A model generated the notes under the pieces. That model saw only the letters and a list, made by a program, of their open reading frames with translations. It did not search any database and was not told the DNA's origin. Below are positions 1-64,000 of a stretch of DNA of 64,000 nt, piece by piece (the first letter of the stretch is position 1; every line of letters starts with the position of its first letter). A program made the position numbers and the translations under genes. Source of the stretch: Sulfurospirillum barnesii SES-3 (GTDB taxonomy: Bacteria > Campylobacterota > Campylobacteria > Campylobacterales > Sulfurospirillaceae); NCBI RefSeq assembly GCF_000265295.1, contig NC_018002.1, positions 2,232,001-2,296,000 of the forward strand, in the 5' to 3' direction.

Positions 1-2
1 CC

Positions 3-1121
3 CCACTTAACGAGAAACTAAAAAGCGTTGAGTGGGGTGAATTTAAATTAGATGATTTGTTTGAAGTTAAAACTGTAAAAAGTTTTGATGAAGGAAAATT
101 AATTCTTACAGAACAAAAGCAGACTGATTATATTGAGTTTGTGGGGAGAACACGAAATAATAATGGGATAAAAGGATATTTACAGAAATTAGAAATAGAA
201 CCAAATCCTAAAAATGTCATTTCTGTAAGCCAAATTGGAACTATTGTGGCACAAATTAGACAAGAAGAATGGTATGCAAGTCAAAATATATTTTCATTAA
301 CTCAAAAAAACACTTATCAAAATTTAATCTCTTTATATAGTGTTGCAGTTATTAATAAATCGTTATGTGAAACCTTTTCAGATGGATACGGAAATTACCC
401 AACGTTGGATAAATTAAAAAATCTTAAAATCCAACTCCCCATCAAAAATGGAAAAATAGATTTTGATTTTATGGAAAATTTTATAGCGGAGCTTGAAGCG
501 GAGCGCCTAGCGGAGCTTGAAGCGTATCTATTAGCAACAGGGCTAATAGATACGACTTTGACGCACAAAGAGCAGAAGGTCTTAGAAGACTTTAAACAAG
601 GAAAAGTTGAGTTTGGCACGTTTACGTATGAAAGCATTTTCAACAAAATTGTTCAAGGCAGAAGACTCAAAAAAGATGACCAAATTTCAGGAAATATTCC
701 TTTTGTTATGGCAGGAACAACCAATACAGGCGTTGTAAATTATATTTCAAATCCTGTGGCACGTTTTCCTAAAAATTCAATTACGATAGACATTTTTGGT
801 AATACATTCTATCGAAATTATGATTTTGGAGCAGGTGACGATACGGGTGTCTATTGGAATAACAAAAGAGAGTATTCCAAAGAAACAATGCTATTTTTTA
901 CAGCATCAATGGAAAAATCAATACGTGGTAAATTTTCTTTTGGAAAAAAATTAAGAAGCTCTCAAAGTTTAAGCTTCAAAATGACACTTCCAACACAAAA
1001 CCATCAACCCGATTATGAGACAATAAATACCTTTATCTCAGCCATCCAAAAGCTCGTTATCAAAGATGTGGTTACTTATGCCGATAGAAAAATAGCCGCT
1101 ACCAAACACGTCATAGCATAG
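3..1121 (+). CDS. hsdS: Restriction-modification specificity subunit (HsdS-like), 5' truncated by window edge
   Basis: DNA-recognition subunit of a type I (or type IIB/IIG-like) restriction-modification enzyme. The frame is open from base 3. The residues before the TTG at 57 (PLNEKLKSVEWGEFKLDDLF) read as a normal start of a target-recognition domain, so the gene begins outside the window and 57 is not its start. The visible part has the end of TRD1 (to about residue 150 after base 57), a charged helical spacer with two copies of the 8-residue unit AELEAER/AELEAYL (bases 484-524), and a second TRD starting near VEFGTFTYESIFNKI. It ends about 55 bp from the convergent cobW-like gene. The methylase and nuclease partners are not in the window, so the exact RM type is open. 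Confidence 0.85.
   Translation, partial: PLNEKLKSVEWGEFKLDDLFEVKTVKSFDEGKLILTEQKQTDYIEFVGRTRNNNGIKGYLQKLEIEPNPKNVISVSQIGTIVAQIRQEEWYASQNIFSLTQKNTYQNLISLYSVAVINKSLCETFSDGYGNYPTLDKLKNLKIQLPIKNGKIDFDFMENFIAELEAERLAELEAYLLATGLIDTTLTHKEQKVLEDFKQGKVEFGTFTYESIFNKIVQGRRLKKDDQISGNIPFVMAGTTNTGVVNYISNPVARFPKNSITIDIFGNTFYRNYDFGAGDDTGVYWNNKREYSKETMLFFTASMEKSIRGKFSFGKKLRSSQSLSFKMTLPTQNHQPDYETINTFISAIQKLVIKDVVTYADRKIAATKHVIA
484..524 (+). repeat. 24-bp tandem repeat in the hsdS spacer
   Basis: A 24-bp unit (TAGCGGAGCTTGAAGCG plus GAGCGCC) runs 484-507 and its first 17 bases repeat at 508-524. It encodes two AELEA units in the helical spacer between the two recognition domains. In type I S subunits such as EcoR124, copy number of short spacer repeats changes the spacing of the two half-sites. 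Confidence 0.75.
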
Positions 1122-1177
1122 TTTTTTAAAGCAGGCAAAAAGGATTTTTCAAAAATTTCCTCTTTACATGTAACGCT

Positions 1178-2968
1178 TTACACTGGGGCTTGAAGGTACA
1201 TTTTATCGAGGTTTTTGCCTATAAAAACCAAAAACATCTCATGCACTTGGTCTTCGTGTTGGGGGACAAATTCGTAGGTGCCATTGACGTATTGCACCAC
1301 CGATTGCGTGGATTCATTTTCAAACCGCACAATCCCTTTCACCCGTACAATCGTAGAAGGAAGATGGTTCAAATACGCTTCAAATTTTTCTTTACACAAA
1401 GAACGAGGTACGCTTAGTTTTAAACTGGAGATATTATCGTGCAAGTGCGTATGTATCACCTCATCTTCTTCAGCAACCAATGAAGCAATCTGCGCCGTGC
1501 TCGCATGCAAGGAGAGCTCAAGTACATGGGGGTGGACATCGCACTGAGTGGTTCGAATCACCTTAGCACATCGGTTATTTTCATACAAAAATTGTTCTAC
1601 TTTTACCATTTCTGCTTCGCTCATTCTGTCTATTTTATTCAGTAAAATCACATCTGCGGCACGAATTTGATCCAGAAAAATAGTATACTCCCCCGCCAAA
1701 TCAAAGAGCGTAGACCCATCCACCACCGTGACAATGGCTTCCAACTCCACCACATCTTCAAGCTCATGAAGCTCCGATAAGAGATTAAAAGGGTTTGCCA
1801 CCCCTGTGGTTTCTAGTAAAATCGTATCGGGATAGGTTTTGCTCATGAGCGTATTCACTCCTGCTCGAAGCTGTCCTGCCAAAGAGCAACAGACACACCC
1901 CTCATCCATCTCCACGAGTGAATAATCATAATCGACCAATTTCCCATCCAAACCCGTCTTGCCTATCTCATTTTGAATAATCCCCACAAAACGGTTTTTC
2001 TCAGTCTCATACTCAATGTAATTTTGCAAAAAGTTCGTCTTTCCTGAACCTAAAAATCCTGTGACCACCACCATTTTAGGTTTTACGCCACGACCAGTGG
2101 TACGTGCAACATTTCCTAAAGGAGTTTCAGAGAGGTCATACCACGGTGCTTTTTGCAAAAAGGCATTGAGGCTCATACGCTCATGGATTACCTCCACATG
2201 TCGTCCCATCAAAAGCTGCTCCATAGAATCATCAAAAGAGTCATCCCCATATCCTAGCGCAATGAAAAGCTTAAGGGTTGGCGCATCTTCTTTACATGTA
2301 AAGACGCCTTTGCCATTGTACATCATGCTCTGCTCTCGTTTTTTAAATAGCTCAAAGTACGAGGGTGCCTCCGTGGCAATACGAGAAAGCGTGGTGTTAA
2401 GAAAATTCATCAAAGGAAGTAGCAAACGAAACGAAGGCAGGTCTTTATCTAAACCCTCAGGCTCAACCACATAACGCTTATCATACGATAAAACACCCTC
2501 TTTAGCGTACACACGATCTCTCAAAAATGTCTCATAAAAAAGCAATAAAGCATGCGTTGCAAAGTTTACATGTAACGATAAACTTGCAATATAAAACTGC
2601 CCAAAAAGCTCAGGATAAAGCGCAAAAGAGCGTATCTTTTCACGGTAATCTTTATCGTGCGCAACCAACGCTTCACTGAGCGAAAATTTATCGAGTAAGG
2701 CTTCTTCGAGATTGGGAAAATAGTAAAGATGGAACCGTCCAAACCCATCCCTTACCTCCGCTAACACCATCCCAAAAATGCCTTCAAATTGGTCAAACTT
2801 GAGCGTCCAACACTCTGTGGGTTGTTGGCACAGATACATCCCTTTATAACCTGTAAGCTTTTTTAACATACCATCAAACGAGCCTTTGATGAGCACGGAG
2901 CGCATAAACGCTCGATAATCCTCAAATGAGCCATCAAACGACGAGGGATAAAGTTCCACAAGATTCAT
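1178..2968 (-). CDS. CobW/P47K-family GTP-binding protein with long N-terminal extension
   Basis: G3E-family P-loop GTPase (CobW/COG0523), a family of metal chaperones and metallocofactor-insertion factors. Walker A is GFLGSGKT near residue 305. The family metal motif CVCC (in EGCVCCSL) is near residue 360, followed by LLETTGVANP and a C-terminal CobW domain with an HTHLHD metal-like motif near 509. The first 290 residues are an extension not found in ordinary CobW proteins, and I do not recognise it. Start: a TTG at 2992 is possible, but GAGGAG lies just before ATG 2968, which I prefer (596 aa). It is last in a three-gene minus-strand run after the MBL hydrolase and membrane protein, so it may load metal into one of them (inference). 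Two TTACATGTAA copies lie inside the gene. Confidence 0.85.
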   Translation of the reverse strand: MNLVELYPSSFDGSFEDYRAFMRSVLIKGSFDGMLKKLTGYKGMYLCQQPTECWTLKFDQFEGIFGMVLAEVRDGFGRFHLYYFPNLEEALLDKFSLSEALVAHDKDYREKIRSFALYPELFGQFYIASLSLHVNFATHALLLFYETFLRDRVYAKEGVLSYDKRYVVEPEGLDKDLPSFRLLLPLMNFLNTTLSRIATEAPSYFELFKKREQSMMYNGKGVFTCKEDAPTLKLFIALGYGDDSFDDSMEQLLMGRHVEVIHERMSLNAFLQKAPWYDLSETPLGNVARTTGRGVKPKMVVVTGFLGSGKTNFLQNYIEYETEKNRFVGIIQNEIGKTGLDGKLVDYDYSLVEMDEGCVCCSLAGQLRAGVNTLMSKTYPDTILLETTGVANPFNLLSELHELEDVVELEAIVTVVDGSTLFDLAGEYTIFLDQIRAADVILLNKIDRMSEAEMVKVEQFLYENNRCAKVIRTTQCDVHPHVLELSLHASTAQIASLVAEEDEVIHTHLHDNISSLKLSVPRSLCKEKFEAYLNHLPSTIVRVKGIVRFENESTQSVVQYVNGTYEFVPQHEDQVHEMFLVFIGKNLDKMYLQAPV

Positions 2969-3017
2969 ACCATTCTCCTCAAAAAGAGCCAAAGCTTACC
3001 ACTTTGGCTCCGCAAAT

Positions 3018-4178
3018 TTACCCAAAGGTTAGTGTATCTCCGTTGCCCAAATAGGCATGGCTTTTAGAGCGGTGCTGTGCTGTACCTTTCACCACAGGAT
3101 AACCTGCTCGTATGAATTTCTCTGCCGTTAAAAGTCCCGTACAGTGGTTACACCCAATAATATCAAACCCCCAACCACCTAGAGCAATGACCAAATCATC
3201 GTACTTTGGATCCCAATCATCAAACGGAGAGATATGAAGCCCGCCATAAATGCCGTGCATCTTGTCGTTGTCGTATTTGAGCTCATTCTTCGCCGTGGAG
3301 ATAAACTGAATAATCCCTTGATGACAACACCCAGAAATGCTCACCAAACCCTTATCTTTAATGTTAGCAAAGATAGATTGTTCGCCAAACACCCGTGAGA
3401 TAATGGGCACATCAAAGGTATAGGCACACAGCCCTGGTTCAATGTCATTTTTACCTTTTTTATGCACCACCAATTCGCCCTTGTGTCCTGAGTCTTTGAT
3501 GTACTGCAAGCCCTCTTTGTAGAAACCATCGGGGATGATGATTTTAATATTAGGCGCATACTTCATCGTCACAGGCAATCCCCAAAAATGGTCAAAATGC
3601 TCATGCGAAATAATGAGCGCTTCAATCTCATTGTTCGCAAGCATCTTATCAATGCCCTCACGCTTAAATGCCTTATCCATCCACTCATACGACCAACCAC
3701 TATCCAGCAAGTATTTTTTCTTCACACCATCCAAACGCTCAATCTCAATCAGTGCGGCAAATCCCCCCGCGTTATCAGGATGAATGCTATTGGCTTTCAC
3801 AATTTTCCACGCCTCTTCAAGATTATGCGGTAGGAGGTGTTTGATTTTTGCAATGCCTCTTTCATAACTTCCTTTCGCAAGCCCTGAGCCATCGCCAAAG
3901 GGAGGCCAATTGTAAAGGTATTGGTCAACCAAAAGTCCACCAGCCCCTTTCATATCCCCCATCAAAATAGAGTTATCAAACCAACTGGTCTCTGAGATAT
4001 TGGTAATTTTCACACTTTTGCATGCACCAAAGTCCGCCATTTTACGCTCAACCTCAGGCAAAAAGAAAGAACGCATTGGCGAATAGGAGAAGATTCCCAT
4101 GGTCGCCATCGTTCCAAAACCAAGTCCTGTCACCGCACCCTTTAGAAAATCCCGTCTTGTTGTTTGTTCTGTTGACAT
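3018..4178 (-). CDS. Tat-exported metallo-beta-lactamase-fold hydrolase (COG1237-like)
   Basis: Predicted periplasmic metal-dependent hydrolase. The N-terminus has a twin-arginine signal (TTRRDFLKG, residues 7-15, then a hydrophobic stretch). The MBL metal motif is HEHFDH near residue 193, followed by SGCCHQGI near 283 and GGLHI near 313. These features resemble the COG1237 branch of MBL proteins that includes methanopterin-related RFAP-synthase-like proteins. Substrate is unknown. An upstream in-frame ATG at 4238 exists, but GGAGAAAATC directly precedes ATG 4178 and the Tat signal begins there, so 386 aa is chosen. The gene starts 10 bp after the polytopic membrane protein and is followed 49 bp later by the CobW-like gene, an operon-like layout. 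Confidence 0.8.
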   Translation of the reverse strand: MSTEQTTRRDFLKGAVTGLGFGTMATMGIFSYSPMRSFFLPEVERKMADFGACKSVKITNISETSWFDNSILMGDMKGAGGLLVDQYLYNWPPFGDGSGLAKGSYERGIAKIKHLLPHNLEEAWKIVKANSIHPDNAGGFAALIEIERLDGVKKKYLLDSGWSYEWMDKAFKREGIDKMLANNEIEALIISHEHFDHFWGLPVTMKYAPNIKIIIPDGFYKEGLQYIKDSGHKGELVVHKKGKNDIEPGLCAYTFDVPIISRVFGEQSIFANIKDKGLVSISGCCHQGIIQFISTAKNELKYDNDKMHGIYGGLHISPFDDWDPKYDDLVIALGGWGFDIIGCNHCTGLLTAEKFIRAGYPVVKGTAQHRSKSHAYLGNGDTLTFG

Positions 4179-4188
4179 GATTTTCTCC

Positions 4189-5577
4189 TTATTTAAAGAT
4201 AATGAGCGCTGAGCCCATGAATGGGATAAGATAGACAATCACAAAGTAAAGTGCTACCCCCGCAAGTGTTCCACCTGCAACCCCTTTGTAAAACGAACCA
4301 CTCAAAGCAACACGCTCATAACTCACATGCGTAATCGGTGCTTTTTCACTCGCCTCAGCCAAACGCCATCCTGGCCAGCCATCCATAAACCAGTAGTTAA
4401 TCAACATAATGTTAATCAACCAAATCAAAGGAATCATCGGAAACTGTTGAGGATGAGAGAATCCTTCTTGAGTCCCTAAAAAGAGATGCGCTGTTTTATA
4501 ATAGACATAATAAAGCACCACCGCTCCTGCAATAGAAGCAACCGTACGTAAAAAGACATTGACCACTTTACTGTACGCATTAAAGCCATTTTTCATGTAA
4601 AAATGCATGTAAAGTGCTGGTAAAAGCCAGAAAATTGCCATTTCACCCACATGCAACCAACGCCAATCAGGTGATGCGTCACGTCTGGTTCCTCGAATCG
4701 CTTCACCCCAAACCAACTCTTGTGCAAAGTAGAGAAAGAAGCTAAGCGCTACGGCAATGACAATAATGCCAAAGAAAGAAGCCACACGACGAAGCCACGG
4801 TGTTTCGATCATAGAGAAAGGATAACGCTCCCAAATGGTCTCATGCATCCAGACAATCACCGTACAACACATAATCCATGCGATGTTAAAGTTACCATGC
4901 ACGGTTCCTGCAAAATCTTCCCACCACGGAGGCGTAATCGCCGCAAATTTTTGCCACGGATCAAATAAAATCGCCATGTGAGAGTGAAACGCCACAAAAT
5001 AGACAATGACACTGATAAAAAAGGTAAACATCAAAATAGAAAAGCCTTTCACAGGCTGAGTGAGTTTATCCCACGGTGAACTCTCCATCGCCACTACCCA
5101 CGCAGGACTAAGCCACGAAGCAATTGCCGCAAACATCAAAATCGCTTGTGCGGAGTATTCAAGAGCGTAAAACTCAACAATGCCCTCTTTCGTAAGACGC
5201 TCAGGACTAAAGTACGCAATGGCATACTCACCTAAAATCGTCTCAAAAAACCCTTTTAACACAATCATAAACAACGCTACGGTGAGTGTCGTTAAGATAA
5301 CACCTTTTAAAACAGGATGTGTATTTTTCAGCCACGACCTGCTAAAAGGCCAAAAGTCAAAAATGTAGGCTATCCAAATCATAATAACCAACAACCAACG
5401 ACACCACATGTACCCTACATACGGCGTGTACATACGCATAATACCCCTTGGGTCTTGAAATATCCACCATGAGACATAAAACAATGTCAAGACAAAAAGA
5501 GTATTGAGCAGTATGGGTAAAGGACCACTAAAACGCTTCACCAAACTTCTCTCTTCGAGATAAAGTGGTGTTTCCAT
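4189..5577 (-). CDS. Polytopic inner-membrane protein of unknown function (about 11-12 TM)
   Basis: A 462-aa integral membrane protein with roughly 11-12 hydrophobic helices, many Trp and several His in or near membrane segments (FHSHMAILFDPW, WMHETIWERYPF, WRWLHVGEMAIFWLLP). I do not recognise the family. The His/Trp-rich helices could carry haem, quinone or metal sites, but this is inference. Start ATG 5577 has a strong AGGAGG; the longer frame to 5610 has no comparable site. It is first in a membrane protein / Tat-MBL / CobW set, and a same-strand two-component system ends 113 bp upstream. Confidence 0.7.
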   Translation of the reverse strand: METPLYLEERSLVKRFSGPLPILLNTLFVLTLFYVSWWIFQDPRGIMRMYTPYVGYMWCRWLLVIMIWIAYIFDFWPFSRSWLKNTHPVLKGVILTTLTVALFMIVLKGFFETILGEYAIAYFSPERLTKEGIVEFYALEYSAQAILMFAAIASWLSPAWVVAMESSPWDKLTQPVKGFSILMFTFFISVIVYFVAFHSHMAILFDPWQKFAAITPPWWEDFAGTVHGNFNIAWIMCCTVIVWMHETIWERYPFSMIETPWLRRVASFFGIIVIAVALSFFLYFAQELVWGEAIRGTRRDASPDWRWLHVGEMAIFWLLPALYMHFYMKNGFNAYSKVVNVFLRTVASIAGAVVLYYVYYKTAHLFLGTQEGFSHPQQFPMIPLIWLINIMLINYWFMDGWPGWRLAEASEKAPITHVSYERVALSGSFYKGVAGGTLAGVALYFVIVYLIPFMGSALIIFK

Positions 5578-5690
5578 GAAAAACCTCCTGCAATAATATT
5601 TTAAATGCATGAAGTTATTATAAGAGGAGAGTGTCTGGGGATTGTCTCAATTGAAACAGAAAAAAGAAGAAACAATGTCTCGCAAATGTC

Positions 5691-7241
5691 TCATTTAGGA
5701 AGTATAATGGTAAAAACAGCACCGCCATCTTCGTTGTGTACTTTTAACACACCCCGACAATGCTCTTCCACCACAGTTTTTGACATACACAAGCCTACAC
5801 CTGTACCATCTTTATGGAGTTTGGTTGAAAAATACGCCTCAAAAATTTTCTCAAATAACGCCTCTTCAATCCCTCCAGCGTTATCTCTGATTTCTAAAAA
5901 AAGAAAGCGAGAATCGCAATACGTCCGAATCCAGATAGTGGGTTCTTTAATGCCATTATCCATCAATGCATCTTCTGCGTTTTTGATAATATTTAAAATG
6001 ACCTGAGCCAATTCATTGCCATAGGTCTCAATTTCTTCGTTACATGTAAACTCTGTGAAAATGGAAATATTCTTCGTCATTAAAAGCGGTTTAACAATGG
6101 TAAGTGTTCTCTCAACCAACGCTTCAAGCGTAACGCTCTCTTTTTGTTTCAGTGCTTTGAAAAAATTTCGAAAATCATCAATCGTTTTAGAGAGATGCAA
6201 TACATACCCCTCTATATGTTCCACCTCTTCTTGAAACGCTTCTTTTTCTATTTCATCCATCTCAATACGTGCCAATAAATAACTCGTAGTTGCCCCAATC
6301 GCAGCTAAGGGTTGTCGCCACTGATGGGCTATCATGCTGAGCATCTCGCCCATTTGAATGAGGCGGGATTGGTACTGTAATTGTTTATCTTTTTCACGCA
6401 ATTTTTCGAGTTGAATTTGCACTTCGTGATGGAGGGTTTCATTGAGTTGCTTGATTTTTCGCTCATTCTCTTTTTGCTTGGTTATATCTAATGTTGTTCC
6501 AACCAATTTAAGCGGTATGCCATTCTCATCGTAAATCGCTTTACGGAATGTGTTGATAAAAACCTTGCTTCCATCTTTGCGTACAATCTCATAATCAAGC
6601 ATTTCACTCTTACCGCTAAACAACGCTTTCTCGTTAATCGCATACATCCGTTTGAGATTTTTAGGACTCAAATAGTGATGAAATGATTCCAACGTCGGAT
6701 GAAAGGAATGGGGGTCTTCTCCATAAATGCGAAACATCTCCTCAGACCATTTCATCTGCCCTCTTTCATCCAACACAATTTCCCAACTTCCAAAATGCGC
6801 AATCGCCTCCGCATTACGTAAAAGCGCTTCACTTTGCCTCAAACGCTCTTGTGTCTCTATGCGCTCTGTAATATCGCTAATCGTCCACAAGACCTCTTCA
6901 TTGCTGGGTATGGAATCTCCTGCAATGCGAAGCCAAATCATCTTTCCGTTTTTGTGTTTAAAAGGATATTCTAAATTCAGCGCTTCGTTTTGCCTAACTT
7001 TATTAAAGGCTATTTCGGCGAAGTTGACATACGCTGCATAAGAAAGATGCAAATCAAGAGCACAGTGGTTTAAAATTTCCTCAGGTAAATAGCCAAAAAT
7101 TTTACAAAAAGCTTCATTGGCTTCAATAATTAAACGCTCTTTATCGACAATAAAAATTCCTACACCGCTGTTGCTAAAGAGTTGTTCGAACCGTTCGGCT
7201 TTTTGTTTAAGGCTTACCGTGCTACTTAAAGATGCAGCCAT
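5691..7241 (-). CDS. PAS-domain sensor histidine kinase
   Basis: Cytosolic sensor kinase of 516 aa with no clear membrane segment. Order: PAS at about 20-130, PAS plus PAC at about 145-265 (ending GTTLDITKQKENE), a coiled coil at 265-300, the phospho-acceptor box IAHQWRQPL with His near 305, and a HATPase domain with N box (IIKNAEDAL), DNAGGI near 455 and GTGVGL near 480. The H-box is of the HisKA type common in Campylobacterota. Its start overlaps the end of the response-regulator gene by 16 bp, so the pair is translationally coupled. The absence of a periplasmic domain implies an intracellular or membrane-redox signal (inference). A TTACATGTAA copy lies near 6040. Confidence 0.9.
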   Translation of the reverse strand: MAASLSSTVSLKQKAERFEQLFSNSGVGIFIVDKERLIIEANEAFCKIFGYLPEEILNHCALDLHLSYAAYVNFAEIAFNKVRQNEALNLEYPFKHKNGKMIWLRIAGDSIPSNEEVLWTISDITERIETQERLRQSEALLRNAEAIAHFGSWEIVLDERGQMKWSEEMFRIYGEDPHSFHPTLESFHHYLSPKNLKRMYAINEKALFSGKSEMLDYEIVRKDGSKVFINTFRKAIYDENGIPLKLVGTTLDITKQKENERKIKQLNETLHHEVQIQLEKLREKDKQLQYQSRLIQMGEMLSMIAHQWRQPLAAIGATTSYLLARIEMDEIEKEAFQEEVEHIEGYVLHLSKTIDDFRNFFKALKQKESVTLEALVERTLTIVKPLLMTKNISIFTEFTCNEEIETYGNELAQVILNIIKNAEDALMDNGIKEPTIWIRTYCDSRFLFLEIRDNAGGIEEALFEKIFEAYFSTKLHKDGTGVGLCMSKTVVEEHCRGVLKVHNEDGGAVFTIILPK

Positions 7242-7936
7242 CGTAGTTTATACCCTTCCCCGTAGACGCTTTGTATGAGGTCGCATCCTAATTTTTGGCG
7301 TAAACGAGACAGAAGGTTACGCACCCGTTTGTTATCACTAAGATCATCATCAAACACGGCTATTTCTATCTCTTCACTGGAAAAAATACGCTGTTTTGAG
7401 GAGGTCAGCAAATCAAACAAAGCACGTTCATGCCTGCTTAATTTAATCTCCCGTTCCTCTTGACATAAACATTGCGTTGCCCTTTCCCAATAATACCCTT
7501 CAATCATCAAAAGCACATGCCCTTTTTCGTGAGGCAAAACCTTAACAATCTTTTCAAGAATCGATACAATCTCATGAAATCCATACGGCTTTAAGATATA
7601 GCCTGAAATACCTTGCTCAATCGTTTTTAGAAAATACTCTGTGGTGTCGTACGCAGAAAAAATAACAATAGGAATGGATGGATTGCGCTTGCGTATGGCT
7701 TCAATCATACCCAAGCCATCCATTTTTGGCATCGTAATATCGGTAAAAATAAAATCAAAAGAGCCTTGCTTAAAGCATTGAAGCCCCTCTAACCCATCGT
7801 GTGCTTCAACAACATCTTTAAAATAGAGTCGAAGCATTTTAGCGGTTTGAATTCTAACATCAAAGTCATCTTCCACATAAAGAACACGCTTACTCTTACA
7901 TGCCTCTTTAAGCGATAAAAGCGCTTCTGAATCCAT
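7226..7936 (-). CDS. OmpR-type response regulator
   Basis: DNA-binding partner of the downstream kinase, 236 aa. The receiver domain has VLYVEDD at the N-terminus, phospho-acceptor Asp near 66 (FIFTDITMPKMDG) and the conserved Lys near 115 (LKPYG). The C-terminal winged helix (from about 150: LSRHERALFDLL ... SVYGEGYKLRW) matches Trans_reg_C. The frame opens at a TTG at 7975, but AAAGG before ATG 7936 fits better and removes an overlap with yjiG. A TTACATGTAA repeat sits between yjiG and this start. Order yjiH-yjiG-RR-HK suggests co-transcription. Confidence 0.88.
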   Translation of the reverse strand: MDSEALLSLKEACKSKRVLYVEDDFDVRIQTAKMLRLYFKDVVEAHDGLEGLQCFKQGSFDFIFTDITMPKMDGLGMIEAIRKRNPSIPIVIFSAYDTTEYFLKTIEQGISGYILKPYGFHEIVSILEKIVKVLPHEKGHVLLMIEGYYWERATQCLCQEEREIKLSRHERALFDLLTSSKQRIFSSEEIEIAVFDDDLSDNKRVRNLLSRLRQKLGCDLIQSVYGEGYKLRWLHL

Positions 7937-7967
7937 TTTTTTCCTTTTTACATGTAACGCTGTTTCC

Positions 7968-8438
7968 TTAGACAAAAAACCGCATAATTAACATGGCAAC
8001 ACATGCATTTACAATACTGACAACCATTAACAAAGGCCAATATTTTTTAGGAACATCCGCAACGCCTAAAAGCCGTCCCATGTATTGTATCTGTGATGCC
8101 ATTAAAAAGAGTGCTGGCATTAAAATGCTCAAATGCGTCCCTGTCAAAATCTCTTTGGTAAACAAACTAAGAGCAATACCTACCCCAGCAGAGCACGATA
8201 ACCATGTGGTTAAAAGTACGGTGATGGCTTCTCCTGGCAATCCAAATAGTCCCATAGCAGGAGCAAAAATAGAACCAATCGCTTTCATAGCACCTGTGAC
8301 ATTTAAAATCTCAACAATAACATACGCCATTAAAACATTAGGCATCAAGTTATTAATCGCAATGTTAAATCCTTTGCGTGCGCCAATGACAAAAATATCA
8401 AACGGGTTGTTGCTGGTTGGTGTGGTGTGATTACTCAT
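7968..8438 (-). CDS. yjiG: YjiG-family (nucleoside-recognition / spore-maturation-B-like) membrane protein
   Basis: Integral membrane protein of 156 aa with about four to five hydrophobic helices and the Gate/nucleoside-recognition signature (LLTTWLSCSAGVGIALSLF). In E. coli YjiG and YjiH are encoded together next to iadA, an isoaspartyl dipeptidase. Here the pair lies divergent from an M20 amidohydrolase, a similar peptidase context. The two are thought to form a transport pair, but the substrate is not established. Its ATG overlaps the end of yjiH by 8 bp, so expression is coupled. Confidence 0.8.
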   Translation of the reverse strand: MSNHTTPTSNNPFDIFVIGARKGFNIAINNLMPNVLMAYVIVEILNVTGAMKAIGSIFAPAMGLFGLPGEAITVLLTTWLSCSAGVGIALSLFTKEILTGTHLSILMPALFLMASQIQYMGRLLGVADVPKKYWPLLMVVSIVNACVAMLIMRFFV

Positions 8439-9093
8439 GGGTAAAATCCTTTTTATAAACCGTATTTAACACAAAACGAGCCCCTATCGCTCCAATAAAT
8501 TTAAAAATGAAGATTAAGGCCAAAGGCAATAAAATGGGAACGGTTAATGCCGAAAATAGCGCTGAACCAATCGCAAAATAATTGTTAATCATCCCCGCAC
8601 CTGAGTATTGCCATGCGCACATCACCACCAACTCTTTTTTAGTAATTTGATTCTCATCTCGTAACTCTTTTGTGAGTGCCGCACCCGCATCGGTACTTTG
8701 CAAATCCGTAATCAACGCCAAACCCGTACGCCCTGGAATGTCTAAGATAGGTCGCAATAAAGGGGTTAATAGCTTATGCGCAGCACGAATGGCACCATAA
8801 TGGCTAAAAATTTCAAGCATTCCCAATGCTAACATCACCGTAGGGACTAAGGAAAGCGCAAACAAAAAGCCACCCTTCGCACTCGTACCACCAGAGCCTA
8901 CAAAAGTACCTTTCGCCTCTTGAATGGTTCCAAATTTTCCAGCCAATGTTGTAAAATCAAGCGCACCTAGCCACGCCATGCCCTCCACTTTCATAAAAAG
9001 GCCTGAAAAAAACAATGCCGCAAAAATCAATGCAATATACGCACCAATCCCCACATTCCACTCGTTGGTTGGTTCATTATGTTCTAATGCCAC
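8431..9093 (-). CDS. yjiH: YjiH-family (nucleoside-recognition domain) membrane protein
   Basis: Partner of YjiG: 220 aa with about five membrane helices and the Gate-domain pattern (DIPGRTGLALITDLQSTDAGAAL). Start is GTG 9093, supported by GGAGGAG about 8 nt upstream; no ATG fits. Probably the first gene of the yjiHG-RR-HK transcript. The 182-bp gap to the M20 gene must hold divergent promoters. Confidence 0.8.
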   Translation of the reverse strand: MALEHNEPTNEWNVGIGAYIALIFAALFFSGLFMKVEGMAWLGALDFTTLAGKFGTIQEAKGTFVGSGGTSAKGGFLFALSLVPTVMLALGMLEIFSHYGAIRAAHKLLTPLLRPILDIPGRTGLALITDLQSTDAGAALTKELRDENQITKKELVVMCAWQYSGAGMINNYFAIGSALFSALTVPILLPLALIFIFKFIGAIGARFVLNTVYKKDFTHE

Positions 9094-9275
9094 AACACTC
9101 CTCCTTTGAAAATTATATTCCTTAAAAAAAACAACTTGCTATGATAGCAAAGTATTTCATAATAATAAAACCCTTTTTGATTAAAAATTGATGCTAGAGT
9201 AAGTCGATAATAAGCTAAAATCAGACATCATTCATACGATAATACAATGCCACACAGGCACGTTAAAGGAAAAAA

Positions 9276-10382
9276 ATGTCACGAGTGATTGAAGTGTATG
9301 ATTATTTGCATACCATTCCAGAGTTAGGGTTTCAAGAATATAAAACTGCCGCTTTTTTAGCCCAAGAACTGCAAAAAGCAGGCTTTCATGTCACCACGAA
9401 TGTAGGCGAAACAACAGGGGTTGTGGGAGTGTATGACAGTGGGGTTGAGGGTTCTACCCTAGCATTACGTGCCGATATAGATGCGTTAGGACATATCATT
9501 GATGGGCAACCATGCGCCATGCATACCTGCGGTCACGATGCACATTCTGCTATGGTATTAGCTGCCGCTGAGGAGCTACTCGCCAATCAATGTATTAAAA
9601 AAGGTAAACTTAAAATCATTTTTCAACCTGCTGAGGAGATTGGTACAGGGGCTTTGGCAATGATTAACGGTGGGGCAATTGATGATGTTGATATGATTTT
9701 AGGGCTGCATTTACGCCCGCTTGAAGAGACAAGCATGGGCAAAGCAACCCCTGCGCTCTACCATGCCGCCTCGCAAAGGCTCAAAGGCGTTTTTCATGGC
9801 GTCTCAGCACATGGGGCACGTCCTCATTTGGGTATCAACGCCATTGATGCAGCCGTTGCCGCCATAACAGCAGTCAATGCCATTCATCTCAATCCAACCC
9901 AATCCTACAGCATTAAGGCCACCCAAATCATTGCAGATGCAGGTGTTACCAATGCTATTCCCAATGAAGCAACCGTGATTTGGGACGTGCGTTCTGAATT
10001 TAACAGTACCATGGATAGCCTTCTTGAAAAAGCAAAATCGGCGATTATTGCAGGAGCCGCAACGGTTGGGGCAAGCGTGGATGTCACCAACTATTTTGCT
10101 ATTCCTGCAGCTGAATATTCTGATGAAGCCATTGATGTTTTAACAAAAGCTATTGTAGAGGTTTATGGAGAAGAGGGGTTGTGTCCGCCGATTAAAACAG
10201 CGGGTGGGGAAGATTTTCATTACTATATCAAAGAAAAACCTTCTATTAAAGCAGGCTATTTTGGTCTAGGATGCGACTTAACCCCTGGATTACACCATCC
10301 TCAAATGGCGTTTAACAAAAATGCTTTAGAACACGGTAAAGATATTTTAATGCTAGCCGCCCAAAAAGTACTCAACGCCTAA
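9276..10382 (+). CDS. M20-family amidohydrolase (hippurate/N-acyl-amino-acid hydrolase-like)
   Basis: Cytosolic di-metal peptidase-like hydrolase, 368 aa, family M20 (IAA-amidohydrolase/hippuricase branch). Metal and catalytic motifs: HTCGHDAHS near 84, the PAEE catalytic glutamate near 118, GLHL near 146, a dimerisation (lid) domain containing SAHGARPH, and GGEDFHYY near 310. This branch removes acyl groups from amino acids or opens N-acyl peptides; the exact substrate cannot be read. AAAGGAAAAA precedes ATG. It is divergent from yjiHG, so it may act on what that pair imports (inference). A strong terminator follows. Confidence 0.85.
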   Translation: MSRVIEVYDYLHTIPELGFQEYKTAAFLAQELQKAGFHVTTNVGETTGVVGVYDSGVEGSTLALRADIDALGHIIDGQPCAMHTCGHDAHSAMVLAAAEELLANQCIKKGKLKIIFQPAEEIGTGALAMINGGAIDDVDMILGLHLRPLEETSMGKATPALYHAASQRLKGVFHGVSAHGARPHLGINAIDAAVAAITAVNAIHLNPTQSYSIKATQIIADAGVTNAIPNEATVIWDVRSEFNSTMDSLLEKAKSAIIAGAATVGASVDVTNYFAIPAAEYSDEAIDVLTKAIVEVYGEEGLCPPIKTAGGEDFHYYIKEKPSIKAGYFGLGCDLTPGLHHPQMAFNKNALEHGKDILMLAAQKVLNA

Positions 10383-10393
10383 AAACCCCTTGC

Positions 10394-10429
10394 AAAAAGG
10401 GGATGTCACGCACAAGGCATCCCCTTTTT
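10394..10429 (+). terminator. Rho-independent terminator after the M20 gene
   Basis: Perfect 12-bp stem AAAAAGGGGATG / CATCCCCTTTTT with a 12-nt loop. It ends in a T run on the + strand and, because of the A run, could also work for nspC on the other strand. Confidence 0.85.
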
Positions 10430-10460
10430 AGTGGAAAAAATGCTTTACATGTAAAGCGTT

Positions 10461-11606
10461 TTAATTGCGTCTTTTGTACTCATCGTACCCAAACTGACTT
10501 ACCACTTCATAGCTTCCATCTTTTCGTAAAACAGCCAAATCGGGGAGTTTTACGCCATTAAAGGTCGTATTTTTCACGATGGTGTAGTGAATCATATCTT
10601 CAAAGATGAGCTTATCGCCAATACGAAGTGGTGCGTCAAAACTGTAATCCCCCATAATGTCGCCCGCCAAACATGTCGGGCCTCCAAGGCGGTACATGTA
10701 AGGCTTTTCACCCACCTCTCCTGCACCTCGAATCATTGCACGATAGGGCATGGCAAGGGTGTCAGGCATATGCGCCTCAGCGGAGATGTCAAGAATGGCA
10801 ATGTCCATGCCATTGTGCACGATGTCCAAAACACTCGCCACCAATGACCCTGTTTGCCACCCCACCGCTTCACCAGGTTCCAAATAAACCGTAATGCCGT
10901 TATATCGTTTCCTAAAATCTTGAATCAGCGCAATGAGTTTTTCCACATCATAGCCCTCACGGGTGATGTGATGCCCTCCTCCAAAATTAATCCATTTCAT
11001 ACGAGGAATCAGCTCACCAAAACGCTCCTCAAAGCCTTTGAGCACTTCTTCCAAAGCGCTAGCATCTTGCTCGCACAAAGCGTGAAAATGAAGCCCCTCG
11101 ATGCCCTCTAATTTGTCGTATTGCATATTTTCTTTGGTGATGCCCAAGCGACTGTAAAGAGCACACGGGTTATACAAATCCACAGGGCTTGAAGAGACTT
11201 CAGGATTGAGGCGCAAACCGCAACTGGTTTTGCCAAGCGCTTTTGCTTTGTATTTTTCCCATTGGTTGAACGAGTTAAAGATAAGATGGTCACTCAAAGC
11301 GATGACCTCGTCAATCTCCTCTTCTTTGTACGCTGGAGAGTACGTGCACACCGAGCCTTTAAAAAACTCATGCGCAAATTTAGCTTCATGAAGCCCGCTA
11401 CACGTACAGCCACTGAGGTATTTGTCCACCAAAGAAGCCAGTGCTTTAAACGCAAAGCCTTTGAGGGCGAGCAAAATGGCAGCCCCTGAGCGCTCAGCGA
11501 CCTCTTTTAAACGTTTTAAATTTTCCTCTAAAAGTGCCTCTTCACACACATACGCTGGGGTTTGAATCTTTTCAATCACTGTTTCTATTTTGCTGATTTT
11601 AACCAT
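10461..11606 (-). CDS. nspC: Carboxynorspermidine decarboxylase
   Basis: PLP-dependent decarboxylase converting carboxyspermidine/carboxynorspermidine to spermidine/norspermidine, cytosolic. Fold type III (alanine-racemase-like barrel): PLP lysine in LALKGFAFK near residue 44, GLHFH near 170, the phosphate-binding glycine loop NFGGGHHI near 210, EPGEAVG near 245, and GPTCLAGD for the second-subunit active-site Cys. Length 381 aa is normal for NspC. GGGAGAAA precedes ATG. Its partner CASDH is encoded 3 kb away (14796-16010), separated by a chemoreceptor and an SDR, so the pathway is complete here but not a single operon. Confidence 0.93.
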   Translation of the reverse strand: MVKISKIETVIEKIQTPAYVCEEALLEENLKRLKEVAERSGAAILLALKGFAFKALASLVDKYLSGCTCSGLHEAKFAHEFFKGSVCTYSPAYKEEEIDEVIALSDHLIFNSFNQWEKYKAKALGKTSCGLRLNPEVSSSPVDLYNPCALYSRLGITKENMQYDKLEGIEGLHFHALCEQDASALEEVLKGFEERFGELIPRMKWINFGGGHHITREGYDVEKLIALIQDFRKRYNGITVYLEPGEAVGWQTGSLVASVLDIVHNGMDIAILDISAEAHMPDTLAMPYRAMIRGAGEVGEKPYMYRLGGPTCLAGDIMGDYSFDAPLRIGDKLIFEDMIHYTIVKNTTFNGVKLPDLAVLRKDGSYEVVSQFGYDEYKRRN

Positions 11607-11737
11607 ATTTTTCTCCCATTTTTACTCACGAAATGTAACATCTTTCGCCTTAACAAAAAAATATTACATAAATTATTCAAAAAGACGATTGTATGAGAGT
11701 ATTATTAGCTCATTTAGATGTGAAGAGGGGGAAGTAA

Positions 11738-13876
11738 ATGCAAGGGGTCAATATTAAAATTAAAGCACTTGTATTGTTTATTGTAAGTCTTGGGGTACTA
11801 ACGATTGCATCACTCGGAGTCATTTTTTACAAATCAGAAGCACTGATTAATACGCAAGTACATGATGAGCGAGAATTCATTTTAGATATGAATAAGCAAG
11901 AGCTCAAAGCTTATACGACGATGGCGGAAAAGGCGATTGGTTCCTTTTATGAAGCCTCTTCTTCGGAGTCCAACATCGCACAAAAGATCAAAGCCGATGC
12001 GATGATCCTCAAAAAAACATTGGATGACATCTACACCAACAACAAAGACAAACTCTCTAAAGATGAACTGCACACGATGCTTTTAGCGCTGATTAATGGC
12101 TACCGCTACAACAACGATGTGGGGTATTTTTATGCCTATAACATGGAAGGTATCAACGTCGTTCATCCCATCAACAAAGCACTGGTTGGTAAAAATTTGA
12201 TCGAGATGAAAGACAAAGAGGGAAACTTTGTTATCAAAGACCTCCTCAAAGCAGCCAAAGAGGGAACGGGGGTTACCAAGTTCATTTGGCCGCATCCCAT
12301 TACCAAACAAGATGAACCCAAACTCTCGTATAATTTCTACTATGAACCCTTAAACATCGTTATCGGTACGGGCGATTATGCCTCGAGCATCAAAGAACAT
12401 TTTCAAAATGAGGCGATTAAGATTCTTAACACTCTTCGCTACACGGATGACAACGAGGGCTACTTTTTTGGTTTCAAAAAAGGCACTGCGAACACTTATG
12501 TGTATGCGTTTCATGCCACAAAGCAAGATCGTCAAGGCAAAGAAATCAAACTGGATAGCACAGACTCTCAGGGGAAAATGTTTCGTAAAGAGCTGATTGA
12601 GGGGGCATTGAAAAACCCAAAAGAAGGGGTTTTTGTCATCTACAATTCGGAGCACCCCATCACCAAAAAAGATGCTCCAAAACTCGCCTACGCCAAATAC
12701 TTCAAAGAGTGGGATTGGACGATTGTCTCAGGCGTCTATATTGATGGGGTTGAAGCCAGTGTCGCCAAACAAGAAGAAAAAATCGCTTCCAATATTAACA
12801 GTATGATTTTTTCTATGATTCTCTCGAGCTCTTTGTTGGCAATTGTTGTTTTAGGAGTTGTGTATATGGTGATTAACGCCATGATTGCCACACCTTTAGT
12901 GAACTTAAAACAAACAGCCCATAATTTAGCTGTAGGCGATGGGGATTTAACAAAAAAACTGGAAGTGAAAAACAAAGATGAAATAGGCGATGCCTCGTAT
13001 GAAATCAATAATTTCATTGAAAAAGTCCGCTCTACCATCGCACTGGCAAAAGATACCAGCAGTGAAAACGCATCCATTGCACATGAACTCTCCACAACCA
13101 CTTTGCAAGTGGGTAAACGAGTGGAAGACTCTACGGCTATCATTGCGCAAGCAACCCATATGTCGGGGGAGACAAAAGAAGAGATTATCAACTCCATCAA
13201 AGAAGCAAAACAAAGCAAACAAGAGGTTGTAAAAGCCAACCAAGAACTCAAAAATGCACGTGAACACATTGAACTCTTAGGCAAACGTGTGCAAAGCAGT
13301 GCAACAACGGAGATGGAATTAGCACACCGCATTCAACAATTAAGCTCTGATGCAGAACAGGTAAAAAATGTCTTAACCGTGATTGGCGATATTGCTGATC
13401 AAACCAACCTCTTAGCCCTCAACGCTGCTATTGAAGCAGCAAGAGCTGGGGAGCACGGACGTGGTTTTGCGGTTGTGGCAGATGAAGTGCGAAAACTAGC
13501 CGAGCGTACGCAAAAAAGTTTAGTGGAGATTAATGCGACCATTAATGTCATTGTCCAATCCATTAATGACAGCAGCGAACAGATGAACCACAACTCTCAA
13601 GAGATTCAAGAGCTCTCAAGCATAGCCCAAAGCGTAGAAGATAAAATCAATATGACCGTTAGTAGTATGGAAATCGCCACCAATCTCAACGATAAAACCG
13701 TGGAAGATTACGTTAAAACGGGAGATAAAATCGATCTTATTGTAAGTAAAATTGAAGAGATCAACACGCTTTCAACCCAAAATACCAGAAGTGTTGAGGA
13801 GATTGCAGGAGCGAGTGAACATCTTAACGCACTCACTGAAAAACTCAATGCTATTTTAAATAAATTTAGAACCTAA
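11738..13876 (+). CDS. Methyl-accepting chemotaxis protein with tandem Cache domains
   Basis: Transmembrane chemoreceptor, 712 aa. TM1 about 8-31; periplasmic sensor about 35-350 made of two related Cache (sCache_2-type) units, each with a GYFY/GYFFGF turn, an HPI motif and a [11 protein letters not shown]-like end; TM2 about 353-375; HAMP to about 430; cytoplasmic signalling domain with the conserved hairpin [20 protein letters not shown] near 553. No CheR-docking pentapeptide at the C-terminus (ends AILNKFRT). Two-unit sCache receptors commonly bind small organic acids or related ligands, but the ligand here is unknown. Start ATG follows GGGGGAAGTAA. Confidence 0.92.
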
Positions 13877-13881
13877 AGGTA

Positions 13882-13901
13882 AAGCCTCTTAAATGAGGCT
13901 T
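13882..13901. terminator. Bidirectional hairpin between mcp and SDR
   Basis: Stem AAGCCTC / GAGGCTT with loop TTAAAT between the convergent chemoreceptor and SDR stops. T-rich on the + side (TTCTTACT). Likely a shared terminator. Confidence 0.65.
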
Positions 13902-13902
13902 C

Positions 13903-14730
13903 TTACTCTCCTGCTTTGCGTGCGATGGTGTCTATCAACGTAGTAGGTAAAAGGCGTTTTAAGACCGCAAACAGTTTAGTGGGGAAGGTCACGGCGTAGC
14001 GTATTTTTGGCTTTTTTGCCTCGATGGCGTGTACTAAAACATCTAAAACTGCCTCCGCACCTAGCGTAAAGGGAGCATCACCACTTTTTTGCAACCTCTC
14101 TAGCGTTTTGGCATAAATCTCACGATGGGCGGAATGTTCTTGATCGATGTGTTGTACAAATTTGGCAAGAGCATTTTTGCGAAAATCACTGCGAATCGGT
14201 CCTGGCTCAATGAGCACGACATACACACCGCTTTTATAAAGCTCCAGTCGCAAGGTATCAGCCAACCCCTCGATGGCAAATTTGGAAGCGTTGTATGCCC
14301 CTCGGTAACTCATTGCAACAAAACCTAAGATGGAGCTGTTGTAAATGATGCGACCACTGCCTTGTTTTCGCATATAAGGAAGAACGAGGTTGGTCAATTC
14401 TTGTGTGCCAAAGACATTGGTTTCAAACTGTTCACGTAAAACCTCTCGCTTCAAATCTTCCACAGCTCCTGGTTGCCCATAAGCGCCATTGTTAAAAAGT
14501 ACATCAATGCGACCATTGGTAAGAGAAAGCATCCAAGAAAGTGCTTCTTGCATACTGTTGGTATCGCATAAATCAAGCTTAAACGCATTGAGCCCCTCAG
14601 TTTTTAAACGCTCAACGTCCGCTTCTTTGCGACACGTTGCAAAAACGCTGTAACCGAGTTTTTGAAGTCCGTGCGCGCAAGCGTAACCAATGCCCGTTGA
14701 ACAGCCAGTAATAAGAATGAATTTTGACAC
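13903..14730 (-). CDS. Short-chain dehydrogenase/reductase
   Basis: NAD(P)-dependent oxidoreductase of the classical SDR family, 275 aa. Cofactor motif TGCSTGIG at 8-15, NNGAYG near 82, catalytic Ser in YNSSILG and Tyr-Lys in YNASK near 144-148, then PGPIRSDF. The Arg after the first strand (ATCRKEADVERL) hints at NADP preference (inference). The C-terminal part (FPTKLFAVLKRLLP) is membrane-associating in look, as in retinol-dehydrogenase-like SDRs. Substrate unknown. It lies downstream of the CASDH gene but is separated from it by a hairpin, so it is probably transcribed alone. Confidence 0.85.
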   Translation of the reverse strand: MSKFILITGCSTGIGYACAHGLQKLGYSVFATCRKEADVERLKTEGLNAFKLDLCDTNSMQEALSWMLSLTNGRIDVLFNNGAYGQPGAVEDLKREVLREQFETNVFGTQELTNLVLPYMRKQGSGRIIYNSSILGFVAMSYRGAYNASKFAIEGLADTLRLELYKSGVYVVLIEPGPIRSDFRKNALAKFVQHIDQEHSAHREIYAKTLERLQKSGDAPFTLGAEAVLDVLVHAIEAKKPKIRYAVTFPTKLFAVLKRLLPTTLIDTIARKAGE

Positions 14731-14763
14731 AATTCGCCTTTACATGTAAAAGAAAAAGAGGTT

Positions 14764-14785
14764 GGGGCTTTACATGTAAAGCCCC
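14764..14785. terminator. 22-bp perfect palindrome built on the TTTACATGTAAA repeat
   Basis: The dispersed palindrome TTTACATGTAAA is extended on each side by GGGGC/GCCCC into a loop-less 22-bp perfect palindrome just after the CASDH stop. On the minus strand it is followed by CTCTTTTTCTTTT, so it can serve as the CASDH terminator. A second copy of the repeat lies at 14739-14750. Confidence 0.6.
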
Positions 14786-14795
14786 AGAAATAGCA

Positions 14796-16010
14796 TTATT
14801 TGACTTCGAACGTTTGTTCTGGTTTCATCTCGATGATTTTCCAAGGAAGTCCTTGCGTATTGAGTTCATCCATAAACGGTTTGGCGTCAAACTGTTCCAT
14901 ATTGAACACACCCTTGCCGCTCCATTTGCCCTCTAGCATCAGTTTTGCTCCAATCATCGCAGGCACACCCGTGGTATAGCTGACCGCTTGCGCACCCGTC
15001 TCACGGTAACACTCTTGATGGTCGCAGACGTTGTAGATGTAAATTTTGCGTTTTTTGCCGTCTTTCAAACCTTCAAACACACACCCAATGTTGGTAAAGC
15101 CAACCGTGCGAGGTCCAAGACTGGCAGGATCAGGCAACAAAGTTTTCAAAAATTCGATAGGAACGATTTTCATGCCCTTATGCTCCACCTCATCAATGCG
15201 AAGCATACCGATGTTTTCCAAACATTTCATGTGCGTGAGATAACTTTGACCAAAGGTCATAAAAAAGCGAATACGCTTCAATCCTTTGATGTTCAAAACA
15301 AGGGATTCTAGCTCTTCATGGTAGAGTAAATAACTGTCTTTTGGACCCACTTCTGGGTAATCCCACACCATTTTTACCGAAACGGGCTCTGTTTCTATCC
15401 ACTTGCCCTCTTCCCAGTAACGCCCTTTGGAACTTACTTCCCTGAGGTTAATCTCTGGATTAAAGTTGGTTGCAAACGCATAGCCATGATCGCCTGCATT
15501 ACAGTCTAAAATATCAATCGTATGAATCTCATCAAAAAGATACTGCTGTGCGTAAGCGCAATAAACATTGGTAACTCCTGGATCAAATCCACTGCCTAAA
15601 AGTGCCATAATGCCCGCATCTTTAAAAGCTTTATCTCGTGCCCATTGCTCTTTGTACTCAAATTTTGCAAGGTCTGGATGTTCATAATTAGCCGTGTCTA
15701 AGTAAGGCACTTTGGTTTTCACACATGCGTCCATAATGGTCAAATCTTGGTATGGAAGAGCGATGTTTAGTACGAGTGCTGGTTTTACTTTTTCGATTAA
15801 AGCGACCAGTGCGTCCACATCGTCCGCATCAATCGCTGCGGTTTCAATGTTTACATGTAAAGACTCTTTAATCTCACTAGCGATTTGGTCGCACTTGGAT
15901 TTGGTTCTGCTTGCTAAAACAATTTTGCTAAAAACATCGCTGTTCATCGCACATTTTTTGGTCACAACACGGCTTACACCGCCCGCACCGATAATTAATA
16001 CTGTTGCCAT
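14796..16010 (-). CDS. Carboxynorspermidine synthase (CASDH), saccharopine-dehydrogenase-like
   Basis: NAD(P)H-dependent reductive condensation of aspartate semialdehyde with putrescine or diaminopropane to carboxyspermidine/carboxynorspermidine, the step before NspC. 404 aa; Rossmann motif IGAGGVSRVV at 6-15 and the family's DTANYEHPD, GSGFDPGVTNVY, DCNAGDHGY and GAQAVSYTTGVPAMI segments. An ATG at 16031 is in frame, but AAGGAAA precedes ATG 16010 and the dinucleotide motif starts there. It contains one repeat copy (15850-15861), read as LHVN. Together with nspC it gives the alternative spermidine route common in Campylobacterota. Confidence 0.9.
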   Translation of the reverse strand: MATVLIIGAGGVSRVVTKKCAMNSDVFSKIVLASRTKSKCDQIASEIKESLHVNIETAAIDADDVDALVALIEKVKPALVLNIALPYQDLTIMDACVKTKVPYLDTANYEHPDLAKFEYKEQWARDKAFKDAGIMALLGSGFDPGVTNVYCAYAQQYLFDEIHTIDILDCNAGDHGYAFATNFNPEINLREVSSKGRYWEEGKWIETEPVSVKMVWDYPEVGPKDSYLLYHEELESLVLNIKGLKRIRFFMTFGQSYLTHMKCLENIGMLRIDEVEHKGMKIVPIEFLKTLLPDPASLGPRTVGFTNIGCVFEGLKDGKKRKIYIYNVCDHQECYRETGAQAVSYTTGVPAMIGAKLMLEGKWSGKGVFNMEQFDAKPFMDELNTQGLPWKIIEMKPEQTFEVK

Positions 16011-16108
16011 GATTTTCCTTTTAGGTTTCATTATGAGGCTTCTTTAATAATCCCTATCGCAATAGAAATTATCAAAAAAGCCTATTATAGGTTGTGTTTA
16101 TTACTACT

Positions 16109-16699
16109 TTATTTCAAAGAGTTTAGCACGATGTATGCTAACTCCAACGCACGTGCACGGTGTGAAAAGGCTTTTTTCACATTCTCATCTAACTCGCCTA
16201 ACGTTTTATCGTATCCACAAGGAATAAACATGGGGTCATACCCAAAACCATTATTACCCCTAGCCTCTGCTATCGCTTCTCCATGCATCCAACCGTGCAC
16301 ACAAAACGCTCCTTTAACACACACAAGCGCAATGGCTGCGGTATAAAAAGCAGGCGTTTTTTCAACACCGTGTTCTTTAAGTGTGGCAATGAGTTTGTTT
16401 AAATTATCGCTTGAGCTAGCAGTGACACCTGCATAACGTGCACTGTAAATACCAGGCGCTCCACCCAAAAGTGGCACGCTAATCCCGCTGTCATCGCTTA
16501 AAACGATGTCGTTTTTATCACTCAGTTTTTCATACACCGCTCGTGCTTTAATGAGGGCATTTTCTTTAAACGTGACACCCGTTTCTTCAATCTCAAAGGG
16601 CTCCATAATGTCGCTGTACGCAACCACTTCATACGCATGAATCCATGATTGAAACTCTCTCACCTTACCTTGATTGGACGTAGCTAAAACAATTTTCAA
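16109..16699 (-). CDS. rdgB: XTP/dITP diphosphatase (non-canonical purine NTPase)
   Basis: House-cleaning enzyme (HAM1/RdgB family, 196 aa) that hydrolyses ITP, dITP and XTP to monophosphates so deaminated purines are not incorporated. Signature segments: [11 protein letters not shown] at 5-15, SDDSGI near 70, [10 protein letters not shown] near 85, [14 protein letters not shown] near 150, and SHRARAL near the C-terminus. Usual length. It starts 48 bp after mltA ends on the same strand. Confidence 0.93.
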
Positions 16700-16747
16700 T
16701 GCTCATTCTCCCTACTCATATACGCTTTTATTTTACCCATTTTTTGT

Positions 16748-17815
16748 TTAAAACTTCGGCTCCATCACCCACACTTCAAGCGGTGCTTTAAGCTCACCTG
16801 CTATCCATTTGGCTCGCTCTCCATACCCCATAAACATATCGGCTCGGTTAGGCCCCTTAATCGCCCCACCCGTATCTTGTGCAAAAACAAACTTTTCCAC
16901 TTTGTAATAAGGTGATTCGCTCTTAATCGCCACAAGTGAGCCTAATGGAATATAATTTCTATCTACCGCTACAGAGCGTTCAGGCGTTAATACAACACCC
17001 AAACTCCCCGTAGCACGTTGCTCCATTTTGCGGAAAAAAACATAACTGGGGTTGGTGTTTAAAAGTGCATCAATTTTAGAAGGATGCGCCTCAAGCCATG
17101 CTTTAATTTTTTGCATGGAAACCTCTTCTGGGCTTGAGAAAATCCCTCTATCGACCATTTCTCTCCCGAGTGATTTATATGTATGCCCATTACTATCGGC
17201 GTAGCCTATAAATATCACCCTGCCATCTTCTAGCTCAACACGTCCTGAGCCTTGTACTTCCATAAAAAAGAGGTCTATTTTATCGTCCACATAACATAAA
17301 ATTTCTGCGTTTATTTTACGTTTAGCAATCTCTTCACGGGTAAAATACGGTACTACCTTTCCTTTCACAGAACGCCCACGCATTTTTGCGTCATTTTCAC
17401 CCACAATTTTAATCAAATCTTTAGGCTTGCCATACACAGGGTATTTAAAGCGTTCACTCTTTTTTAAACTTCCATGCAACAGTGGCTCATAATAACCTGT
17501 GAGCATAGAGCGTTGCTCATTGGGTTCTACTTTTTTAAGTACAAAAGTATTTTGAAAAAAGGCTTTTGCATCCTTTACATGTAAAGAGTGTTCACACACC
17601 TTAGCATAGACTTTTTGCGTCTGAGGGGCTTTACAATTCTCACGAAAAAGCATTAAAAGCTCATCAAAATTTTCCTCATGACTAAAGCTTTCAAAATGCT
17701 TGTTTTGCTCTTGAAGCGTTGAAGCAAAAGCGTCGTCTTGCGATGTGGGGGAGAGTTTAGAAGCACAGCCAGTAAAACCTACGAGAATACAAAAAGAAAG
17801 AAAAAAATAGCGCAT
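16748..17815 (-). CDS. mltA: Membrane-bound lytic murein transglycosylase A (MltA), lipoprotein
   Basis: Peptidoglycan lytic transglycosylase, exported and probably lipid-anchored: signal MRYFFLSFCILVGFTGC with the lipobox Cys at 17. The MltA beta-barrel signature MLTGYYEPL and the C-terminal 3D domain (VDRNYIPLGSLVAI, AQDTGGAIKGPNRADMFMGYG) with its catalytic Asp residues are present. Three in-frame ATGs exist (17848, 17821, 17815). The first lies inside a strong hairpin with no spaced ribosome site. I prefer 17815 because the signal peptide begins there, but the start is uncertain. One repeat copy (17574-17585) is read as LHVK. Confidence 0.88.
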   Translation of the reverse strand: MRYFFLSFCILVGFTGCASKLSPTSQDDAFASTLQEQNKHFESFSHEENFDELLMLFRENCKAPQTQKVYAKVCEHSLHVKDAKAFFQNTFVLKKVEPNEQRSMLTGYYEPLLHGSLKKSERFKYPVYGKPKDLIKIVGENDAKMRGRSVKGKVVPYFTREEIAKRKINAEILCYVDDKIDLFFMEVQGSGRVELEDGRVIFIGYADSNGHTYKSLGREMVDRGIFSSPEEVSMQKIKAWLEAHPSKIDALLNTNPSYVFFRKMEQRATGSLGVVLTPERSVAVDRNYIPLGSLVAIKSESPYYKVEKFVFAQDTGGAIKGPNRADMFMGYGERAKWIAGELKAPLEVWVMEPKF

Positions 17816-17828
17816 CGACATCCATTGA

Positions 17829-17853
17829 AAAGAGATGCACGCAAGCATCTCTT
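17829..17853. terminator. Hairpin between the small membrane gene and mltA
   Basis: Stem AAGAGATGC / GCATCTCTT with loop ACGCAA. It is followed by T-rich sequence on both strands. Likely terminates or attenuates the upstream small gene; it overlaps the most upstream possible mltA start. Confidence 0.5.
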
Positions 17854-17862
17854 AATTTTTAG

Positions 17863-18033
17863 TTAACCTTGTTTTTTAAGCTTTACAAGTTCGGCTTTAA
17901 TCGCATCAAACTCTGCATAAATTTTATTGTGTTCCATTACAACCCAATGGTTCAATCCAATATAATAAAGCGTAATAAAATACGCCAACACACACCCAAT
18001 AAAGCCTAAAATATGTGTAATTTCAAATTCCAT
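17863..18033 (-). CDS. Small single-TM membrane protein (56 aa)
   Basis: Short gene not previously listed: ATG 18033 preceded by GGAGTGGAT, 56 codons, TAA at 17863. One membrane helix near residues 6-26 (HILGFIGCVLAYFITLYYIGL), then a charged helical tail (EFDAIKAELVKLKKQG). I do not recognise the family. Good ribosome site and a clean TM-plus-tail layout support it. It lies upstream of mltA on the same strand. Confidence 0.6.
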   Translation of the reverse strand: MEFEITHILGFIGCVLAYFITLYYIGLNHWVVMEHNKIYAEFDAIKAELVKLKKQG

Positions 18034-18179
18034 ATCCACTCCTTTTCTTGGTATCTTGTTGGCTAGGATTATAACATAAAACCAGCTTGTACAAAGTGAG
18101 ATTTTAAAATTTCATAGACTTTTCAAAGTTTAACAAAGGTAAAATCCAACGTGATTAAAATTAGAGGAATATTGCATCC

Positions 18180-19496
18180 ATGTTTAAAACTATTTTCCCA
18201 CTGACACTTATTATCTCCCTTCGTTTTTTAGGTCTGTTTATTGTTTTACCTGTCCTTTCGGTTTATGCGCTTCATCTAGAGGGTTCGAGTGAATTTTTAG
18301 TGGGTATTACCATTGGTGGCTATGCTATTACACAAATGTTTTTACAAATTCCCTTTGGCATTCTCTCTGATAAAATTGGACGAAAAATTACGATTTTTAT
18401 TGGTTTAGTCATCTTTATGATAGGTTCACTTGTTTGTGGGTTTAGTGAAAATATTTACGGACTCATGATTGGACGATTTTTACAAGGTGCAGGAGCTATT
18501 GGTGCAGTTGGAACGGCAATGATTAGCGATATGGTCAAAGAAGAAGTCCGTGCCAAAGCCATGGCGATTATGGGTGGAAGTATTGCGGCAAGTTTTGCAA
18601 TTTCCATGATGCTAGGCTCGCTCATTGGCGGGTACTACGGTGTGGATAAGCTCTTTTTCATCACCGCAGCCCTTTCTGTTTTTGCGATTATTGTGCTCTA
18701 CACTAAAGTGCCAAATCCTCCTAAAATCGTTCACCATTACGGAGCGGATGAAGCAGAGCTTAAACACATTTTCAAAGACACCAATTTAATGAAAATGAAC
18801 ATCACCAACCTGTTGCAAAAAGGGATGATGACCCTAGCCTTTATGGTCATTCCTATCATTATGTTTAAAGAGTTTGGATTTGAGAAAAAAGAGTTGTGGA
18901 TGGTCTATCTGCCTGCTATGATTTGTGGTGTTCTTGCCATGGGGCCTTCAGCTATTTTAGGTGAGAAAAAACACAAAGCCAAAGAGATGCTTATGATTGG
19001 CATCGTGCTCTTTGGAACAAGCTATGTGATGATGGGTTATGCCAAAAGCGCGCCATGGTTTATCGTAGGGGTTGTGCTCTTTTTTATTGGTTTCAATATG
19101 CACGAACCGCTCATGCAATCCATGGCAAGTAAATACGCAAAGATTCATCAAAAAGGAGCGGCCCTTGGTGTTTTTAACTCTTTTGGCTATGCAGGAACTT
19201 TTATTGGTGGGGTATTTGGAGGCTTGTTTTTACAACACTTTGGCATTATGGAAATTGCTTGGGTGATATTTATTGCCTGTATTTTGTGGCTTTTTCTCAT
19301 AGCTTCTTTAAAAAATCCTAGTATCAATAAAAATCTTTACCTCCCTTTTGAAACCATTGATCTCACACGTATGCTACACCTCAGCCATGTAAAAGGGGTC
19401 GTGGAATGGTACAAAAACGAGAGTGAACAACTCTTAGTGGTCAAATACGACTCCGAACTCACCGACAAAGAGACCATTTTAGCGGTTTTAGAATAA
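18180..19496 (+). CDS. yajR: YajR-like major facilitator transporter with C-terminal ferredoxin-fold domain
   Basis: Twelve-helix inner-membrane MFS transporter, 438 aa. The N-terminal half carries SLRFLGLFIVLPVLSVY, the motif-A segment GILSDKIGRK near 63-72 and GRFLQGAGAIGA, which match E. coli YajR closely; VVLFFIGFNMHEPLMQS fits too. The last about 65 residues (HVKGVVEWYKNESEQLLVVKYDSELTDKETI, in parts) match the soluble YAM domain of YajR, a ferredoxin-like fold. Substrate is unknown. The YqaA-like frame begins at the very next codon after its TAA, in the same reading frame. Confidence 0.85.
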   Translation: MFKTIFPLTLIISLRFLGLFIVLPVLSVYALHLEGSSEFLVGITIGGYAITQMFLQIPFGILSDKIGRKITIFIGLVIFMIGSLVCGFSENIYGLMIGRFLQGAGAIGAVGTAMISDMVKEEVRAKAMAIMGGSIAASFAISMMLGSLIGGYYGVDKLFFITAALSVFAIIVLYTKVPNPPKIVHHYGADEAELKHIFKDTNLMKMNITNLLQKGMMTLAFMVIPIIMFKEFGFEKKELWMVYLPAMICGVLAMGPSAILGEKKHKAKEMLMIGIVLFGTSYVMMGYAKSAPWFIVGVVLFFIGFNMHEPLMQSMASKYAKIHQKGAALGVFNSFGYAGTFIGGVFGGLFLQHFGIMEIAWVIFIACILWLFLIASLKNPSINKNLYLPFETIDLTRMLHLSHVKGVVEWYKNESEQLLVVKYDSELTDKETILAVLE

Positions 19497-19919
19497 TTGG
19501 GATTTTTCACTCTTTTTCTAAGCAGTTTTGCTTCCGCCACACTCTTACCAGGGGGAAGCGAAGCGCTTTTACTCTACCTTTTAAACGAACACTTCAATCC
19601 CTATGCACTCTTAGCCAGTGCCACGCTGGGCAACACCTTAGGCTCTTTTCTCAACTATTTTTTAGGGAAATACGCCACTAATTTTTGCTTGCGTAAAGGC
19701 TACATGAAAGAAAAACATCTCAGCAAAGCAACCCTTCTTTTTGAAAAATACGGTGCATGGAGTTTGCTCTTTGCATGGCTTCCCCTCATCGGAGACCCTC
19801 TCACCTTTGTTGCGGGTATCGTGCGTTATGTATGGTGGAAGTTTCTTATGATTGTGTGTTTTGCTAAACTGTCTCGGTATGTTTTTATGTATCTTGGATT
19901 TTTGGCGCTCACCCAATGA
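19497..19919 (+). CDS. YqaA/DedA-like small membrane protein (VTT-type)
   Basis: 140-aa inner-membrane protein of the COG1238/YqaA group related to SNARE-associated/DedA proteins: PGGSEALLLYLL, LGNTLGSFLNYFLGKY and WLPLIGDPLTFVAGIVRY are its conserved loops. Proposed roles for the wider family are lipid or ion handling in the membrane; the specific function is unknown. Start is TTG 19497, immediately after the yajR stop, so translation probably depends on termination-reinitiation. The next gene overlaps its stop as ATGA. Confidence 0.8.
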   Translation: MGFFTLFLSSFASATLLPGGSEALLLYLLNEHFNPYALLASATLGNTLGSFLNYFLGKYATNFCLRKGYMKEKHLSKATLLFEKYGAWSLLFAWLPLIGDPLTFVAGIVRYVWWKFLMIVCFAKLSRYVFMYLGFLALTQ

Positions 19920-20146
19920 ACACACCCATCTGCTGTGAATTTTACGACCAACTCATGGTCGCTATTCAAAGAAAAATTCCTTCCACCATTGTCTATTTGG
20001 AAAACGAGCAAAGCACTACCATTAAAGATGTTGTTACAGAATTAATGATGATAGAGTATGAAGAGTTTTTAATGCTAAAAGGTGGCAAAAAAATCAATCT
20101 TCAGACAATTTTTTCATTTAATGGGAAGAGGCATAAAGAGAGGTGA
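19916..20146 (+). CDS. rof: Rof/YaeO-like protein (putative Rho inhibitor)
   Basis: 76-aa small protein. It resembles Rof (YaeO), which binds Rho and blocks termination: an N-terminal ICCEFYDQLMVA (compare Rof INCDDYDNLELA), a beta-rich middle and a closing LQTIFSFN (Rof LDKITSFS). The match is short and divergent, so the family call is moderate. ATG overlaps the yqaA stop by 4 bp. A repeat copy follows the stop at 20151-20162. Confidence 0.55.
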   Translation: MNTPICCEFYDQLMVAIQRKIPSTIVYLENEQSTTIKDVVTELMMIEYEEFLMLKGGKKINLQTIFSFNGKRHKER

Positions 20147-20229
20147 ATGTTTTACATGTAAAGCGTAAAGCCCTATTTTTAGCTATTCTCATCCTTTACC
20201 ACTTCCTCCACTTTTATACCATCCTCTTT

Positions 20230-20868
20230 TTACTCATTTTGGCGTGGTTCAAAGGCGAGGCGAATGGCTAACGTAACCAGTATAAAACCCATAAAATAAC
20301 GCTGAATTGCAATCCATGTTGGATTTCGAGCAAACCAAAAAGCGATACTTGCCGCTGAAAGCGTAATGGAGAGATTTATGGAAAAGCTTATAACAATTTG
20401 CGTGAACCCAAACACCATACTCTGAAAAAAAACAGATCCATGGTGTGATGAAATAAATTGGGGGAGAATCGCTAAGTAAAAAATGGCGATTTTTGGATTG
20501 AGCACATTGGTCAAAAAGCCCATCAAAAAAAGTTTTGAAGCTGAATCATAGGGGAGATTTTTTGCTTCAAAGGGCGAACGAGCCCTTGGCTTAATAGCGT
20601 GCCATGCTAACCAAAGCAGATACAAGGCACCCACCCATTTAAGGGCTTCGTAGGCAAGAGGTATAGCAAGAAACAGTGCTGTTAGACCAATAGCTGCTGC
20701 AACCATATGCACCAAAAAACCCACAATTACGCCTAACAATGAGATAATACCTGCTTTGCTTCCTTGACTAATGGAGCGAGAAATCAAATAAATCATATTG
20801 GGACCAGGGGTTAGTACCATAAGTAAAGCGGCTCCGCAAAAAAGCAACCATTCATTCAGTGGTATCAT
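20230..20868 (-). CDS. LysE/RhtB-family amino-acid exporter
   Basis: Six-helix inner-membrane exporter of the LysE/RhtB superfamily, 212 aa. Family landmarks: LLMVLTPGPNMIYLISRSISQGSKAG near the start (residues 15-40), GALYLLWLAWHAI, and FLMGFLTNVLNPKIAIFYLAILPQF. Members export amino acids such as homoserine, threonine or lysine; the substrate is not evident. The frame is open to 20949, but GGAGTGG before ATG 20868 marks the start, overlapping the GNAT gene by 17 bp. Confidence 0.88.
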   Translation of the reverse strand: MIPLNEWLLFCGAALLMVLTPGPNMIYLISRSISQGSKAGIISLLGVIVGFLVHMVAAAIGLTALFLAIPLAYEALKWVGALYLLWLAWHAIKPRARSPFEAKNLPYDSASKLFLMGFLTNVLNPKIAIFYLAILPQFISSHHGSVFFQSMVFGFTQIVISFSINLSITLSAASIAFWFARNPTWIAIQRYFMGFILVTLAIRLAFEPRQNE

Positions 20869-21439
20869 TGTCCACTCCTTTACCCACTCGTTTTGAAGTA
20901 TCAAATGCAAGTTCATAGTACGCATTGCCATTGAATGCAAACTCTGCAATCACCTTTAAGCCAATTTTTCGTGTGTGCGCCTCGTAAGAGCGATGATTGA
21001 TCTTATTGATGAAGGTGACAAGAATAGGGTATTTTTGTTGCATACGCTCAAGCGCAAAGTCAAAGAGTTTTTCCAAAACACCGCTACCTCTCACACGCTT
21101 ATCGACACACACGGGACCGTACTGATATGAGTTGTGAACACTGAGTGTTTGAGATTGAAAGATTAAATGGGGCAAATCCTCCATCATTACAGCAAAAATC
21201 GGCCAAGGAGACCAGTATTGCCATGAAGCAGACATCACATAAGCAACGATTTCACCTTCTTCTATAGCAACAAAAATGCCTTGCTCTTTTTCGATAATAT
21301 CGCTTAGTTGTTCTTTGCTAAACGCAGTAGTGACAAAACCATCTTTTTTATCTTCTTCCAAAATGGTGTCAATTTGATACTTTGAATGAAGCGCAAAAAT
21401 ACCATCGATGTCATGGAAATCTGCTATTTTTAATTGCAT
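20852..21439 (-). CDS. GNAT-family N-acetyltransferase
   Basis: 195-aa acetyltransferase. GNAT fold: FVAIEEGEIVAYVMSA (beta 2-3), the acetyl-CoA loop VCVDKRVRGSGVLEKLFDFAL near 118-138, and a C-terminal AHTRKIGLKVIAEF. Acceptor substrate unknown. AGGAGTATGCC precedes ATG. It sits between a Crp/Fnr-type regulator and a LysE-type exporter on one strand; the three may form a unit for handling a toxic amino acid or amine (inference). Confidence 0.85.
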   Translation of the reverse strand: MQLKIADFHDIDGIFALHSKYQIDTILEEDKKDGFVTTAFSKEQLSDIIEKEQGIFVAIEEGEIVAYVMSASWQYWSPWPIFAVMMEDLPHLIFQSQTLSVHNSYQYGPVCVDKRVRGSGVLEKLFDFALERMQQKYPILVTFINKINHRSYEAHTRKIGLKVIAEFAFNGNAYYELAFDTSKRVGKGVDNDTTE

Positions 21440-21497
21440 GGCATACTCCTAAAAAAGATACACCATTATAGTGCTATAAGCGTTCTTTGTCATTAAC

Positions 21498-22106
21498 TTA
21501 GGTTAATTTCATCTCTTTTCGTATGCGTGAAAGTGCGACTTCCGTGATGCCAAGATACGAAGCAATGTGGTAATTTGCCACCACTTGCTCAATCATTGAA
21601 TAGTCGTTTAGGAATTTTAGATAACGCTCTTTCGCACTCAAAAGCAAAAAATCCGCTTCCCTACGCTCTTTTTTAACAATCAACCGCTCATATATGTGAA
21701 GCATCAAATCGTTCCACTCTTTATGTTTTACACCAAGGGCTCTGAAGTCTTCATACGAAATACTCAATACCGTAAAGAAAAAGAGGGTTTCCACACAAAA
21801 AGGAGAGACTTCGTCCTGCATTGACACCGAAGAAATGCTACTAAGCAAATGCCCTGGTTTTTCTGCAAACGATTTGTTAAACTCTTTGCCACTTTCGCTG
21901 ATGTAGTAGTAGCGTGCCAACCCATCAATCAGAAAATAAAAATCTTTGACCTTATCTCCAATATCAAAAAGATGGGCACCTTTGGGAAAGGTTTTGAGGC
22001 TAAAGTAACCTTTTGCCTCTTCCCATACAGGCGGTGAGATAGGTGATAGGTCGGAGAGAGTGTCATGCAATGTTGCAAGAGCGTTTTCAAGGGAAGAAGA
22101 GAGCAT
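21498..22106 (-). CDS. Crp/Fnr-family transcription regulator
   Basis: 202-aa regulator: N-terminal cyclic-nucleotide-binding fold (PKGAHLFDIGDKVKDFYFLIDGLARYYY) and a C-terminal helix-turn-helix (NYHIASYLGITEVALSRIRKEM). No Fnr-type N-terminal Cys cluster, so it is not an Fe-S Fnr, and the Crp cAMP residues are not evident; its effector is unknown. AGGATTGAACAAAT precedes ATG. The GNAT-LysE pair begins 58 bp downstream and is the likely target (inference). Confidence 0.85.
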   Translation of the reverse strand: MLSSSLENALATLHDTLSDLSPISPPVWEEAKGYFSLKTFPKGAHLFDIGDKVKDFYFLIDGLARYYYISESGKEFNKSFAEKPGHLLSSISSVSMQDEVSPFCVETLFFFTVLSISYEDFRALGVKHKEWNDLMLHIYERLIVKKERREADFLLLSAKERYLKFLNDYSMIEQVVANYHIASYLGITEVALSRIRKEMKLT

Positions 22107-22292
22107 ATTTGTTCAATCCTATGTATAATGATGTGTCAATGGAATCATTGTTGAATGATACCGCATTGTGTGTTAAAAGTTTGATCACTTTGTGATTGTT
22201 CATTGGATGAAGAAGAAATATAAAGACGCTAAGATGTAATTGAAATGACTCGGTATCGTTTTATTTAATATAGGATTTTAAGCACTCATTTC

Positions 22293-22325
22293 GTTTACAT
22301 GTAAAGAAAATCTTTACATGTAAAC
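22293..22325. terminator. Double TTTACATGTAAA hairpin after the DsrE-like gene
   Basis: Two repeat copies (22294-22305 and 22313-22324) form a 33-nt perfect inverted repeat with a 15-bp stem and AAA loop. It lies directly after the DsrE-like stop, so it can act as a terminator. Each arm is itself a palindrome. Confidence 0.6.
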
Positions 22326-22336
22326 ACTTTTTTACA

Positions 22337-22771
22337 TTAGAAACTAATGTTTTGAAACGCTGGGTCAACCAGACCTTTAGCAACCATTGGCGGTTTTGCA
22401 ACACTCACACCCTCGACTAAAGCCGAAGCATCTTTTCCTGCTGTGGGTAAAAAGAGTGGGCACACTTGCACCGATGCTCCTGCTTTCATTAAACCTTGAA
22501 GCGCACTTTTGGGATTGACACTTTGACCATCTCCACGCTTAACACTTCCTGATTCAAACTCTTTAAGCGCTAAATTTCCAGCAGGACCGCAAAGCGTGAT
22601 GTTCACAACTTTACTGTGATCTTTAAGTGCACTGGTAGAGAGCACCATGCCCATCATCTGGGTTTGGGTATCACCTGATGTGATAAGAACATTTAAACCT
22701 TTAACCTCTTGAGCACTAAGGGGTAACACCAAAGCACCTGCTACAGCCATTGAGAGTAAAACACGTTTCAT
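22337..22771 (-). CDS. Periplasmic DsrE-like protein
   Basis: 144-aa exported protein: signal peptide (KRVLLSMAVAGALVLPLSA-QE), then a DsrE/DsrF-like fold with VLITSGDTQTQMMGMVL, a Cys in ITLCGPAGNLAL near 62, and VQVCPLFLP near 105. Family members handle sulfur or are of unknown role; the two Cys could be functional. The frame opens at 22801, but GGAGACAGT before ATG 22771 and the signal peptide fix the start. Confidence 0.78.
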   Translation of the reverse strand: MKRVLLSMAVAGALVLPLSAQEVKGLNVLITSGDTQTQMMGMVLSTSALKDHSKVVNITLCGPAGNLALKEFESGSVKRGDGQSVNPKSALQGLMKAGASVQVCPLFLPTAGKDASALVEGVSVAKPPMVAKGLVDPAFQNISF

Positions 22772-22954
22772 ACTGTCTCCTATATAATTTGGGATGAACA
22801 ATATTATAATAAAATCTTAAACAGTTATGCCAATGTCACACAAAAAAGAAAATTTTTTTCACCTATGCTCTAAAAAAGTACACCCTCATAGCGTGTGTTT
22901 AAAAATTAAGCACATACGGGTTAAAATTCCATTTTCATTTCAATCAATTTTTAC

Positions 22955-22983
22955 TATACTTTTTAAATAGCTTTACCAAAGGA
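22955..22983 (+). promoter_or_regulatory. Putative promoter -10 and ribosome site for the thrE-like gene
   Basis: TATACT at 22955-22960 with only a weak -35 (TTTTCA at 22932), and AAAGGA at 22978-22983. These sit just upstream of codon ATT 22993, not of ATG 23047, and support an upstream non-AUG start. Confidence 0.45.
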
Positions 22984-22992
22984 TTTCTCACG

Positions 22993-23757
22993 ATTTCGCG
23001 CGAAGAACAGACTCGAATCACTTCTATTGTCATTCGTGTAGCAGCGATGCTTTTAGAATACGGTGCAGAGAGTCGCTTAATTGAACAACTCTCTTCACGT
23101 TTAGGCATTGCCCTTGGGTGTACATCCATTGAAATATCGCTTATTCCCTCAGCCATTGTTCTCACAACCCTCATCGGAGACTCTTCTGTGACCACAACAA
23201 GACGTGCGCATGACCAACCGATTAATATGTCTATTGTGCATCAAATTGTCTCACTGTGCATTTTGGCTGAGCAAAACCCTCGAAATGTCATGCTCATAGA
23301 GAGACAAATTGGAAACATCCACGCCAATCCTTATCCAAAATGGTTACTCATTCCTGCCATTGGCCTTTCATGTGCGGCTTTTAGCCATTTACACGGGGCA
23401 GATTGGGTGGGTTTTTGGATCACTTTTTTAGCCTCGGCTGTGGGTATGGCAGTACGCATGGAACTCTCCTCACGCAAATACTCTATGCTTATCGTCTTTG
23501 CCTTTACCGCTTTTGTTTGCACCCTGATTGCCAGTCTTTCTTTGTATCATGAATTAAGCACCACTGCAAGTATTGTTTTTTCTTCAAGTGTGTTGCTACT
23601 TGTTCCTGGATTTCCCTACATCAACGCAATGCTTGATGCTTTTAAAGGGTATATTAGTATGGGGTGGGGGCGTTGGACACAAGCAACACTGCTCACCCTT
23701 ATGACCTCACTTGGCATTATGCTTGCCATTGGTCTTTTAGGAGTGAAGGGATGGTAA
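22993..23757 (+). CDS. ThrE-like threonine/serine exporter, large subunit, non-AUG start
   Basis: Membrane protein of the ThrE family: an N-terminal cytosolic/catalytic-like part (LLEYGAESRLIEQ, GCTSIEISLIPSAIVLT) followed by about five helices with the conserved FSSSVLLLVPGFPYINAMLDAF. The first ATG (23047) would start inside the conserved helix, while the frame is open upstream and codes SREEQTRITSIVIRVAAMLL, which looks like a real ThrE N-terminus. No ATG, GTG or TTG exists upstream in frame after the stop at 22900; the best placed codon is ATT 22993, 9 nt after AAAGGA (ACG 22990 also possible). With that start it is 254 aa. It overlaps the small subunit by 7 bp. Confidence 0.8.
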   Translation: MSREEQTRITSIVIRVAAMLLEYGAESRLIEQLSSRLGIALGCTSIEISLIPSAIVLTTLIGDSSVTTTRRAHDQPINMSIVHQIVSLCILAEQNPRNVMLIERQIGNIHANPYPKWLLIPAIGLSCAAFSHLHGADWVGFWITFLASAVGMAVRMELSSRKYSMLIVFAFTAFVCTLIASLSLYHELSTTASIVFSSSVLLLVPGFPYINAMLDAFKGYISMGWGRWTQATLLTLMTSLGIMLAIGLLGVKGW

Positions 23758-24224
23758 TGTTAGCGTGGGCTACACTTTTGTTAGATACTTTATGGGCAGC
23801 AATTCCTGCTGTTGGATTTGGAATGATTTTTAATGTACCCCGTTCAGCCTTGCCTTTTTGTGCTTTAGGCGGTGCGCTCACGTATGGTACAAGAGAAGTT
23901 TTACTCTACCATCATCTCTCTATTGAATTCTCAACCTTCAGTGCGGCAACGCTGATTGGTGTTATTGGTGTCTTTTGGTCAAAGCGTTATGTTATGCCTC
24001 GCCCTATTTACACCGTTCCTTCTATTATTCCCATGATTCCAGGGAAATATGCCTATGAAATGATGATAAGCCTTGTAAGTATGAACAAAGACGGTGTCAC
24101 AGATGCCCTGCTTTCAAGCTTGATTGAAAATGGTTTGCATGCGATTAGTATTTTATTTGCTATCGCCTTTGGCTTAGTCTTGCCTTCCATGTACTACACC
24201 AAACGTCAACAGCCGATTATTTAA
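23751..24224 (+). CDS. ThrE-like exporter, small subunit (DUF3815/YjjB-like)
   Basis: 157-aa integral membrane protein with about four to five helices and the ThrE_2 signatures GFGMIFNVPRSALPFCALGGAL and VPSIIPMIPGKYAYEMM. In split ThrE systems (like E. coli YjjP/YjjB) it pairs with the larger subunit to export small amino or organic acids. ATG 23751 lies 3 nt after GGAGTGAAGGG and overlaps the upstream stop, so it is translationally coupled. It converges with and overlaps the next gene by 4 bp. Confidence 0.85.
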   Translation: MVMLAWATLLLDTLWAAIPAVGFGMIFNVPRSALPFCALGGALTYGTREVLLYHHLSIEFSTFSAATLIGVIGVFWSKRYVMPRPIYTVPSIIPMIPGKYAYEMMISLVSMNKDGVTDALLSSLIENGLHAISILFAIAFGLVLPSMYYTKRQQPII

Positions 24225-24427
24225 AACGCATTGCCCTCAATACGCTGAATACGAATCTCTATCAAATCGTCATCTTTGGATGCAATGTAAATTTCCATAG
24301 GGCGACAACACACATAACAATCCTCAACATAACACTCTCCCAGCTCAAGGCTAGGTTCAATAAAAATTGAAAAACTCTCCCAGCAATAAGGGCAGGTGAT
24401 GGTTTTATCAAACAGTGTATGATTCAT
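24221..24427 (-). CDS. CPXCG-motif cysteine-rich protein
   Basis: 68-aa zinc-ribbon-like protein: TITCPYCWESFSI near 11-20 and DCYVCCRPMEI near 36-46 give two Cys pairs (CxxC and CxxC), as in the small CPXCG family. Function unknown. GAAAGG precedes ATG. The stop overlaps the ThrE small-subunit stop region by 4 bp. Confidence 0.75.
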   Translation of the reverse strand: MNHTLFDKTITCPYCWESFSIFIEPSLELGECYVEDCYVCCRPMEIYIASKDDDLIEIRIQRIEGNAF

Positions 24428-24504
24428 ATAAACCTTTCAAAACGTAGAGATTATATGTTTACATGTAAAGACTAAAACGAAGTTTTTGGGGCAGTGCCAG
24501 ACGT

Positions 24505-24546
24505 TTACACGTCTAGCAAGACCACCTCAACCATCTCGCCTTTTTC
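24505..24546 (-). pseudogene. Detached 3' end of moeA
   Basis: Read on the minus strand this gives EKGEMVEVVLLDV-stop. The intact moeA at 25540-26754 ends EKGERVEVLLLEV-stop. The fragment has no moeA body before it and lies just past the toxin gene. It looks like the original moeA tail, pushed about 1 kb away by insertion of the toxin-antitoxin cassette, which brought its own near-copy of the tail. Confidence 0.6.
24524..24546. repeat. Left 23-bp direct repeat flanking the TA cassette
   Basis: Matches 25559-25581 at 22 of 23 positions (A/C difference at position 10). The repeats are parts of the moeA 3' coding end and are 1035 bp apart. Confidence 0.7.
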
Positions 24547-24560
24547 ATGTTATTTTGCAA

Positions 24561-24809
24561 TTATTTATAATGATTGGTTAATGTGATAATTTCAATCGTT
24601 TCAGTATCGATATAAATAAAAATAGCTCTATACTTTTTATCCAGCCTAAACGAATAAATGAGCCGCTCTTTAGGCTCCAAAATTTCTGTATTTAATGAAG
24701 GATGAAAAGGATTGTTTTCAAAAAAGATTTTTGCTTTTTGAAACTTTTTCGTTAGATTATGTTCTCTAAGATACGCTTCTAAATCACTTCTTATAGGTTT
24801 AATGTGCAT
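24561..24809 (-). CDS. RelE/ParE-superfamily toxin
   Basis: 82-aa putative toxin: closing segment KKYRAIFIYIDTETIEIITLTNHYK (in parts) is typical of RelE/ParE-fold toxins, with a basic Lys-Tyr-Arg patch and a near-terminal His. Members cleave ribosome-bound mRNA (RelE) or poison gyrase (ParE); which applies is not clear. Its ATG overlaps the antitoxin stop by 11 bp, the usual coupled layout. Confidence 0.75.
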   Translation of the reverse strand: MHIKPIRSDLEAYLREHNLTKKFQKAKIFFENNPFHPSLNTEILEPKERLIYSFRLDKKYRAIFIYIDTETIEIITLTNHYK

Positions 24810-25038
24810 GGTAAACAGAACTTCTTTTCAAACCCTCTTCAAGCTCTTTTAAAAACTCATCGGAATAATTCTCTTTTTTAAAATCGCTCATTACCGCACC
24901 CAAATCGTCTTTTTGAAATTTTTTAAAGTACAGTTCCTTTTTGACAATCGTCTTTTTTACTTCTTCAATTTCATTGAGATTCATTTGCGAAATAAGCTTT
25001 AAAATATGGGGCAAGGTTATATCTACGGCTATTTGCAT
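24799..25038 (-). CDS. Antitoxin partner of the RelE/ParE-like toxin
   Basis: 79-aa acidic/helical protein (LPHILKLISQMNLNEIEEVKKTI, in part) directly before and overlapping the toxin. No clear ribbon-helix-helix or AbrB motif is seen; the role is inferred from position and size. GAAAGGAGAGACA precedes ATG 25038. Confidence 0.65.
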   Translation of the reverse strand: MQIAVDITLPHILKLISQMNLNEIEEVKKTIVKKELYFKKFQKDDLGAVMSDFKKENYSDEFLKELEEGLKRSSVYHAH

Positions 25039-25496
25039 TGTCTCTCCTTTCTATTCAACAATAGTGTTTTAATTGAACTTTGTTCTTTATTGTGTTTTAA
25101 TAAATTTAAGATTAGAACTTTTCGATTGATTAATCTCTGTTTATTCCATAAGTCAAAAAAACACATAAAAGCAAAAAATACTGCAAAAATAAATGCACTC
25201 TCTATGACTACTTCAACAAAAGAAGGCAGATTATCTTGCATAAATTCTACCATTTTTTTACTATCTTTATTCTCAGAAAAATATTTAAGTATACTCACTA
25301 CACCCTGTACTACATTCCAAAAAAGTATTCCAGTTCCAGAAATAATTAATAATGTTAAATTGCTAGTAAATTGTGCTTTTTCTTCTACAAGCTTATTGAT
25401 ATGTTCATATTCTTTTAGAAGTATTTCTTTGCTCTTAATACTTTTGGTTTCTTCATCCGAGATATTCCAAACATCCTCTCTAAATGTTTTAAACAT
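25029..25496 (-). CDS. Two-TM membrane protein in the TA cassette
   Basis: 155-aa AT-rich hypothetical: a cytosolic acidic N-terminus with helical EILLKEYEHINKLVEEKAQ, a membrane helix near 50-68 (LTLLIISGTGILFWNVVQGV), a second near 98-116 (VVIESAFIFAVFFAFMCFF), then a basic tail. ATG 25496 follows AAGGAAATTTTGGT; the open frame to 25607 overlaps moeA and is not used. It overlaps the antitoxin start by 10 bp. It could be cargo or a third component of the TA cassette (inference). Confidence 0.6.
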   Translation of the reverse strand: MFKTFREDVWNISDEETKSIKSKEILLKEYEHINKLVEEKAQFTSNLTLLIISGTGILFWNVVQGVVSILKYFSENKDSKKMVEFMQDNLPSFVEVVIESAFIFAVFFAFMCFFDLWNKQRLINRKVLILNLLKHNKEQSSIKTLLLNRKERQCK

Positions 25497-25539
25497 ACCA
25501 AAATTTCCTTTTAATTTCTTAATTATTTTATCAAATCTT

Positions 25540-26754
25540 TTACACCTCCAACAACAACACCTCAACCCTCTCGCCTTTTTCGATTTTTTGAACATCTTTC
25601 TCCACACGAAGCAAAGAAGATTTATCCAAAAGATTGTTTAAAATAGCGCTACTTCCCTCTTTTTTACCTTCCAAATCCACTACCAATTCACCATCGCAAA
25701 AACGAAGATTGCAAGCGGTAAATTCGACAAATTTGGAGCGCTTTTTGTAAAACTCACCCATTTTTGCCTTACATGTAGGAAGCGCAAAGGTTTGTGCGCG
25801 CATTTTACGAAGCAGTGGAGCGATAAATAAAAAGGTACACACCGATGCGCTGTACGGAAATCCTGGCAGAGCGTAGATGTATTTGTAACCAGATTTCACC
25901 ACACGAATGTGGCGACCTGGTTTCATGTACGAACCATCGATAATGTTTTCGATTTTCATATCGGTGAGAATGCTTTGCAAATAATCAAAATCCCCCACAC
26001 TGCCACCACCCGTGGTTACGACGATGTCACTCCACATGAGCGCTTGACGAAGTTGTTGCTCAATCACATCACGATCATCACGAATCAGCTTAAAACGCAT
26101 CGTTTCACAACCCAGTTGGCGCAAGATAGCCTCAACGGTAACATGGTTGGAACTTCTAATTTGCGCATGAGAAGTTTTCACTTCCCCAAAATCTAAGATT
26201 TCATTGCCAGTGGATAAAATCGCAACACGGGGTTTCATAAAGACTTCCACTTGCACCATCCCCAGTTCTGCCATCACACCGATCTGCGCAAAACCGATTT
26301 TCGTCCCCTTTTTAATGAGCACTTCACCCGCTTGGTAGTTTTCCCCCACGGGGCGTACCGCAAAGCCTTTGGGAACCGCAGAAGTGATGCGGATAGTATC
26401 CCCTTCAACCTCAACATTTTCGATGGGAATGAGCGTGTCACTGCCTTCACTCATGAGTGAACCCGTAAAGGTTTTCACACATTCACCCTGTGTAACCATG
26501 CCTGTTGCCTCACTGCCTGCAGGTACAAAAGCGTTTACATGTAGGGTGCCTTGCTGTTGATCACTAAAGGCAATGGCATAACCGTCCATTGAAGCGGTTG
26601 CATGGGTCGGATTGTTTTCCATTGCGACAATGTCAGTTGCCAAAAAACGACCCAACGCATCACCGATGAAAATATGCTCCATGCCCATTTCTGTTGTGAT
26701 GGAGTTTTCAAGTGCTTGAAGGGTTTCATCAAATGGGAGAAATGTCTTGCTCAT
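25540..26754 (-). CDS. moeA: Molybdopterin molybdenumtransferase MoeA
   Basis: Inserts molybdate into adenylylated molybdopterin, cytosolic. 404 aa; typical MoeA landmarks: NPTHATASMDGYAIA near 50, GEVLIKKGTKIGFAQIG, VAILSTGNEIL, the MoCF-binding TTGGGSVGDFDYL near 250, and ALPGFPYSASVCTFLF near 315. Only its last 14 codons are odd: they nearly duplicate a fragment at 24505-24546, suggesting tail replacement during insertion of the TA cassette. Its start overlaps moaE by 4 bp, so moaD-moaE-moeA is one operon. Partial repeat copies (GTTTACATGTAGG, CTTACATGTAGG) lie inside. Confidence 0.93.
   Translation of the reverse strand: MSKTFLPFDETLQALENSITTEMGMEHIFIGDALGRFLATDIVAMENNPTHATASMDGYAIAFSDQQQGTLHVNAFVPAGSEATGMVTQGECVKTFTGSLMSEGSDTLIPIENVEVEGDTIRITSAVPKGFAVRPVGENYQAGEVLIKKGTKIGFAQIGVMAELGMVQVEVFMKPRVAILSTGNEILDFGEVKTSHAQIRSSNHVTVEAILRQLGCETMRFKLIRDDRDVIEQQLRQALMWSDIVVTTGGGSVGDFDYLQSILTDMKIENIIDGSYMKPGRHIRVVKSGYKYIYALPGFPYSASVCTFLFIAPLLRKMRAQTFALPTCKAKMGEFYKKRSKFVEFTACNLRFCDGELVVDLEGKKEGSSAILNNLLDKSSLLRVEKDVQKIEKGERVEVLLLEV
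25559..25581. repeat. Right 23-bp direct repeat flanking the TA cassette
   Basis: Partner of 24524-24546 (22/23 identical); lies within the last codons of moeA. Confidence 0.7.
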
Positions 26755-27197
26755 GCGTCCGCCTTTAAAAGACCATGCCCTTGAAGCAGGTGTGAGCGCT
26801 CTTTGGCGTAAATGCGTTTGCCATCAATCAAATCGTACTTCCAAATCGGAGCATTGGCTTTAAAATCTTCCACAAAATCGTTAATCATTTTAAGTGCGAC
26901 TTTTCGTTTGGGAGAAACCACTGCGGCAATATAGCTTGAGGTGTGATTGGGCACGTCGCCACGGGAGTGTGCCATCAAAAGAGTGGCATTTTGCGCTTTG
27001 GCTTTTGTCTGCCACGCATCAAACCAACTCTTTAAAATCGGCTCGTAAATATCAAAACTAAGCCCCTCTATACCATCTTCATCACGCACGATGCCCACAA
27101 AAGGAATAAACGCACCGTAGTTTTTATCGCTGATTTGATCGTACCAAGAAGCGAGAATATGCTTTACATGTAAAGATCCATCATGAAGTTCTAACAT
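26751..27197 (-). CDS. moaE: Molybdopterin synthase large subunit MoaE
   Basis: Catalytic subunit that transfers sulfur from MoaD thiocarboxylate to precursor Z/cPMP. 148 aa; FVGIVRDEDGIEGLSFDIYEP near 33-50, AHSRGDVPNHTSSYIAAVVSPKR near 85, and WKYDLIDGKRIYAKE near the C-terminus, with the Lys pair expected at the active site. MoaD ends 3 bp upstream. Repeat copy at 27163-27174 is read as LHVK. Confidence 0.92.
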   Translation of the reverse strand: MLELHDGSLHVKHILASWYDQISDKNYGAFIPFVGIVRDEDGIEGLSFDIYEPILKSWFDAWQTKAKAQNATLLMAHSRGDVPNHTSSYIAAVVSPKRKVALKMINDFVEDFKANAPIWKYDLIDGKRIYAKERSHLLQGHGLLKADA

Positions 27198-27200
27198 CCC

Positions 27201-27422
27201 TCAACCTCCACATACAGGAGGTAGTAAAGAGATTTTATCGTTTGAAGTAACAGGCATGTCTAGGGTACAAACCAGCGTATCATTAAGCGCTACCGCACAA
27301 ATAGCAAGCCACTCTTGAAGCTCTTTATCATCTTGAAAAAGGGTTTTAAGTTCAGTGAGATTTACAATATCCACTTCAATACTAGGACGACCAATGGGTC
27401 CTAAAAATTCAACTTTTGCCAC
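27201..27422 (-). CDS. moaD: Molybdopterin synthase sulfur carrier MoaD
   Basis: 73-aa ubiquitin-like sulfur carrier ending in the required diglycine (LLPPVCGG). It is thiocarboxylated and supplies sulfur to MoaE. First gene of moaD-moaE-moeA. Confidence 0.9.
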   Translation of the reverse strand: MAKVEFLGPIGRPSIEVDIVNLTELKTLFQDDKELQEWLAICAVALNDTLVCTLDMPVTSNDKISLLPPVCGG

Positions 27423-27454
27423 AATACATCCTTGATTTTTACATGTAAGACGTA

Positions 27455-27475
27455 TTGGAGGGCAAATCCCTCCAA
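27455..27475. terminator. Hairpin between nifU and moaD
   Basis: Stem TTGGAGGG / CCCTCCAA, loop CAAAT, just after the nifU stop on the minus strand. No long T run, so strength is uncertain. A repeat copy (TTACATGTAA at 27439) lies beside it. Confidence 0.5.
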
Positions 27476-27480
27476 CCGTT

Positions 27481-28470
27481 TTATATTGGTAATATTCGTA
27501 TATTTTTGCTTAATTTCTCTTGCAGTACGGCTTCAATTGCAAAAAGAGTGCCCGTAGAACTACTAGCACACCCACTACATGCACCCAAATAACGGATGTA
27601 AACATCGGTCATACCATCATCACCCTCTTTGATGTCAAGAATTTCAAGATTTCCACCATCCATCACAAGCATTGGACGAATGTTTTCATCAATGACGGCT
27701 TCGATTTGTTGGAATTTCTTAACCACCGTCAATTCTTCAAAAGCGATACTACTTCCACCTTCAACCTGCGCATTTGAAATGGCTAAAAGACGGTCATGTT
27801 CCATCTCTGCTCTGGTATCTTTGAGAATATCCACCAAATAATACTCTCTGTCCTCATGCCCACCAGGCTTCACACAGGATTTACAAAATGCACCTGCCTT
27901 AGTGTAGTTCGTAATCTCTTCCACCGTTGTTAGGTTATTAAGACGAATTACTTCTTTAATCGTTCCAAGGCTCACACGTGCACATTCGCACACGATGATT
28001 TCATCTTCAAACGAAGCTGCATCCACACCTTTAAATGAAGCTGCTGCTGCTTTAATGACATCATACGCCATAACAGAACAGTGCATTTTTTGCGGAGGAA
28101 CAGCAGGGATGTCAGGATTATCACGCATTGCTTTTTCAACGTCAATATTCGTAATTTTAACCGCTTCAGAAACCGTTTTGCCAATGCACAACTCTGCCAT
28201 CGTGTCAGAACTGGCAATGGCGGTACCACAGCCAAAACTTTTAAATTTCGCTGCTTTAATCACTTCTGTGGCTTCATCCACAATCCAATACAGCCTCACC
28301 GCATCGCCACAACTCTCTGCACCAAAATCTGCAATAATGAGCTTTCCGCCCATATTTTTAGCGTCTTCTTCGGTAAGTTGTCCCATATTTTTGGGGTTGT
28401 TCATCAAATCTTGTACTTTTTGGCTGTACTCCTCCCAAATAGAGCCGCCAATTAAACTATTTTTTCCCAT
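27481..28470 (-). CDS. nifU: NifU-type Fe-S cluster scaffold
   Basis: Three-part scaffold, 329 aa: N-terminal IscU-like domain (Cys in GAESCGDAV near 54, SFGCGTAIASSD near 79, MHCSVMA near 130), a central [2Fe-2S] ferredoxin-like Cys domain (VCECARVS near 160, CKSCVKPGG near 195) and the C-terminal Nfu domain with CSGC near 300. In Campylobacterota without nitrogenase the NIF-type pair is the general Fe-S assembly system. AAAGGAT precedes ATG. It follows nifS on the same strand. Confidence 0.93.
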   Translation of the reverse strand: MGKNSLIGGSIWEEYSQKVQDLMNNPKNMGQLTEEDAKNMGGKLIIADFGAESCGDAVRLYWIVDEATEVIKAAKFKSFGCGTAIASSDTMAELCIGKTVSEAVKITNIDVEKAMRDNPDIPAVPPQKMHCSVMAYDVIKAAAASFKGVDAASFEDEIIVCECARVSLGTIKEVIRLNNLTTVEEITNYTKAGAFCKSCVKPGGHEDREYYLVDILKDTRAEMEHDRLLAISNAQVEGGSSIAFEELTVVKKFQQIEAVIDENIRPMLVMDGGNLEILDIKEGDDGMTDVYIRYLGACSGCASSSTGTLFAIEAVLQEKLSKNIRILPI

Positions 28471-28513
28471 TTTTTATCCTTTAAAATCTTTACATGTAAA
28501 TGAAACTATTCTC

Positions 28514-29722
<1,209 letters not shown>

Positions 29723-29803
29723 CTATATAGGATAAAGTTTACCCTAATTAATTTCTGAATACTATTACTTTCTATATTAAAAAATACTAAAATAATTTCA
29801 CTA

Positions 29804-31108
29804 TCACGCAATGATTTGTTTTAGCTCATTAATCGTCACATCAAACGCAACGACCTCTTCGGGAGTTTGCTGTAAAAAACCATTCATTTTCTCTTTTTTC
29901 GCAATGGCCAAATCCAATTCTTTATCATTCCCTTTTTCATAGGCTCCAATACGAATTAAAACTTCATTCTCCTTCAAAATGGAATTTAAACGCTTAAAAC
30001 GCATCGCCGCTTTTTTATGATCCCCATCAATCACATCACCCATAACCCTTGAGGCACTGTTTTGAATATTAATTGGTGGGTAAATCCCATAATCGGTTAA
30101 TTCCCTGCTCAACACAATATGCCCATCTAAAATACTGCGTGATTGATCCGCAATCGGGTCACTTAAGTCGTCACCCTCAACCAAAACGGTAAAGAATGCC
30201 GTAATAGAACCTTTACCCTCTTCCTTACCCGCCCGCTCCATCAACTGTGGCAAAAGTGATAACACAGAGGGTGGATACCCTTTAGAAGTAGGCGGTTCAC
30301 CCAATGCTAGCCCAATCTCTCGTTGCGCCATGGCAAAACGGGTCACGGAGTCCATCATAAACAGAACATCTCTGCCTTGATTTTTGAAATACTCTGCCAC
30401 ACTCATCGCACTAAAAGCTCCATATTTACGCATTAAAGGTGAATCATCACTGGTTGCAACGATAATCACGGTGTTTTCCAGATTGCCACCCAAGTTTTTT
30501 TCAATAAACTCAGGTACCTCACGTCCACGCTCGCCAATGAGCGCCACCACTTTAATAGGCGCTTCAGAACCTCGTACAATCATCCCCATAAGCGTTGACT
30601 TACCCACGCCACTGCCTGCAAAAATGCCCATTTTTTGACCTTTCCCACAGGTAAGGAGCCCATCAATTGTCTTGACCCCTACACGGAATGGCTCTGTAAT
30701 CAACCCTCGCTTCATTGCATCAAGAGGTGCTTTCATAATGGGTGCTTGTGAACTTGCACCTATCGTTCCTTTGCCATCTTTTGGGCGAATAAACGGATCA
30801 ACCACTCGACCCAAAAGCTCTTCACCTACAGGAATCATCATCCCTTGTTCGCTAATAAAGACTTTATCACCAATTTTAAACCCTTCAATAAAGCCAAAAG
30901 GAGAGATAAAAAAAGCATTGCGATCTACCTCTGTAACCATACCTAATTCACTTTTTGGACTATCCAAAGAGACCAAATTAACAATATCACCAATACTCGG
31001 ACGAAGCCCACATGCTTCGATGGTGGTAGAGCTGATTTTGGTAATGGTACCAAACATAGGGGAGAGGCTTTTGGCTTGAAGTTTTGTTTTAAGACGGGAA
31101 AGGGGCAT
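29804..31108 (-). CDS. fliI: Flagellum-specific ATPase FliI
   Basis: ATPase of the flagellar type III export apparatus, cytosolic, 434 aa. Walker A GIFAGSGVGKSTL near 155-167, ALIGERGREVPEFIE near 185, and the Walker B region DVLFMMDSVTRFAMAQREIGLALGEPP near 240-265. The start shares a base with the folE stop (TAATG). The folE-fliI pair beside tig-clpP-def is the same order as in C. jejuni. Confidence 0.95.
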   Translation of the reverse strand: MPLSRLKTKLQAKSLSPMFGTITKISSTTIEACGLRPSIGDIVNLVSLDSPKSELGMVTEVDRNAFFISPFGFIEGFKIGDKVFISEQGMMIPVGEELLGRVVDPFIRPKDGKGTIGASSQAPIMKAPLDAMKRGLITEPFRVGVKTIDGLLTCGKGQKMGIFAGSGVGKSTLMGMIVRGSEAPIKVVALIGERGREVPEFIEKNLGGNLENTVIIVATSDDSPLMRKYGAFSAMSVAEYFKNQGRDVLFMMDSVTRFAMAQREIGLALGEPPTSKGYPPSVLSLLPQLMERAGKEEGKGSITAFFTVLVEGDDLSDPIADQSRSILDGHIVLSRELTDYGIYPPINIQNSASRVMGDVIDGDHKKAAMRFKRLNSILKENEVLIRIGAYEKGNDKELDLAIAKKEKMNGFLQQTPEEVVAFDVTINELKQIIA

Positions 31109-31683
31109 TAGTAGCGATTAGCCTGCGGTGCATTAATAATATCAAAAAACTCTTTTCTCGTATCTGCTTTTAAAAAGAGCCCACGCAATGCTGATGTGGT
31201 GGTATTGGAATGGGTCTTTTCAACCCCTCGCATCTCCATACACATGTGACGTGCCTGAATCACAACACCTACACCCTTAGGTGCGATGACATCATCAATC
31301 GCTTTGGCAATTTGTTCTGTGAGTTGTTCTTGAATTTGAAGACGACGTGCAAAAATATCAACCATACGAGGAATTTTTGAAAGACCCACCACTTTTCCAT
31401 CGGGAATATATGCAACATGCGCACGTCCAATAATTGGCAAAAGATGGTGCTCACACATCGAATAGAATTCAATATCTTTAATTAAAACCATTTGATTATT
31501 GTCACTCTCAAAAAGAGCCTCGCCTAAAACTTCATTGGGACTTTGATGATACCCTTGTGTCATATATTCGTATGCCTTAAAAACACGTGTTGGTGTCTTT
31601 AAAAGCCCTTCTCGCTCTGTATTTTCGCCTATAATTTCTAACATTGTTTTTACAGCTTGTTCAAACTCTTCTTTTCTGTGCAT
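31108..31683 (-). CDS. folE: GTP cyclohydrolase I
   Basis: First step of folate/pterin synthesis: GTP to dihydroneopterin triphosphate. 191 aa; zinc and catalytic segments [22 protein letters not shown] near 80 and [14 protein letters not shown] near 148, with Cys/His/Cys ligands. Length is usual. Divergent from tig across 128 bp. Confidence 0.95.
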
Positions 31684-31811
31684 CGGGATTCACTTTCATT
31701 AAAATTAAGACGACATATTTTATCTCTATTTTGCTTTTTAATGGATAAAAAGCGACTTAAAAGCAATTTTTTGGTATATTTGAGCAAAATTTTAACTCGA
31801 AAAGGGATTTT

Positions 31812-33107
31812 ATGCAAATTAAAGTTAACCGTACCAATAGTGCCAATGCTGCTGTGGAAGCGACCATTTCACCTGCACTTTTACAAAAAAAAGAAGATAA
31901 GCTTGTTGCATCGGCTGCTTCAAATATGAAAGTGGATGGTTTTAGAAAAGGAAAGGTTCCTGCGCACGTCGTAAAAGCACGCTACGGCAAACAACTCAAA
32001 GATGATGCCCAAACAGAAGCACTTAGAGACCTTTATACCCAAGCATTAGCAGAGCTTAATGTCACAGCAGATTTAGTCGTAGGTGAGCCTAGCTTTTCTA
32101 AATTTGAAGAAAAAGAGGGTGGATTAGAGCTCATTATGAAACTCTCTTTCAAACCAAGTGTCAATGTGGAAGGATACAAAGAGTGTGTTCCTGAATACAA
32201 AGCACCAAAAGTTACTAAAAAAGAGATGAGTGAAAGACTTCAAAAAACATTAGCATTGATTGCAGATCTTAAAACGGTTGAAGAAAAAAGAGCCGTTAAA
32301 TCAGGTGATTTTGTTGTCATTGATTTTGAAGGCTTTTTAGACGGTGTTGCCTTTGAAGGTGGTAAAGCAGAAGGATATACATTAGAAATCGGAAGCAACT
32401 CTTTCATTCCAGGTTTTGAAGAAGGTATTGTGGGCATGAAAGCTGGCAAAGAAAAAGAGATTCAACTTACTTTCCCTGAAAATTATGGCAACAAAGACCT
32501 TGCAGGTAAACCAACCGTTTTTAAAGTCACCGTTAAAGAGATAAAAGTCAAAGATGTTCCTGAAACCCCAAGTGAAGAGATGATTAAAAAATTACTTCCA
32601 GGTGTTGAAAATGCTTCTTTGGAAGTATTAGAAGAACAAATTGAAACAGAAATTCGCAACGAAAAATTAGCAAAACTTTTCAATGAAGAAGTTAAGCCTC
32701 AATTTGTTGAGAATGTTTTAGCAAAAATTGCACTGGATCTTCCAGAGAACATTGTGGATCAAGAAATTGATCTTCAAATGAGAGGTGTTTTTGGCAAGAT
32801 GGATGAAGCAACTATTAAAGAGTATTCAGAAAACCCAGAAAAAATTAAAGAAAAAAGAGAAGAATTCAGAAACGATGCTGAAAAAAGCGTTAAATTAACC
32901 TTTATTGTTGATGAACTTGCACGTCAAGAAAACATTGTTGTAAACGACCAAGAAGTTCTTCAAATGATCTATTTTGAGGCAATGCAACAAGGTGCCAATC
33001 CAAAAGAATATTTAGAATTCTATCAAAAACAAGGTGTACTTCCAGCAATTAAAATGTCTATTATTGAAGAGAGACTCTTCAACCAACTTTTCACAAAAGG
33101 TAAGTAA
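31812..33107 (+). CDS. tig: Trigger factor
   Basis: Ribosome-associated chaperone and peptidyl-prolyl isomerase, 431 aa. N-terminal ribosome-binding signature [17 protein letters not shown] near 43-59 (usual FRxGKxP); FKBP domain about 155-245 ([31 protein letters not shown]); and a helical C-terminal chaperone arm. A -10-like TATATT lies about 40 bp upstream. The stop overlaps clpP's ATG. Confidence 0.95.
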
Positions 33108-33697
33108 TGAGCTATTATGTTCCTGTCGTTATCGAAAAAACAGGGCGAGGTGAGAGAAGTTATGATATTTACTCACGCCTTTTAAAAGATCGTATTATCA
33201 TGCTAAGTGGGGAGATTAATGATGCCGTGGCTTCTTCCATCGTAGCACAGTTGCTCTTCCTTGAGGCAGAAGATCCTGAAAAAGATATTTATCTCTACAT
33301 CAACTCTCCAGGTGGTGTGATTACCAGTGGTTTTAGTATTTACGATACGATGAATTACATCAAACCCGATATTAGTACGATCTGTATTGGTCAAGCTGCT
33401 TCCATGGGAGCATTTTTACTCAGTTCTGGCACCAAAGGGAAGCGCTATGCACTTCCTAATGCACGTATTATGATTCACCAACCCTTAGGTGGTGCACAAG
33501 GGCAAGCAACGGATATTGAAATTCAGGCTAAAGAAATTTTACGTATGAAACAGGTACTCAATGAGATTTTAGCTGCAAATTGTAATCAAAAATTGCCTAA
33601 AATTATTAAAGATACGGAACGTGACTTTTTTATGAGCGCAGAAGAGTCATGTACCTATGGTCTCATCGACAAAGTGCTTGATAAAAGTTTTAAATAA
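33107..33697 (+). CDS. clpP: ATP-dependent Clp protease proteolytic subunit
   Basis: Serine protease chamber subunit, 196 aa. Catalytic Ser in [11 protein letters not shown] near 98-102, His in [11 protein letters not shown] near 123, Asp near 172 ([12 protein letters not shown]). Typical length. Its ATG overlaps the tig stop by 1 bp; partner ATPases are not in the window. Confidence 0.95.
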
Positions 33698-33720
33698 TTA
33701 ACATCATAAGAAGGTAAGCA

Positions 33721-34809
33721 ATGGTTCGTTTCAATAAAGAAAAAGGGAATGTGGGTGTATATAATATTGACACCAAAGATGATGTCATAGAACAAGCCCC
33801 CCCACCTATTCTCAAAGAGCCTGTTGTACCCTCTTCATCTAACAATGAACTTGATAAATTTGCAGCCCTTGTCTTAAAAGTAATGGGGGATGAAAGTATC
33901 CCTCCTACCCCCATTAATTTTCAAATTTATTTTGACAAACTCCTAGAAAGTAAACCTAGTGCATTTAAAAAGCGTATTAATGACTTCTTAGAACTTGAAA
34001 ACAACAACAATGATGAAAGTCACGCACGCATTGAGCAAGAGATTAAAGAAGGATTTGCTCAAGTTAAAAATATTATGCAAGTTGTCTCTACGGTCTACCG
34101 TAATCTTAATGTGATGCAAGACATTATTAAAAAACGCTCAACGCAACTTGAAACGAATCCTAGTTTCCTAGCAACTCAAAATATTATTTCTTCATTGGGC
34201 GAAGACTTGAAGAAGATGTTCGAACTTACTACCAAACAAATTGATTTACTCAAAGGGTATTATCAAAAAACAACAACTATTCTCCAAGAAGTCGATAGTC
34301 AATCGATTTTTGATGCAAAATTTGGTATTTATAATAGACGCTATCTTGTTAAATCGCTTAAAGATGAAATTAAACTGATTAAAACCTATGCACACCCTAG
34401 TACACTTGTATTGGCTCGAGTAAAAGAGAGTTCTTTAGAAAAAATTGCTAATAAACGTGAAAAAGATACCATCGTGCGTAACATTGCGAAACTCCTTCTT
34501 AAGACATCTCGCAGAAGTGATGTCGTGGCTCATTTTGGCGATGGTACACTGGCAATGATTTTAAAGCATACCGATTTAACTTCGGCCAAAAAAGCGTGTG
34601 ACCGTATCAGCGAGCTTGTCTATCAAACAAGCTTTTTCGTAGGAAGTTCAGAAATTGAAACCGATATAGAACTTGCTATTACCGCACTGGATACAGAGCA
34701 CAGCATAGAAGAATTTTTAGCATCTTCCCTTGAAGGCTTACCTAAAACAGGAAAAGAACTTGTGCCTTATATTGTCTGCACCCCCTTGCATGAAAGTGAG
34801 GCGCAATGA
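33721..34809 (+). CDS. Degenerate GGDEF-domain protein
   Basis: 362-aa cytosolic protein with an acidic N-terminus, a helical middle (about 90-200) and a C-terminal GGDEF-like domain (FGIYNRRYLVKSLKDEI ... CDRISELVYQTSF). The signature GGDEF is replaced by FGDGT (in VVAHFGDGTLAMIL near 280), so catalysis is unlikely; it may bind c-di-GMP/GTP or act as a scaffold (inference). It lies between clpP and def, where C. jejuni, as I recall, has nothing. A C7 run at 33797-33803 lies in codons 26-28. It overlaps def as ATGA. Confidence 0.75.
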   Translation: MVRFNKEKGNVGVYNIDTKDDVIEQAPPPILKEPVVPSSSNNELDKFAALVLKVMGDESIPPTPINFQIYFDKLLESKPSAFKKRINDFLELENNNNDESHARIEQEIKEGFAQVKNIMQVVSTVYRNLNVMQDIIKKRSTQLETNPSFLATQNIISSLGEDLKKMFELTTKQIDLLKGYYQKTTTILQEVDSQSIFDAKFGIYNRRYLVKSLKDEIKLIKTYAHPSTLVLARVKESSLEKIANKREKDTIVRNIAKLLLKTSRRSDVVAHFGDGTLAMILKHTDLTSAKKACDRISELVYQTSFFVGSSEIETDIELAITALDTEHSIEEFLASSLEGLPKTGKELVPYIVCTPLHESEAQ

Positions 34810-35321
34810 TTCGTGAGATTTTAGTTTATCCCAATAAAATACTCAGAGAAATCTCACGTGACGTCATACATTTTGATTTGAGTTTACATGAACTTTTAGA
34901 TGACATGTATGAAACGATGGTGGCAAAAGAGGGGATTGGACTTGCAGCCATTCAAATTGGTGTGCCACTCAATGTCCTTCTTATTAATTTAGTAGACGAA
35001 CAAGGGCTTCAAAAAAAAGAGAATCTTTACGAAATTATAAATCCTCTTATTGTTGAAAAAGATGGCTCTACTGTCTACCAAGAAGGGTGTTTAAGCGTCC
35101 CTGGGTATTACGATGAAGTAACCCGAGCAGAGCATATAAAACTTCGCTTTCATGACCGTATGGGCGTGATGCATGAAGAAGAGTTTAGTGAGTTAATGGC
35201 AATTGCGGTACAGCACGAAATGGATCATCTTAAAGGGCATCTTTTTATTGAAAAACTCTCCTATCTAAAACGTAAAAAATTTGAAAAAGAGTGGAAAAAA
35301 AAGTACAAAGCAGGTAAATAG
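34806..35321 (+). CDS. def: Peptide deformylase
   Basis: Removes the N-formyl group of nascent proteins. 171 aa; motif 1 GIGLAAIQIG near 43-52, motif 2 EGCLSVPG near 93-100 and motif 3 QHEMDH near 137-142 supply the metal ligands (Cys and two His) and catalytic Glu. Translationally coupled to the upstream GGDEF-like gene. Confidence 0.95.
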   Translation: MIREILVYPNKILREISRDVIHFDLSLHELLDDMYETMVAKEGIGLAAIQIGVPLNVLLINLVDEQGLQKKENLYEIINPLIVEKDGSTVYQEGCLSVPGYYDEVTRAEHIKLRFHDRMGVMHEEEFSELMAIAVQHEMDHLKGHLFIEKLSYLKRKKFEKEWKKKYKAGK

Positions 35322-35323
35322 TT

Positions 35324-36859
35324 GTGGAAGAAGCCGTTGAACTCTCCAGAGTGAAACATGCCAAATGTGCGACATTATACGGCAATAAAGCCCATGAAGT
35401 TGCCGTTGAGTCCACCCTGGTGAGAGCCCTTCCTGGCTTTAGTATTGTAGGCATGGCGGACCAATCCATTCAAGAATCTCGTGAGCGTATTAAATCTGCA
35501 CTTTCGAGCATTCGCTTTGAATTTCCCTCTCAAAAAATCACTATTAATCTCTCGCCCTCGGACTTGAAAAAAGAGGGAAGCCACTTTGATTTAGTCATTG
35601 CACTGCTTATTGCGATTCAAAAAGAGCGTTTTACATGTAAGGATTTTTTTATTTTTGGTGAATTAGGGCTGGATGGAAAAATTAAAAAAACCAATGCCAT
35701 TTTTCCCATTATTCTTTCCTTAGCAGCACACATCCCGAATCTTCGTGTTTTAGTACCAAACGCTCTACTTCCAAAAATCGAGCAAATCCCACATATTCAA
35801 GCCTTTGGTGTTGAAACCCTGCACGAGGCAGTTCTTTTTTTTAAAGAAAAACGCTATCAATCAGAACAAGCTAAACTAGTGCGCCCTTTGTGCGAAAACA
35901 GCCTTGACATCCAAGGAAAATCCTATTTCTACGCTAGCGAATTTCCTTTTGATTTTAGCGATGTATTAGGACAACACCGAGCCAAACGTGCCTTGATGAT
36001 TGCCGCTGCTGGGATGCATAACCTTCTGATGGAAGGAAGCCCTGGGTGTGGTAAAAGTATGAGTATTAAACGCTTACGCTATATTTTACCCCCTCAAAGT
36101 ATTGAGGAAATTTTAGAATCCAATGCCTACTATTCTTTGCACGAAGAGGAGCGTGAACTAAGCCCACTTCGCCCTTTTCGCTCTCCCCACCATACTTCCT
36201 CACGACCCTCTATTTTTGGGGGAGGAAGTACCCATGCCCAAGCGGGTGAAATTGCTTTAGCGCATAATGGTGTGCTTTTTTTTGATGAATTTCCTAACTT
36301 CTCAAAAGCGGTTTTAGAGAGTTTACGAGAGCCATTAGAAGATCACCGTGTGCTTATTTCTCGTGTCAATACCAAAATAAGTTACGCTACGAAATTTCTT
36401 TTTGCTGCGGCTCAAAACCCTTGCCCTTGTGGCAATCTTTTCAGCAAAACCCATGAATGCCGTTGCTCTGAAGTCGAAATCAATCGCTACAAAAACCGCA
36501 TTTCTGAACCCATTATGGATCGCATTGATCTGTACATTCAAATGAGTGAAGAGCACTCTAAAGAGCAAGGACTTAGCTCAAAAGAGATGTTTACACACAT
36601 CCTAGAAGCCTTTAAAATGCAAAAAAATCGTGGACAAAATGAACTCAATGGTAAACTGAACGAACAAGACACCCTACGTTTTTGCACACTTAATGATGAG
36701 GCGCAAGAGCGTTTAGAGATGGCACAAAACCATTTAGGGTTGAGCCAAAGAAGTGTGCATAAAGTCTTACGTATGGCTCGTACCATTGCCGATATGGCAC
36801 AAAGTGAGCGCATCCACCAAGAACACTTGCTTGAAGCTTTAAGTTTTCGTAAACGCTAG
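35324..36859 (+). CDS. comM: ComM/YifB-family Mg-chelatase-like AAA+ ATPase
   Basis: 511-aa protein of the ComM family. In naturally competent bacteria ComM is a branch-migration helicase for integrating taken-up DNA. N-terminal Lon-like ChlI domain (VRALPGFSIVGMADQSIQESRERIKSA, in parts); Walker A GSPGCGKSM near 237; Walker B GVLFFDEFPNF near 322; Cys-containing insert NPCPCGNLF...CRCS near 365-385; C-terminal MgChlI_C. Start GTG 35324 (AGGTAAATAG upstream); GTG 35351 is an alternative. Contains a repeat copy at 35630. Confidence 0.9.
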   Translation: MEEAVELSRVKHAKCATLYGNKAHEVAVESTLVRALPGFSIVGMADQSIQESRERIKSALSSIRFEFPSQKITINLSPSDLKKEGSHFDLVIALLIAIQKERFTCKDFFIFGELGLDGKIKKTNAIFPIILSLAAHIPNLRVLVPNALLPKIEQIPHIQAFGVETLHEAVLFFKEKRYQSEQAKLVRPLCENSLDIQGKSYFYASEFPFDFSDVLGQHRAKRALMIAAAGMHNLLMEGSPGCGKSMSIKRLRYILPPQSIEEILESNAYYSLHEEERELSPLRPFRSPHHTSSRPSIFGGGSTHAQAGEIALAHNGVLFFDEFPNFSKAVLESLREPLEDHRVLISRVNTKISYATKFLFAAAQNPCPCGNLFSKTHECRCSEVEINRYKNRISEPIMDRIDLYIQMSEEHSKEQGLSSKEMFTHILEAFKMQKNRGQNELNGKLNEQDTLRFCTLNDEAQERLEMAQNHLGLSQRSVHKVLRMARTIADMAQSERIHQEHLLEALSFRKR

Positions 36860-36867
36860 GAGACGCC

Positions 36868-38265
36868 ATGCATTACGCCTATGAAGAGACCCATACTTTG
36901 GATGAACGTTGTTACACACACTTTTCACTCAGCCCTGAAATTTTAATGGAACATGCAGGATTAGCCCTTGCTTCTGCAGTGAAAAAAAAGCTTACATGTA
37001 AAAAAAATGCCCTTTTTATCTGTGGCTCAGGAAATAATGGTGCAGATGGAATGGTTGCAGCACGTCTTTTACATGGAAAATTCAACGTCGCACTCTATCT
37101 TCCATCGCAGGTAAAATCCCCTCTGGCACAGCTTCAACTGGAGCGTGCAAAAAAGCTAGGTGTACCTATTGTTGAGACGTTAATAGATGCCGATGTTTAC
37201 GTCGATGCCCTCTTTGGCTCAGGGCTGAATCGTCCTTTGGAGAGCGTTACATGTAAGCTACTTGAAGCACTGAACACCCAAAAAGGCTACAAAATTGCCT
37301 GCGATATTCCCAGTGGTATTCTAAATGACCTCACGCTGAGTTCTACCATTTTTCATGCCCATGAAACGATTGTGATGGGCGCTTTAAAACTTTGCCTTCT
37401 CAATGACACCCTAAAAGATGCGGTAGGGAAAATCCGTGTTGCCTCTTTAGGCATAACACGCAAAGCCTATGAAGTGCCCTCACCTTTTTTTGTGTTACAG
37501 AAAAAAGACCTCAAACTCCCTTTTCGTACTCAAAAAAATAGCAACAAAGGCTCTTTTGGTCATGTAGCGATTCTTCAAGGCACGAAAGAAGGGGCTGCCC
37601 ATTTAGCAGGTATAGGCGCTTTTCATTTTGGTGCAGGATTGGTCAGTCTTATTGGTGAAAAAATAAAAAAACTTCCCGTCTATCTTATGCACACGCCCAC
37701 GCTTCCCAAAAATGCTTCGGTCATTTTAGCAGGTATGGGGCTGGAAATGCCTTTTGATGCAACATGGGTCAAACATCTTTTGCTTTCAAACGATTTACCG
37801 CTTGTCATTGATGCATCCTTATGTCACCATGAACTCATAGTAGAGCTTTTAAACTCTCAAAAACCACTCGTCCTCACACCCCATCCCAAAGAATTTAGCT
37901 CTATTTTATCCTTTACATGTAAAGAAAAAATACGTGTTGAAGAGATTCAATCTAACCGCTTCTTCTATGCAAAACAATTTAGTGAAATATTCCCCCATGT
38001 GGTTTTAGTGCTCAAGGGAGCAAACACGATCATTGCGCACAAGGGTGAACTTTTTATCAATACCTATGGCACGCCCTCCCTTGCTAAAGGAGGCAGTGGC
38101 GATGTTTTAGCGGGAATGATTGGTGCCTTGATTGCACAAGGTTATTCCCTAAAAGATGCTGCCATTCACGCCTCTTTAGCGCATGCTCTCGTTTCGAAAA
38201 AACTTACATGTAATAATTTTGCACTTACCCCGCTTGATATTTGTAAAGGTCTTAAATGCTTATAA
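36868..38265 (+). CDS. nnr: Bifunctional NAD(P)H-hydrate epimerase / ADP-dependent dehydratase
   Basis: Repairs hydrated NADH/NADPH. 465 aa: N-terminal YjeF_N epimerase domain (ICGSGNNGADGMVAARLL near 50-67, DALFGSGLNRPL near 112) and C-terminal ribokinase-like dehydratase domain (LVLTPHPKEFS near 330, YGTPSLAKGGSGDVLAGMIGAL near 402-423). GGAGACGCC precedes ATG. It carries four TTACATGTAA copies (36992, 37248, 37913, 38204), the densest of any gene here; three are read as TCK and one as TCN. Confidence 0.92.
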   Translation: MHYAYEETHTLDERCYTHFSLSPEILMEHAGLALASAVKKKLTCKKNALFICGSGNNGADGMVAARLLHGKFNVALYLPSQVKSPLAQLQLERAKKLGVPIVETLIDADVYVDALFGSGLNRPLESVTCKLLEALNTQKGYKIACDIPSGILNDLTLSSTIFHAHETIVMGALKLCLLNDTLKDAVGKIRVASLGITRKAYEVPSPFFVLQKKDLKLPFRTQKNSNKGSFGHVAILQGTKEGAAHLAGIGAFHFGAGLVSLIGEKIKKLPVYLMHTPTLPKNASVILAGMGLEMPFDATWVKHLLLSNDLPLVIDASLCHHELIVELLNSQKPLVLTPHPKEFSSILSFTCKEKIRVEEIQSNRFFYAKQFSEIFPHVVLVLKGANTIIAHKGELFINTYGTPSLAKGGSGDVLAGMIGALIAQGYSLKDAAIHASLAHALVSKKLTCNNFALTPLDICKGLKCL

Positions 38266-38834
38266 AAAAAATCGCTATTCTCTTTAGTGGAACAGGCAGT
38301 AACCTTGAAAAACTGCTTGAATTTCTCTATCAAACCTCTTTTGAACACGCCAAAATAGAAGTTGCCCTCACCATTTGCAATCGCCCTGACGCACAAGGTA
38401 TTGAAAAAGCCAGACGTTTTGGTCTTGAACCATTGATTATCGACCATACACGCTATGCTAGCCGTGAAGCCTTTGATGAAGCTCTGGTGGAAGCTATCGC
38501 CCAAAGTGGTGCTGAACTGACCGTTTTAGCAGGCTTTATGCGTATTTTAACCCCCATTTTTACACGTCATGTGAAAGCCATCAACCTACACCCCTCTTTG
38601 CTTCCCCTTTTTAAAGGTGGCAATGCGATACAAGAGAGTTTTGATTCTCCCATGAAAGTTGCTGGCATTAGTGTGCATTATGTCAGTGAAGAGCTTGATG
38701 GCGGTGACATCATCGCACAACGCTGTTTTACAAAATATGAGGGTATGAGTTTTGAAGCGTTTGAAAATAAAATTCACGCACTAGAGCACGAGCTTTTACC
38801 GCAAACTGTCAAAAACTTACTCGATAAAAAATAA
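38256..38834 (+). CDS. purN: Phosphoribosylglycinamide formyltransferase
   Basis: 10-formyl-THF-dependent step of purine synthesis. 192 aa; GAR-binding SGTGSNLEKLL at 10-20, ICNRPDAQGIEKA, catalytic segment INLHPSLLPLFKGGNAI near 109-125 (Asn and His), and HYVSEELDGGDIIAQ near 140 with the catalytic Asp. Overlaps nnr by 10 bp. Confidence 0.94.
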   Translation: MLIKKIAILFSGTGSNLEKLLEFLYQTSFEHAKIEVALTICNRPDAQGIEKARRFGLEPLIIDHTRYASREAFDEALVEAIAQSGAELTVLAGFMRILTPIFTRHVKAINLHPSLLPLFKGGNAIQESFDSPMKVAGISVHYVSEELDGGDIIAQRCFTKYEGMSFEAFENKIHALEHELLPQTVKNLLDKK

Positions 38835-38992
38835 GAAGAAACACTGAGCATAAAATATTACGATGATGTTAATCTTTCTTAAAACACTTATATTTGACGA
38901 GGCAAACGGTAAAATAAGCCCTTTTATCTGAAATCCTTTGTTACAACATAAAGGAGTGAGTGCATTTCGCAAAAAAGCCTAAAAACTTTTCC

Positions 38993-39021
38993 TTGACAAA
39001 ATGTAAGATTTTAGCTAGAAT
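38993..39021 (+). promoter_or_regulatory. Sigma70-type promoter of the tRNA cluster
   Basis: TTGACA at 38993-38998 and TAGAAT at 39016-39021, exactly 17 bp apart, about 40 bp before tRNA-Pro. The strong -35 is notable because housekeeping promoters in this group often lack one. Confidence 0.8.
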
Positions 39022-39059
39022 TTCAGCCTTAAAAAGACCATCTTAGGTTTTTTTAATGT

Positions 39060-39137
39060 CGGGGCGTAGCGCAGTCTGGTCAGCGCACCTGGTTTGGGAC
39101 CAGGGGGTCGAAGGTTCGAATCCTTTCGCCCCGACCA
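39060..39137 (+). tRNA. tRNA-Pro (TGG)
   Basis: Acceptor CGGGGCG / CGCCCCG, anticodon loop TTTGGGA (anticodon TGG), T-loop GTTCGAAT and an encoded CCA. First of five tRNAs in one direction. Confidence 0.95.
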
Positions 39138-39165
39138 TGTTTAAAATTTTTTATGTCATTATGAT

Positions 39166-39243
39166 GGTGGGTGTAGCTCAGTCGGTTAGAGCATCAGGTT
39201 GTGGTTCTGAGGGTCGTGGGTTCGATCCCCATCACTCACCCCA
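39166..39243 (+). tRNA. tRNA-His (GTG)
   Basis: Acceptor GTGGGTG / CACTCAC, anticodon loop TTGTGGT (GTG), encoded CCA. Base 39166 is G and the discriminator is C, giving the G-1:C73 pair expected of tRNA-His. Confidence 0.95.
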
Positions 39244-39266
39244 TTCGATTTAGAAGATGCAGTTGT

Positions 39267-39343
39267 GCGCTCGTAGCTCAATTGGATAGAGCAACGGACT
39301 TCGGATCCGTAGGTTGTAGGTTCGACTCCTTTCGAGCGCACCA
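39267..39343 (+). tRNA. tRNA-Arg (TCG)
   Basis: Acceptor GCGCTCG / CGAGCGC, anticodon loop CTTCGGA (TCG), encoded CCA. Confidence 0.93.
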
Positions 39344-39363
39344 CCCAAAAAATCCGAGCAGAT

Positions 39364-39440
<77 letters not shown>

Positions 39441-39487
39441 CCTTTTAAGACGAAGCTCAAGCTTCGCAAAATTTACTACTGTTGTGT

Positions 39488-39572
39488 GCGGATATGGTGA
39501 AATTGGTAGACACGCCAGACTTAGGATCTGGTGCCGAGAGGCATGGGAGTTCGAGTCTCTTTATCCGCACCA
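39488..39572 (+). tRNA. tRNA-Leu (TAG), integration target
   Basis: Class II tRNA: acceptor GCGGATA / TATCCGC, anticodon loop CTTAGGA (TAG), long variable arm, encoded CCA. Its sequence from the anticodon stem to the 3' end is duplicated at 56537-56619 at the other end of a 17-kb element. Confidence 0.95.
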
Positions 39573-39599
39573 TCCCTATTTTAGGGACTTTCAAACAAA
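39517..39599. repeat. attL: 83-bp direct repeat (3' tRNA-Leu and downstream)
   Basis: Identical to 56537-56619, from the anticodon stem of tRNA-Leu through 27 bp past the CCA. Flanks differ immediately outside. Typical attachment site of a tyrosine-integrase element that restores the tRNA. Confidence 0.92.
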
Positions 39600-39809
39600 T
39601 TTACTCTCACTTTAAGAATACTTCAAAAACATTTTTTTACTACATTTTAACTACAGCTATTCAATGTTAATTTTCTCTTTTTAAAACACTTCTTCTTTAT
39701 AAACACTTACTCCATACAAATTTAAGTCAACTATTCTTATAATTTTATCAAGATTTAAAAAAGGACTTATAATGATAGAAATGATTAAATTTATCATAAG
39801 TGACAAAAT

Positions 39810-40511
39810 ATGAAAAATTATTTTAAACTATTTCCACAATTAGGGATTAATTCAGATTATTCTAAAAAAATATTGAGAAGATTCAAATATGCTTTAATTT
39901 ATAGAAATGTTATAAATATAATATTTCTTATTCCTTGGGTAATTTTATTGTTCGAAGTTATGACTAAAGGGATAAAAGATGATGGTGGAGCATTTTTTAT
40001 TTTAGGATTAGCTACTATGTTTGTATATCTCCCTTTAATAACTTTGTATTTCTTAATAAGAAATCGTTATGAAGGTCACTTAGAACAAATATATTTTGAT
40101 GAATTTTTATCAAAAAAATTAAAAATATTTTATCATATTGAAGAATTATCCGATTTTACTTACGAGATTATTAAAGATATTACAAAATCAGCAAATTTAA
40201 CAAATAACAATATGCAAGCATTAATATTTGCTTGTCAAGAAGCTTATGCGTTAGGAGCAGAAGGAGTATTTGTAGTAGGTAATCAACAGTCGGCCATTAC
40301 ATCTGGTAAGACAGATAAAAGAGGGAAAGGGAGCGTACAAACAACAGTTCTTGGCACAACATCTGTTAGGGCTCTAAAAAATATAAAAGAAAAACCAAAA
40401 AATAGTATTTCTCCTGATACTAAAGATTTGGAGTATTGGTTTGGGTTGTTGGAGAAGGGTGCGATTACGCAAGAAGAGTATGAGAAGAAAAAAATGGAAT
40501 TATTGAACTAG
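39810..40511 (+). CDS. Two-TM membrane protein with C-terminal SHOCT domain
   Basis: 233-aa element cargo. Two membrane helices near 32-50 and 66-86; a middle part with ALGAEGVFVVGNQQSAITSGK, a small-residue pattern seen in some YbjQ-like domains; and an end DLEYWFGLLEKGAITQEEYEKKK (in parts) that is a clear SHOCT motif, usually an oligomerisation tail. The function is unknown. It is the first gene inside attL and very AT-rich. A few bases before ATG are AT-rich without a good ribosome site. Confidence 0.65.
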   Translation: MKNYFKLFPQLGINSDYSKKILRRFKYALIYRNVINIIFLIPWVILLFEVMTKGIKDDGGAFFILGLATMFVYLPLITLYFLIRNRYEGHLEQIYFDEFLSKKLKIFYHIEELSDFTYEIIKDITKSANLTNNNMQALIFACQEAYALGAEGVFVVGNQQSAITSGKTDKRGKGSVQTTVLGTTSVRALKNIKEKPKNSISPDTKDLEYWFGLLEKGAITQEEYEKKKMELLN

Positions 40512-40599
40512 GGGCATTTGCCACTAGTCAAAGTCATCATTGCTTATTAAACATAAATTGTGTAAAATTAACTAGCAAAATCAATAAAGGGGGTTGACT

Positions 40600-40770
40600 A
40601 TGGGATATGTTGTCCGTAATGGGAAAGTTCAGCAAGCTCGAAGAGTGAGTGGTCTAACGCCTGGGCAGAAAAAAGAACTTTTTCAACAAACGCCTAAACA
40701 GCAAGAAGTTATAACAAGACTTTTAGCAAAAAGAGAGTGCACTACTGCTAAACAATCTAAAAGTGCTTAG
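40600..40770 (+). CDS. Small basic protein (56 aa) paired with the GNAT-like gene
   Basis: Not previously listed. ATG 40600 has AAAGGGGG just before it; 56 codons end at TAG 40770, 6 bp before the next gene. The protein is basic and Gln-rich (GKVQQARRVSGLTPGQKKEL). No known domain is recognised. Size, charge and tight linkage recall a small antitoxin or DNA-binding partner (inference only). Confidence 0.55.
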   Translation: MGYVVRNGKVQQARRVSGLTPGQKKELFQQTPKQQEVITRLLAKRECTTAKQSKSA

Positions 40771-40776
40771 GATTAA

Positions 40777-41292
40777 ATGCTTTCACGCTTTTTAATAGAG
40801 CCTATCAAACAAAGCAAGCTGGAGAGTTTTTTTAAAGATCAATACTCTCCAGTTTTTGATCTTCCAAATACAGAAGAAATCTTCAAAAATACATTTGAAT
40901 TGGCTTTTGATAATGAAGATGCAAAAGCAACTACTGTTATTCATGCTTGTTATGATCAAGTAAAAGAAAAATATTGTGCGTTCATAAACATTGGTACAAC
41001 TACACAAATTGATGATATAGCTAGTCTTGCTATTGAATATATTTTCATAGAATCAGATTATCGAACAATACAATTTCACGAATTAGGAAATATGAAACTT
41101 TCTGAATACCTTTTGTTGGATTATACAATTGGAACCATTGGGTTTAGTGTTAAAGAACAAATTGGTATTCACGTAATTGGACTTGTTCCAGTCAATGAAA
41201 AAGTTCGCGAGATATATGAAAATATGGGCTTTATTTCTTTACCAAAATCTGGTTCACATGAAAATGAAGACTGGATGATTTTCAATATTTGA
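40777..41292 (+). CDS. Divergent GNAT-like protein
   Basis: 171 aa. C-terminal VNEKVREIYENMGFISLP (in parts) fits the last GNAT helix and strand, and ASLAIEYIFIESDYRT fits strand 4 before the acetyl-CoA loop, but the R/QxxGxG pyrophosphate loop is not visible (IESDYRTIQFHELGN). It may be a degenerate acetyltransferase or a toxin-like GNAT. It follows the small basic gene by 6 bp. Hypothetical in function. Confidence 0.55.
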   Translation: MLSRFLIEPIKQSKLESFFKDQYSPVFDLPNTEEIFKNTFELAFDNEDAKATTVIHACYDQVKEKYCAFINIGTTTQIDDIASLAIEYIFIESDYRTIQFHELGNMKLSEYLLLDYTIGTIGFSVKEQIGIHVIGLVPVNEKVREIYENMGFISLPKSGSHENEDWMIFNI

Positions 41293-41348
41293 TGAACTTA
41301 ATCAGAAAAATGGAGTTATTGAGCTAGGGGCACGTGCGCCCCTAGCTC

Positions 41349-41603
41349 TTAAGCTTTGCGGACGGTTATTTGCAGCAGTGGCATTCGCAAAATGATTTCA
41401 GCCTTACGAGCTGATGAAGCCTTTTTGTCCAAGAGGAACTTTTTTAAGCTCTCAAGCAACTCTTTTAGCTTTTGCTTTTTGGGTTCTTGAACTTTTTCAT
41501 CGGTATAGATGATGAGCTCTTCAACAAGTTTTACATTTTCCTCAACTATTTTTTTACTTAGCGTTTGCATTTTTTCTCCTGTTATTGGGTTTGATGTTTT
41601 CAT
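41349..41603 (-). CDS. Small helical protein, element transfer operon
   Basis: 84-aa Lys/Glu-rich protein predicted to be mostly helical (NVKLVEELIIYTDEKVQEPKK, in parts). An internal ATG at 41570 has AGGAG at ideal spacing and may be the true start (73 aa). It is the last gene of the transfer-gene run, one base after the stop of the large membrane protein. No family recognised. Confidence 0.5.
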   Translation of the reverse strand: MKTSNPITGEKMQTLSKKIVEENVKLVEELIIYTDEKVQEPKKQKLKELLESLKKFLLDKKASSARKAEIILRMPLLQITVRKA

Positions 41604-41604
41604 T

Positions 41605-43989
41605 TTAGATTTTTCCTCCGAGATTGGCTTCGGATCTTATTGAACTGACCATTTCGTCAAGCACAGCGGCCGATTTCAGTTCTAATCCTTCAAATATGGC
41701 TGTGTGCAATGAGACGATAATTTTATAAATGAGAATAATCGAAAATAGACTGATAGCGACTTCCATGAGACCGTTAAGAAAATATATCTTGATCGTATCT
41801 ATGAATGCTCCTGACATTTGAAAAAGAGCCGAAAAACTCCACTCTTTTGATACTCCTGCGGCATTATTTTGAAGCATACCTTTAATGATACCCTTACTAA
41901 ACACAGCGCCAATACTGTTAAGTAGGCTATTTGCTGTGATGGCAACCCATACGCTAAGCACGAATACAGGTATCTCCAGCATAATCAAAAACACCCTCAA
42001 GGTGAACTTGCCCATGTGTTCCCCGTTGTTTTGTGCAATGATGATGGGAAAAAGAATTAAACTCGCAAAATTAAAAATAAATATCTTTATTAATATTGTT
42101 ATGAACCGCATCAGCCCAATGATAATAATCCCAGCTATTGGTAGAATTTTGAGCAAAGTAACAGTTATAGTATATGCAACTGAGAATGCTGCTGTATTCG
42201 TTGCAACAGAAGCGACAATATTTCCCCCGAACCAACCGAGAGCTTTACCCCATGCGGTATCTTTTGCACCTTGAGAGAGGTCTCTTATCGTGCTAGAGGT
42301 GGAATTATAGATATTTCCTGCTCCTGGTACCAACATATAGGGAATACTGCTGATTAGAGAATTTAACAGGCTACTTGTCTCGTCCGTGACGCCGCTTCTC
42401 TCTTGCAAGGTTTTTGTTATGTAAAGATTTTGTTCTAGTTCCGTTTGGAGTTGAATTACTGGCAGCCCTAAAATGGACAAATATCCCCATGTTCTTTGTA
42501 GCTCATATTGAAACGTTATGAGCGTTTTTAAAATAGAAATCTTTTGGTCTGCTTGTGGATCTATCTCTATCGCTGCGTTGTACGATGTGGTAAAATCTTT
42601 ATTTTGTTTCGTATATATCGCCAAGAGATGATCGTTTCTATTACAAAATGAAAAAGACAATTGAGGATAATTGCCATCTGCAACATTCCCTAAGACAAGT
42701 CCATTTGGAGACTTATCATAATAATTAATACCAGCGGATGGAGAATAAATAGATACCGCAAGCGCATATTTTTCACTGCTTGGATAAATGCTATTTGGAG
42801 TTCCAAAAGCCTTACTAAGGTATTCAGTATCATAAGTATTTGCACAAGCTGTTTTGAGCTTTGTATGATAATCTATCAATTGTTTGGTTTGTGCCATTCC
42901 AGCAGCAGCTGCGATGATTTGTTGAGATGTACCAATCCCTGATTTGTTCAAAAGTGTATCAAGTGTATTGTCTGTAATCTTTTTGGCGATATCATCTGCC
43001 AATTCCGAAAAGAGATAATATCCAGCCATTGACATCCGCTGAAAGTTACTCACTGCAGTAGAAAATTCTTCCTCTTGATTGCCATATCCTGGGGGATTAT
43101 GTGAACTTGAGTTAATGGGAGCAAAGGCTAAAAAGCCGATTAAACTGATTACACCGAAACTTTTGAACGAGACGGTGCGGTCATGCTTATTAAGTTTAGC
43201 TATACCCATTCTGGCTGCCGTGTAGAGACCAACAAAAATGAATATTAACCATATGTACGCCAACATTGAGGAGCTTAAAGAGGCATATGTCTTGAATATA
43301 TTCACAACTTCGCCCTGGATAATATAGCCGTTATCGCTCACACCTGTATCACTGGTATAAACAGAGGTGTAATCTCCCTGCAATTGCAATTTACCTGTAC
43401 TTTCTGTGGCTACAGAATTTATGACTTCCCCATCAGCCAGCACGCCCGCCGTGAGTAGTTGGGTAATACTAAGATAGTTTCCCTGCGCTTGTGTGATAGA
43501 GTTTGAGATGGTATTTTTGGTATCGATAAGACTTTTGACCATAGTATCTTTACGCGCAATTATTGCCGCGTTTTGCTGTTGGGCAAGGTCTGGATTTAAT
43601 TTGAAGTTTTCTTTTATTTTTGGGTAAAAGACTGTAAACACTCCCTCTGGCTCGTAAAGACTTGAAAGCTCACTTGATTTTTTAGCATACATACATGTAA
43701 CCGTGCCGCTTACTGCATCGATATTATAGAGTGTAGCGGTGTGCCCTACTGCCATAAATGATTGACAATCCACTGCGTTGGTGTTCTCAACTGTGGTAGT
43801 AAACTCTGGTTTCACGATTTGATTTTCAATCAATTTAGAGGGCTGAACTATCTCAAAATTATCGTTACGGTATTTGTCTTGATTTTGTGCCTCGAAATCT
43901 TTTCTTATCTGCTCTGGTGTCATAGATTGAGGCTCTGCATGTAAAACGCCATAAAGCGTGAGAACTAAGATTATGATTGACTTGAACAT
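41605..43989 (-). CDS. Large polytopic transfer-type membrane protein (DotA/TraY- or VirB6/TrbL-like)
   Basis: 794 aa with a Sec signal (FKSIIILVLTLYGVLHA), a long periplasmic region, helices near 245-265 and 278-295, another periplasmic stretch with paired Cys (SFCNRNDH; KTACANTYD), and a C-terminal cluster of about five helices (near 605-625, 635-660, 670-695, 750-770). The signal plus periplasmic loop plus C-terminal helix bundle recalls DotA/TraY and VirB6-type channel proteins of type IV secretion. Sequence identity to a named family is not apparent, so the call rests on topology and context. It overlaps the upstream gene by 19 bp. Confidence 0.6.
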   Translation of the reverse strand: MFKSIIILVLTLYGVLHAEPQSMTPEQIRKDFEAQNQDKYRNDNFEIVQPSKLIENQIVKPEFTTTVENTNAVDCQSFMAVGHTATLYNIDAVSGTVTCMYAKKSSELSSLYEPEGVFTVFYPKIKENFKLNPDLAQQQNAAIIARKDTMVKSLIDTKNTISNSITQAQGNYLSITQLLTAGVLADGEVINSVATESTGKLQLQGDYTSVYTSDTGVSDNGYIIQGEVVNIFKTYASLSSSMLAYIWLIFIFVGLYTAARMGIAKLNKHDRTVSFKSFGVISLIGFLAFAPINSSSHNPPGYGNQEEEFSTAVSNFQRMSMAGYYLFSELADDIAKKITDNTLDTLLNKSGIGTSQQIIAAAAGMAQTKQLIDYHTKLKTACANTYDTEYLSKAFGTPNSIYPSSEKYALAVSIYSPSAGINYYDKSPNGLVLGNVADGNYPQLSFSFCNRNDHLLAIYTKQNKDFTTSYNAAIEIDPQADQKISILKTLITFQYELQRTWGYLSILGLPVIQLQTELEQNLYITKTLQERSGVTDETSSLLNSLISSIPYMLVPGAGNIYNSTSSTIRDLSQGAKDTAWGKALGWFGGNIVASVATNTAAFSVAYTITVTLLKILPIAGIIIIGLMRFITILIKIFIFNFASLILFPIIIAQNNGEHMGKFTLRVFLIMLEIPVFVLSVWVAITANSLLNSIGAVFSKGIIKGMLQNNAAGVSKEWSFSALFQMSGAFIDTIKIYFLNGLMEVAISLFSIILIYKIIVSLHTAIFEGLELKSAAVLDEMVSSIRSEANLGGKI

Positions 43990-44567
43990 TGTTTAGCCTT
44001 TCGTTTATTGATGAAATACTCCATTGTGCCTAGCATGAGGATATAGGCGACTGTGAAGTATTTGAGAAGAGTTTGGAATTGGTTAATAAACTCGTTTATA
44101 TGCGCTTGCGTTGGTGCTTGCACGGTCTCAAAAAAGGCTACCATTGAGGCTATTTGCAAGAACTGCTGGATAAAAATATAAATGAATAAGTAAAGGATAA
44201 TTCTTACCCAAAACTTCATATTGCGTAGTCGCCACCACTGCGCTTTTGTAGCCTTTATAAATTGTTTTTGCTCTCGTTTTTCTTTTAAAATTTCTGGTAC
44301 GTTGAGGCTAAAAATGGATTCATAGAAGACAATAAAAGAAACTCCGATTGTTGGGATTAGCGCGATTGCTAGGCTTACATCTTTTGTTAACTCTGTAAGA
44401 GATAAGCCAAACTTTGAGATAAAAAATGTACCTCCAATTAAGAGTGCGTAAAATAAAACCCTTAGCGTTACATGTAAGGGTTTTAACAGAAGATAAATAG
44501 CTTGGTTGCTGTCGATTGTCGTGAGCCACTTGATGGCGATTTTTTGCGTGATGGTTAAATTTTTCAT
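43971..44567 (-). CDS. Four-helix membrane protein, transfer operon
   Basis: 198 aa with hydrophobic helices near 30-52, 60-82, 118-142 and 165-183, separated by a basic cytosolic loop (KEKREQKQFIKATKAQWWRLR). Unknown family. Overlaps neighbours on both sides (ATGA upstream, 19 bp downstream), so it belongs to the transfer operon. Contains the only full TTACATGTAA copy of the element (44468). Confidence 0.6.
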   Translation of the reverse strand: MKNLTITQKIAIKWLTTIDSNQAIYLLLKPLHVTLRVLFYALLIGGTFFISKFGLSLTELTKDVSLAIALIPTIGVSFIVFYESIFSLNVPEILKEKREQKQFIKATKAQWWRLRNMKFWVRIILYLFIYIFIQQFLQIASMVAFFETVQAPTQAHINEFINQFQTLLKYFTVAYILMLGTMEYFINKRKAKQCSSQS

Positions 44568-44947
44568 TTTTTAAATCCTAAAAAGTTTAAAACGGCATAG
44601 CCAAAGCCCTCTGTTTTCCGTGTTGGTGGGTTGAAAAGAGCCTCACGTTGTGCTCTTAAGTCTTTATATTCGCTGTTGTTGAACGTGTGAATAAGCTTTG
44701 ATCTTATTTTTCCTGTGGCTTTAAAAACTTCATAATTATCTCTGTCTTCATCGTCAGAATCTCTTTCTATCTGCGTAAGCCGCTTGTTGATATGATAGAG
44801 TTCAGCTTTCTGATCCATAGTTAAGGCTGCGTATTTGAGGGGTTTTTGATGCTCATGGTAATCAACTTGTACTGCAATAAAGCCTACAGAAAGTATAAGT
44901 AAGGTAGCGACTGCGATTGATTGTTTTGAGGGTTTTTGGAATTTCAT
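44564..44947 (-). CDS. Single-TM transfer-operon protein
   Basis: 127 aa from ATG 44947 (GGAGATTTACA upstream): N-terminal membrane anchor (IAVATLLILSVGFIAVQV) and a helical, charged periplasmic part. A longer version from ATG 44980 overlaps the coupling-protein stop by 4 bp and would run through a G8/C8 tract (44966-44973); slippage there would switch only the longer form. Function unknown. Confidence 0.6.
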   Translation of the reverse strand: MKFQKPSKQSIAVATLLILSVGFIAVQVDYHEHQKPLKYAALTMDQKAELYHINKRLTQIERDSDDEDRDNYEVFKATGKIRSKLIHTFNNSEYKDLRAQREALFNPPTRKTEGFGYAVLNFLGFKK

Positions 44948-44976
44948 TGTAAATCTCCTATTGTTGGGGGGGGCAC

Positions 44977-46650
44977 TCATAAATCAGTATCTGTGTTCAG
45001 AAATTTTTTAGTGAGTTTTTGTGTGATATTTTGTTTGTCTCTTTTTATTTGATAGGACTCATACCGTGCGGCAAGATAATCTTCAAAAGCCTTGAGATTA
45101 ACATACGGGATAAAAGGTTTGTTTTTGTATGTTTTTTCTATCTCTAAATCTTCTTTTTCTTTTGATAACTTTTTCTTTTTGATCGTCCTTACCTTGGCTA
45201 TTCTTTCCGCTTCATCTGGTGGAATTGGAATATAACCACGATATAGGTCGTCTCCAATACTTGCGATATACTCAAATTTCTCACCTAATTCTAAAAAATC
45301 ATCTTCTTTTACGACATTGATTTCTTTTTGGTCGGTAGCAAATGATGTAGTCTTGGCTTTGATCCCTTGGGTTGAGACGCTATCTTTGCCACATATATAA
45401 GTGACTTTGCCGATTGACTCTTGGAGTAGCGTTTTTGTATCTCGACCATCCGTTCTAAAAAAGAGCTTTTGAGTGACTGTTTTATCGAGGATTTTATTAT
45501 ATTTTTCTTCCTCTTCTTTACCTTGCAAACCACCTAGAAAGGCGCCACCTTTGCTACGTAAAAGCTCTGTCTGATCTTTTAATGTGTCAACATCATCGCC
45601 TAAAACTCTCAAATAAGAAGAAAGTTCATCTAGTAGATAGAGATAGAGCTTATTATCTGTATCTGGTCTTGACAAATGTACCATTGTGTACATGCTGATA
45701 AAAGCAGCTGATAGCCCTTGCATGTTTGCTTGTAGCTTACGAGGATATGAAACAAAGAGTTTAGCGGCATGATTTTTATCCAAAAACTCATCAATAGTAA
45801 AAGTCTCTGCATCGTCCTGTATTCGATAGTTCATCAGTAAAAATGGAGTCATAATCTGCTTAAGTGTTGCTATTACATCCTTTTCACTCTTTTGACCATC
45901 ATTTAAAGCATTTTCAACCAAAGTCTCTAATTTAACCACAAAGAAATTCCACTTATCTTTTGCACAAGTAAAATTTTGAGCGTTGGCGAGAAGTGCTAGA
46001 TTTTGAATATGCTCACTTGCACCTGTTGTAAAAAAACCTGAATCGCTATTTTTCCCTGCTGTTGCTGAGAGCATAAGTTGAAAAAAGTGTGCTTGAATGG
46101 CGGTATCTTCGTCCAAAATATTATGAACAGTAGCCCTATCATCATAGAAATTGTAAATAATATCCCTGATAGGATTGTATGTTTTAGCTATAAATTCAAG
46201 CTTCGTGCCGTCATGCACCAGTGCATTATCGTATGCAGTGATATTATCAAGGAAATTTAAAAAACAGATTGACTTACCTGACTTCATACCTCCAAAAATC
46301 ATAGTTGAAGTTATGAGGTTTTCACGGGTTAAATAAATAGATGTTTTTTCTTTCTTCCGTCGCCACCACCACGGTGGCTTACAGTTTTTTAGAACACTCG
46401 GTGAAAAACGAAAATTACCAATAAAGAAGTCTTTTTTGCTCTTCTGACGGTATTTAGCTAAATCCCTTGTGCTTGTCCATTTTTTACCATCTATCACATC
46501 AAGAGGGTTTAAAGATGAAGTATCCACAAACTTATTGCATTTAAAGCCCATTTTTTCCTTTGTAAAAATGTTGCCATAGAGCAAAATAAATAAAACCAAC
46601 AAGAACCCAAAATACCAACTGAACATAAAATCTATGATTGTATCTATCAT
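44977..46650 (-). CDS. Type IV coupling protein (VirD4/TraD family)
   Basis: Membrane-anchored ATPase that brings the relaxase-DNA complex to the transfer channel. 557 aa; N-terminal hydrophobic segment (SWYFGFLLVLFILLYGNIF, residues 11-29); Walker A FGGMKSGKS near 116; Walker B LYLYLLDELSSYLR near 335; then SKGGAFLGGLQ as in TraD/TraG hexamers. Partner of the adjacent MobF relaxase. It starts 1 bp after the relaxase stop. Confidence 0.88.
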   Translation of the reverse strand: MIDTIIDFMFSWYFGFLLVLFILLYGNIFTKEKMGFKCNKFVDTSSLNPLDVIDGKKWTSTRDLAKYRQKSKKDFFIGNFRFSPSVLKNCKPPWWWRRKKEKTSIYLTRENLITSTMIFGGMKSGKSICFLNFLDNITAYDNALVHDGTKLEFIAKTYNPIRDIIYNFYDDRATVHNILDEDTAIQAHFFQLMLSATAGKNSDSGFFTTGASEHIQNLALLANAQNFTCAKDKWNFFVVKLETLVENALNDGQKSEKDVIATLKQIMTPFLLMNYRIQDDAETFTIDEFLDKNHAAKLFVSYPRKLQANMQGLSAAFISMYTMVHLSRPDTDNKLYLYLLDELSSYLRVLGDDVDTLKDQTELLRSKGGAFLGGLQGKEEEEKYNKILDKTVTQKLFFRTDGRDTKTLLQESIGKVTYICGKDSVSTQGIKAKTTSFATDQKEINVVKEDDFLELGEKFEYIASIGDDLYRGYIPIPPDEAERIAKVRTIKKKKLSKEKEDLEIEKTYKNKPFIPYVNLKAFEDYLAARYESYQIKRDKQNITQKLTKKFLNTDTDL

Positions 46651-46651
46651 C

Positions 46652-49600
46652 TTATCTCTCCCTTGGGCGTTCTTGCACTTCTTCGTAAATTTCTTGTGCT
46701 AGATTTTTAGCGACTTCTTCTAGTGTATATTCTCGATCGGTTATATCTTTGCTAAAATCCACTATTATCTCACATGAAGCTCTTGCAAGGTCTGGGCGTT
46801 CAGTTGCGATATATTCAAGAGAATTAAAAATTTCAATAACATCTCCTTTTTGCATGTGGGTTAAAAAATCATAAAACTCTTTAAAATTTTCAAGTGAAGA
46901 GATGATTGAATCAATTCCTTTATATGTTTCTTTGACTTTAAGCATAAAGCTTTTTTCTTCCCGCTCTTCGAGCTGAACCCCATCTTTGTGTAGGTCATTG
47001 ATGTCTTTACCTTGTTCATTTTTTTGATATTTGATGTATGTAAAGTCTGTTTGTTGAGCTTCGCTTGAAACTTTTTTGACGAAATCAATACCTGGTTTAT
47101 CATTTTGATTATAAAAGGCTACCTGTGTATATTTGTCTTTTATGGCTTCAGCTACCTTGTGAGCGTTGGACGTGCTGTTGGCGATAATGACATCAGTGTG
47201 GGTAAAATCACGTTGATTATATGCCGCTGCATAACACATTTTGCTCTCAAAAACACAAACTGATTGAGTTGGGGTCTGACTTTTAAAAAGGGAGATATTT
47301 TTCTCGCCTAGATTCATCGATTTTAAACTGCCCAAAGGCTTAAGAAAGTGAATATCACCTCCGCCACCGATTGACTCAATCCCAACACCAAAGGCTTTTT
47401 TGATGGTGCCGTCCTTTGCCATATATTCCCCCGTGATCATTTTAAGTTGTGGCGGTATTTTGTGAATGCCTCTTGATGCTAGATATTCAACCGCTGGAGC
47501 ATAGTCTTTAAGTTCTTTTACACTTGTCACTTTGGAATTAATGTGTATTTCCGCTCTTTTAAGATTTTCTTGCATCTTAAAGCTTAAATCTGAGGCTGTG
47601 CGTATCGCTGTTCTTGTTCCATTTAGCTCATCCAATCTCTCTTTTACGTGGTTTGTTATCCCCAAATGAACTATTGCGTAATCTAAAGCCTCCTTGTAGG
47701 AAACTTTGGTTGTTTCCATAATGAGATTTTCAATAGTGCCGTTATTGCCGCCAAAATCGTTGTATTTCCATTCTCCTAATTTATCAATATACATGTTGGC
47801 ACTCGCTGTTTTATCATCGCTTCGAACTTTAAACTCATATCTACCGTTTTTCTCTTTGTATGGAATGCCTAGAGCATTCAGAACCGCTGCTGGGTCAGTT
47901 AACTTTAATTCGTCTTTTGTGCGTTTAGATAGTTGGCTGAACTCTTCTTGAGTTAACTTAAGTTGTTTTGGTTGCGTTGGCTGTTGCATTGTTGTTTCCT
48001 TTTTTTCTTGTGCGCTGATTAAATCAGTTGCATTTAGCTTTTGGCTATCTCTGGCAGCTCGTAGCTGCAACTCTTTTAAATTGTCGGTGATAATGTGAGC
48101 TTCAAATTTTGCTCGTGTTATTTGCGTGTAAAAATCATTAAAACTTGCGGATTGTGAATTTGCGACGGCTATGACTTTATCTGTGGTTTTACCTTGAGAG
48201 GCAAAGTCCGTGATGGCGTAAGCGTGTTGGATGTATTTGTAGTCTTTAAGACTAAAAGTTTTCACTGCTTTTTCAAACTGCACGGTTATTTCATTGTTTA
48301 CAATTGCTGTTATTGTTCCAATTTGTCCATTTTTTAACCCCAGTTTAGAGTCGTTTTTTTTCATGATGACTTGCTCGCCCACCCCAAAATCTGTAAACGT
48401 CTCTTTGAACAAATTTAAGCTATTGCCGTGTGTGGATAAATATACTGTCTCAGTAAATGTTTTATCTTTAAAAAAATGCTCTATTTCTAAAGTGTTTTTA
48501 TCGATATTGATTTTCTTGATTATCGCTTCTCTGCCTGCACTGATTGAACCTATATTTTTAGATAAATATACTTTCTCATTTACTTGGTAATAGATTGCGC
48601 TTCTCTTTTCCAGCGCTGACATACTTGGAACTTCACGAGTAGCAAAATTTTTAGATTCGGTTATCTTTCCGTTCCCGATTAAATGAGAGCGTATAGAGCT
48701 ATTTAAAGCTCTACGGTCTGAGTTGGTCGTAGTGATTAGGAGTGAATTGTGTCTATCTTTGAGATATTCAACTTCTGCGGCTTTTAGCCTCTCTTTAGGT
48801 TTTTTTATCTCTCTAGTGGTGTCTTTTAAAATATTTAATGCAGCAGATATATCTTTGTCTAAAATATTTTTAACTGCATTTTTCATCAAATGATTTTTTT
48901 GTCGATTGCCTTCATCTAAATATACTGTCTCAAATCCCTGCCTTTGCATTCCTGCAAATATATCACCTTGAGAGATACTTTTCTTTTGATTTTGATCTCC
49001 TGAAAAGACCAATTTTAAATTATTTTCCTCTGCTATTTTAATCAGCGCCTCAGTGTCTCTGAGCCCTAACATACCAGCCTCATCTATGATTACGATAGCG
49101 TCTTTGACTCCATTTCCATTTTCTTGAATAAACTTAGCAACGGTGTAAGACTCCTTTATCCCTGCCTCTTTGGCTAAGTTGTCAGTAGCTGTTCCTGTTG
49201 GAGCTAGTGCAATGACTTTTATGTCTTGAGCCTCTGCTACATTTTTAACAATTTCGAGAGATGTAGATTTACCAGCACCTGCAACACCTTGAGCAAGAAT
49301 AAATTGCTTATCGCATGTAAGAATAGTGTGAGCTAATTGAGTTTGTCCCTCTTTCAGCTCAAAACCTTTTTCTTTTTCAAACTCTTTAATTGCCTTATCT
49401 ACTTGGGTTTTATCTGAAGTGATAGAAAAATTAATGCTCTCTTTTTTACTAAAAATATATGTCTCTTTTTCAAGCACTTCTTTGGTCGTGTATTGATTTT
49501 CTTCTTGATTGATTTCTATCAAATCTTTATAATTTTTAAACTCGTTTTGGATGGCTTCGATAGATACATCAGTGGTTAAGCTGACTTTGAGCGCATGTTT

Positions 49601-50608
49601 TAAAATGTCTTCACGACTAAATACAGATTTCCTATCTGTAATGTCCGTGATGGCGATTTGAACGCATTCTTTGGCTGTTATATGTCGTACCTCTAAATCT
49701 GCTTTTTTATATTTTATTGAGGCAATATCCGCTCCAGCTTCTTTCAGCCTTTCTATGTTGTGCTCTTGAATTGCCTCTCTATCTTTGTTTTTATCTTTCC
49801 ATTTAGCTGTTTGTTTTTGGGCGGTATGGGTTGCTTTATAACTTGTTTGCCCTGACTCTGCCATCTCATTTTTAATATCATCTTTACGAGTTGAGAACTT
49901 ATCTCTTAGATATTTATTGACATTTTTTAGGGAAAATGTGCCCACTTTTGCATCTGTTATCTCTACTTCAAAACCTAATTTTTGAAGTTTTTGTGCAAAT
50001 GAATTACGCTGGATTTGACCTATAAGTTGATGATTCATCATTATTTGATTAAACTCAACGCTTTTCCATTTACCATTTTCGTCTTGAATCATGTTAATGG
50101 CTAAACAATGTTGATGTAAATGCATATCGTTATTTCGGCTTTCACTATGGTCGAATCTCGTAAAAATCATTTTAGGTTGTGCTTTTTGACCTTGTACATT
50201 ATCTCGACTCTTGGAGTTTGAATAATTAGCCTCTGCAAAATCTAAGGCCACTGAAATAGACTCTGTAAAAGCTTCTCTTATTTGAGCTTTTACGTCATCG
50301 CTTGAAACTTCATATAAAATTGAAATTGATTTATCTGCTGCAAAAGTTAAATCACAAGCTGCTCGGAGTCTATCTCCATCTTTATCAAAATCTTTTTTAG
50401 TGAGCTTTATGAGTTGCTCTCCGCTTACAGGATGTCGTCCAGCCAAAAGAGAATCGAAGTCTTTTAAATTAAAATCTTTTAATCCGAGTTCATCTTTAAG
50501 TCCACCATAAAATGAACCTTGTTCAAACTCATTATTAAGATAATAAGTGTCTTTTTCAAAATAATTCCTTGCATTAGAAGCGGTTGTAATTTTGGGCTGT
50601 GCTAACAA
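46652..50608 (-). CDS. MobF relaxase fused to RecD-like helicase and primase/TOPRIM domain
   Basis: 1318 aa, three regions. (1) Relaxase about 1-330: nucleophile Tyr pair in KDTYYLNN near 20-24, DLTFAADKSISILYEV near 88, and the three-His metal motif HLHQHCLAIN near 164-170. (2) Helicase about 420-880: Walker A GVAGAGKST near 442, VIIDEAG near 514, SGDQNQ near 541, and C-terminal YAITDFASQGKTTDKV. (3) Primase-like tail about 915-1250: a CHC2-like part (AVLNALGIPYKEK...WKYNDFGG...GTIENLIM) without zinc Cys, then a TOPRIM-like part (VCVFESKMCYAAAYN; VAFYNQNDKPG). Start TTG 50608 has GGAGAAAAA at ideal spacing. It nicks and unwinds the element, and the tail may prime the transferred strand (inference). 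Confidence 0.88.
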   Translation of the reverse strand: MLAQPKITTASNARNYFEKDTYYLNNEFEQGSFYGGLKDELGLKDFNLKDFDSLLAGRHPVSGEQLIKLTKKDFDKDGDRLRAACDLTFAADKSISILYEVSSDDVKAQIREAFTESISVALDFAEANYSNSKSRDNVQGQKAQPKMIFTRFDHSESRNNDMHLHQHCLAINMIQDENGKWKSVEFNQIMMNHQLIGQIQRNSFAQKLQKLGFEVEITDAKVGTFSLKNVNKYLRDKFSTRKDDIKNEMAESGQTSYKATHTAQKQTAKWKDKNKDREAIQEHNIERLKEAGADIASIKYKKADLEVRHITAKECVQIAITDITDRKSVFSREDILKHALKVSLTTDVSIEAIQNEFKNYKDLIEINQEENQYTTKEVLEKETYIFSKKESINFSITSDKTQVDKAIKEFEKEKGFELKEGQTQLAHTILTCDKQFILAQGVAGAGKSTSLEIVKNVAEAQDIKVIALAPTGTATDNLAKEAGIKESYTVAKFIQENGNGVKDAIVIIDEAGMLGLRDTEALIKIAEENNLKLVFSGDQNQKKSISQGDIFAGMQRQGFETVYLDEGNRQKNHLMKNAVKNILDKDISAALNILKDTTREIKKPKERLKAAEVEYLKDRHNSLLITTTNSDRRALNSSIRSHLIGNGKITESKNFATREVPSMSALEKRSAIYYQVNEKVYLSKNIGSISAGREAIIKKINIDKNTLEIEHFFKDKTFTETVYLSTHGNSLNLFKETFTDFGVGEQVIMKKNDSKLGLKNGQIGTITAIVNNEITVQFEKAVKTFSLKDYKYIQHAYAITDFASQGKTTDKVIAVANSQSASFNDFYTQITRAKFEAHIITDNLKELQLRAARDSQKLNATDLISAQEKKETTMQQPTQPKQLKLTQEEFSQLSKRTKDELKLTDPAAVLNALGIPYKEKNGRYEFKVRSDDKTASANMYIDKLGEWKYNDFGGNNGTIENLIMETTKVSYKEALDYAIVHLGITNHVKERLDELNGTRTAIRTASDLSFKMQENLKRAEIHINSKVTSVKELKDYAPAVEYLASRGIHKIPPQLKMITGEYMAKDGTIKKAFGVGIESIGGGGDIHFLKPLGSLKSMNLGEKNISLFKSQTPTQSVCVFESKMCYAAAYNQRDFTHTDVIIANSTSNAHKVAEAIKDKYTQVAFYNQNDKPGIDFVKKVSSEAQQTDFTYIKYQKNEQGKDINDLHKDGVQLEEREEKSFMLKVKETYKGIDSIISSLENFKEFYDFLTHMQKGDVIEIFNSLEYIATERPDLARASCEIIVDFSKDITDREYTLEEVAKNLAQEIYEEVQERPRER

Positions 50609-50775
50609 TTTTTCTCCTTTTTTGAGATTTTTTCTTTAAAAGCAGCGTTCCACCTCATAGGTGGGTTTGGTGCCTCTCTCTAGCGAGTAATAATTGATTA
50701 ATAACTCATTAATATTTGAGTAATAACCATTAAAAGGTATTAATAACCTATGATAATGCGTAATAAGCGTTAATA
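50609..50775. other. Candidate oriT / AT-rich iteron region upstream of the relaxase
   Basis: Between a small HTH-type gene and the relaxase. It holds a hairpin (CCACCT-CAT-AGGTGG, 50650-50664) and three direct copies of G(A/C)GTAATAA (50685, 50718, 50758) in very AT-rich DNA with many TTAATA steps. Position beside a MobF relaxase gene, a hairpin and iterons fit an oriT or control region. No nic sequence was identified. Confidence 0.5.
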
Positions 50776-51105
50776 TTAACGTTCAAATTGGCTGTAGTCT
50801 GGTTCTATGATTTCAAAGCTTTTGACTTCACTTTTTTTGAATAGATTTGAAGGTGTAGTGGTTTTTTGTGGAGTAGGTTTTTTTTCTATCTCTAAATCTT
50901 CTTTCACTTTTTTTGGCTGTTGTTGTCTTTTAATATATTGAGACAAATTTGATTGTTTAGCCTCAACTCCATTTAATCTCAAAAATTCGCATATCGATTT
51001 TTGAGAAAAACCTTCTTCAATAAGCTGTGAAATCTCAGAATTAAATTTATGTAATTCTGAGATTTTTTTTACTTTATGTTTTTTTTTGAATTGTGCTAAA
51101 TCCAT
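50776..51105 (-). CDS. Small HTH-type mobilization accessory protein
   Basis: 109 aa from ATG 51105 (AGGAGCGTC upstream; the longer frame to 51141 overlaps the next gene). The segment EISQLIEEGFSQKSICEFLRLNGVEAKQ resembles the helix-turn-helix of TraK/MobC-like oriT-binding proteins; the rest is basic and Pro-rich. Directly adjoins the candidate oriT, fitting a relaxosome role (inference). Confidence 0.55.
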   Translation of the reverse strand: MDLAQFKKKHKVKKISELHKFNSEISQLIEEGFSQKSICEFLRLNGVEAKQSNLSQYIKRQQQPKKVKEDLEIEKKPTPQKTTTPSNLFKKSEVKSFEIIEPDYSQFER

Positions 51106-51116
51106 TTTTGACGCTC

Positions 51117-51473
51117 CTATCCAAATAGCCCTGTTAGCCAAAAGGTTAAGGTGACAAACAAGCCACCTACAAATAGACCACCAAGCCCAGTAATGATAAT
51201 CCCTCGCTCACTCTTACGCTTACATTCGTAAAATTCCTCTCTCACATTTCGAAGGGCGATAAGGTTAAGCTCTAGCTCCAGCCCTTCTTTTTTTAGACTT
51301 TCAAAAAGAGAATTTTTACTTAAAGCAATCTTAAATTCATTAAGTATCTCTTGTTTTAGTTTTTTGGGATTGAAACTCTGCTCAATTTTTTGCACTTGCC
51401 CAATGAGTTGTGCTATATCACTCATTAAAATATTAAACTGCTCATCGCTTAATATTTTTACTTCACCCGCCAT
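51117..51473 (-). CDS. Tail-anchored helical protein
   Basis: 118 aa, mainly helical (DIAQLIGQVQKIEQSFNPKKL, in parts) with a C-terminal membrane segment near 92-114 (GIIITGLGGLFVGGLFVTL). Unknown family. It begins 1 bp after the parA stop and overlaps the next frame only slightly. Confidence 0.6.
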   Translation of the reverse strand: MAGEVKILSDEQFNILMSDIAQLIGQVQKIEQSFNPKKLKQEILNEFKIALSKNSLFESLKKEGLELELNLIALRNVREEFYECKRKSERGIIITGLGGLFVGGLFVTLTFWLTGLFG

Positions 51474-51474
51474 T

Positions 51475-52248
51475 TTAAGCCCCTAGCTTATTTGCAATTT
51501 TGGCCATCATTGGTTCAATAAACTCTCGATATAGATTTTGGGCGTTTAGGACTAAACCTCTTTGTTTAGTTAATTCAAGCCTGATAGCATCATCGGGCTC
51601 AGCTCTCTGCGCTCTCGTGATAGCATCTACGTCACTATCGATTAGGGATCTAAGGGTAACACCCATACTGCGTGATTTTTTGATGGCTTTGGAGTCTTTT
51701 ACAACAAACCAATTAGCTTCATCGTTTAAGTCGATTCCATACTCTTTTTTTAGTTTTTTTAGATTGTTAAAAAAAGTCTCAAATTGCTCTTTAGGTTCGG
51801 CGTATTCAAAATTGTTGAATCGATTAAAGCTAAACATTATTTTTTGAGGATCGACTTCATTTTTAATGTTTTCTAAAAATTTTATGGCAACATTAAAATC
51901 CTCCGAACCGTCCATAGCTGGGATGATAATCAAGTCCAAGGTATCGTATAAATTACTCTTTTTCATGGCTGAATGAAATCTGTCTAACATTACAGCGCCA
52001 ACATCTATTATTCTTATGCCTGGGCTTAAGAGCAGATTTTCAAATTCAAAAAATGACTCGCTGGTTTCATCAATGAAATCCATCTGTAAACTTTCATAAA
52101 ATCCTTGAGCGTCCAGCCTTGAGTCGCTCTGGTTAATGTAATCGATCTCTATTAATGTTGCATCCTGTAGATAAGATGCTACCGCGCTACTAATTGTGCT
52201 CTTACTCGCGCCACCTTTGAAGTTGTAAACTAAGACATTCTTTTTCAT
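51475..52248 (-). CDS. parA: ParA/MinD-type ATPase
   Basis: Deviant Walker A ATPase, 257 aa: NFKGGASKSTISS at 9-20 with the signature Lys, RIIDVGAV near 80 for Walker B region, and LIIIPAMDGSEDF. Such proteins partition plasmids or position complexes. No ParB is next to it; the flanking membrane proteins suggest that it may instead work with the transfer machinery (inference). A degenerate copy of its N-terminus lies just upstream (52249-52425). Confidence 0.82.
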   Translation of the reverse strand: MKKNVLVYNFKGGASKSTISSAVASYLQDATLIEIDYINQSDSRLDAQGFYESLQMDFIDETSESFFEFENLLLSPGIRIIDVGAVMLDRFHSAMKKSNLYDTLDLIIIPAMDGSEDFNVAIKFLENIKNEVDPQKIMFSFNRFNNFEYAEPKEQFETFFNNLKKLKKEYGIDLNDEANWFVVKDSKAIKKSRSMGVTLRSLIDSDVDAITRAQRAEPDDAIRLELTKQRGLVLNAQNLYREFIEPMMAKIANKLGA

Positions 52249-52425
52249 TTATTTTCCTCCTTTTGTGATTCTTTTTGCCATCTTCGGCTGAAATGATGCT
52301 ATTAAAGACGCATTAGTTGTTTTGGCTGAGCCACCTTTGACATTGCAACTTAAATAAGATGCTACTATGCTGCTTGTCGTGCTCTTACTCGCGCAACCTT
52401 TGAAGTTGTAAGCTAAGACATTCAT
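52249..52425 (-). pseudogene. 58-codon ParA N-terminal relic (two Walker-A-like motifs)
   Basis: Not previously listed. The frame reads MNVLAYNFKGCASKSTTSS, then VASYLSCNVKGGSAKTTNASL and a short basic end. The first part copies the adjacent ParA start (VLVYNFKGGASKSTISS) with the P-loop GG changed to GC; the second part holds another intact KGGSAKTT-type motif. It has a ribosome site (AAGGAAAATAAT) and directly precedes parA, so it may be translated. It looks like a collapsed tandem parA duplication. Confidence 0.55.
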
Positions 52426-52426
52426 A

Positions 52427-53029
52427 TTATTTTCCTTTTGATTTTTGGATTTGCAAGATGGAAAATTTTCCGTCTGTGCTGTTGATGCCTGTTGTGTATT
52501 GGTTTTTGAGTGTGTAAAGTTGAAAAACTGTGTCGCTCTCCGCCACTTGGATATTGTATTTTTTTAGAAGCCCTTGTAACTCAAGAGCTTCGCCAGCTTT
52601 ATTTTTTAATTCGCTATTTAAATAATATTGATTGAGCTCACTTTGCGCAAAACTTCCAATATAGCCACCGACTAATAAGGCGGCAATGCCTAAAAAAATG
52701 GTGTTTTTAATTTTAAAGCTTGAAACTTTTTGTTCAAATTTTAAAAAACTAGCCATGTGATAATCAACTAACTCAAGGTGCTTGAGCATTTTTTGCGCGG
52801 CTTTGTTTGAGGCTTCAATCGTTTTAAGGTCTATTGATTTAGGCTTTAGACTATGCGATAGTTCATGTTTTGCAATAGGTGTTTTTGGCACTTGTGGTTC
52901 TGGTGTGTTGGTGTTTCTTTGAGAAACGCTTTGAAAAGATTTTGGCTGCTCAAATGCTCCCTCGTCCTCCTCATCCTCGTACTCATCTTGATCATACGGT
53001 TCTTCACATTCTTCGAACTCTTCTTTCAT
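52427..53029 (-). CDS. Acidic single-TM protein of the parA operon
   Basis: 200 aa from ATG 53029 (GGAGTTTTAAAA upstream; the longer frame to 53074 lacks support). Very acidic first 30 residues (EEFEECEEPYDQDEYEDEEDE, in parts), then a helical stretch, one membrane helix near 110-128 (IFLGIAALLVGGYIGSF), and a periplasmic end. Unknown family. It is the first gene of the run through parA. Confidence 0.6.
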   Translation of the reverse strand: MKEEFEECEEPYDQDEYEDEEDEGAFEQPKSFQSVSQRNTNTPEPQVPKTPIAKHELSHSLKPKSIDLKTIEASNKAAQKMLKHLELVDYHMASFLKFEQKVSSFKIKNTIFLGIAALLVGGYIGSFAQSELNQYYLNSELKNKAGEALELQGLLKKYNIQVAESDTVFQLYTLKNQYTTGINSTDGKFSILQIQKSKGK

Positions 53030-53051
53030 TTTTAAAACTCCTTTTGGCAAA

Positions 53052-53100
53052 ATATCTAATTGAAAACAAGGCAAGTATCAATTTGTTCTCAATTAGATAT
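53052..53100. promoter_or_regulatory. 17-bp inverted repeat upstream of the parA run (operator-like)
   Basis: ATATCTAATTGAAAACA (53052-53068) and TGTTCTCAATTAGATAT (53084-53100) match as an inverted repeat at 16 of 17 positions, 15 bp apart, in the 5' region of the acidic-TM gene. Arm length and spacing suit a dimeric repressor site or a hairpin leader. Confidence 0.55.
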
Positions 53101-53358
53101 TAAGGTAAAAATTGACAATGCGTTCAAGCTGGACTCAATCCAGCCACCCACCCAGGATACCCGCCACTTGATTAACGGTTTAATTATTACGGAGGTGTCG
53201 CACTAGTAATGTAAAAAACATGAGGCTTTACACCAGTAGCGTAAAGTAAATTTAAACCCTCATTTAAGCCTCTTAGAAGGGGCTTAAATGAAGATTGTGG
53301 GGTGGGTAAGGGAATTTTTCTCCCCTAAGTTATTTTTTGAGTTTTTAAAAGAAAAAAA
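53101..53358. other. Iteron-like and hairpin region beside the initiator gene (candidate origin)
   Basis: Contains a hairpin GCTGGA-CTCAA-TCCAGC near 53131, two copies of CAC(T/C)AGTA(A/G)(T/C)GTAAA (53201-53215 and 53231-53245, 30 bp apart), and a 10-bp perfect inverted repeat CATTTAAGCC / GGCTTAAATG (53261-53290). No ORF with support. Location next to the initiator-like gene suggests a replication origin or terminator. Confidence 0.45.
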
Positions 53359-53799
53359 TTATGCTGAGTTGACGGGTCTGACTGTAGTGAAGAATTGAGG
53401 TATATTTTTTTCTTTTTGAAACCCCTCTTTCTTATCATCTAATTTAGTATTCTTAATACGTGTCGATTTTCCCAACTTGGGGAAACCCAAATGTGGGTTT
53501 TCAACATTTGGCTCAAAACTTGGGCAATCGTCCAAATAGTATGTACCAGTACCATCGCTACTTTTGGTATAGGTTATATAGCCATGTGATTTTAATTCGT
53601 GCATGGCGGCTATGATGGCTGCTTGGCCGTCTTTTTGTTGATTTGCAATGCTTTTAATGGTGAAATTCCAGCCATCTTCCATACTAAACATGTATGAAAA
53701 TAGCCCTTTGGCTTTAAATGAGATATTGGGGTCGCGTAAAAAATTATTAGAGATTTGCGCAAAATCGCGTTCTCTCTTTTTAGTTTTATTGTCGCTCAC
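53359..53799 (-). CDS. Replication-initiator-like HTH protein
   Basis: 146 aa from GTG 53799 (AAGG about 10 nt upstream). The N-terminal domain (FAQISNNFLRDPNISFKAKGLFSYMFS, then IANQQKDGQAAIIAAMHELKSHGYI) matches the winged-helix of phage/plasmid replication proteins (HTH_36 type). The C-terminal 55 residues are basic and likely disordered. Shorter than many initiators; could be a truncated Rep or a regulator. Confidence 0.65.
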   Translation of the reverse strand: MSDNKTKKRERDFAQISNNFLRDPNISFKAKGLFSYMFSMEDGWNFTIKSIANQQKDGQAAIIAAMHELKSHGYITYTKSSDGTGTYYLDDCPSFEPNVENPHLGFPKLGKSTRIKNTKLDDKKEGFQKEKNIPQFFTTVRPVNSA

Positions 53800-53930
53800 T
53801 GTTTTTGTACCTTAATTTTTTGGCACGTAATAAGCATGTGTGAGTTATAATAGTAGACTACAATGCTTTATTAAGTGTTGTCGATTAAGCCTTAGTTCTC
53901 AAAATTTGGTCGTGGAGAGAACTAGGGCGA

Positions 53931-54176
53931 CTATGCTATTTTGGTGATTTCCGTTCCATCATTCCATTCGATAATTTCTTGTATGCTCCATAATCTTGTT
54001 TTCCCAATTTTGCGCCATCTTGGCAATAACTTTCTCTTCAAAATTTGGGCTTCACCAAGATCACAAAATAATTTATTTGCCTTTGAAACACTAATGCCAA
54101 TCACCTGACTCATCTCATTAATATCAAGGTTCATTTTTTGATATTTTTCAAAAATCATTTTTATTTTTTCATTCAT
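53931..54176 (-). CDS. AlpA/excisionase-like HTH protein
   Basis: 81 aa: EMSQVIGISVSKANKLFCDLGEAQILKRK, then PRWRKIGKTRLWSIQEIIEW, as in small MerR/AlpA-like excisionases. Probable recombination directionality factor for the integrase (inference). Confidence 0.6.
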   Translation of the reverse strand: MNEKIKMIFEKYQKMNLDINEMSQVIGISVSKANKLFCDLGEAQILKRKLLPRWRKIGKTRLWSIQEIIEWNDGTEITKIA

Positions 54177-54331
54177 TTCTTTTCCTTTTATTTTACTCTT
54201 TATATCTTCTTTTTTTCTTCTTTTGTAATTCTAATCTTTATTTTCTTTACTCCAACTTAAAATATTTATTTTTTACTCTTTTTTTCTTCTTTTAATGTTA
54301 TAATGATAAAACAACAACATAAGGAATAAAA

Positions 54332-54811
54332 ATGACATCAGAATCGCTCAAAGTCAACTTTATGATCTCTAAAGAAGCAAAACAGAATATTGAACGCTAC
54401 AGAAAGAGTAGAAGACTCACAAATTCATCACTAATAGATAAACTTTTACAATTTGACTCAGAGGCACTACAGTTATTTATATCTATTTTTAAAGAACAGC
54501 AAGAGCAAGAAAATCAGGGATTAGAGTATTTACAATTTAATAATATTGAAGGTGGGATTGTTTTTACTAATAGTATGATGAATAACGCAATTCATTCTAA
54601 TCTTAGCAGCCTAAGTAATACAAGAAGAAAAGAAGAAAAAATATTTTCTGCGGATACAGTAGAAAATATGAGTAAAAGAGAGCTAGGAGAAAATTTAGAA
54701 ATAATGGAAAAGGCAATTCTTGTCATAGGCAAAAGTGGCAATGACACTAAAGATGATATAAAAGAATTGAAGTTAAGAATTGAAAAACTTGAAAAAATGA
54801 TAACGAGATAA
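54332..54811 (+). CDS. Ribbon-helix-helix-like / coiled-coil protein
   Basis: 159 aa. First 45 residues (SLKVNFMISKEAKQNIERYRK) look like a ribbon-helix-helix DNA-binding start; the rest is helical with a C-terminal coiled coil (DIKELKLRIEKLEKM). Unknown function. Divergent from the AlpA-like gene across 155 bp of T-rich DNA. Confidence 0.55.
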   Translation: MTSESLKVNFMISKEAKQNIERYRKSRRLTNSSLIDKLLQFDSEALQLFISIFKEQQEQENQGLEYLQFNNIEGGIVFTNSMMNNAIHSNLSSLSNTRRKEEKIFSADTVENMSKRELGENLEIMEKAILVIGKSGNDTKDDIKELKLRIEKLEKMITR

Positions 54812-54825
54812 AAAAGGAGATTTAA

Positions 54826-55155
54826 ATGTTATTATTAGAAATATTAGAAATATTATTAGACTATCTCAATAAAAATGAAAAGATAGAAGCTTCGGCTTTA
54901 AATGAAATGTTAGAAAAATATAAAAAGGCGGTAGAGAAAGAAGAAGAGGATGAGATAAAAAATCGTTATTCAGAAATACTTGAGAATTTTAATAAATTAA
55001 TCATGAATCAAAATGAGAACGAAGTTATTGAGAATTTAAAAAATTTACTAAAAGAAGTTATCATTTTAGAATATAGTAGAATGTACAATGAAACAGAACA
55101 TGGGACGATTGAGGATCTTTCCCAAGCCCTTCCCAAAATCCAAACACTTAAGTAA
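54826..55155 (+). CDS. Small acidic helical protein
   Basis: 109 aa, Glu/Lys/Leu-rich and almost fully helical (LEKYKKAVEKEEEDEI). It starts 14 bp after the RHH-like gene with AAGGAG before ATG; the two are probably a pair. No family recognised. Confidence 0.55.
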   Translation: MLLLEILEILLDYLNKNEKIEASALNEMLEKYKKAVEKEEEDEIKNRYSEILENFNKLIMNQNENEVIENLKNLLKEVIILEYSRMYNETEHGTIEDLSQALPKIQTLK

Positions 55156-55178
55156 GTCTGAGTCAAGAAGCTTATATG

Positions 55179-56333
55179 TCAAAGTTTCAAACTTAATCCT
55201 TTTGTAGCCTCATGCCTTCTATTTGGCACGAGGTGACTATACCGCAATGTCATTTCAAGCGTTTTATGCCCTAGTTGCTCTTTTATCTGTAAAATGTCAA
55301 GTCCACTCATCGCAAGCCAGCTAGCGTGCGTGTGCCTTAAGCTATGAGCGGTGATTTTATGTTGCGTTTTTGCGTCTTTGTTTTTAGGGATGACTGCTTC
55401 TAGTGCAGTCATGAAGTGGTCTGATACTCTCAAAATATTTCCACCTGTACTTGTGCTAATGACCAAGTCAGATTTTTTATTTTCTTTGAGATGGTTGATC
55501 GTTTTTAACAATAAATCATTCATATATATATGTCTGGCATTGCCATTTTTGGTTTTTTTAAAATAAATTGTGTTTGTCTCAAAATTCACATCGTTCCATC
55601 TAATACCAGTCTCATCACTACTTTTATTTTTTTTTGAACTCGCCCCTGTGATTTCACTAAATCTTGCACCTGTAAATAAAAGCAATACTGTTAAATGATA
55701 CGTTGTTGTATCAATAGATTGCAATATTTCCAAAAGCTCTTTTGCCTGTTCTTTGGTTAAAAATGACAATCTATGATTATCCACATCTGGCATTTTCACT
55801 TTTCCGTTAGAGATAGGGTTTACAAAATTAGTTATTATCTCATGCTTTATTGCATAATTAAAGATGGTTCTAATGAGCGTTATTTGATGTTTGACGGTTT
55901 GCGCTGCTAGCCCTGTACGGATTAAGTCTTGTTTGAAGTTTTCTAGGTCTAATGATTTTAAACTTTTAACGGCTTTATTGCCAAAAATAGGGGCAATGTG
56001 CTTGTCATAATTCCACTTATCCATCTGGTGAGATTTTTTACTAACTTTTGCATGCTCATAGAAAACTTTCCATAAATCATCTAGTTTAATTTTATTGACC
56101 CGAGAACCTTTTATGGTTGGCTCTTCGTCATGCTGGATTTTGTATTTAATTTCAATGAGTTTAGAATACGCATCTCTAGCAGTAAAATCACTTGAAGCGG
56201 TCTTTTTGCCAACTAGAACTTTTTTCGGCTTATTGTGCTCATCTCTGTAGTTTATATAGAAGGATATATCTCCATTTTTGAGTATATTTTTCCATACTCC
56301 CTCATATTTGCCGCCAACTGGTTCTAGTGCCAA
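55179..56333 (-). CDS. int: Tyrosine-recombinase integrase
   Basis: Site-specific recombinase that inserts the element in tRNA-Leu. 384 aa: N-terminal arm-binding domain, core-binding domain (about 90-190), catalytic domain with Arg in GARFSEITG near 225, HSLRHTHASWLA near 326-337 (His-x-x-Arg) and nucleophile Tyr in LRYSHLVP near 364. It lies 200 bp from attR and reads away from it, a usual layout for tRNA-targeted integrases. Confidence 0.92.
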   Translation of the reverse strand: MALEPVGGKYEGVWKNILKNGDISFYINYRDEHNKPKKVLVGKKTASSDFTARDAYSKLIEIKYKIQHDEEPTIKGSRVNKIKLDDLWKVFYEHAKVSKKSHQMDKWNYDKHIAPIFGNKAVKSLKSLDLENFKQDLIRTGLAAQTVKHQITLIRTIFNYAIKHEIITNFVNPISNGKVKMPDVDNHRLSFLTKEQAKELLEILQSIDTTTYHLTVLLLFTGARFSEITGASSKKNKSSDETGIRWNDVNFETNTIYFKKTKNGNARHIYMNDLLLKTINHLKENKKSDLVISTSTGGNILRVSDHFMTALEAVIPKNKDAKTQHKITAHSLRHTHASWLAMSGLDILQIKEQLGHKTLEMTLRYSHLVPNRRHEATKGLSLKL

Positions 56334-56536
56334 TCGCTATCCTTTGAACTTTTCAATGTTGATTTTTTATTATAGCAAAATAGATAATTTTTACTACAGT
56401 TTTTACTACAATATTTAAAAATATATACTTTATAATGACTAATATTGAAAAATATGAATAGTTATAAAAAGCCTATATTGTGGTATTTTGTGAGCATTTG
56501 AAAAAGATTAAGGATTAATGAAAAGATGAGAAAAAA

Positions 56537-56619
56537 AGACTTAGGATCTGGTGCCGAGAGGCATGGGAGTTCGAGTCTCTTTATCCGCACCATCCCTATT
56601 TTAGGGACTTTCAAACAAA
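56537..56619. repeat. attR: 83-bp copy of the 3' end of tRNA-Leu
   Basis: Identical to 39517-39599. It lacks the 5' half of the tRNA, so it is an attachment site and not a functional tRNA gene. Confidence 0.92.
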
Positions 56620-57139
56620 AATCAAAAAACATTTTTACTTTCAAAATCTCAAAAGTACACATTAGGGTACACATTAAAAAATTTATCACCAATTCAATGC
56701 ATGATTTCATTAACATCTATTTTCAGAAGTTTTCTTCACTGCTTACATGATACTAAAATACTGCTAGAAAATTTATGTGTGCTTCTTTGACTATATTTTG
56801 AGGTTCTAAAATGAACTTGTGAGGCACAACAAGTGGAAGTTTTAGTGCCTAATTGGTGCCTTTTAGGTAGTAAAATGAACTATATGCCTATTTTAGGATA
56901 TTAACGGCTATTCGAAAATTTAAGTCTCTTTATCCGCACTACGCACAATATAGGACTTTACATCCTCTTGGAATCGGTACTTTCTTCTTTTAAATTTTCT
57001 CAAATTACACTTTTATATATTCGTTTATAGTCATTTACTAAATAACAAAAAATAATAGTATAATTTTTCAGATTCATCTGAATACTTTTTACAAAAAATG
57101 AAATTATAGAGCGATTTAAACCGCGGAATTGAAAAATTA
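56620..57139. other. Intergenic region with a degraded third tRNA-Leu fragment
   Basis: At 56923-56939 a 17-nt exact match to the tRNA-Leu 3' end (AGTCTCTTTATCCGCAC) is followed by diverged sequence still resembling the downstream att part (TAGGACTT). CCTATTTTAGG near 56887 also recalls the att flank. No supported ORF. Likely the decayed border of a second element. Confidence 0.55.
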
Positions 57140-60019
57140 ATGTACTTGTCTAATATCACTGGAATATTATCATTTTACGAATACATTATAAAGACACTAG
57201 AATTAAGCTGTATTTCATCGTATCTTTATAATAAATATTTAAAAGATAACCGTCATGTAAAATATGACAACAAGCAAATGGTTTGCGCAGATAGTCCATA
57301 TTTTATATATGATAATTATAAAAATCCGATTAACATAGAATTTAATCCTCTCAATGAGCAAGAAGAATCATGCAGTCATTTGCTAATAAATGATTCAATA
57401 CATCAATACCTAAAATATCTAATATACAATCTATTTAATAAACTAATTAACATTAAAAATGGCATACCTACTAATAACGCACACAAGTTTGAAAAAAATC
57501 AAATAGATATATTACAAAATCCAACAAAAAATACAATATTCAAATTTAATAATCTCTTCAATATTGTCAGTGCAACATCATTTTCAAAAAACATAATTGA
57601 TTTTTCAATTGATTTTATCAACTCTTCAAATAGTGCTAAAGTACATTTTAAATACCATCTCTATGATGCACTTTGTACAATACAAAACAATACAATTTTT
57701 GGGATTTATCTTGAAGATTCTGAAATTACATTGTTTAAGCAAATATATGAAAATTACATAATCAACATAATTAATAATTTATTCAATAAGGATATAAAGA
57801 TTCCTGAAAATAGTAGTAGGTATCCTCGTTTTTATGTGCTAATGATGATAAGAGTAATCCTACAAGAAGCTTTTTTTGAAAAATATAATATATCTTTCAC
57901 CATGAACACCCCAAAAAAGCTTTCAGAAAGCTATGAGATATTATCTAATTTAAATAAATTTATAAAAATACTACCACAAATCTCTGAACAGCAACAAGAA
58001 TTTGACCGACAATCTTACAAAAATGAACTAGAAATAAGAAAAGCAAGTGAGCCTGATTGGCTTATATTAAAGGATCATAATATGCCAACAATATTGAGTA
58101 ACCAAGAATTAGAGGTTGCCAACGATAAGAATATGGATACTTTAACAAAACTTATAGAAACAGCCAACCAAAAATATAATAGACGAGTCTATAACTTTCT
58201 TGCAAATGAGCAGGTAAATCTTTTTATACAAAACTATAACGAAATGAAAAATAATCAAGAGTGGTCAGAAATTTTTTATTGGCAGAGCTTAGTGCTAAAT
58301 ATTCTAAATGAAAATGGCGCAAGTTTATGGTTTGATACCAGAATTGACAAATATTGTTTTCGTTCAAAAATTGGTGGTAATATTATTCATGAAAATAAAG
58401 AAGGAATAAGTGAATTATTATCTAGAGCCTTAAAAGATAGAATAACTAATTTTTTAAATAGATTCAATAGTGTATTTTTTGCTAATCACGCAATCGAAAT
58501 TGTATTGGTACATAAACTTAATGGTATACAAAATCAAAAGTTAAAACAAAGTGAGAGAGCATCCAATGTAATAAAAATACTACTTTTTGAAAATGCAATA
58601 CCAACCATAGATGATGATAAATTTGATGTTCAATCCCCTATGGAATTCTCTCAAGATTACAACCATTTATTTTATACAAGAAACCGATTTGTACCTACAA
58701 AATATCTCTTAAAACGCTTTAATAACACTAATCTTACTAGCAATAATGCAACTAGTTTTGATAATCTATTTACTCTTAATGAGGATAGCTATTTGCTTGA
58801 AACTATGAAAGATACATCAAATTGCAGACGCTCATCTTTCATAGAAGATCTTATTTTTTATCTTGTAAATGAGGATATACATTCATACTACTATGTGATG
58901 AATTGGTTAGCTTATTTTTTCCATAACTTACAAAAAAGTGGTACTGCATTAGTGCTAATTGGCGACCAAGAAGTGACACAAAATATTTTGTGGGATAAAA
59001 TTATAAAAGAGATTTTCGGACTACAATACTGTATTACTATTAATGATAAAGAGTGCAATACTGCCTCATATTTTGATATTGCAAAAGATAAACTCTTTTT
59101 TCACATAGGCGATATCACTGATGCTGCAACAAAATTTGATGATGAAACCTTGTATAGACTTGTAAAAGATCTTTTAGTGAAAAAATCAATCACTAGGCTA
59201 AATAAAGAGAATGAGCAAGAGGAATCTATCATACATGGACAGATGATAATTACAGCTAAAAACCCTTCCCCTTACATTAAAAGAGCATTGTCAAAATGTA
59301 CAATCATTAGAGTTAATGATATGGATACTATTATTGAAAAGCTAGGCGTACCTGATGAATTGATACTTGAAGATAAAATAGAAAAAGATTTAGAGAATTT
59401 TACTAATGTTTTACAATCTTTTAACAGAAACTACAAATTTACCAAATATGCTATGGATACAAAACATAGACAAGAGATAAGTGGCAATAAAACATCTAAT
59501 ATAAACAAAGAGGATATTGAAAAAGAGATTGATGATTTTATTCAAGCGATTAAAGATAAAAATATAGAGTATTTTGAAAAGGTAAAAGAGGCTGAAGGTG
59601 GTGCAATCTATGAGCGACTAAAAAATGCTTTTAATTATGAAGATGGATACTTTATAGGTCAAGATTTGCTTCATTACTATAATGCCACACATGAACAAAA
59701 GTTTGAAAACAAAAAACAGCTAACGGATAAGTTAAAAGAAAAAGATGAGATGTTCGCCCAAGAAGTAAAGACTCTAAAAATTTTAACAGCAGAACAAAAA
59801 GAAAAGGTTTTATTTCCAGCACATAAAACTTCAAAAGACACAAATTACAAAGAGCTTTATAAAATCAATGGCTACACCTTAGCAAAAGATATAACAATTC
59901 CTTATGGAGCAATCATAATTTCCAGCCAAGATAATATTAAAAAATACAAGCATGATAATATAGATAATGCTATTAAAATCCATGAAGAGTATAAAGAAAG
60001 TAAAGCTAAAAAAGTCTAA
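57140..60019 (+). CDS. Large AT-rich protein with degenerate P4/D5 primase-helicase-like region
   Basis: 959 aa. The N-terminal about 300 residues are unrecognised, Asn/Ile-rich and partly helical. The region about 575-770 follows the layout of P4/D5-type (DUF5906-like) phage helicases: YYVMNWLAYFFHNLQKSGTALVLIG near 592, then DKIIKEIFG, then LFFHIGDITD as a sensor-like strand and a long C-terminal tail. The P-loop expected after LIG reads DQEVTQNILW, with no GxxxxGK[ST], so ATP hydrolysis is unlikely. No good ribosome site before ATG. GC content is clearly below the backbone. Function unknown; see findings. Confidence 0.6.
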   Translation: MYLSNITGILSFYEYIIKTLELSCISSYLYNKYLKDNRHVKYDNKQMVCADSPYFIYDNYKNPINIEFNPLNEQEESCSHLLINDSIHQYLKYLIYNLFNKLINIKNGIPTNNAHKFEKNQIDILQNPTKNTIFKFNNLFNIVSATSFSKNIIDFSIDFINSSNSAKVHFKYHLYDALCTIQNNTIFGIYLEDSEITLFKQIYENYIINIINNLFNKDIKIPENSSRYPRFYVLMMIRVILQEAFFEKYNISFTMNTPKKLSESYEILSNLNKFIKILPQISEQQQEFDRQSYKNELEIRKASEPDWLILKDHNMPTILSNQELEVANDKNMDTLTKLIETANQKYNRRVYNFLANEQVNLFIQNYNEMKNNQEWSEIFYWQSLVLNILNENGASLWFDTRIDKYCFRSKIGGNIIHENKEGISELLSRALKDRITNFLNRFNSVFFANHAIEIVLVHKLNGIQNQKLKQSERASNVIKILLFENAIPTIDDDKFDVQSPMEFSQDYNHLFYTRNRFVPTKYLLKRFNNTNLTSNNATSFDNLFTLNEDSYLLETMKDTSNCRRSSFIEDLIFYLVNEDIHSYYYVMNWLAYFFHNLQKSGTALVLIGDQEVTQNILWDKIIKEIFGLQYCITINDKECNTASYFDIAKDKLFFHIGDITDAATKFDDETLYRLVKDLLVKKSITRLNKENEQEESIIHGQMIITAKNPSPYIKRALSKCTIIRVNDMDTIIEKLGVPDELILEDKIEKDLENFTNVLQSFNRNYKFTKYAMDTKHRQEISGNKTSNINKEDIEKEIDDFIQAIKDKNIEYFEKVKEAEGGAIYERLKNAFNYEDGYFIGQDLLHYYNATHEQKFENKKQLTDKLKEKDEMFAQEVKTLKILTAEQKEKVLFPAHKTSKDTNYKELYKINGYTLAKDITIPYGAIIISSQDNIKKYKHDNIDNAIKIHEEYKESKAKKV

Positions 60020-60602
60020 TATTAAGTACATTATTAAGCTTTGAGAGCTACTCTCAGCCTTTCTCAGTGTGCTCTCAAGCCTTTCTCTTTGGATTCTCTG
60101 GGCAATTCTCAGCAATATTAGATGGATAATATTCCTAGGGGAAGCGTTAGAAAACTGTGTCAATCTGGTATACAAAAAGATTGAGCGATAGAAATACAGA
60201 TAGACACAGAGGCAATAATATTACAATTGATAGGAAAGGCAAAGCACTTGGTGGAAAAGATGAAGCTCTGGCTCCACTTATTAACCAACTCACTGAAGCG
60301 AGATAGACTCTCACCTTTTTCGAGACCTCACAAGAAACAGAAAGAACGGTTACAGTTCAAAGATTATGAAGAGTGATCATGGAGCATTTGAACTAGATGT
60401 TCCAATATGAAGTTTGCTATCCATATTTGTTTCTGTGTATCATTTTGTGTTGACAGATCAGGCTTTATAAAATTTAAATTAACCCAGACTGCTAGCTAGC
60501 AGTCTGGGTTAAAATTAGTATAAACATAAGGCTTACTCTCCAAATCAAATTTATAAATACTCCTTATACAACAAAGTCTTTTTACAAAGATATAATAAGT
60601 GC
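60020..60602. other. Degenerate region with direct repeats, relic frame and a 34-bp palindrome
   Basis: Contains near-repeats CTCTCAGCCTTTCTC (60051) and CTCTCAAGCCTTTCTC (60072); a relic frame from TTG 60181 to TGA 60369 interrupted by one TAG (60304), reading ITIDRKGKALGGKDEALAPL and FFETSQETERTVTVQRL, not recognised; and a 34-nt loop-less perfect palindrome at 60479-60512. No intact gene. Confidence 0.5.
60479..60512. repeat. 34-bp perfect palindrome
   Basis: Arms TTAACCCAGACTGCTAG and CTAGCAGTCTGGGTTAA meet without a loop. Could be a terminator stem, a cruciform site or a joint left by inversion or element loss. Confidence 0.8.
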
Positions 60603-60833
60603 TTAAATGCAGGGGCGAAAATCTAGATTATATGCCACAATAGTATTAGCCTCAAGATAGCGTATAAGCTCAGACCTAGAGATATGAAGCTTGTTCCCTA
60701 TTTTGACAACTTCAATTTCATTCTTCGATATAAGCTTCTTTGCCATATCTATTTTGATTATATTCATCTCCTCAATTTCTTTCAAATTAAAAATTACGCC
60801 TTTTTGGATTAACTCATCGTAGTTAGTTTTCAC
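60603..60833 (-). CDS. HTH_17/excisionase-like small protein
   Basis: 76 aa: MAKKLISKNEIEVVKIGNKLHISRSELIRYLE (in parts) is the helix-turn-wing of MerR-like excisionase/HTH_17 proteins. Likely an accessory of the second element. No integrase partner is visible nearby. Confidence 0.6.
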   Translation of the reverse strand: MKTNYDELIQKGVIFNLKEIEEMNIIKIDMAKKLISKNEIEVVKIGNKLHISRSELIRYLEANTIVAYNLDFRPCI

Positions 60834-60997
60834 TGTAGGCTCCTCAACTGTTCAATTTTTATCAAACAATGAGGTTCTTCAAAAATTTTATTCACATCTT
60901 GATTTCCACTTTTTTCCAACCACATATCATCACCATAGAAAGAAGAATAGAGCCTATTCTTTTGACGTCCACACTACATCATACAAAAAGGAGACCT

Positions 60998-61087
60998 ATG
61001 CGAACAGAGGATGAAAATGTCACATTCCATACCAAACTAATGAGCTTAGTTTTGGTTGGAAAACGGAAAATGGGAGATGTGTTATGA
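60998..61087 (+). CDS. Tiny ORF 1 of three overlapping ORFs (29 aa)
   Basis: Starts MRTEDENVTFHTKLMSLV after AAAAAGGAGACCT, a strong ribosome site. Overlaps the next ORF as ATGA. No family recognised. Confidence 0.35.
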   Translation: MRTEDENVTFHTKLMSLVLVGKRKMGDVL

Positions 61088-61212
61088 AAACGAAGTCATT
61101 TCAAAAACCAAAGAAGTGTAACTGCCAGATGCTAATACTGCTTTTACCCCTCGTCATTCATATTGTAAACCACTATCAGGAGTGTAGAAGATGGAACCAT
61201 CCGTCATTTTAA
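61084..61212 (+). CDS. Tiny ORF 2 (42 aa), Cys-containing with a hydrophobic centre
   Basis: MKTKSFQKPKKCNCQMLILL then a hydrophobic stretch LLPLVIHIV and a Cys/Arg-rich end. Coupled to ORF 1 by ATGA. Overlaps ORF 3 by 22 bp in another frame. Confidence 0.35.
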   Translation: MKTKSFQKPKKCNCQMLILLLPLVIHIVNHYQECRRWNHPSF

Positions 61213-61268
61213 CATTAGTGATTGCAATAGCAACCGCGATAAAAGAGACGCTTAATTCAAACAAATAG
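61191..61268 (+). CDS. Tiny ORF 3 (25 aa), hydrophobic peptide
   Basis: MEPSVILTLVIAIATAIKET and a short tail; GGAGTGTAGAAG precedes ATG. Single hydrophobic helix, like small membrane peptides or type I toxin peptides, but without an antisense RNA that I can see. Confidence 0.4.
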   Translation: MEPSVILTLVIAIATAIKETLNSNK

Positions 61269-61329
61269 AAACAATGCTTTAGTCTATAAGACTTTCAAAC
61301 ATAATCATAAACCTAATAAGGAAATAACT

Positions 61330-62148
61330 ATGAGTGTAAGACCACTTAGCAATGAACAATTAAGAGCACAAGCACCCTCCATCTTTTCAGAAAATCCGAT
61401 TGAAGGTGTTTCTGATAAATATGCTTTTGTACCAACCTATTCAGTATTGGATACATTCAGACAAGCGGGCTATTACCCCATCATGGCTGGTGAAAGTCGC
61501 GTGAGAAACCATGAAAACAAAGGCTATCAAAAACACATCATTCAGTTTAGAAGCCTAGAGCATCTTTTACGTCCCAGTGCTAATGAAGAATATGCGGATA
61601 TTGTACTGACCAATTCGCACAATCGCACATCCTCCTTTAGTGTTGATTTAGCCATCTTCCGCCTTGTGTGTGCCAATATGCTCGTGGTGCCATCACACAC
61701 CTTTTCACACCACTCCATCATTCACGCTGGCTTTAACTTTGAGAAAGTACACACAGCCATTGAAGAAGTAACCTCACATATGCCAAGTATCCAAGAAGAG
61801 ATTGAAACTTTCAAAGCGATTGAGCTATCCGTTGCAGAGCAACACTCGTTTGCCAAAGTAGCACTGGATATTCGTTTCGATAAAGAAGTGCATAGCGTTG
61901 ACTTTAAAGAGTTCTTGCAAGTACAAAGAGATGAAGATGAAGCGCCTACACTGTGGAACGTCTTTAACCGTGTTCAAGAAGCAATCATTAGAGGTGGAAT
62001 CAAAGGCTCTAACAAAGTAACAGGTAAAACATTTACATCCAAACCTATTACCGCGATTGATGCCAATCTCAAAATGAATAAAGAACTCTTCACTATTGTT
62101 CAAATGGTGGCTGATTTGAAAACACCTTCTCTCATGATGGCAGCATAA
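61330..62148 (+). CDS. DUF932-family protein
   Basis: 272 aa of the DUF932 family found on plasmids and phages: SVLDTFRQAGYYPIMAGESR near 36-55, HIIQFRS, DIVLTNSHNRTSSFSV near 94, FRLVCANMLVVP near 115, and NVFNRVQEAIIRGGIKG near 215. Biochemical role unknown. First of a four-gene plasmid/phage set (DUF932, Gp157-like, Rad52-like, DUF2958). GC content is closer to the backbone than in the 57-60 kb gene. Confidence 0.8.
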   Translation: MSVRPLSNEQLRAQAPSIFSENPIEGVSDKYAFVPTYSVLDTFRQAGYYPIMAGESRVRNHENKGYQKHIIQFRSLEHLLRPSANEEYADIVLTNSHNRTSSFSVDLAIFRLVCANMLVVPSHTFSHHSIIHAGFNFEKVHTAIEEVTSHMPSIQEEIETFKAIELSVAEQHSFAKVALDIRFDKEVHSVDFKEFLQVQRDEDEAPTLWNVFNRVQEAIIRGGIKGSNKVTGKTFTSKPITAIDANLKMNKELFTIVQMVADLKTPSLMMAA

Positions 62149-62155
62149 GGGATGA

Positions 62156-62743
62156 ATGATGAAACTGCTCAATTATCAACTACAAACACACATTGAAAGC
62201 TTAGCAACCTCTAAATCCACACAGTACTTCTCAGACTACGTCCATTCCATTCTTCAAGATACCGCCAAGCCCTACTATCAAAGAGCTGATTATGTGGGCT
62301 TATCACTTCAAGAGATCAAATCAAAGATTGATACCCTCGCCAACGATATTAAAGAGCTTCAAAACCTCAAAAAGAGGCTCTCTGATTCGCTTGAAATCGC
62401 CAAAGAGATCATTGCTACAGTGTTCTTAGAAAATGGTGTTGATCGTATTGATGGAAATATCATTAGTTCGCTAACCCTTAGCAATGAAACATCTAGTACA
62501 CAAACTTCCTTCACCATTTTAGACCATGAAGCGGTGATGCGTTTGGGTTATATTAAATACCAACCCGATGTTGAAGCGATTGAGCAAGCAATGATGAGCG
62601 GTGAAGGTAAAGAAGAGTTAGCAGCATTTGTGAAAAGCGAAACCAATACCACAAAGACACTTGCAAAAGTAAAGGTCAATGCAAAACGTATAGGACTAGG
62701 TACTCAAGCAGAAGAACTACTCAACATCGTTGAAGCAGCATAA
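62156..62743 (+). CDS. Siphovirus Gp157-like protein
   Basis: 195 aa; helical N-terminus, coiled coil (KIDTLANDIKELQNLKKRL, in parts), then TTKTLAKVKVNAKRIGL-like end as in Gp157 family proteins, which occur with phage recombination genes. Two tandem ATGs (62156, 62159). Paired here with a Rad52-like annealing protein. Confidence 0.7.
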   Translation: MMKLLNYQLQTHIESLATSKSTQYFSDYVHSILQDTAKPYYQRADYVGLSLQEIKSKIDTLANDIKELQNLKKRLSDSLEIAKEIIATVFLENGVDRIDGNIISSLTLSNETSSTQTSFTILDHEAVMRLGYIKYQPDVEAIEQAMMSGEGKEELAAFVKSETNTTKTLAKVKVNAKRIGLGTQAEELLNIVEAA

Positions 62744-62752
62744 GGAGAAATC

Positions 62753-63406
62753 ATGTTTGATCAACCACAAAATCAAGCTCTCGCACAAGAGCTTGAAAAC
62801 ACACGAATCAAAAGTCGCTCAAAAGGCGATATTGAGCTTGCCTATTTAGAGGGGTTTGATGTCATCGATACGGCTAATAGGATTTTTGGTTATGGCAATT
62901 GGAGCTATAACATCTCTACATTAGAGCAAGTATCCCAAGAATCTAACCAAAATCAAAACATTGTCATCTGTTATAAGGCTGTTGTTTCGGTAAAAGTATC
63001 TGATGCCAAGCATGAACACCATATCAGTCGTGAGGATGTTGGCTTTGGTACGGGTATTGCCAAAACACTCTCCGATGCACATGAAAGTGCTGCTAAAGAA
63101 GCGGTGACGGATGCACTTAAACGCTCCATGAGAAGCTTTGGAAATCAGTTTGGCAATTCACTCTACGATAAAAGCAGACAACATCAGAATTCTCAACAAC
63201 CACAACCCTCTAACAAAGTGAACGCTATCCCACAAGATTATTCCAAACTCTCCAATCTAGGCTTGAGCGTAATGCAACAAGGACAAAACCTCATTGTCAT
63301 GGGTGATGATATTTTTGCGAAAAAAGACACCATCAAGGCATGTGGATTCAAGTGGGATGGACGCTTGAAACATTGGTGTAAACCTTTAGAGCAACAGGCG
63401 GCATAA
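62753..63406 (+). CDS. Rad52/22-like single-strand annealing protein
   Basis: 217 aa: LAYLEGFDVIDTANRIFGYGNWSYNI near 26-50, SREDVGFGTGIAKTLSDAHESAAKEAVTDALKRSMRSFGNQFG (in parts) near 96-138 are the Rad52 DNA-binding core. The last 50 residues carry a separate FAKKDTIKACGFKWDGRLKHW motif typical of phage/plasmid recombination proteins. It anneals homologous ssDNA, the recombinase of the second element. AAGGAG precedes ATG. Confidence 0.85.
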   Translation: MFDQPQNQALAQELENTRIKSRSKGDIELAYLEGFDVIDTANRIFGYGNWSYNISTLEQVSQESNQNQNIVICYKAVVSVKVSDAKHEHHISREDVGFGTGIAKTLSDAHESAAKEAVTDALKRSMRSFGNQFGNSLYDKSRQHQNSQQPQPSNKVNAIPQDYSKLSNLGLSVMQQGQNLIVMGDDIFAKKDTIKACGFKWDGRLKHWCKPLEQQAA

Positions 63407-63407
63407 G

Positions 63408-63716
63408 ATGGATGATCTCATACCAATCTCACTACGTGATAGCATCCCAACACTCTACCAAACGGAAGACACAAAAGATCCTCTGTGCCATATTAAGCTC
63501 TTTACACCTGATTCAAATTGGACATGGTATGTTATTGAGCTTTTCAAGGAAGATATGGATACATGCTATGGTTATGTGCAAGGACTTGAGAATGAATTAG
63601 GCTATTTTAGTTTAAAGGAATTGAGAACTGTCAAGGGGTTTTTAGGTTTGGCGGTTGAACGAGATGTGTTATTTCAACCGACACCGCTATCTCAAATACG
63701 CAAAAAGTACGAATAG
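63408..63716 (+). CDS. DUF2958 protein
   Basis: 102 aa; SIPTLYQTEDTKDPLCHIKLFTPDSNWTWYVIE, GYVQGLENELGYFSLKEL and LAVERDVLFQPTPLSQI are the family's conserved blocks. Function unknown; common on plasmids and ICEs next to DUF932 genes. It starts 1 bp after the Rad52-like stop. Confidence 0.85.
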   Translation: MDDLIPISLRDSIPTLYQTEDTKDPLCHIKLFTPDSNWTWYVIELFKEDMDTCYGYVQGLENELGYFSLKELRTVKGFLGLAVERDVLFQPTPLSQIRKKYE

Positions 63717-63736
63717 GAGTCCAAACTTATATCTCT

Positions 63737-63768
63737 ATCGTAGCAAAGGCTTAGTTCTTTGCTACGAT
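63737..63768. terminator. 12-bp perfect stem after the DUF2958 gene
   Basis: ATCGTAGCAAAG / CTTTGCTACGAT with an 8-nt loop, right after the gene set. No T run follows (CCAAATT), so it may be a Rho-dependent end or a stability hairpin. Confidence 0.55.
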
Positions 63769-64000
63769 CCAAATTACACGTAAATATTTTTTTTCAACAT
63801 ACCAATGAATTGAGAGATATATTAACGTGCCATTAACATAGCGTTTTTTGAAATATAACTTCTTTTGAAAAACACCAAGAATATAGGGTAAATAACAAAG
63901 CATATAATATAAGGGTTATATGTTATACCAAATATAACTTTACTACGAAGATGATAGAGCACATTTAATTTATCTTTTATACTCACATTTGAAGGAAATA

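Follow-up and report, generated by a model that had tools for sequence, protein, structure and literature searches.

D5/NrS-1-type replicative helicases occur widely among phages, satellites and large DNA viruses, where they have been studied as motors. The NrS-1 protein has NTPase and unwinding activity, and its dCTPase activity is abolished by the K453A substitution by itself (PMC7102993). The SaPI Rep and Cch2 proteins bind repeats located downstream of their own genes (PMC7581432). The locus considered here lies in the window, a 64,000-nt stretch of the complete 2.51-Mb genome of Sulfurospirillum barnesii SES-3 (G000:C1:2232001-2296000), and encodes a protein that shares both fold and ancestry with the NrS-1/D5/DUF5906 helicases, yet fails their catalytic definition and therefore should not be classed as a helicase. 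No description of a P-loop-less NrS-1/D5 clade was found in the literature searched, which was covered incompletely. The gene and its two main regions are located as follows.

57140-60019, forward strand: gene for a P-loop-less NrS-1/D5-type protein (the 'pseudohelicase'), 959 aa, from the ORF listing and translation
57140-58273, forward strand: N-terminal extension, residues 1-378, helical, with a low-confidence model, from the AlphaFold model and relative search
58274-59869, forward strand: Head-AAA-Tail region, residues 379-910, matching residues 306-718 of the NrS-1 polymerase C-terminal region (CTR; 6lrb_B, Z 23.1, 388 residues aligned, rmsd 10.5)

A previous sequence-only reading had described a large, AT-rich gene, and the open reading frame is real: it has an ATG start, a GC content of 27% and no internal stops in the ORF check, and its length would arise by chance at its own base composition with p of about 1e-39, while the remaining two forward frames across the same interval contain 81 and 149 stops. 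The reading had also recognised a D5/DUF5906-like body without Walker A, in which an LVLIG strand is followed by DQEVTQNILW. ALVLIG is indeed found at residues 603-608 with DQEVTQNILW directly after it, and the kinship is borne out by a match to PHROG 24712 (function unknown) at 6.7e-9, by the CTR of the NrS-1 polymerase as the best solved relative by sequence (E 0.009), and by the fold. The protein has no match in Pfam, falling short of the gathering score of PF19263 (DUF5906), and no real match in NCBIfam. It found no relatives in a viral-contig scan and none in a plasmid collection; in a phage collection it is matched only by phages of Moraxella, in whose copy Walker A is intact.

An AlphaFold model built from 16 sequences has pLDDT values mostly of 80-95 across residues 570-780. 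A fold search with this model returned the NrS-1 CTR over residues 379-910, followed by the SaPI5 primase-helicase (Z 15) and the vaccinia/MPXV D5/E5 proteins (Z 13), and these scores together with the pLDDT place the protein in the SF3/D5 AAA fold. The high rmsd of the NrS-1 alignment indicates that the domains differ in placement. Judged by model and sequence together, the stretch from residue 379 to residue 910 is the Head-AAA-Tail module found in phage helicases of the NrS-1 type (SF3/D5/DUF5906). Residues 1-378 are without detectable relatives, other pseudohelicases included. An N-terminal AEP Prim/Pol domain was sought; for residues 1-380, where the model is poor, Pfam gave no match and the relative search came up empty. 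An internal duplication of the N-terminus was also suspected, and was unsupported by comparison.

The catalytic motifs of the module are altered at the following positions, assigned by motif alignment.

58961-58984, forward strand: degenerate Walker A, residues 608-615, GDQEVTQN (GKQGTGKG in NrS-1)
59093-59116, forward strand: degenerate Walker B region, residues 652-659, LFFHIGDI, with the catalytic Glu changed to Asp
59285-59299, forward strand: arginine fingers lost, residues 716-720 reading ALSKC where intact relatives have SDRRF

The Walker A Lys, the Walker B Glu, the sensor-1 Asn and both arginine fingers that characterise SF3 enzymes are thus all replaced in the window protein. Relatives came from profile searches that covered the genus and a class sample of 397 genomes, and their motifs were then inspected. 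Thirteen undisrupted or nearly undisrupted dead relatives, from six genera of Campylobacterales, lack the same residue set (by genus, G000, G002, G023 and G010; G400 and G152; G292; G340 and G410; G299; G250 and G346; plus contig L075); G000 is the window genome, and G023, of the same genus, is Sulfurospirillum diekertiae JPD-1, whose form of the protein has 611 aa. The Walker-intact relatives (G005, G374, G051, G289, G103, the NrS-1-like G087 and others) retain GxQGxGKG, the Walker B Glu, the sensor Asn, the hairpin Lys and the RR fingers, and share 16-24% identity with the dead form. Seven catalytic positions are invariant in 10 intact relatives and mostly replaced in the 13 dead ones, which keep the sensor-1 Asn and R555 in no case, R556 in 1/13, the Walker B Glu in 2/13 and the Walker A Lys in 4/13. 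The possibility that the protein is an active ATPase with an unusual but functional nucleotide site, which the sequence-only reading had named, could draw on the retention of G608 in the window protein and of a G-K pair (SGKE) in G299, G250 and G346. It is nevertheless very improbable, since Walker B, sensor 1 and the fingers are gone in addition to the Walker A Lys, and since in NrS-1 the K453A change alone kills the dCTPase (PMC7102993). Contig L075 (RZYM01000052.1) is binned as a Bacteroidia MAG and carries a Sulfurospirillum-type tRNA array and island, and is probably mis-binned.

The dead proteins form a family of their own. In a tree from which the motif columns were left out, all 12 dead rows then available occupy one side of a branch with support of 97/96, and the subclade of the window protein has support of 98/98; several rows of this tree are long-branched, leaving the finer placement unsure. 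The subclade has conserved residues of its own (G608-[DN]609, H655, K714 and S718-x-C720), and shows a loss of hairpin charge and an acidic tail. The homologue comparison proposed in the earlier reading therefore favours selection, the loss of the P-loop being conserved in a supported clade that lost further catalytic residues together and has its own signature. That reading had also allowed for a decaying replication gene, and broken copies do exist: one is interrupted by IS3 (G009), one is a fragment (G015), one is split (G239) and one carries a frameshift (G010). Decay is all the same quite improbable for the window gene, given that its frame stays open for 959 codons at 27% GC, that 13 relatives have lost the same residues while the fold is kept in six genera, that the clade has conserved residues of its own, and that dN/dS is 0.30-0.32 rather than 1 in three pairs, two of which use remnants. 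Because the same residue set is missing in 13 relatives of six genera, the dead clade is not a product of local decay; as it is kept in islands of at least six genera, a second role other than that of a motor is more probable than debris. Within the class sample, a DUF932 gene co-occurs with a dead copy in 12/12 genomes and with an intact copy in 1/12 (Fisher 1e-5), a count in which the intact status of G404 was not motif-checked and the fragments of G009 and G015 were excluded as remnants. By their sequences, then, these are a conserved clade of catalytically dead proteins, confined in the class sample to a DUF932 island family.

In two relatives, G410 and the frameshifted copy of G010, an ATPase domain whose P-loop is intact comes after the dead domain. 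The fusion was modelled for G410, and its motor part resembles the type IV coupling proteins TrwB and DotL (Z 14.4-14.9), its dead part the NrS-1 CTR (Z 12.5). A 942-aa fusion at L051 7349-10177 is made up of a P-loop-less NrS-1-type domain, a TrwB-like coupling ATPase and a tail of NrS-1 type; two families show the dead domain joined to a coupling ATPase. In G152, an intact D5 helicase adjoins the dead one. A VirD4/TraG/HerA-type motor domain has no Pfam match in the window protein and was found only in the fused relatives G410 and G010. In the window genome, no HerA-like or coupling-like motor, TraG-D_C, T4SS-DNA_transf or DUF5906 protein, or partner helicase was detected. The fused motor, at first assigned to HerA, was reassigned to the type IV coupling proteins on the strength of the fold search, and a PADLOC mad8 match to it was not accepted as defence evidence.

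The pseudohelicase gene belongs to an integrative island, whose features within the window are listed below.

39488-39572, forward strand: tRNA-Leu (tag), the integration target, from the tRNA search
56573-56592, forward strand: island attL core (tRNA-Leu 3' end), an exact recurrence of 39553-39572, with the attR copy at genome 2316517-2316536, outside the window
56655-56675, forward strand: terminal arm repeat GTACACATTAGGGTACACATT, found just inside both island ends in G000, G002 and G023
60603-60833, reverse strand: gene of 69-76 aa conserved in the island family and resembling an HTH protein by eye, from the ORF list and island comparison
61330-62148, forward strand: DUF932 gene, island backbone, by family match
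62156-62743, forward strand: Sipho_Gp157-family gene, island backbone, by family match
62753-63406, forward strand: Rad52/22-family gene, island backbone, by family match
63408-63716, forward strand: DUF2958 gene, island backbone, by family match

The island is 27.9 kb long and is integrated at tRNA-Leu(UAG), with cores at genome 2288573 and 2316517, an arm repeat at each end and an integrase beside attR. The pseudohelicase gene is the first gene inside its attL-proximal end, followed in order by DUF932, Gp157, Rad52 and DUF2958, then by type I R-M and PDC-S06 genes, with the integrase closing the far end. It is thus not the single-gene orphan that the sequence-only reading had taken it for. 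Of the replication partners said to be missing, a primase is indeed absent, but Rad52 and Gp157 are encoded in the same island. The placement at a tRNA island border was right as to the integration site, though the five-tRNA array (39060-39572) lies 17.5 kb upstream with another element between. The same tRNA-Leu(UAG) site is occupied in G002, G023, G009, G015 and L075; the GTACACATTAGGGTACACATT arms have the two-ended layout in G000, G002 and G023, occur at a single end in G009 and G015, and are found in none of ten other genomes of the genus. The intervening element (39573-56556) is distinct from the island, integrative and 17 kb long; it lies between perfect repeats of 83 nt (39517-39599 and 56537-56619) and encodes its own integrase (55179-56333, reverse strand), a MobF/TraI-type relaxase-helicase (46652-50608, reverse strand) and a StbB/ParA-like protein (51475-52248, reverse strand). 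AlpA-type islands of three families contain a conserved 636-641-aa protein near the att end (L011 11301-13211, L051 11250-13163 and L054 12021-13946), with no match for the L011 copy in Pfam or for the L054 copy in PHROGs and PADLOC.

Comparison with the sister islands delimits the segment that carries the gene.

56680-60628, forward strand: swapped cassette with the pseudohelicase gene, from DNA comparison with Sulfurospirillum sister islands; boundaries approximate

Similarity stops near 56680 and resumes near 60628, so that the pseudohelicase gene sits in a replaceable cassette. The interior has no DNA similarity to the sister islands and the flanks are about 93% identical; relative to G002, the pseudohelicase has 31% protein identity and DUF932 91%. 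At the same position, other islands contain a Walker-intact D5 (G005, G374), a TraG/DUF87 ATPase with a partner that resembles Replic_Relax by a weak match (G320, G396) or unrelated genes (L076). A third, imperfect att core (AAGTCTCTTTATCCGCACTA, 56922-56941) lies in the cassette upstream of the gene and is perhaps the scar of another insertion, and an IS256-type transposase ORF-like remnant (54% over 39 residues) lies downstream of it at 60140-60400. The G015 island is reduced to its two ends (L060 8075-9763), where a pseudohelicase fragment abuts the AAA gene that, in the island of the window, lies near the integrase.

This location bears on interference or immunity, an idea already raised in the sequence-only reading, in which a dead subunit would block or sense replisomes of the D5/NrS-1 type, whether these belong to phages, to plasmids or to sister islands. 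Such a role would offer an island a new route to compete with phages, and would suit a gene in a swapped cassette at the attL-proximal end, far from the integrase, with unrelated genes in its place in some islands, with type I R-M and PDC-S06 as defence cargo (PADLOC) in the same island, with NrS-1-like genes present in the same taxonomic order (G087, G186), and with faster evolution than the backbone genes, whose dN/dS is 0.02-0.15 compared with about 0.3. Against it, no model matches the pseudohelicase in PADLOC, a library that covers described systems only; the low identity to intact helicases makes mixed rings doubtful; the position is held mostly by one family across six genera; and G152 has an intact D5 beside the dead form, which in G410 and G010 is part of a coupling-ATPase fusion. 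The fusions, as read from sequence, point more to DNA processing for the element itself than to interference, which is a serious though less likely rival.

The DNA downstream of the gene bears on an ATP-independent, origin-binding initiator that would recruit a host helicase. Iteron-like repeats follow the pseudohelicase gene directly in G002 (p 0.003) and weakly in the window (p 0.09), as would be expected from the SaPI Rep and Cch2 precedent (PMC7581432). However, the other ten dead copies have no downstream repeats or repeats at chance level (lowest p 0.05), a YagK-like Rep gene is located elsewhere in several islands, and the DNA hairpin is lost, making such an initiator unlikely. Origin-like repeats instead follow three intact helicases with primase-like neighbours. 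At these loci (L009, L056, L057), a Walker-intact D5 adjoins two small genes that resemble a split DnaG-type primase by eye, with Pfam silent, and strong iteron-like repeats come after them; these are probable replication modules with origins.

The reading tentatively preferred here, held at somewhat less than an even chance on sequence and model grounds, is that of a ring or adaptor which has no catalysis of its own and works for a DNA motor in the replication or mobilisation of its own element. The dead protein would form a ring or scaffold that acts by protein-protein assembly, positioning or regulating an active motor: the fused TrwB-like coupling ATPase in two relatives, the neighbouring intact D5 in one. 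A partner motor is suggested by the G410 and G010 fusions, by the D5 neighbour in G152, and by the DNA motors that often fill the cassette position elsewhere. An adaptor is favoured over a DNA-gripping initiator because hairpin charge is lost, the tail is acidic and downstream repeats are mostly missing; the first two features, in the window's subclade, also argue against translocation. The weakest step concerns the window genome: no partner was detected there, so the host or a helper element would have to supply the motor. Other points also count against an adaptor: the island-end position far from the integrase and the unrelated replacements in L076 are often those of passenger genes, the origin-like repeats that follow the three intact, primase-linked helicases are missing after most dead copies, the hairpin losses weaken the case for a DNA-bound ring, whose assembly and DNA or protein binding are conjectural, and the G010 fusion copy is frameshifted. 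More broadly, and with less assurance, ATPase-less NrS-1/D5-type rings may constitute an undescribed class of adaptors, acting as docking platforms for conjugation or replication motors either fused to a TrwB-like ATPase or in trans, as in the window. A clade that keeps the fold without the catalytic set, within one island class, would separate the structural role of the ring from its motor role naturally, and the fusion to a conjugative coupling ATPase would tie replication helicases to DNA transfer.

Among described systems, the closest is the CTR of the NrS-1 phage polymerase (6k9c, 6lrb, 6k9e), which has the same Head-AAA-Tail arrangement; it differs in having GKQGTGKG, the K525 hairpin and R555/R556 (PMC7102993), motifs that are changed in the window protein, in which no Prim/Pol domain was detected. 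The SaPI5 primase-helicase/PriRep1 and the SCCmec Cch2 are likewise D5-type proteins of integrative islands (structural match Z 13.7-15), but are treated as active initiators with downstream iterons (PMC7581432), whereas the window protein has no ATPase motifs and iterons are mostly missing in the dead family. DUF5906 (PF19263) is matched by the Walker-intact G005 and G051, and even by the fused G010, while the window protein obtains no score. The type IV coupling proteins (TrwB, DotL) have their counterpart in the G410 fusion, whose motor part resembles them (Z 14.9); a motor of this kind is absent from the window protein.
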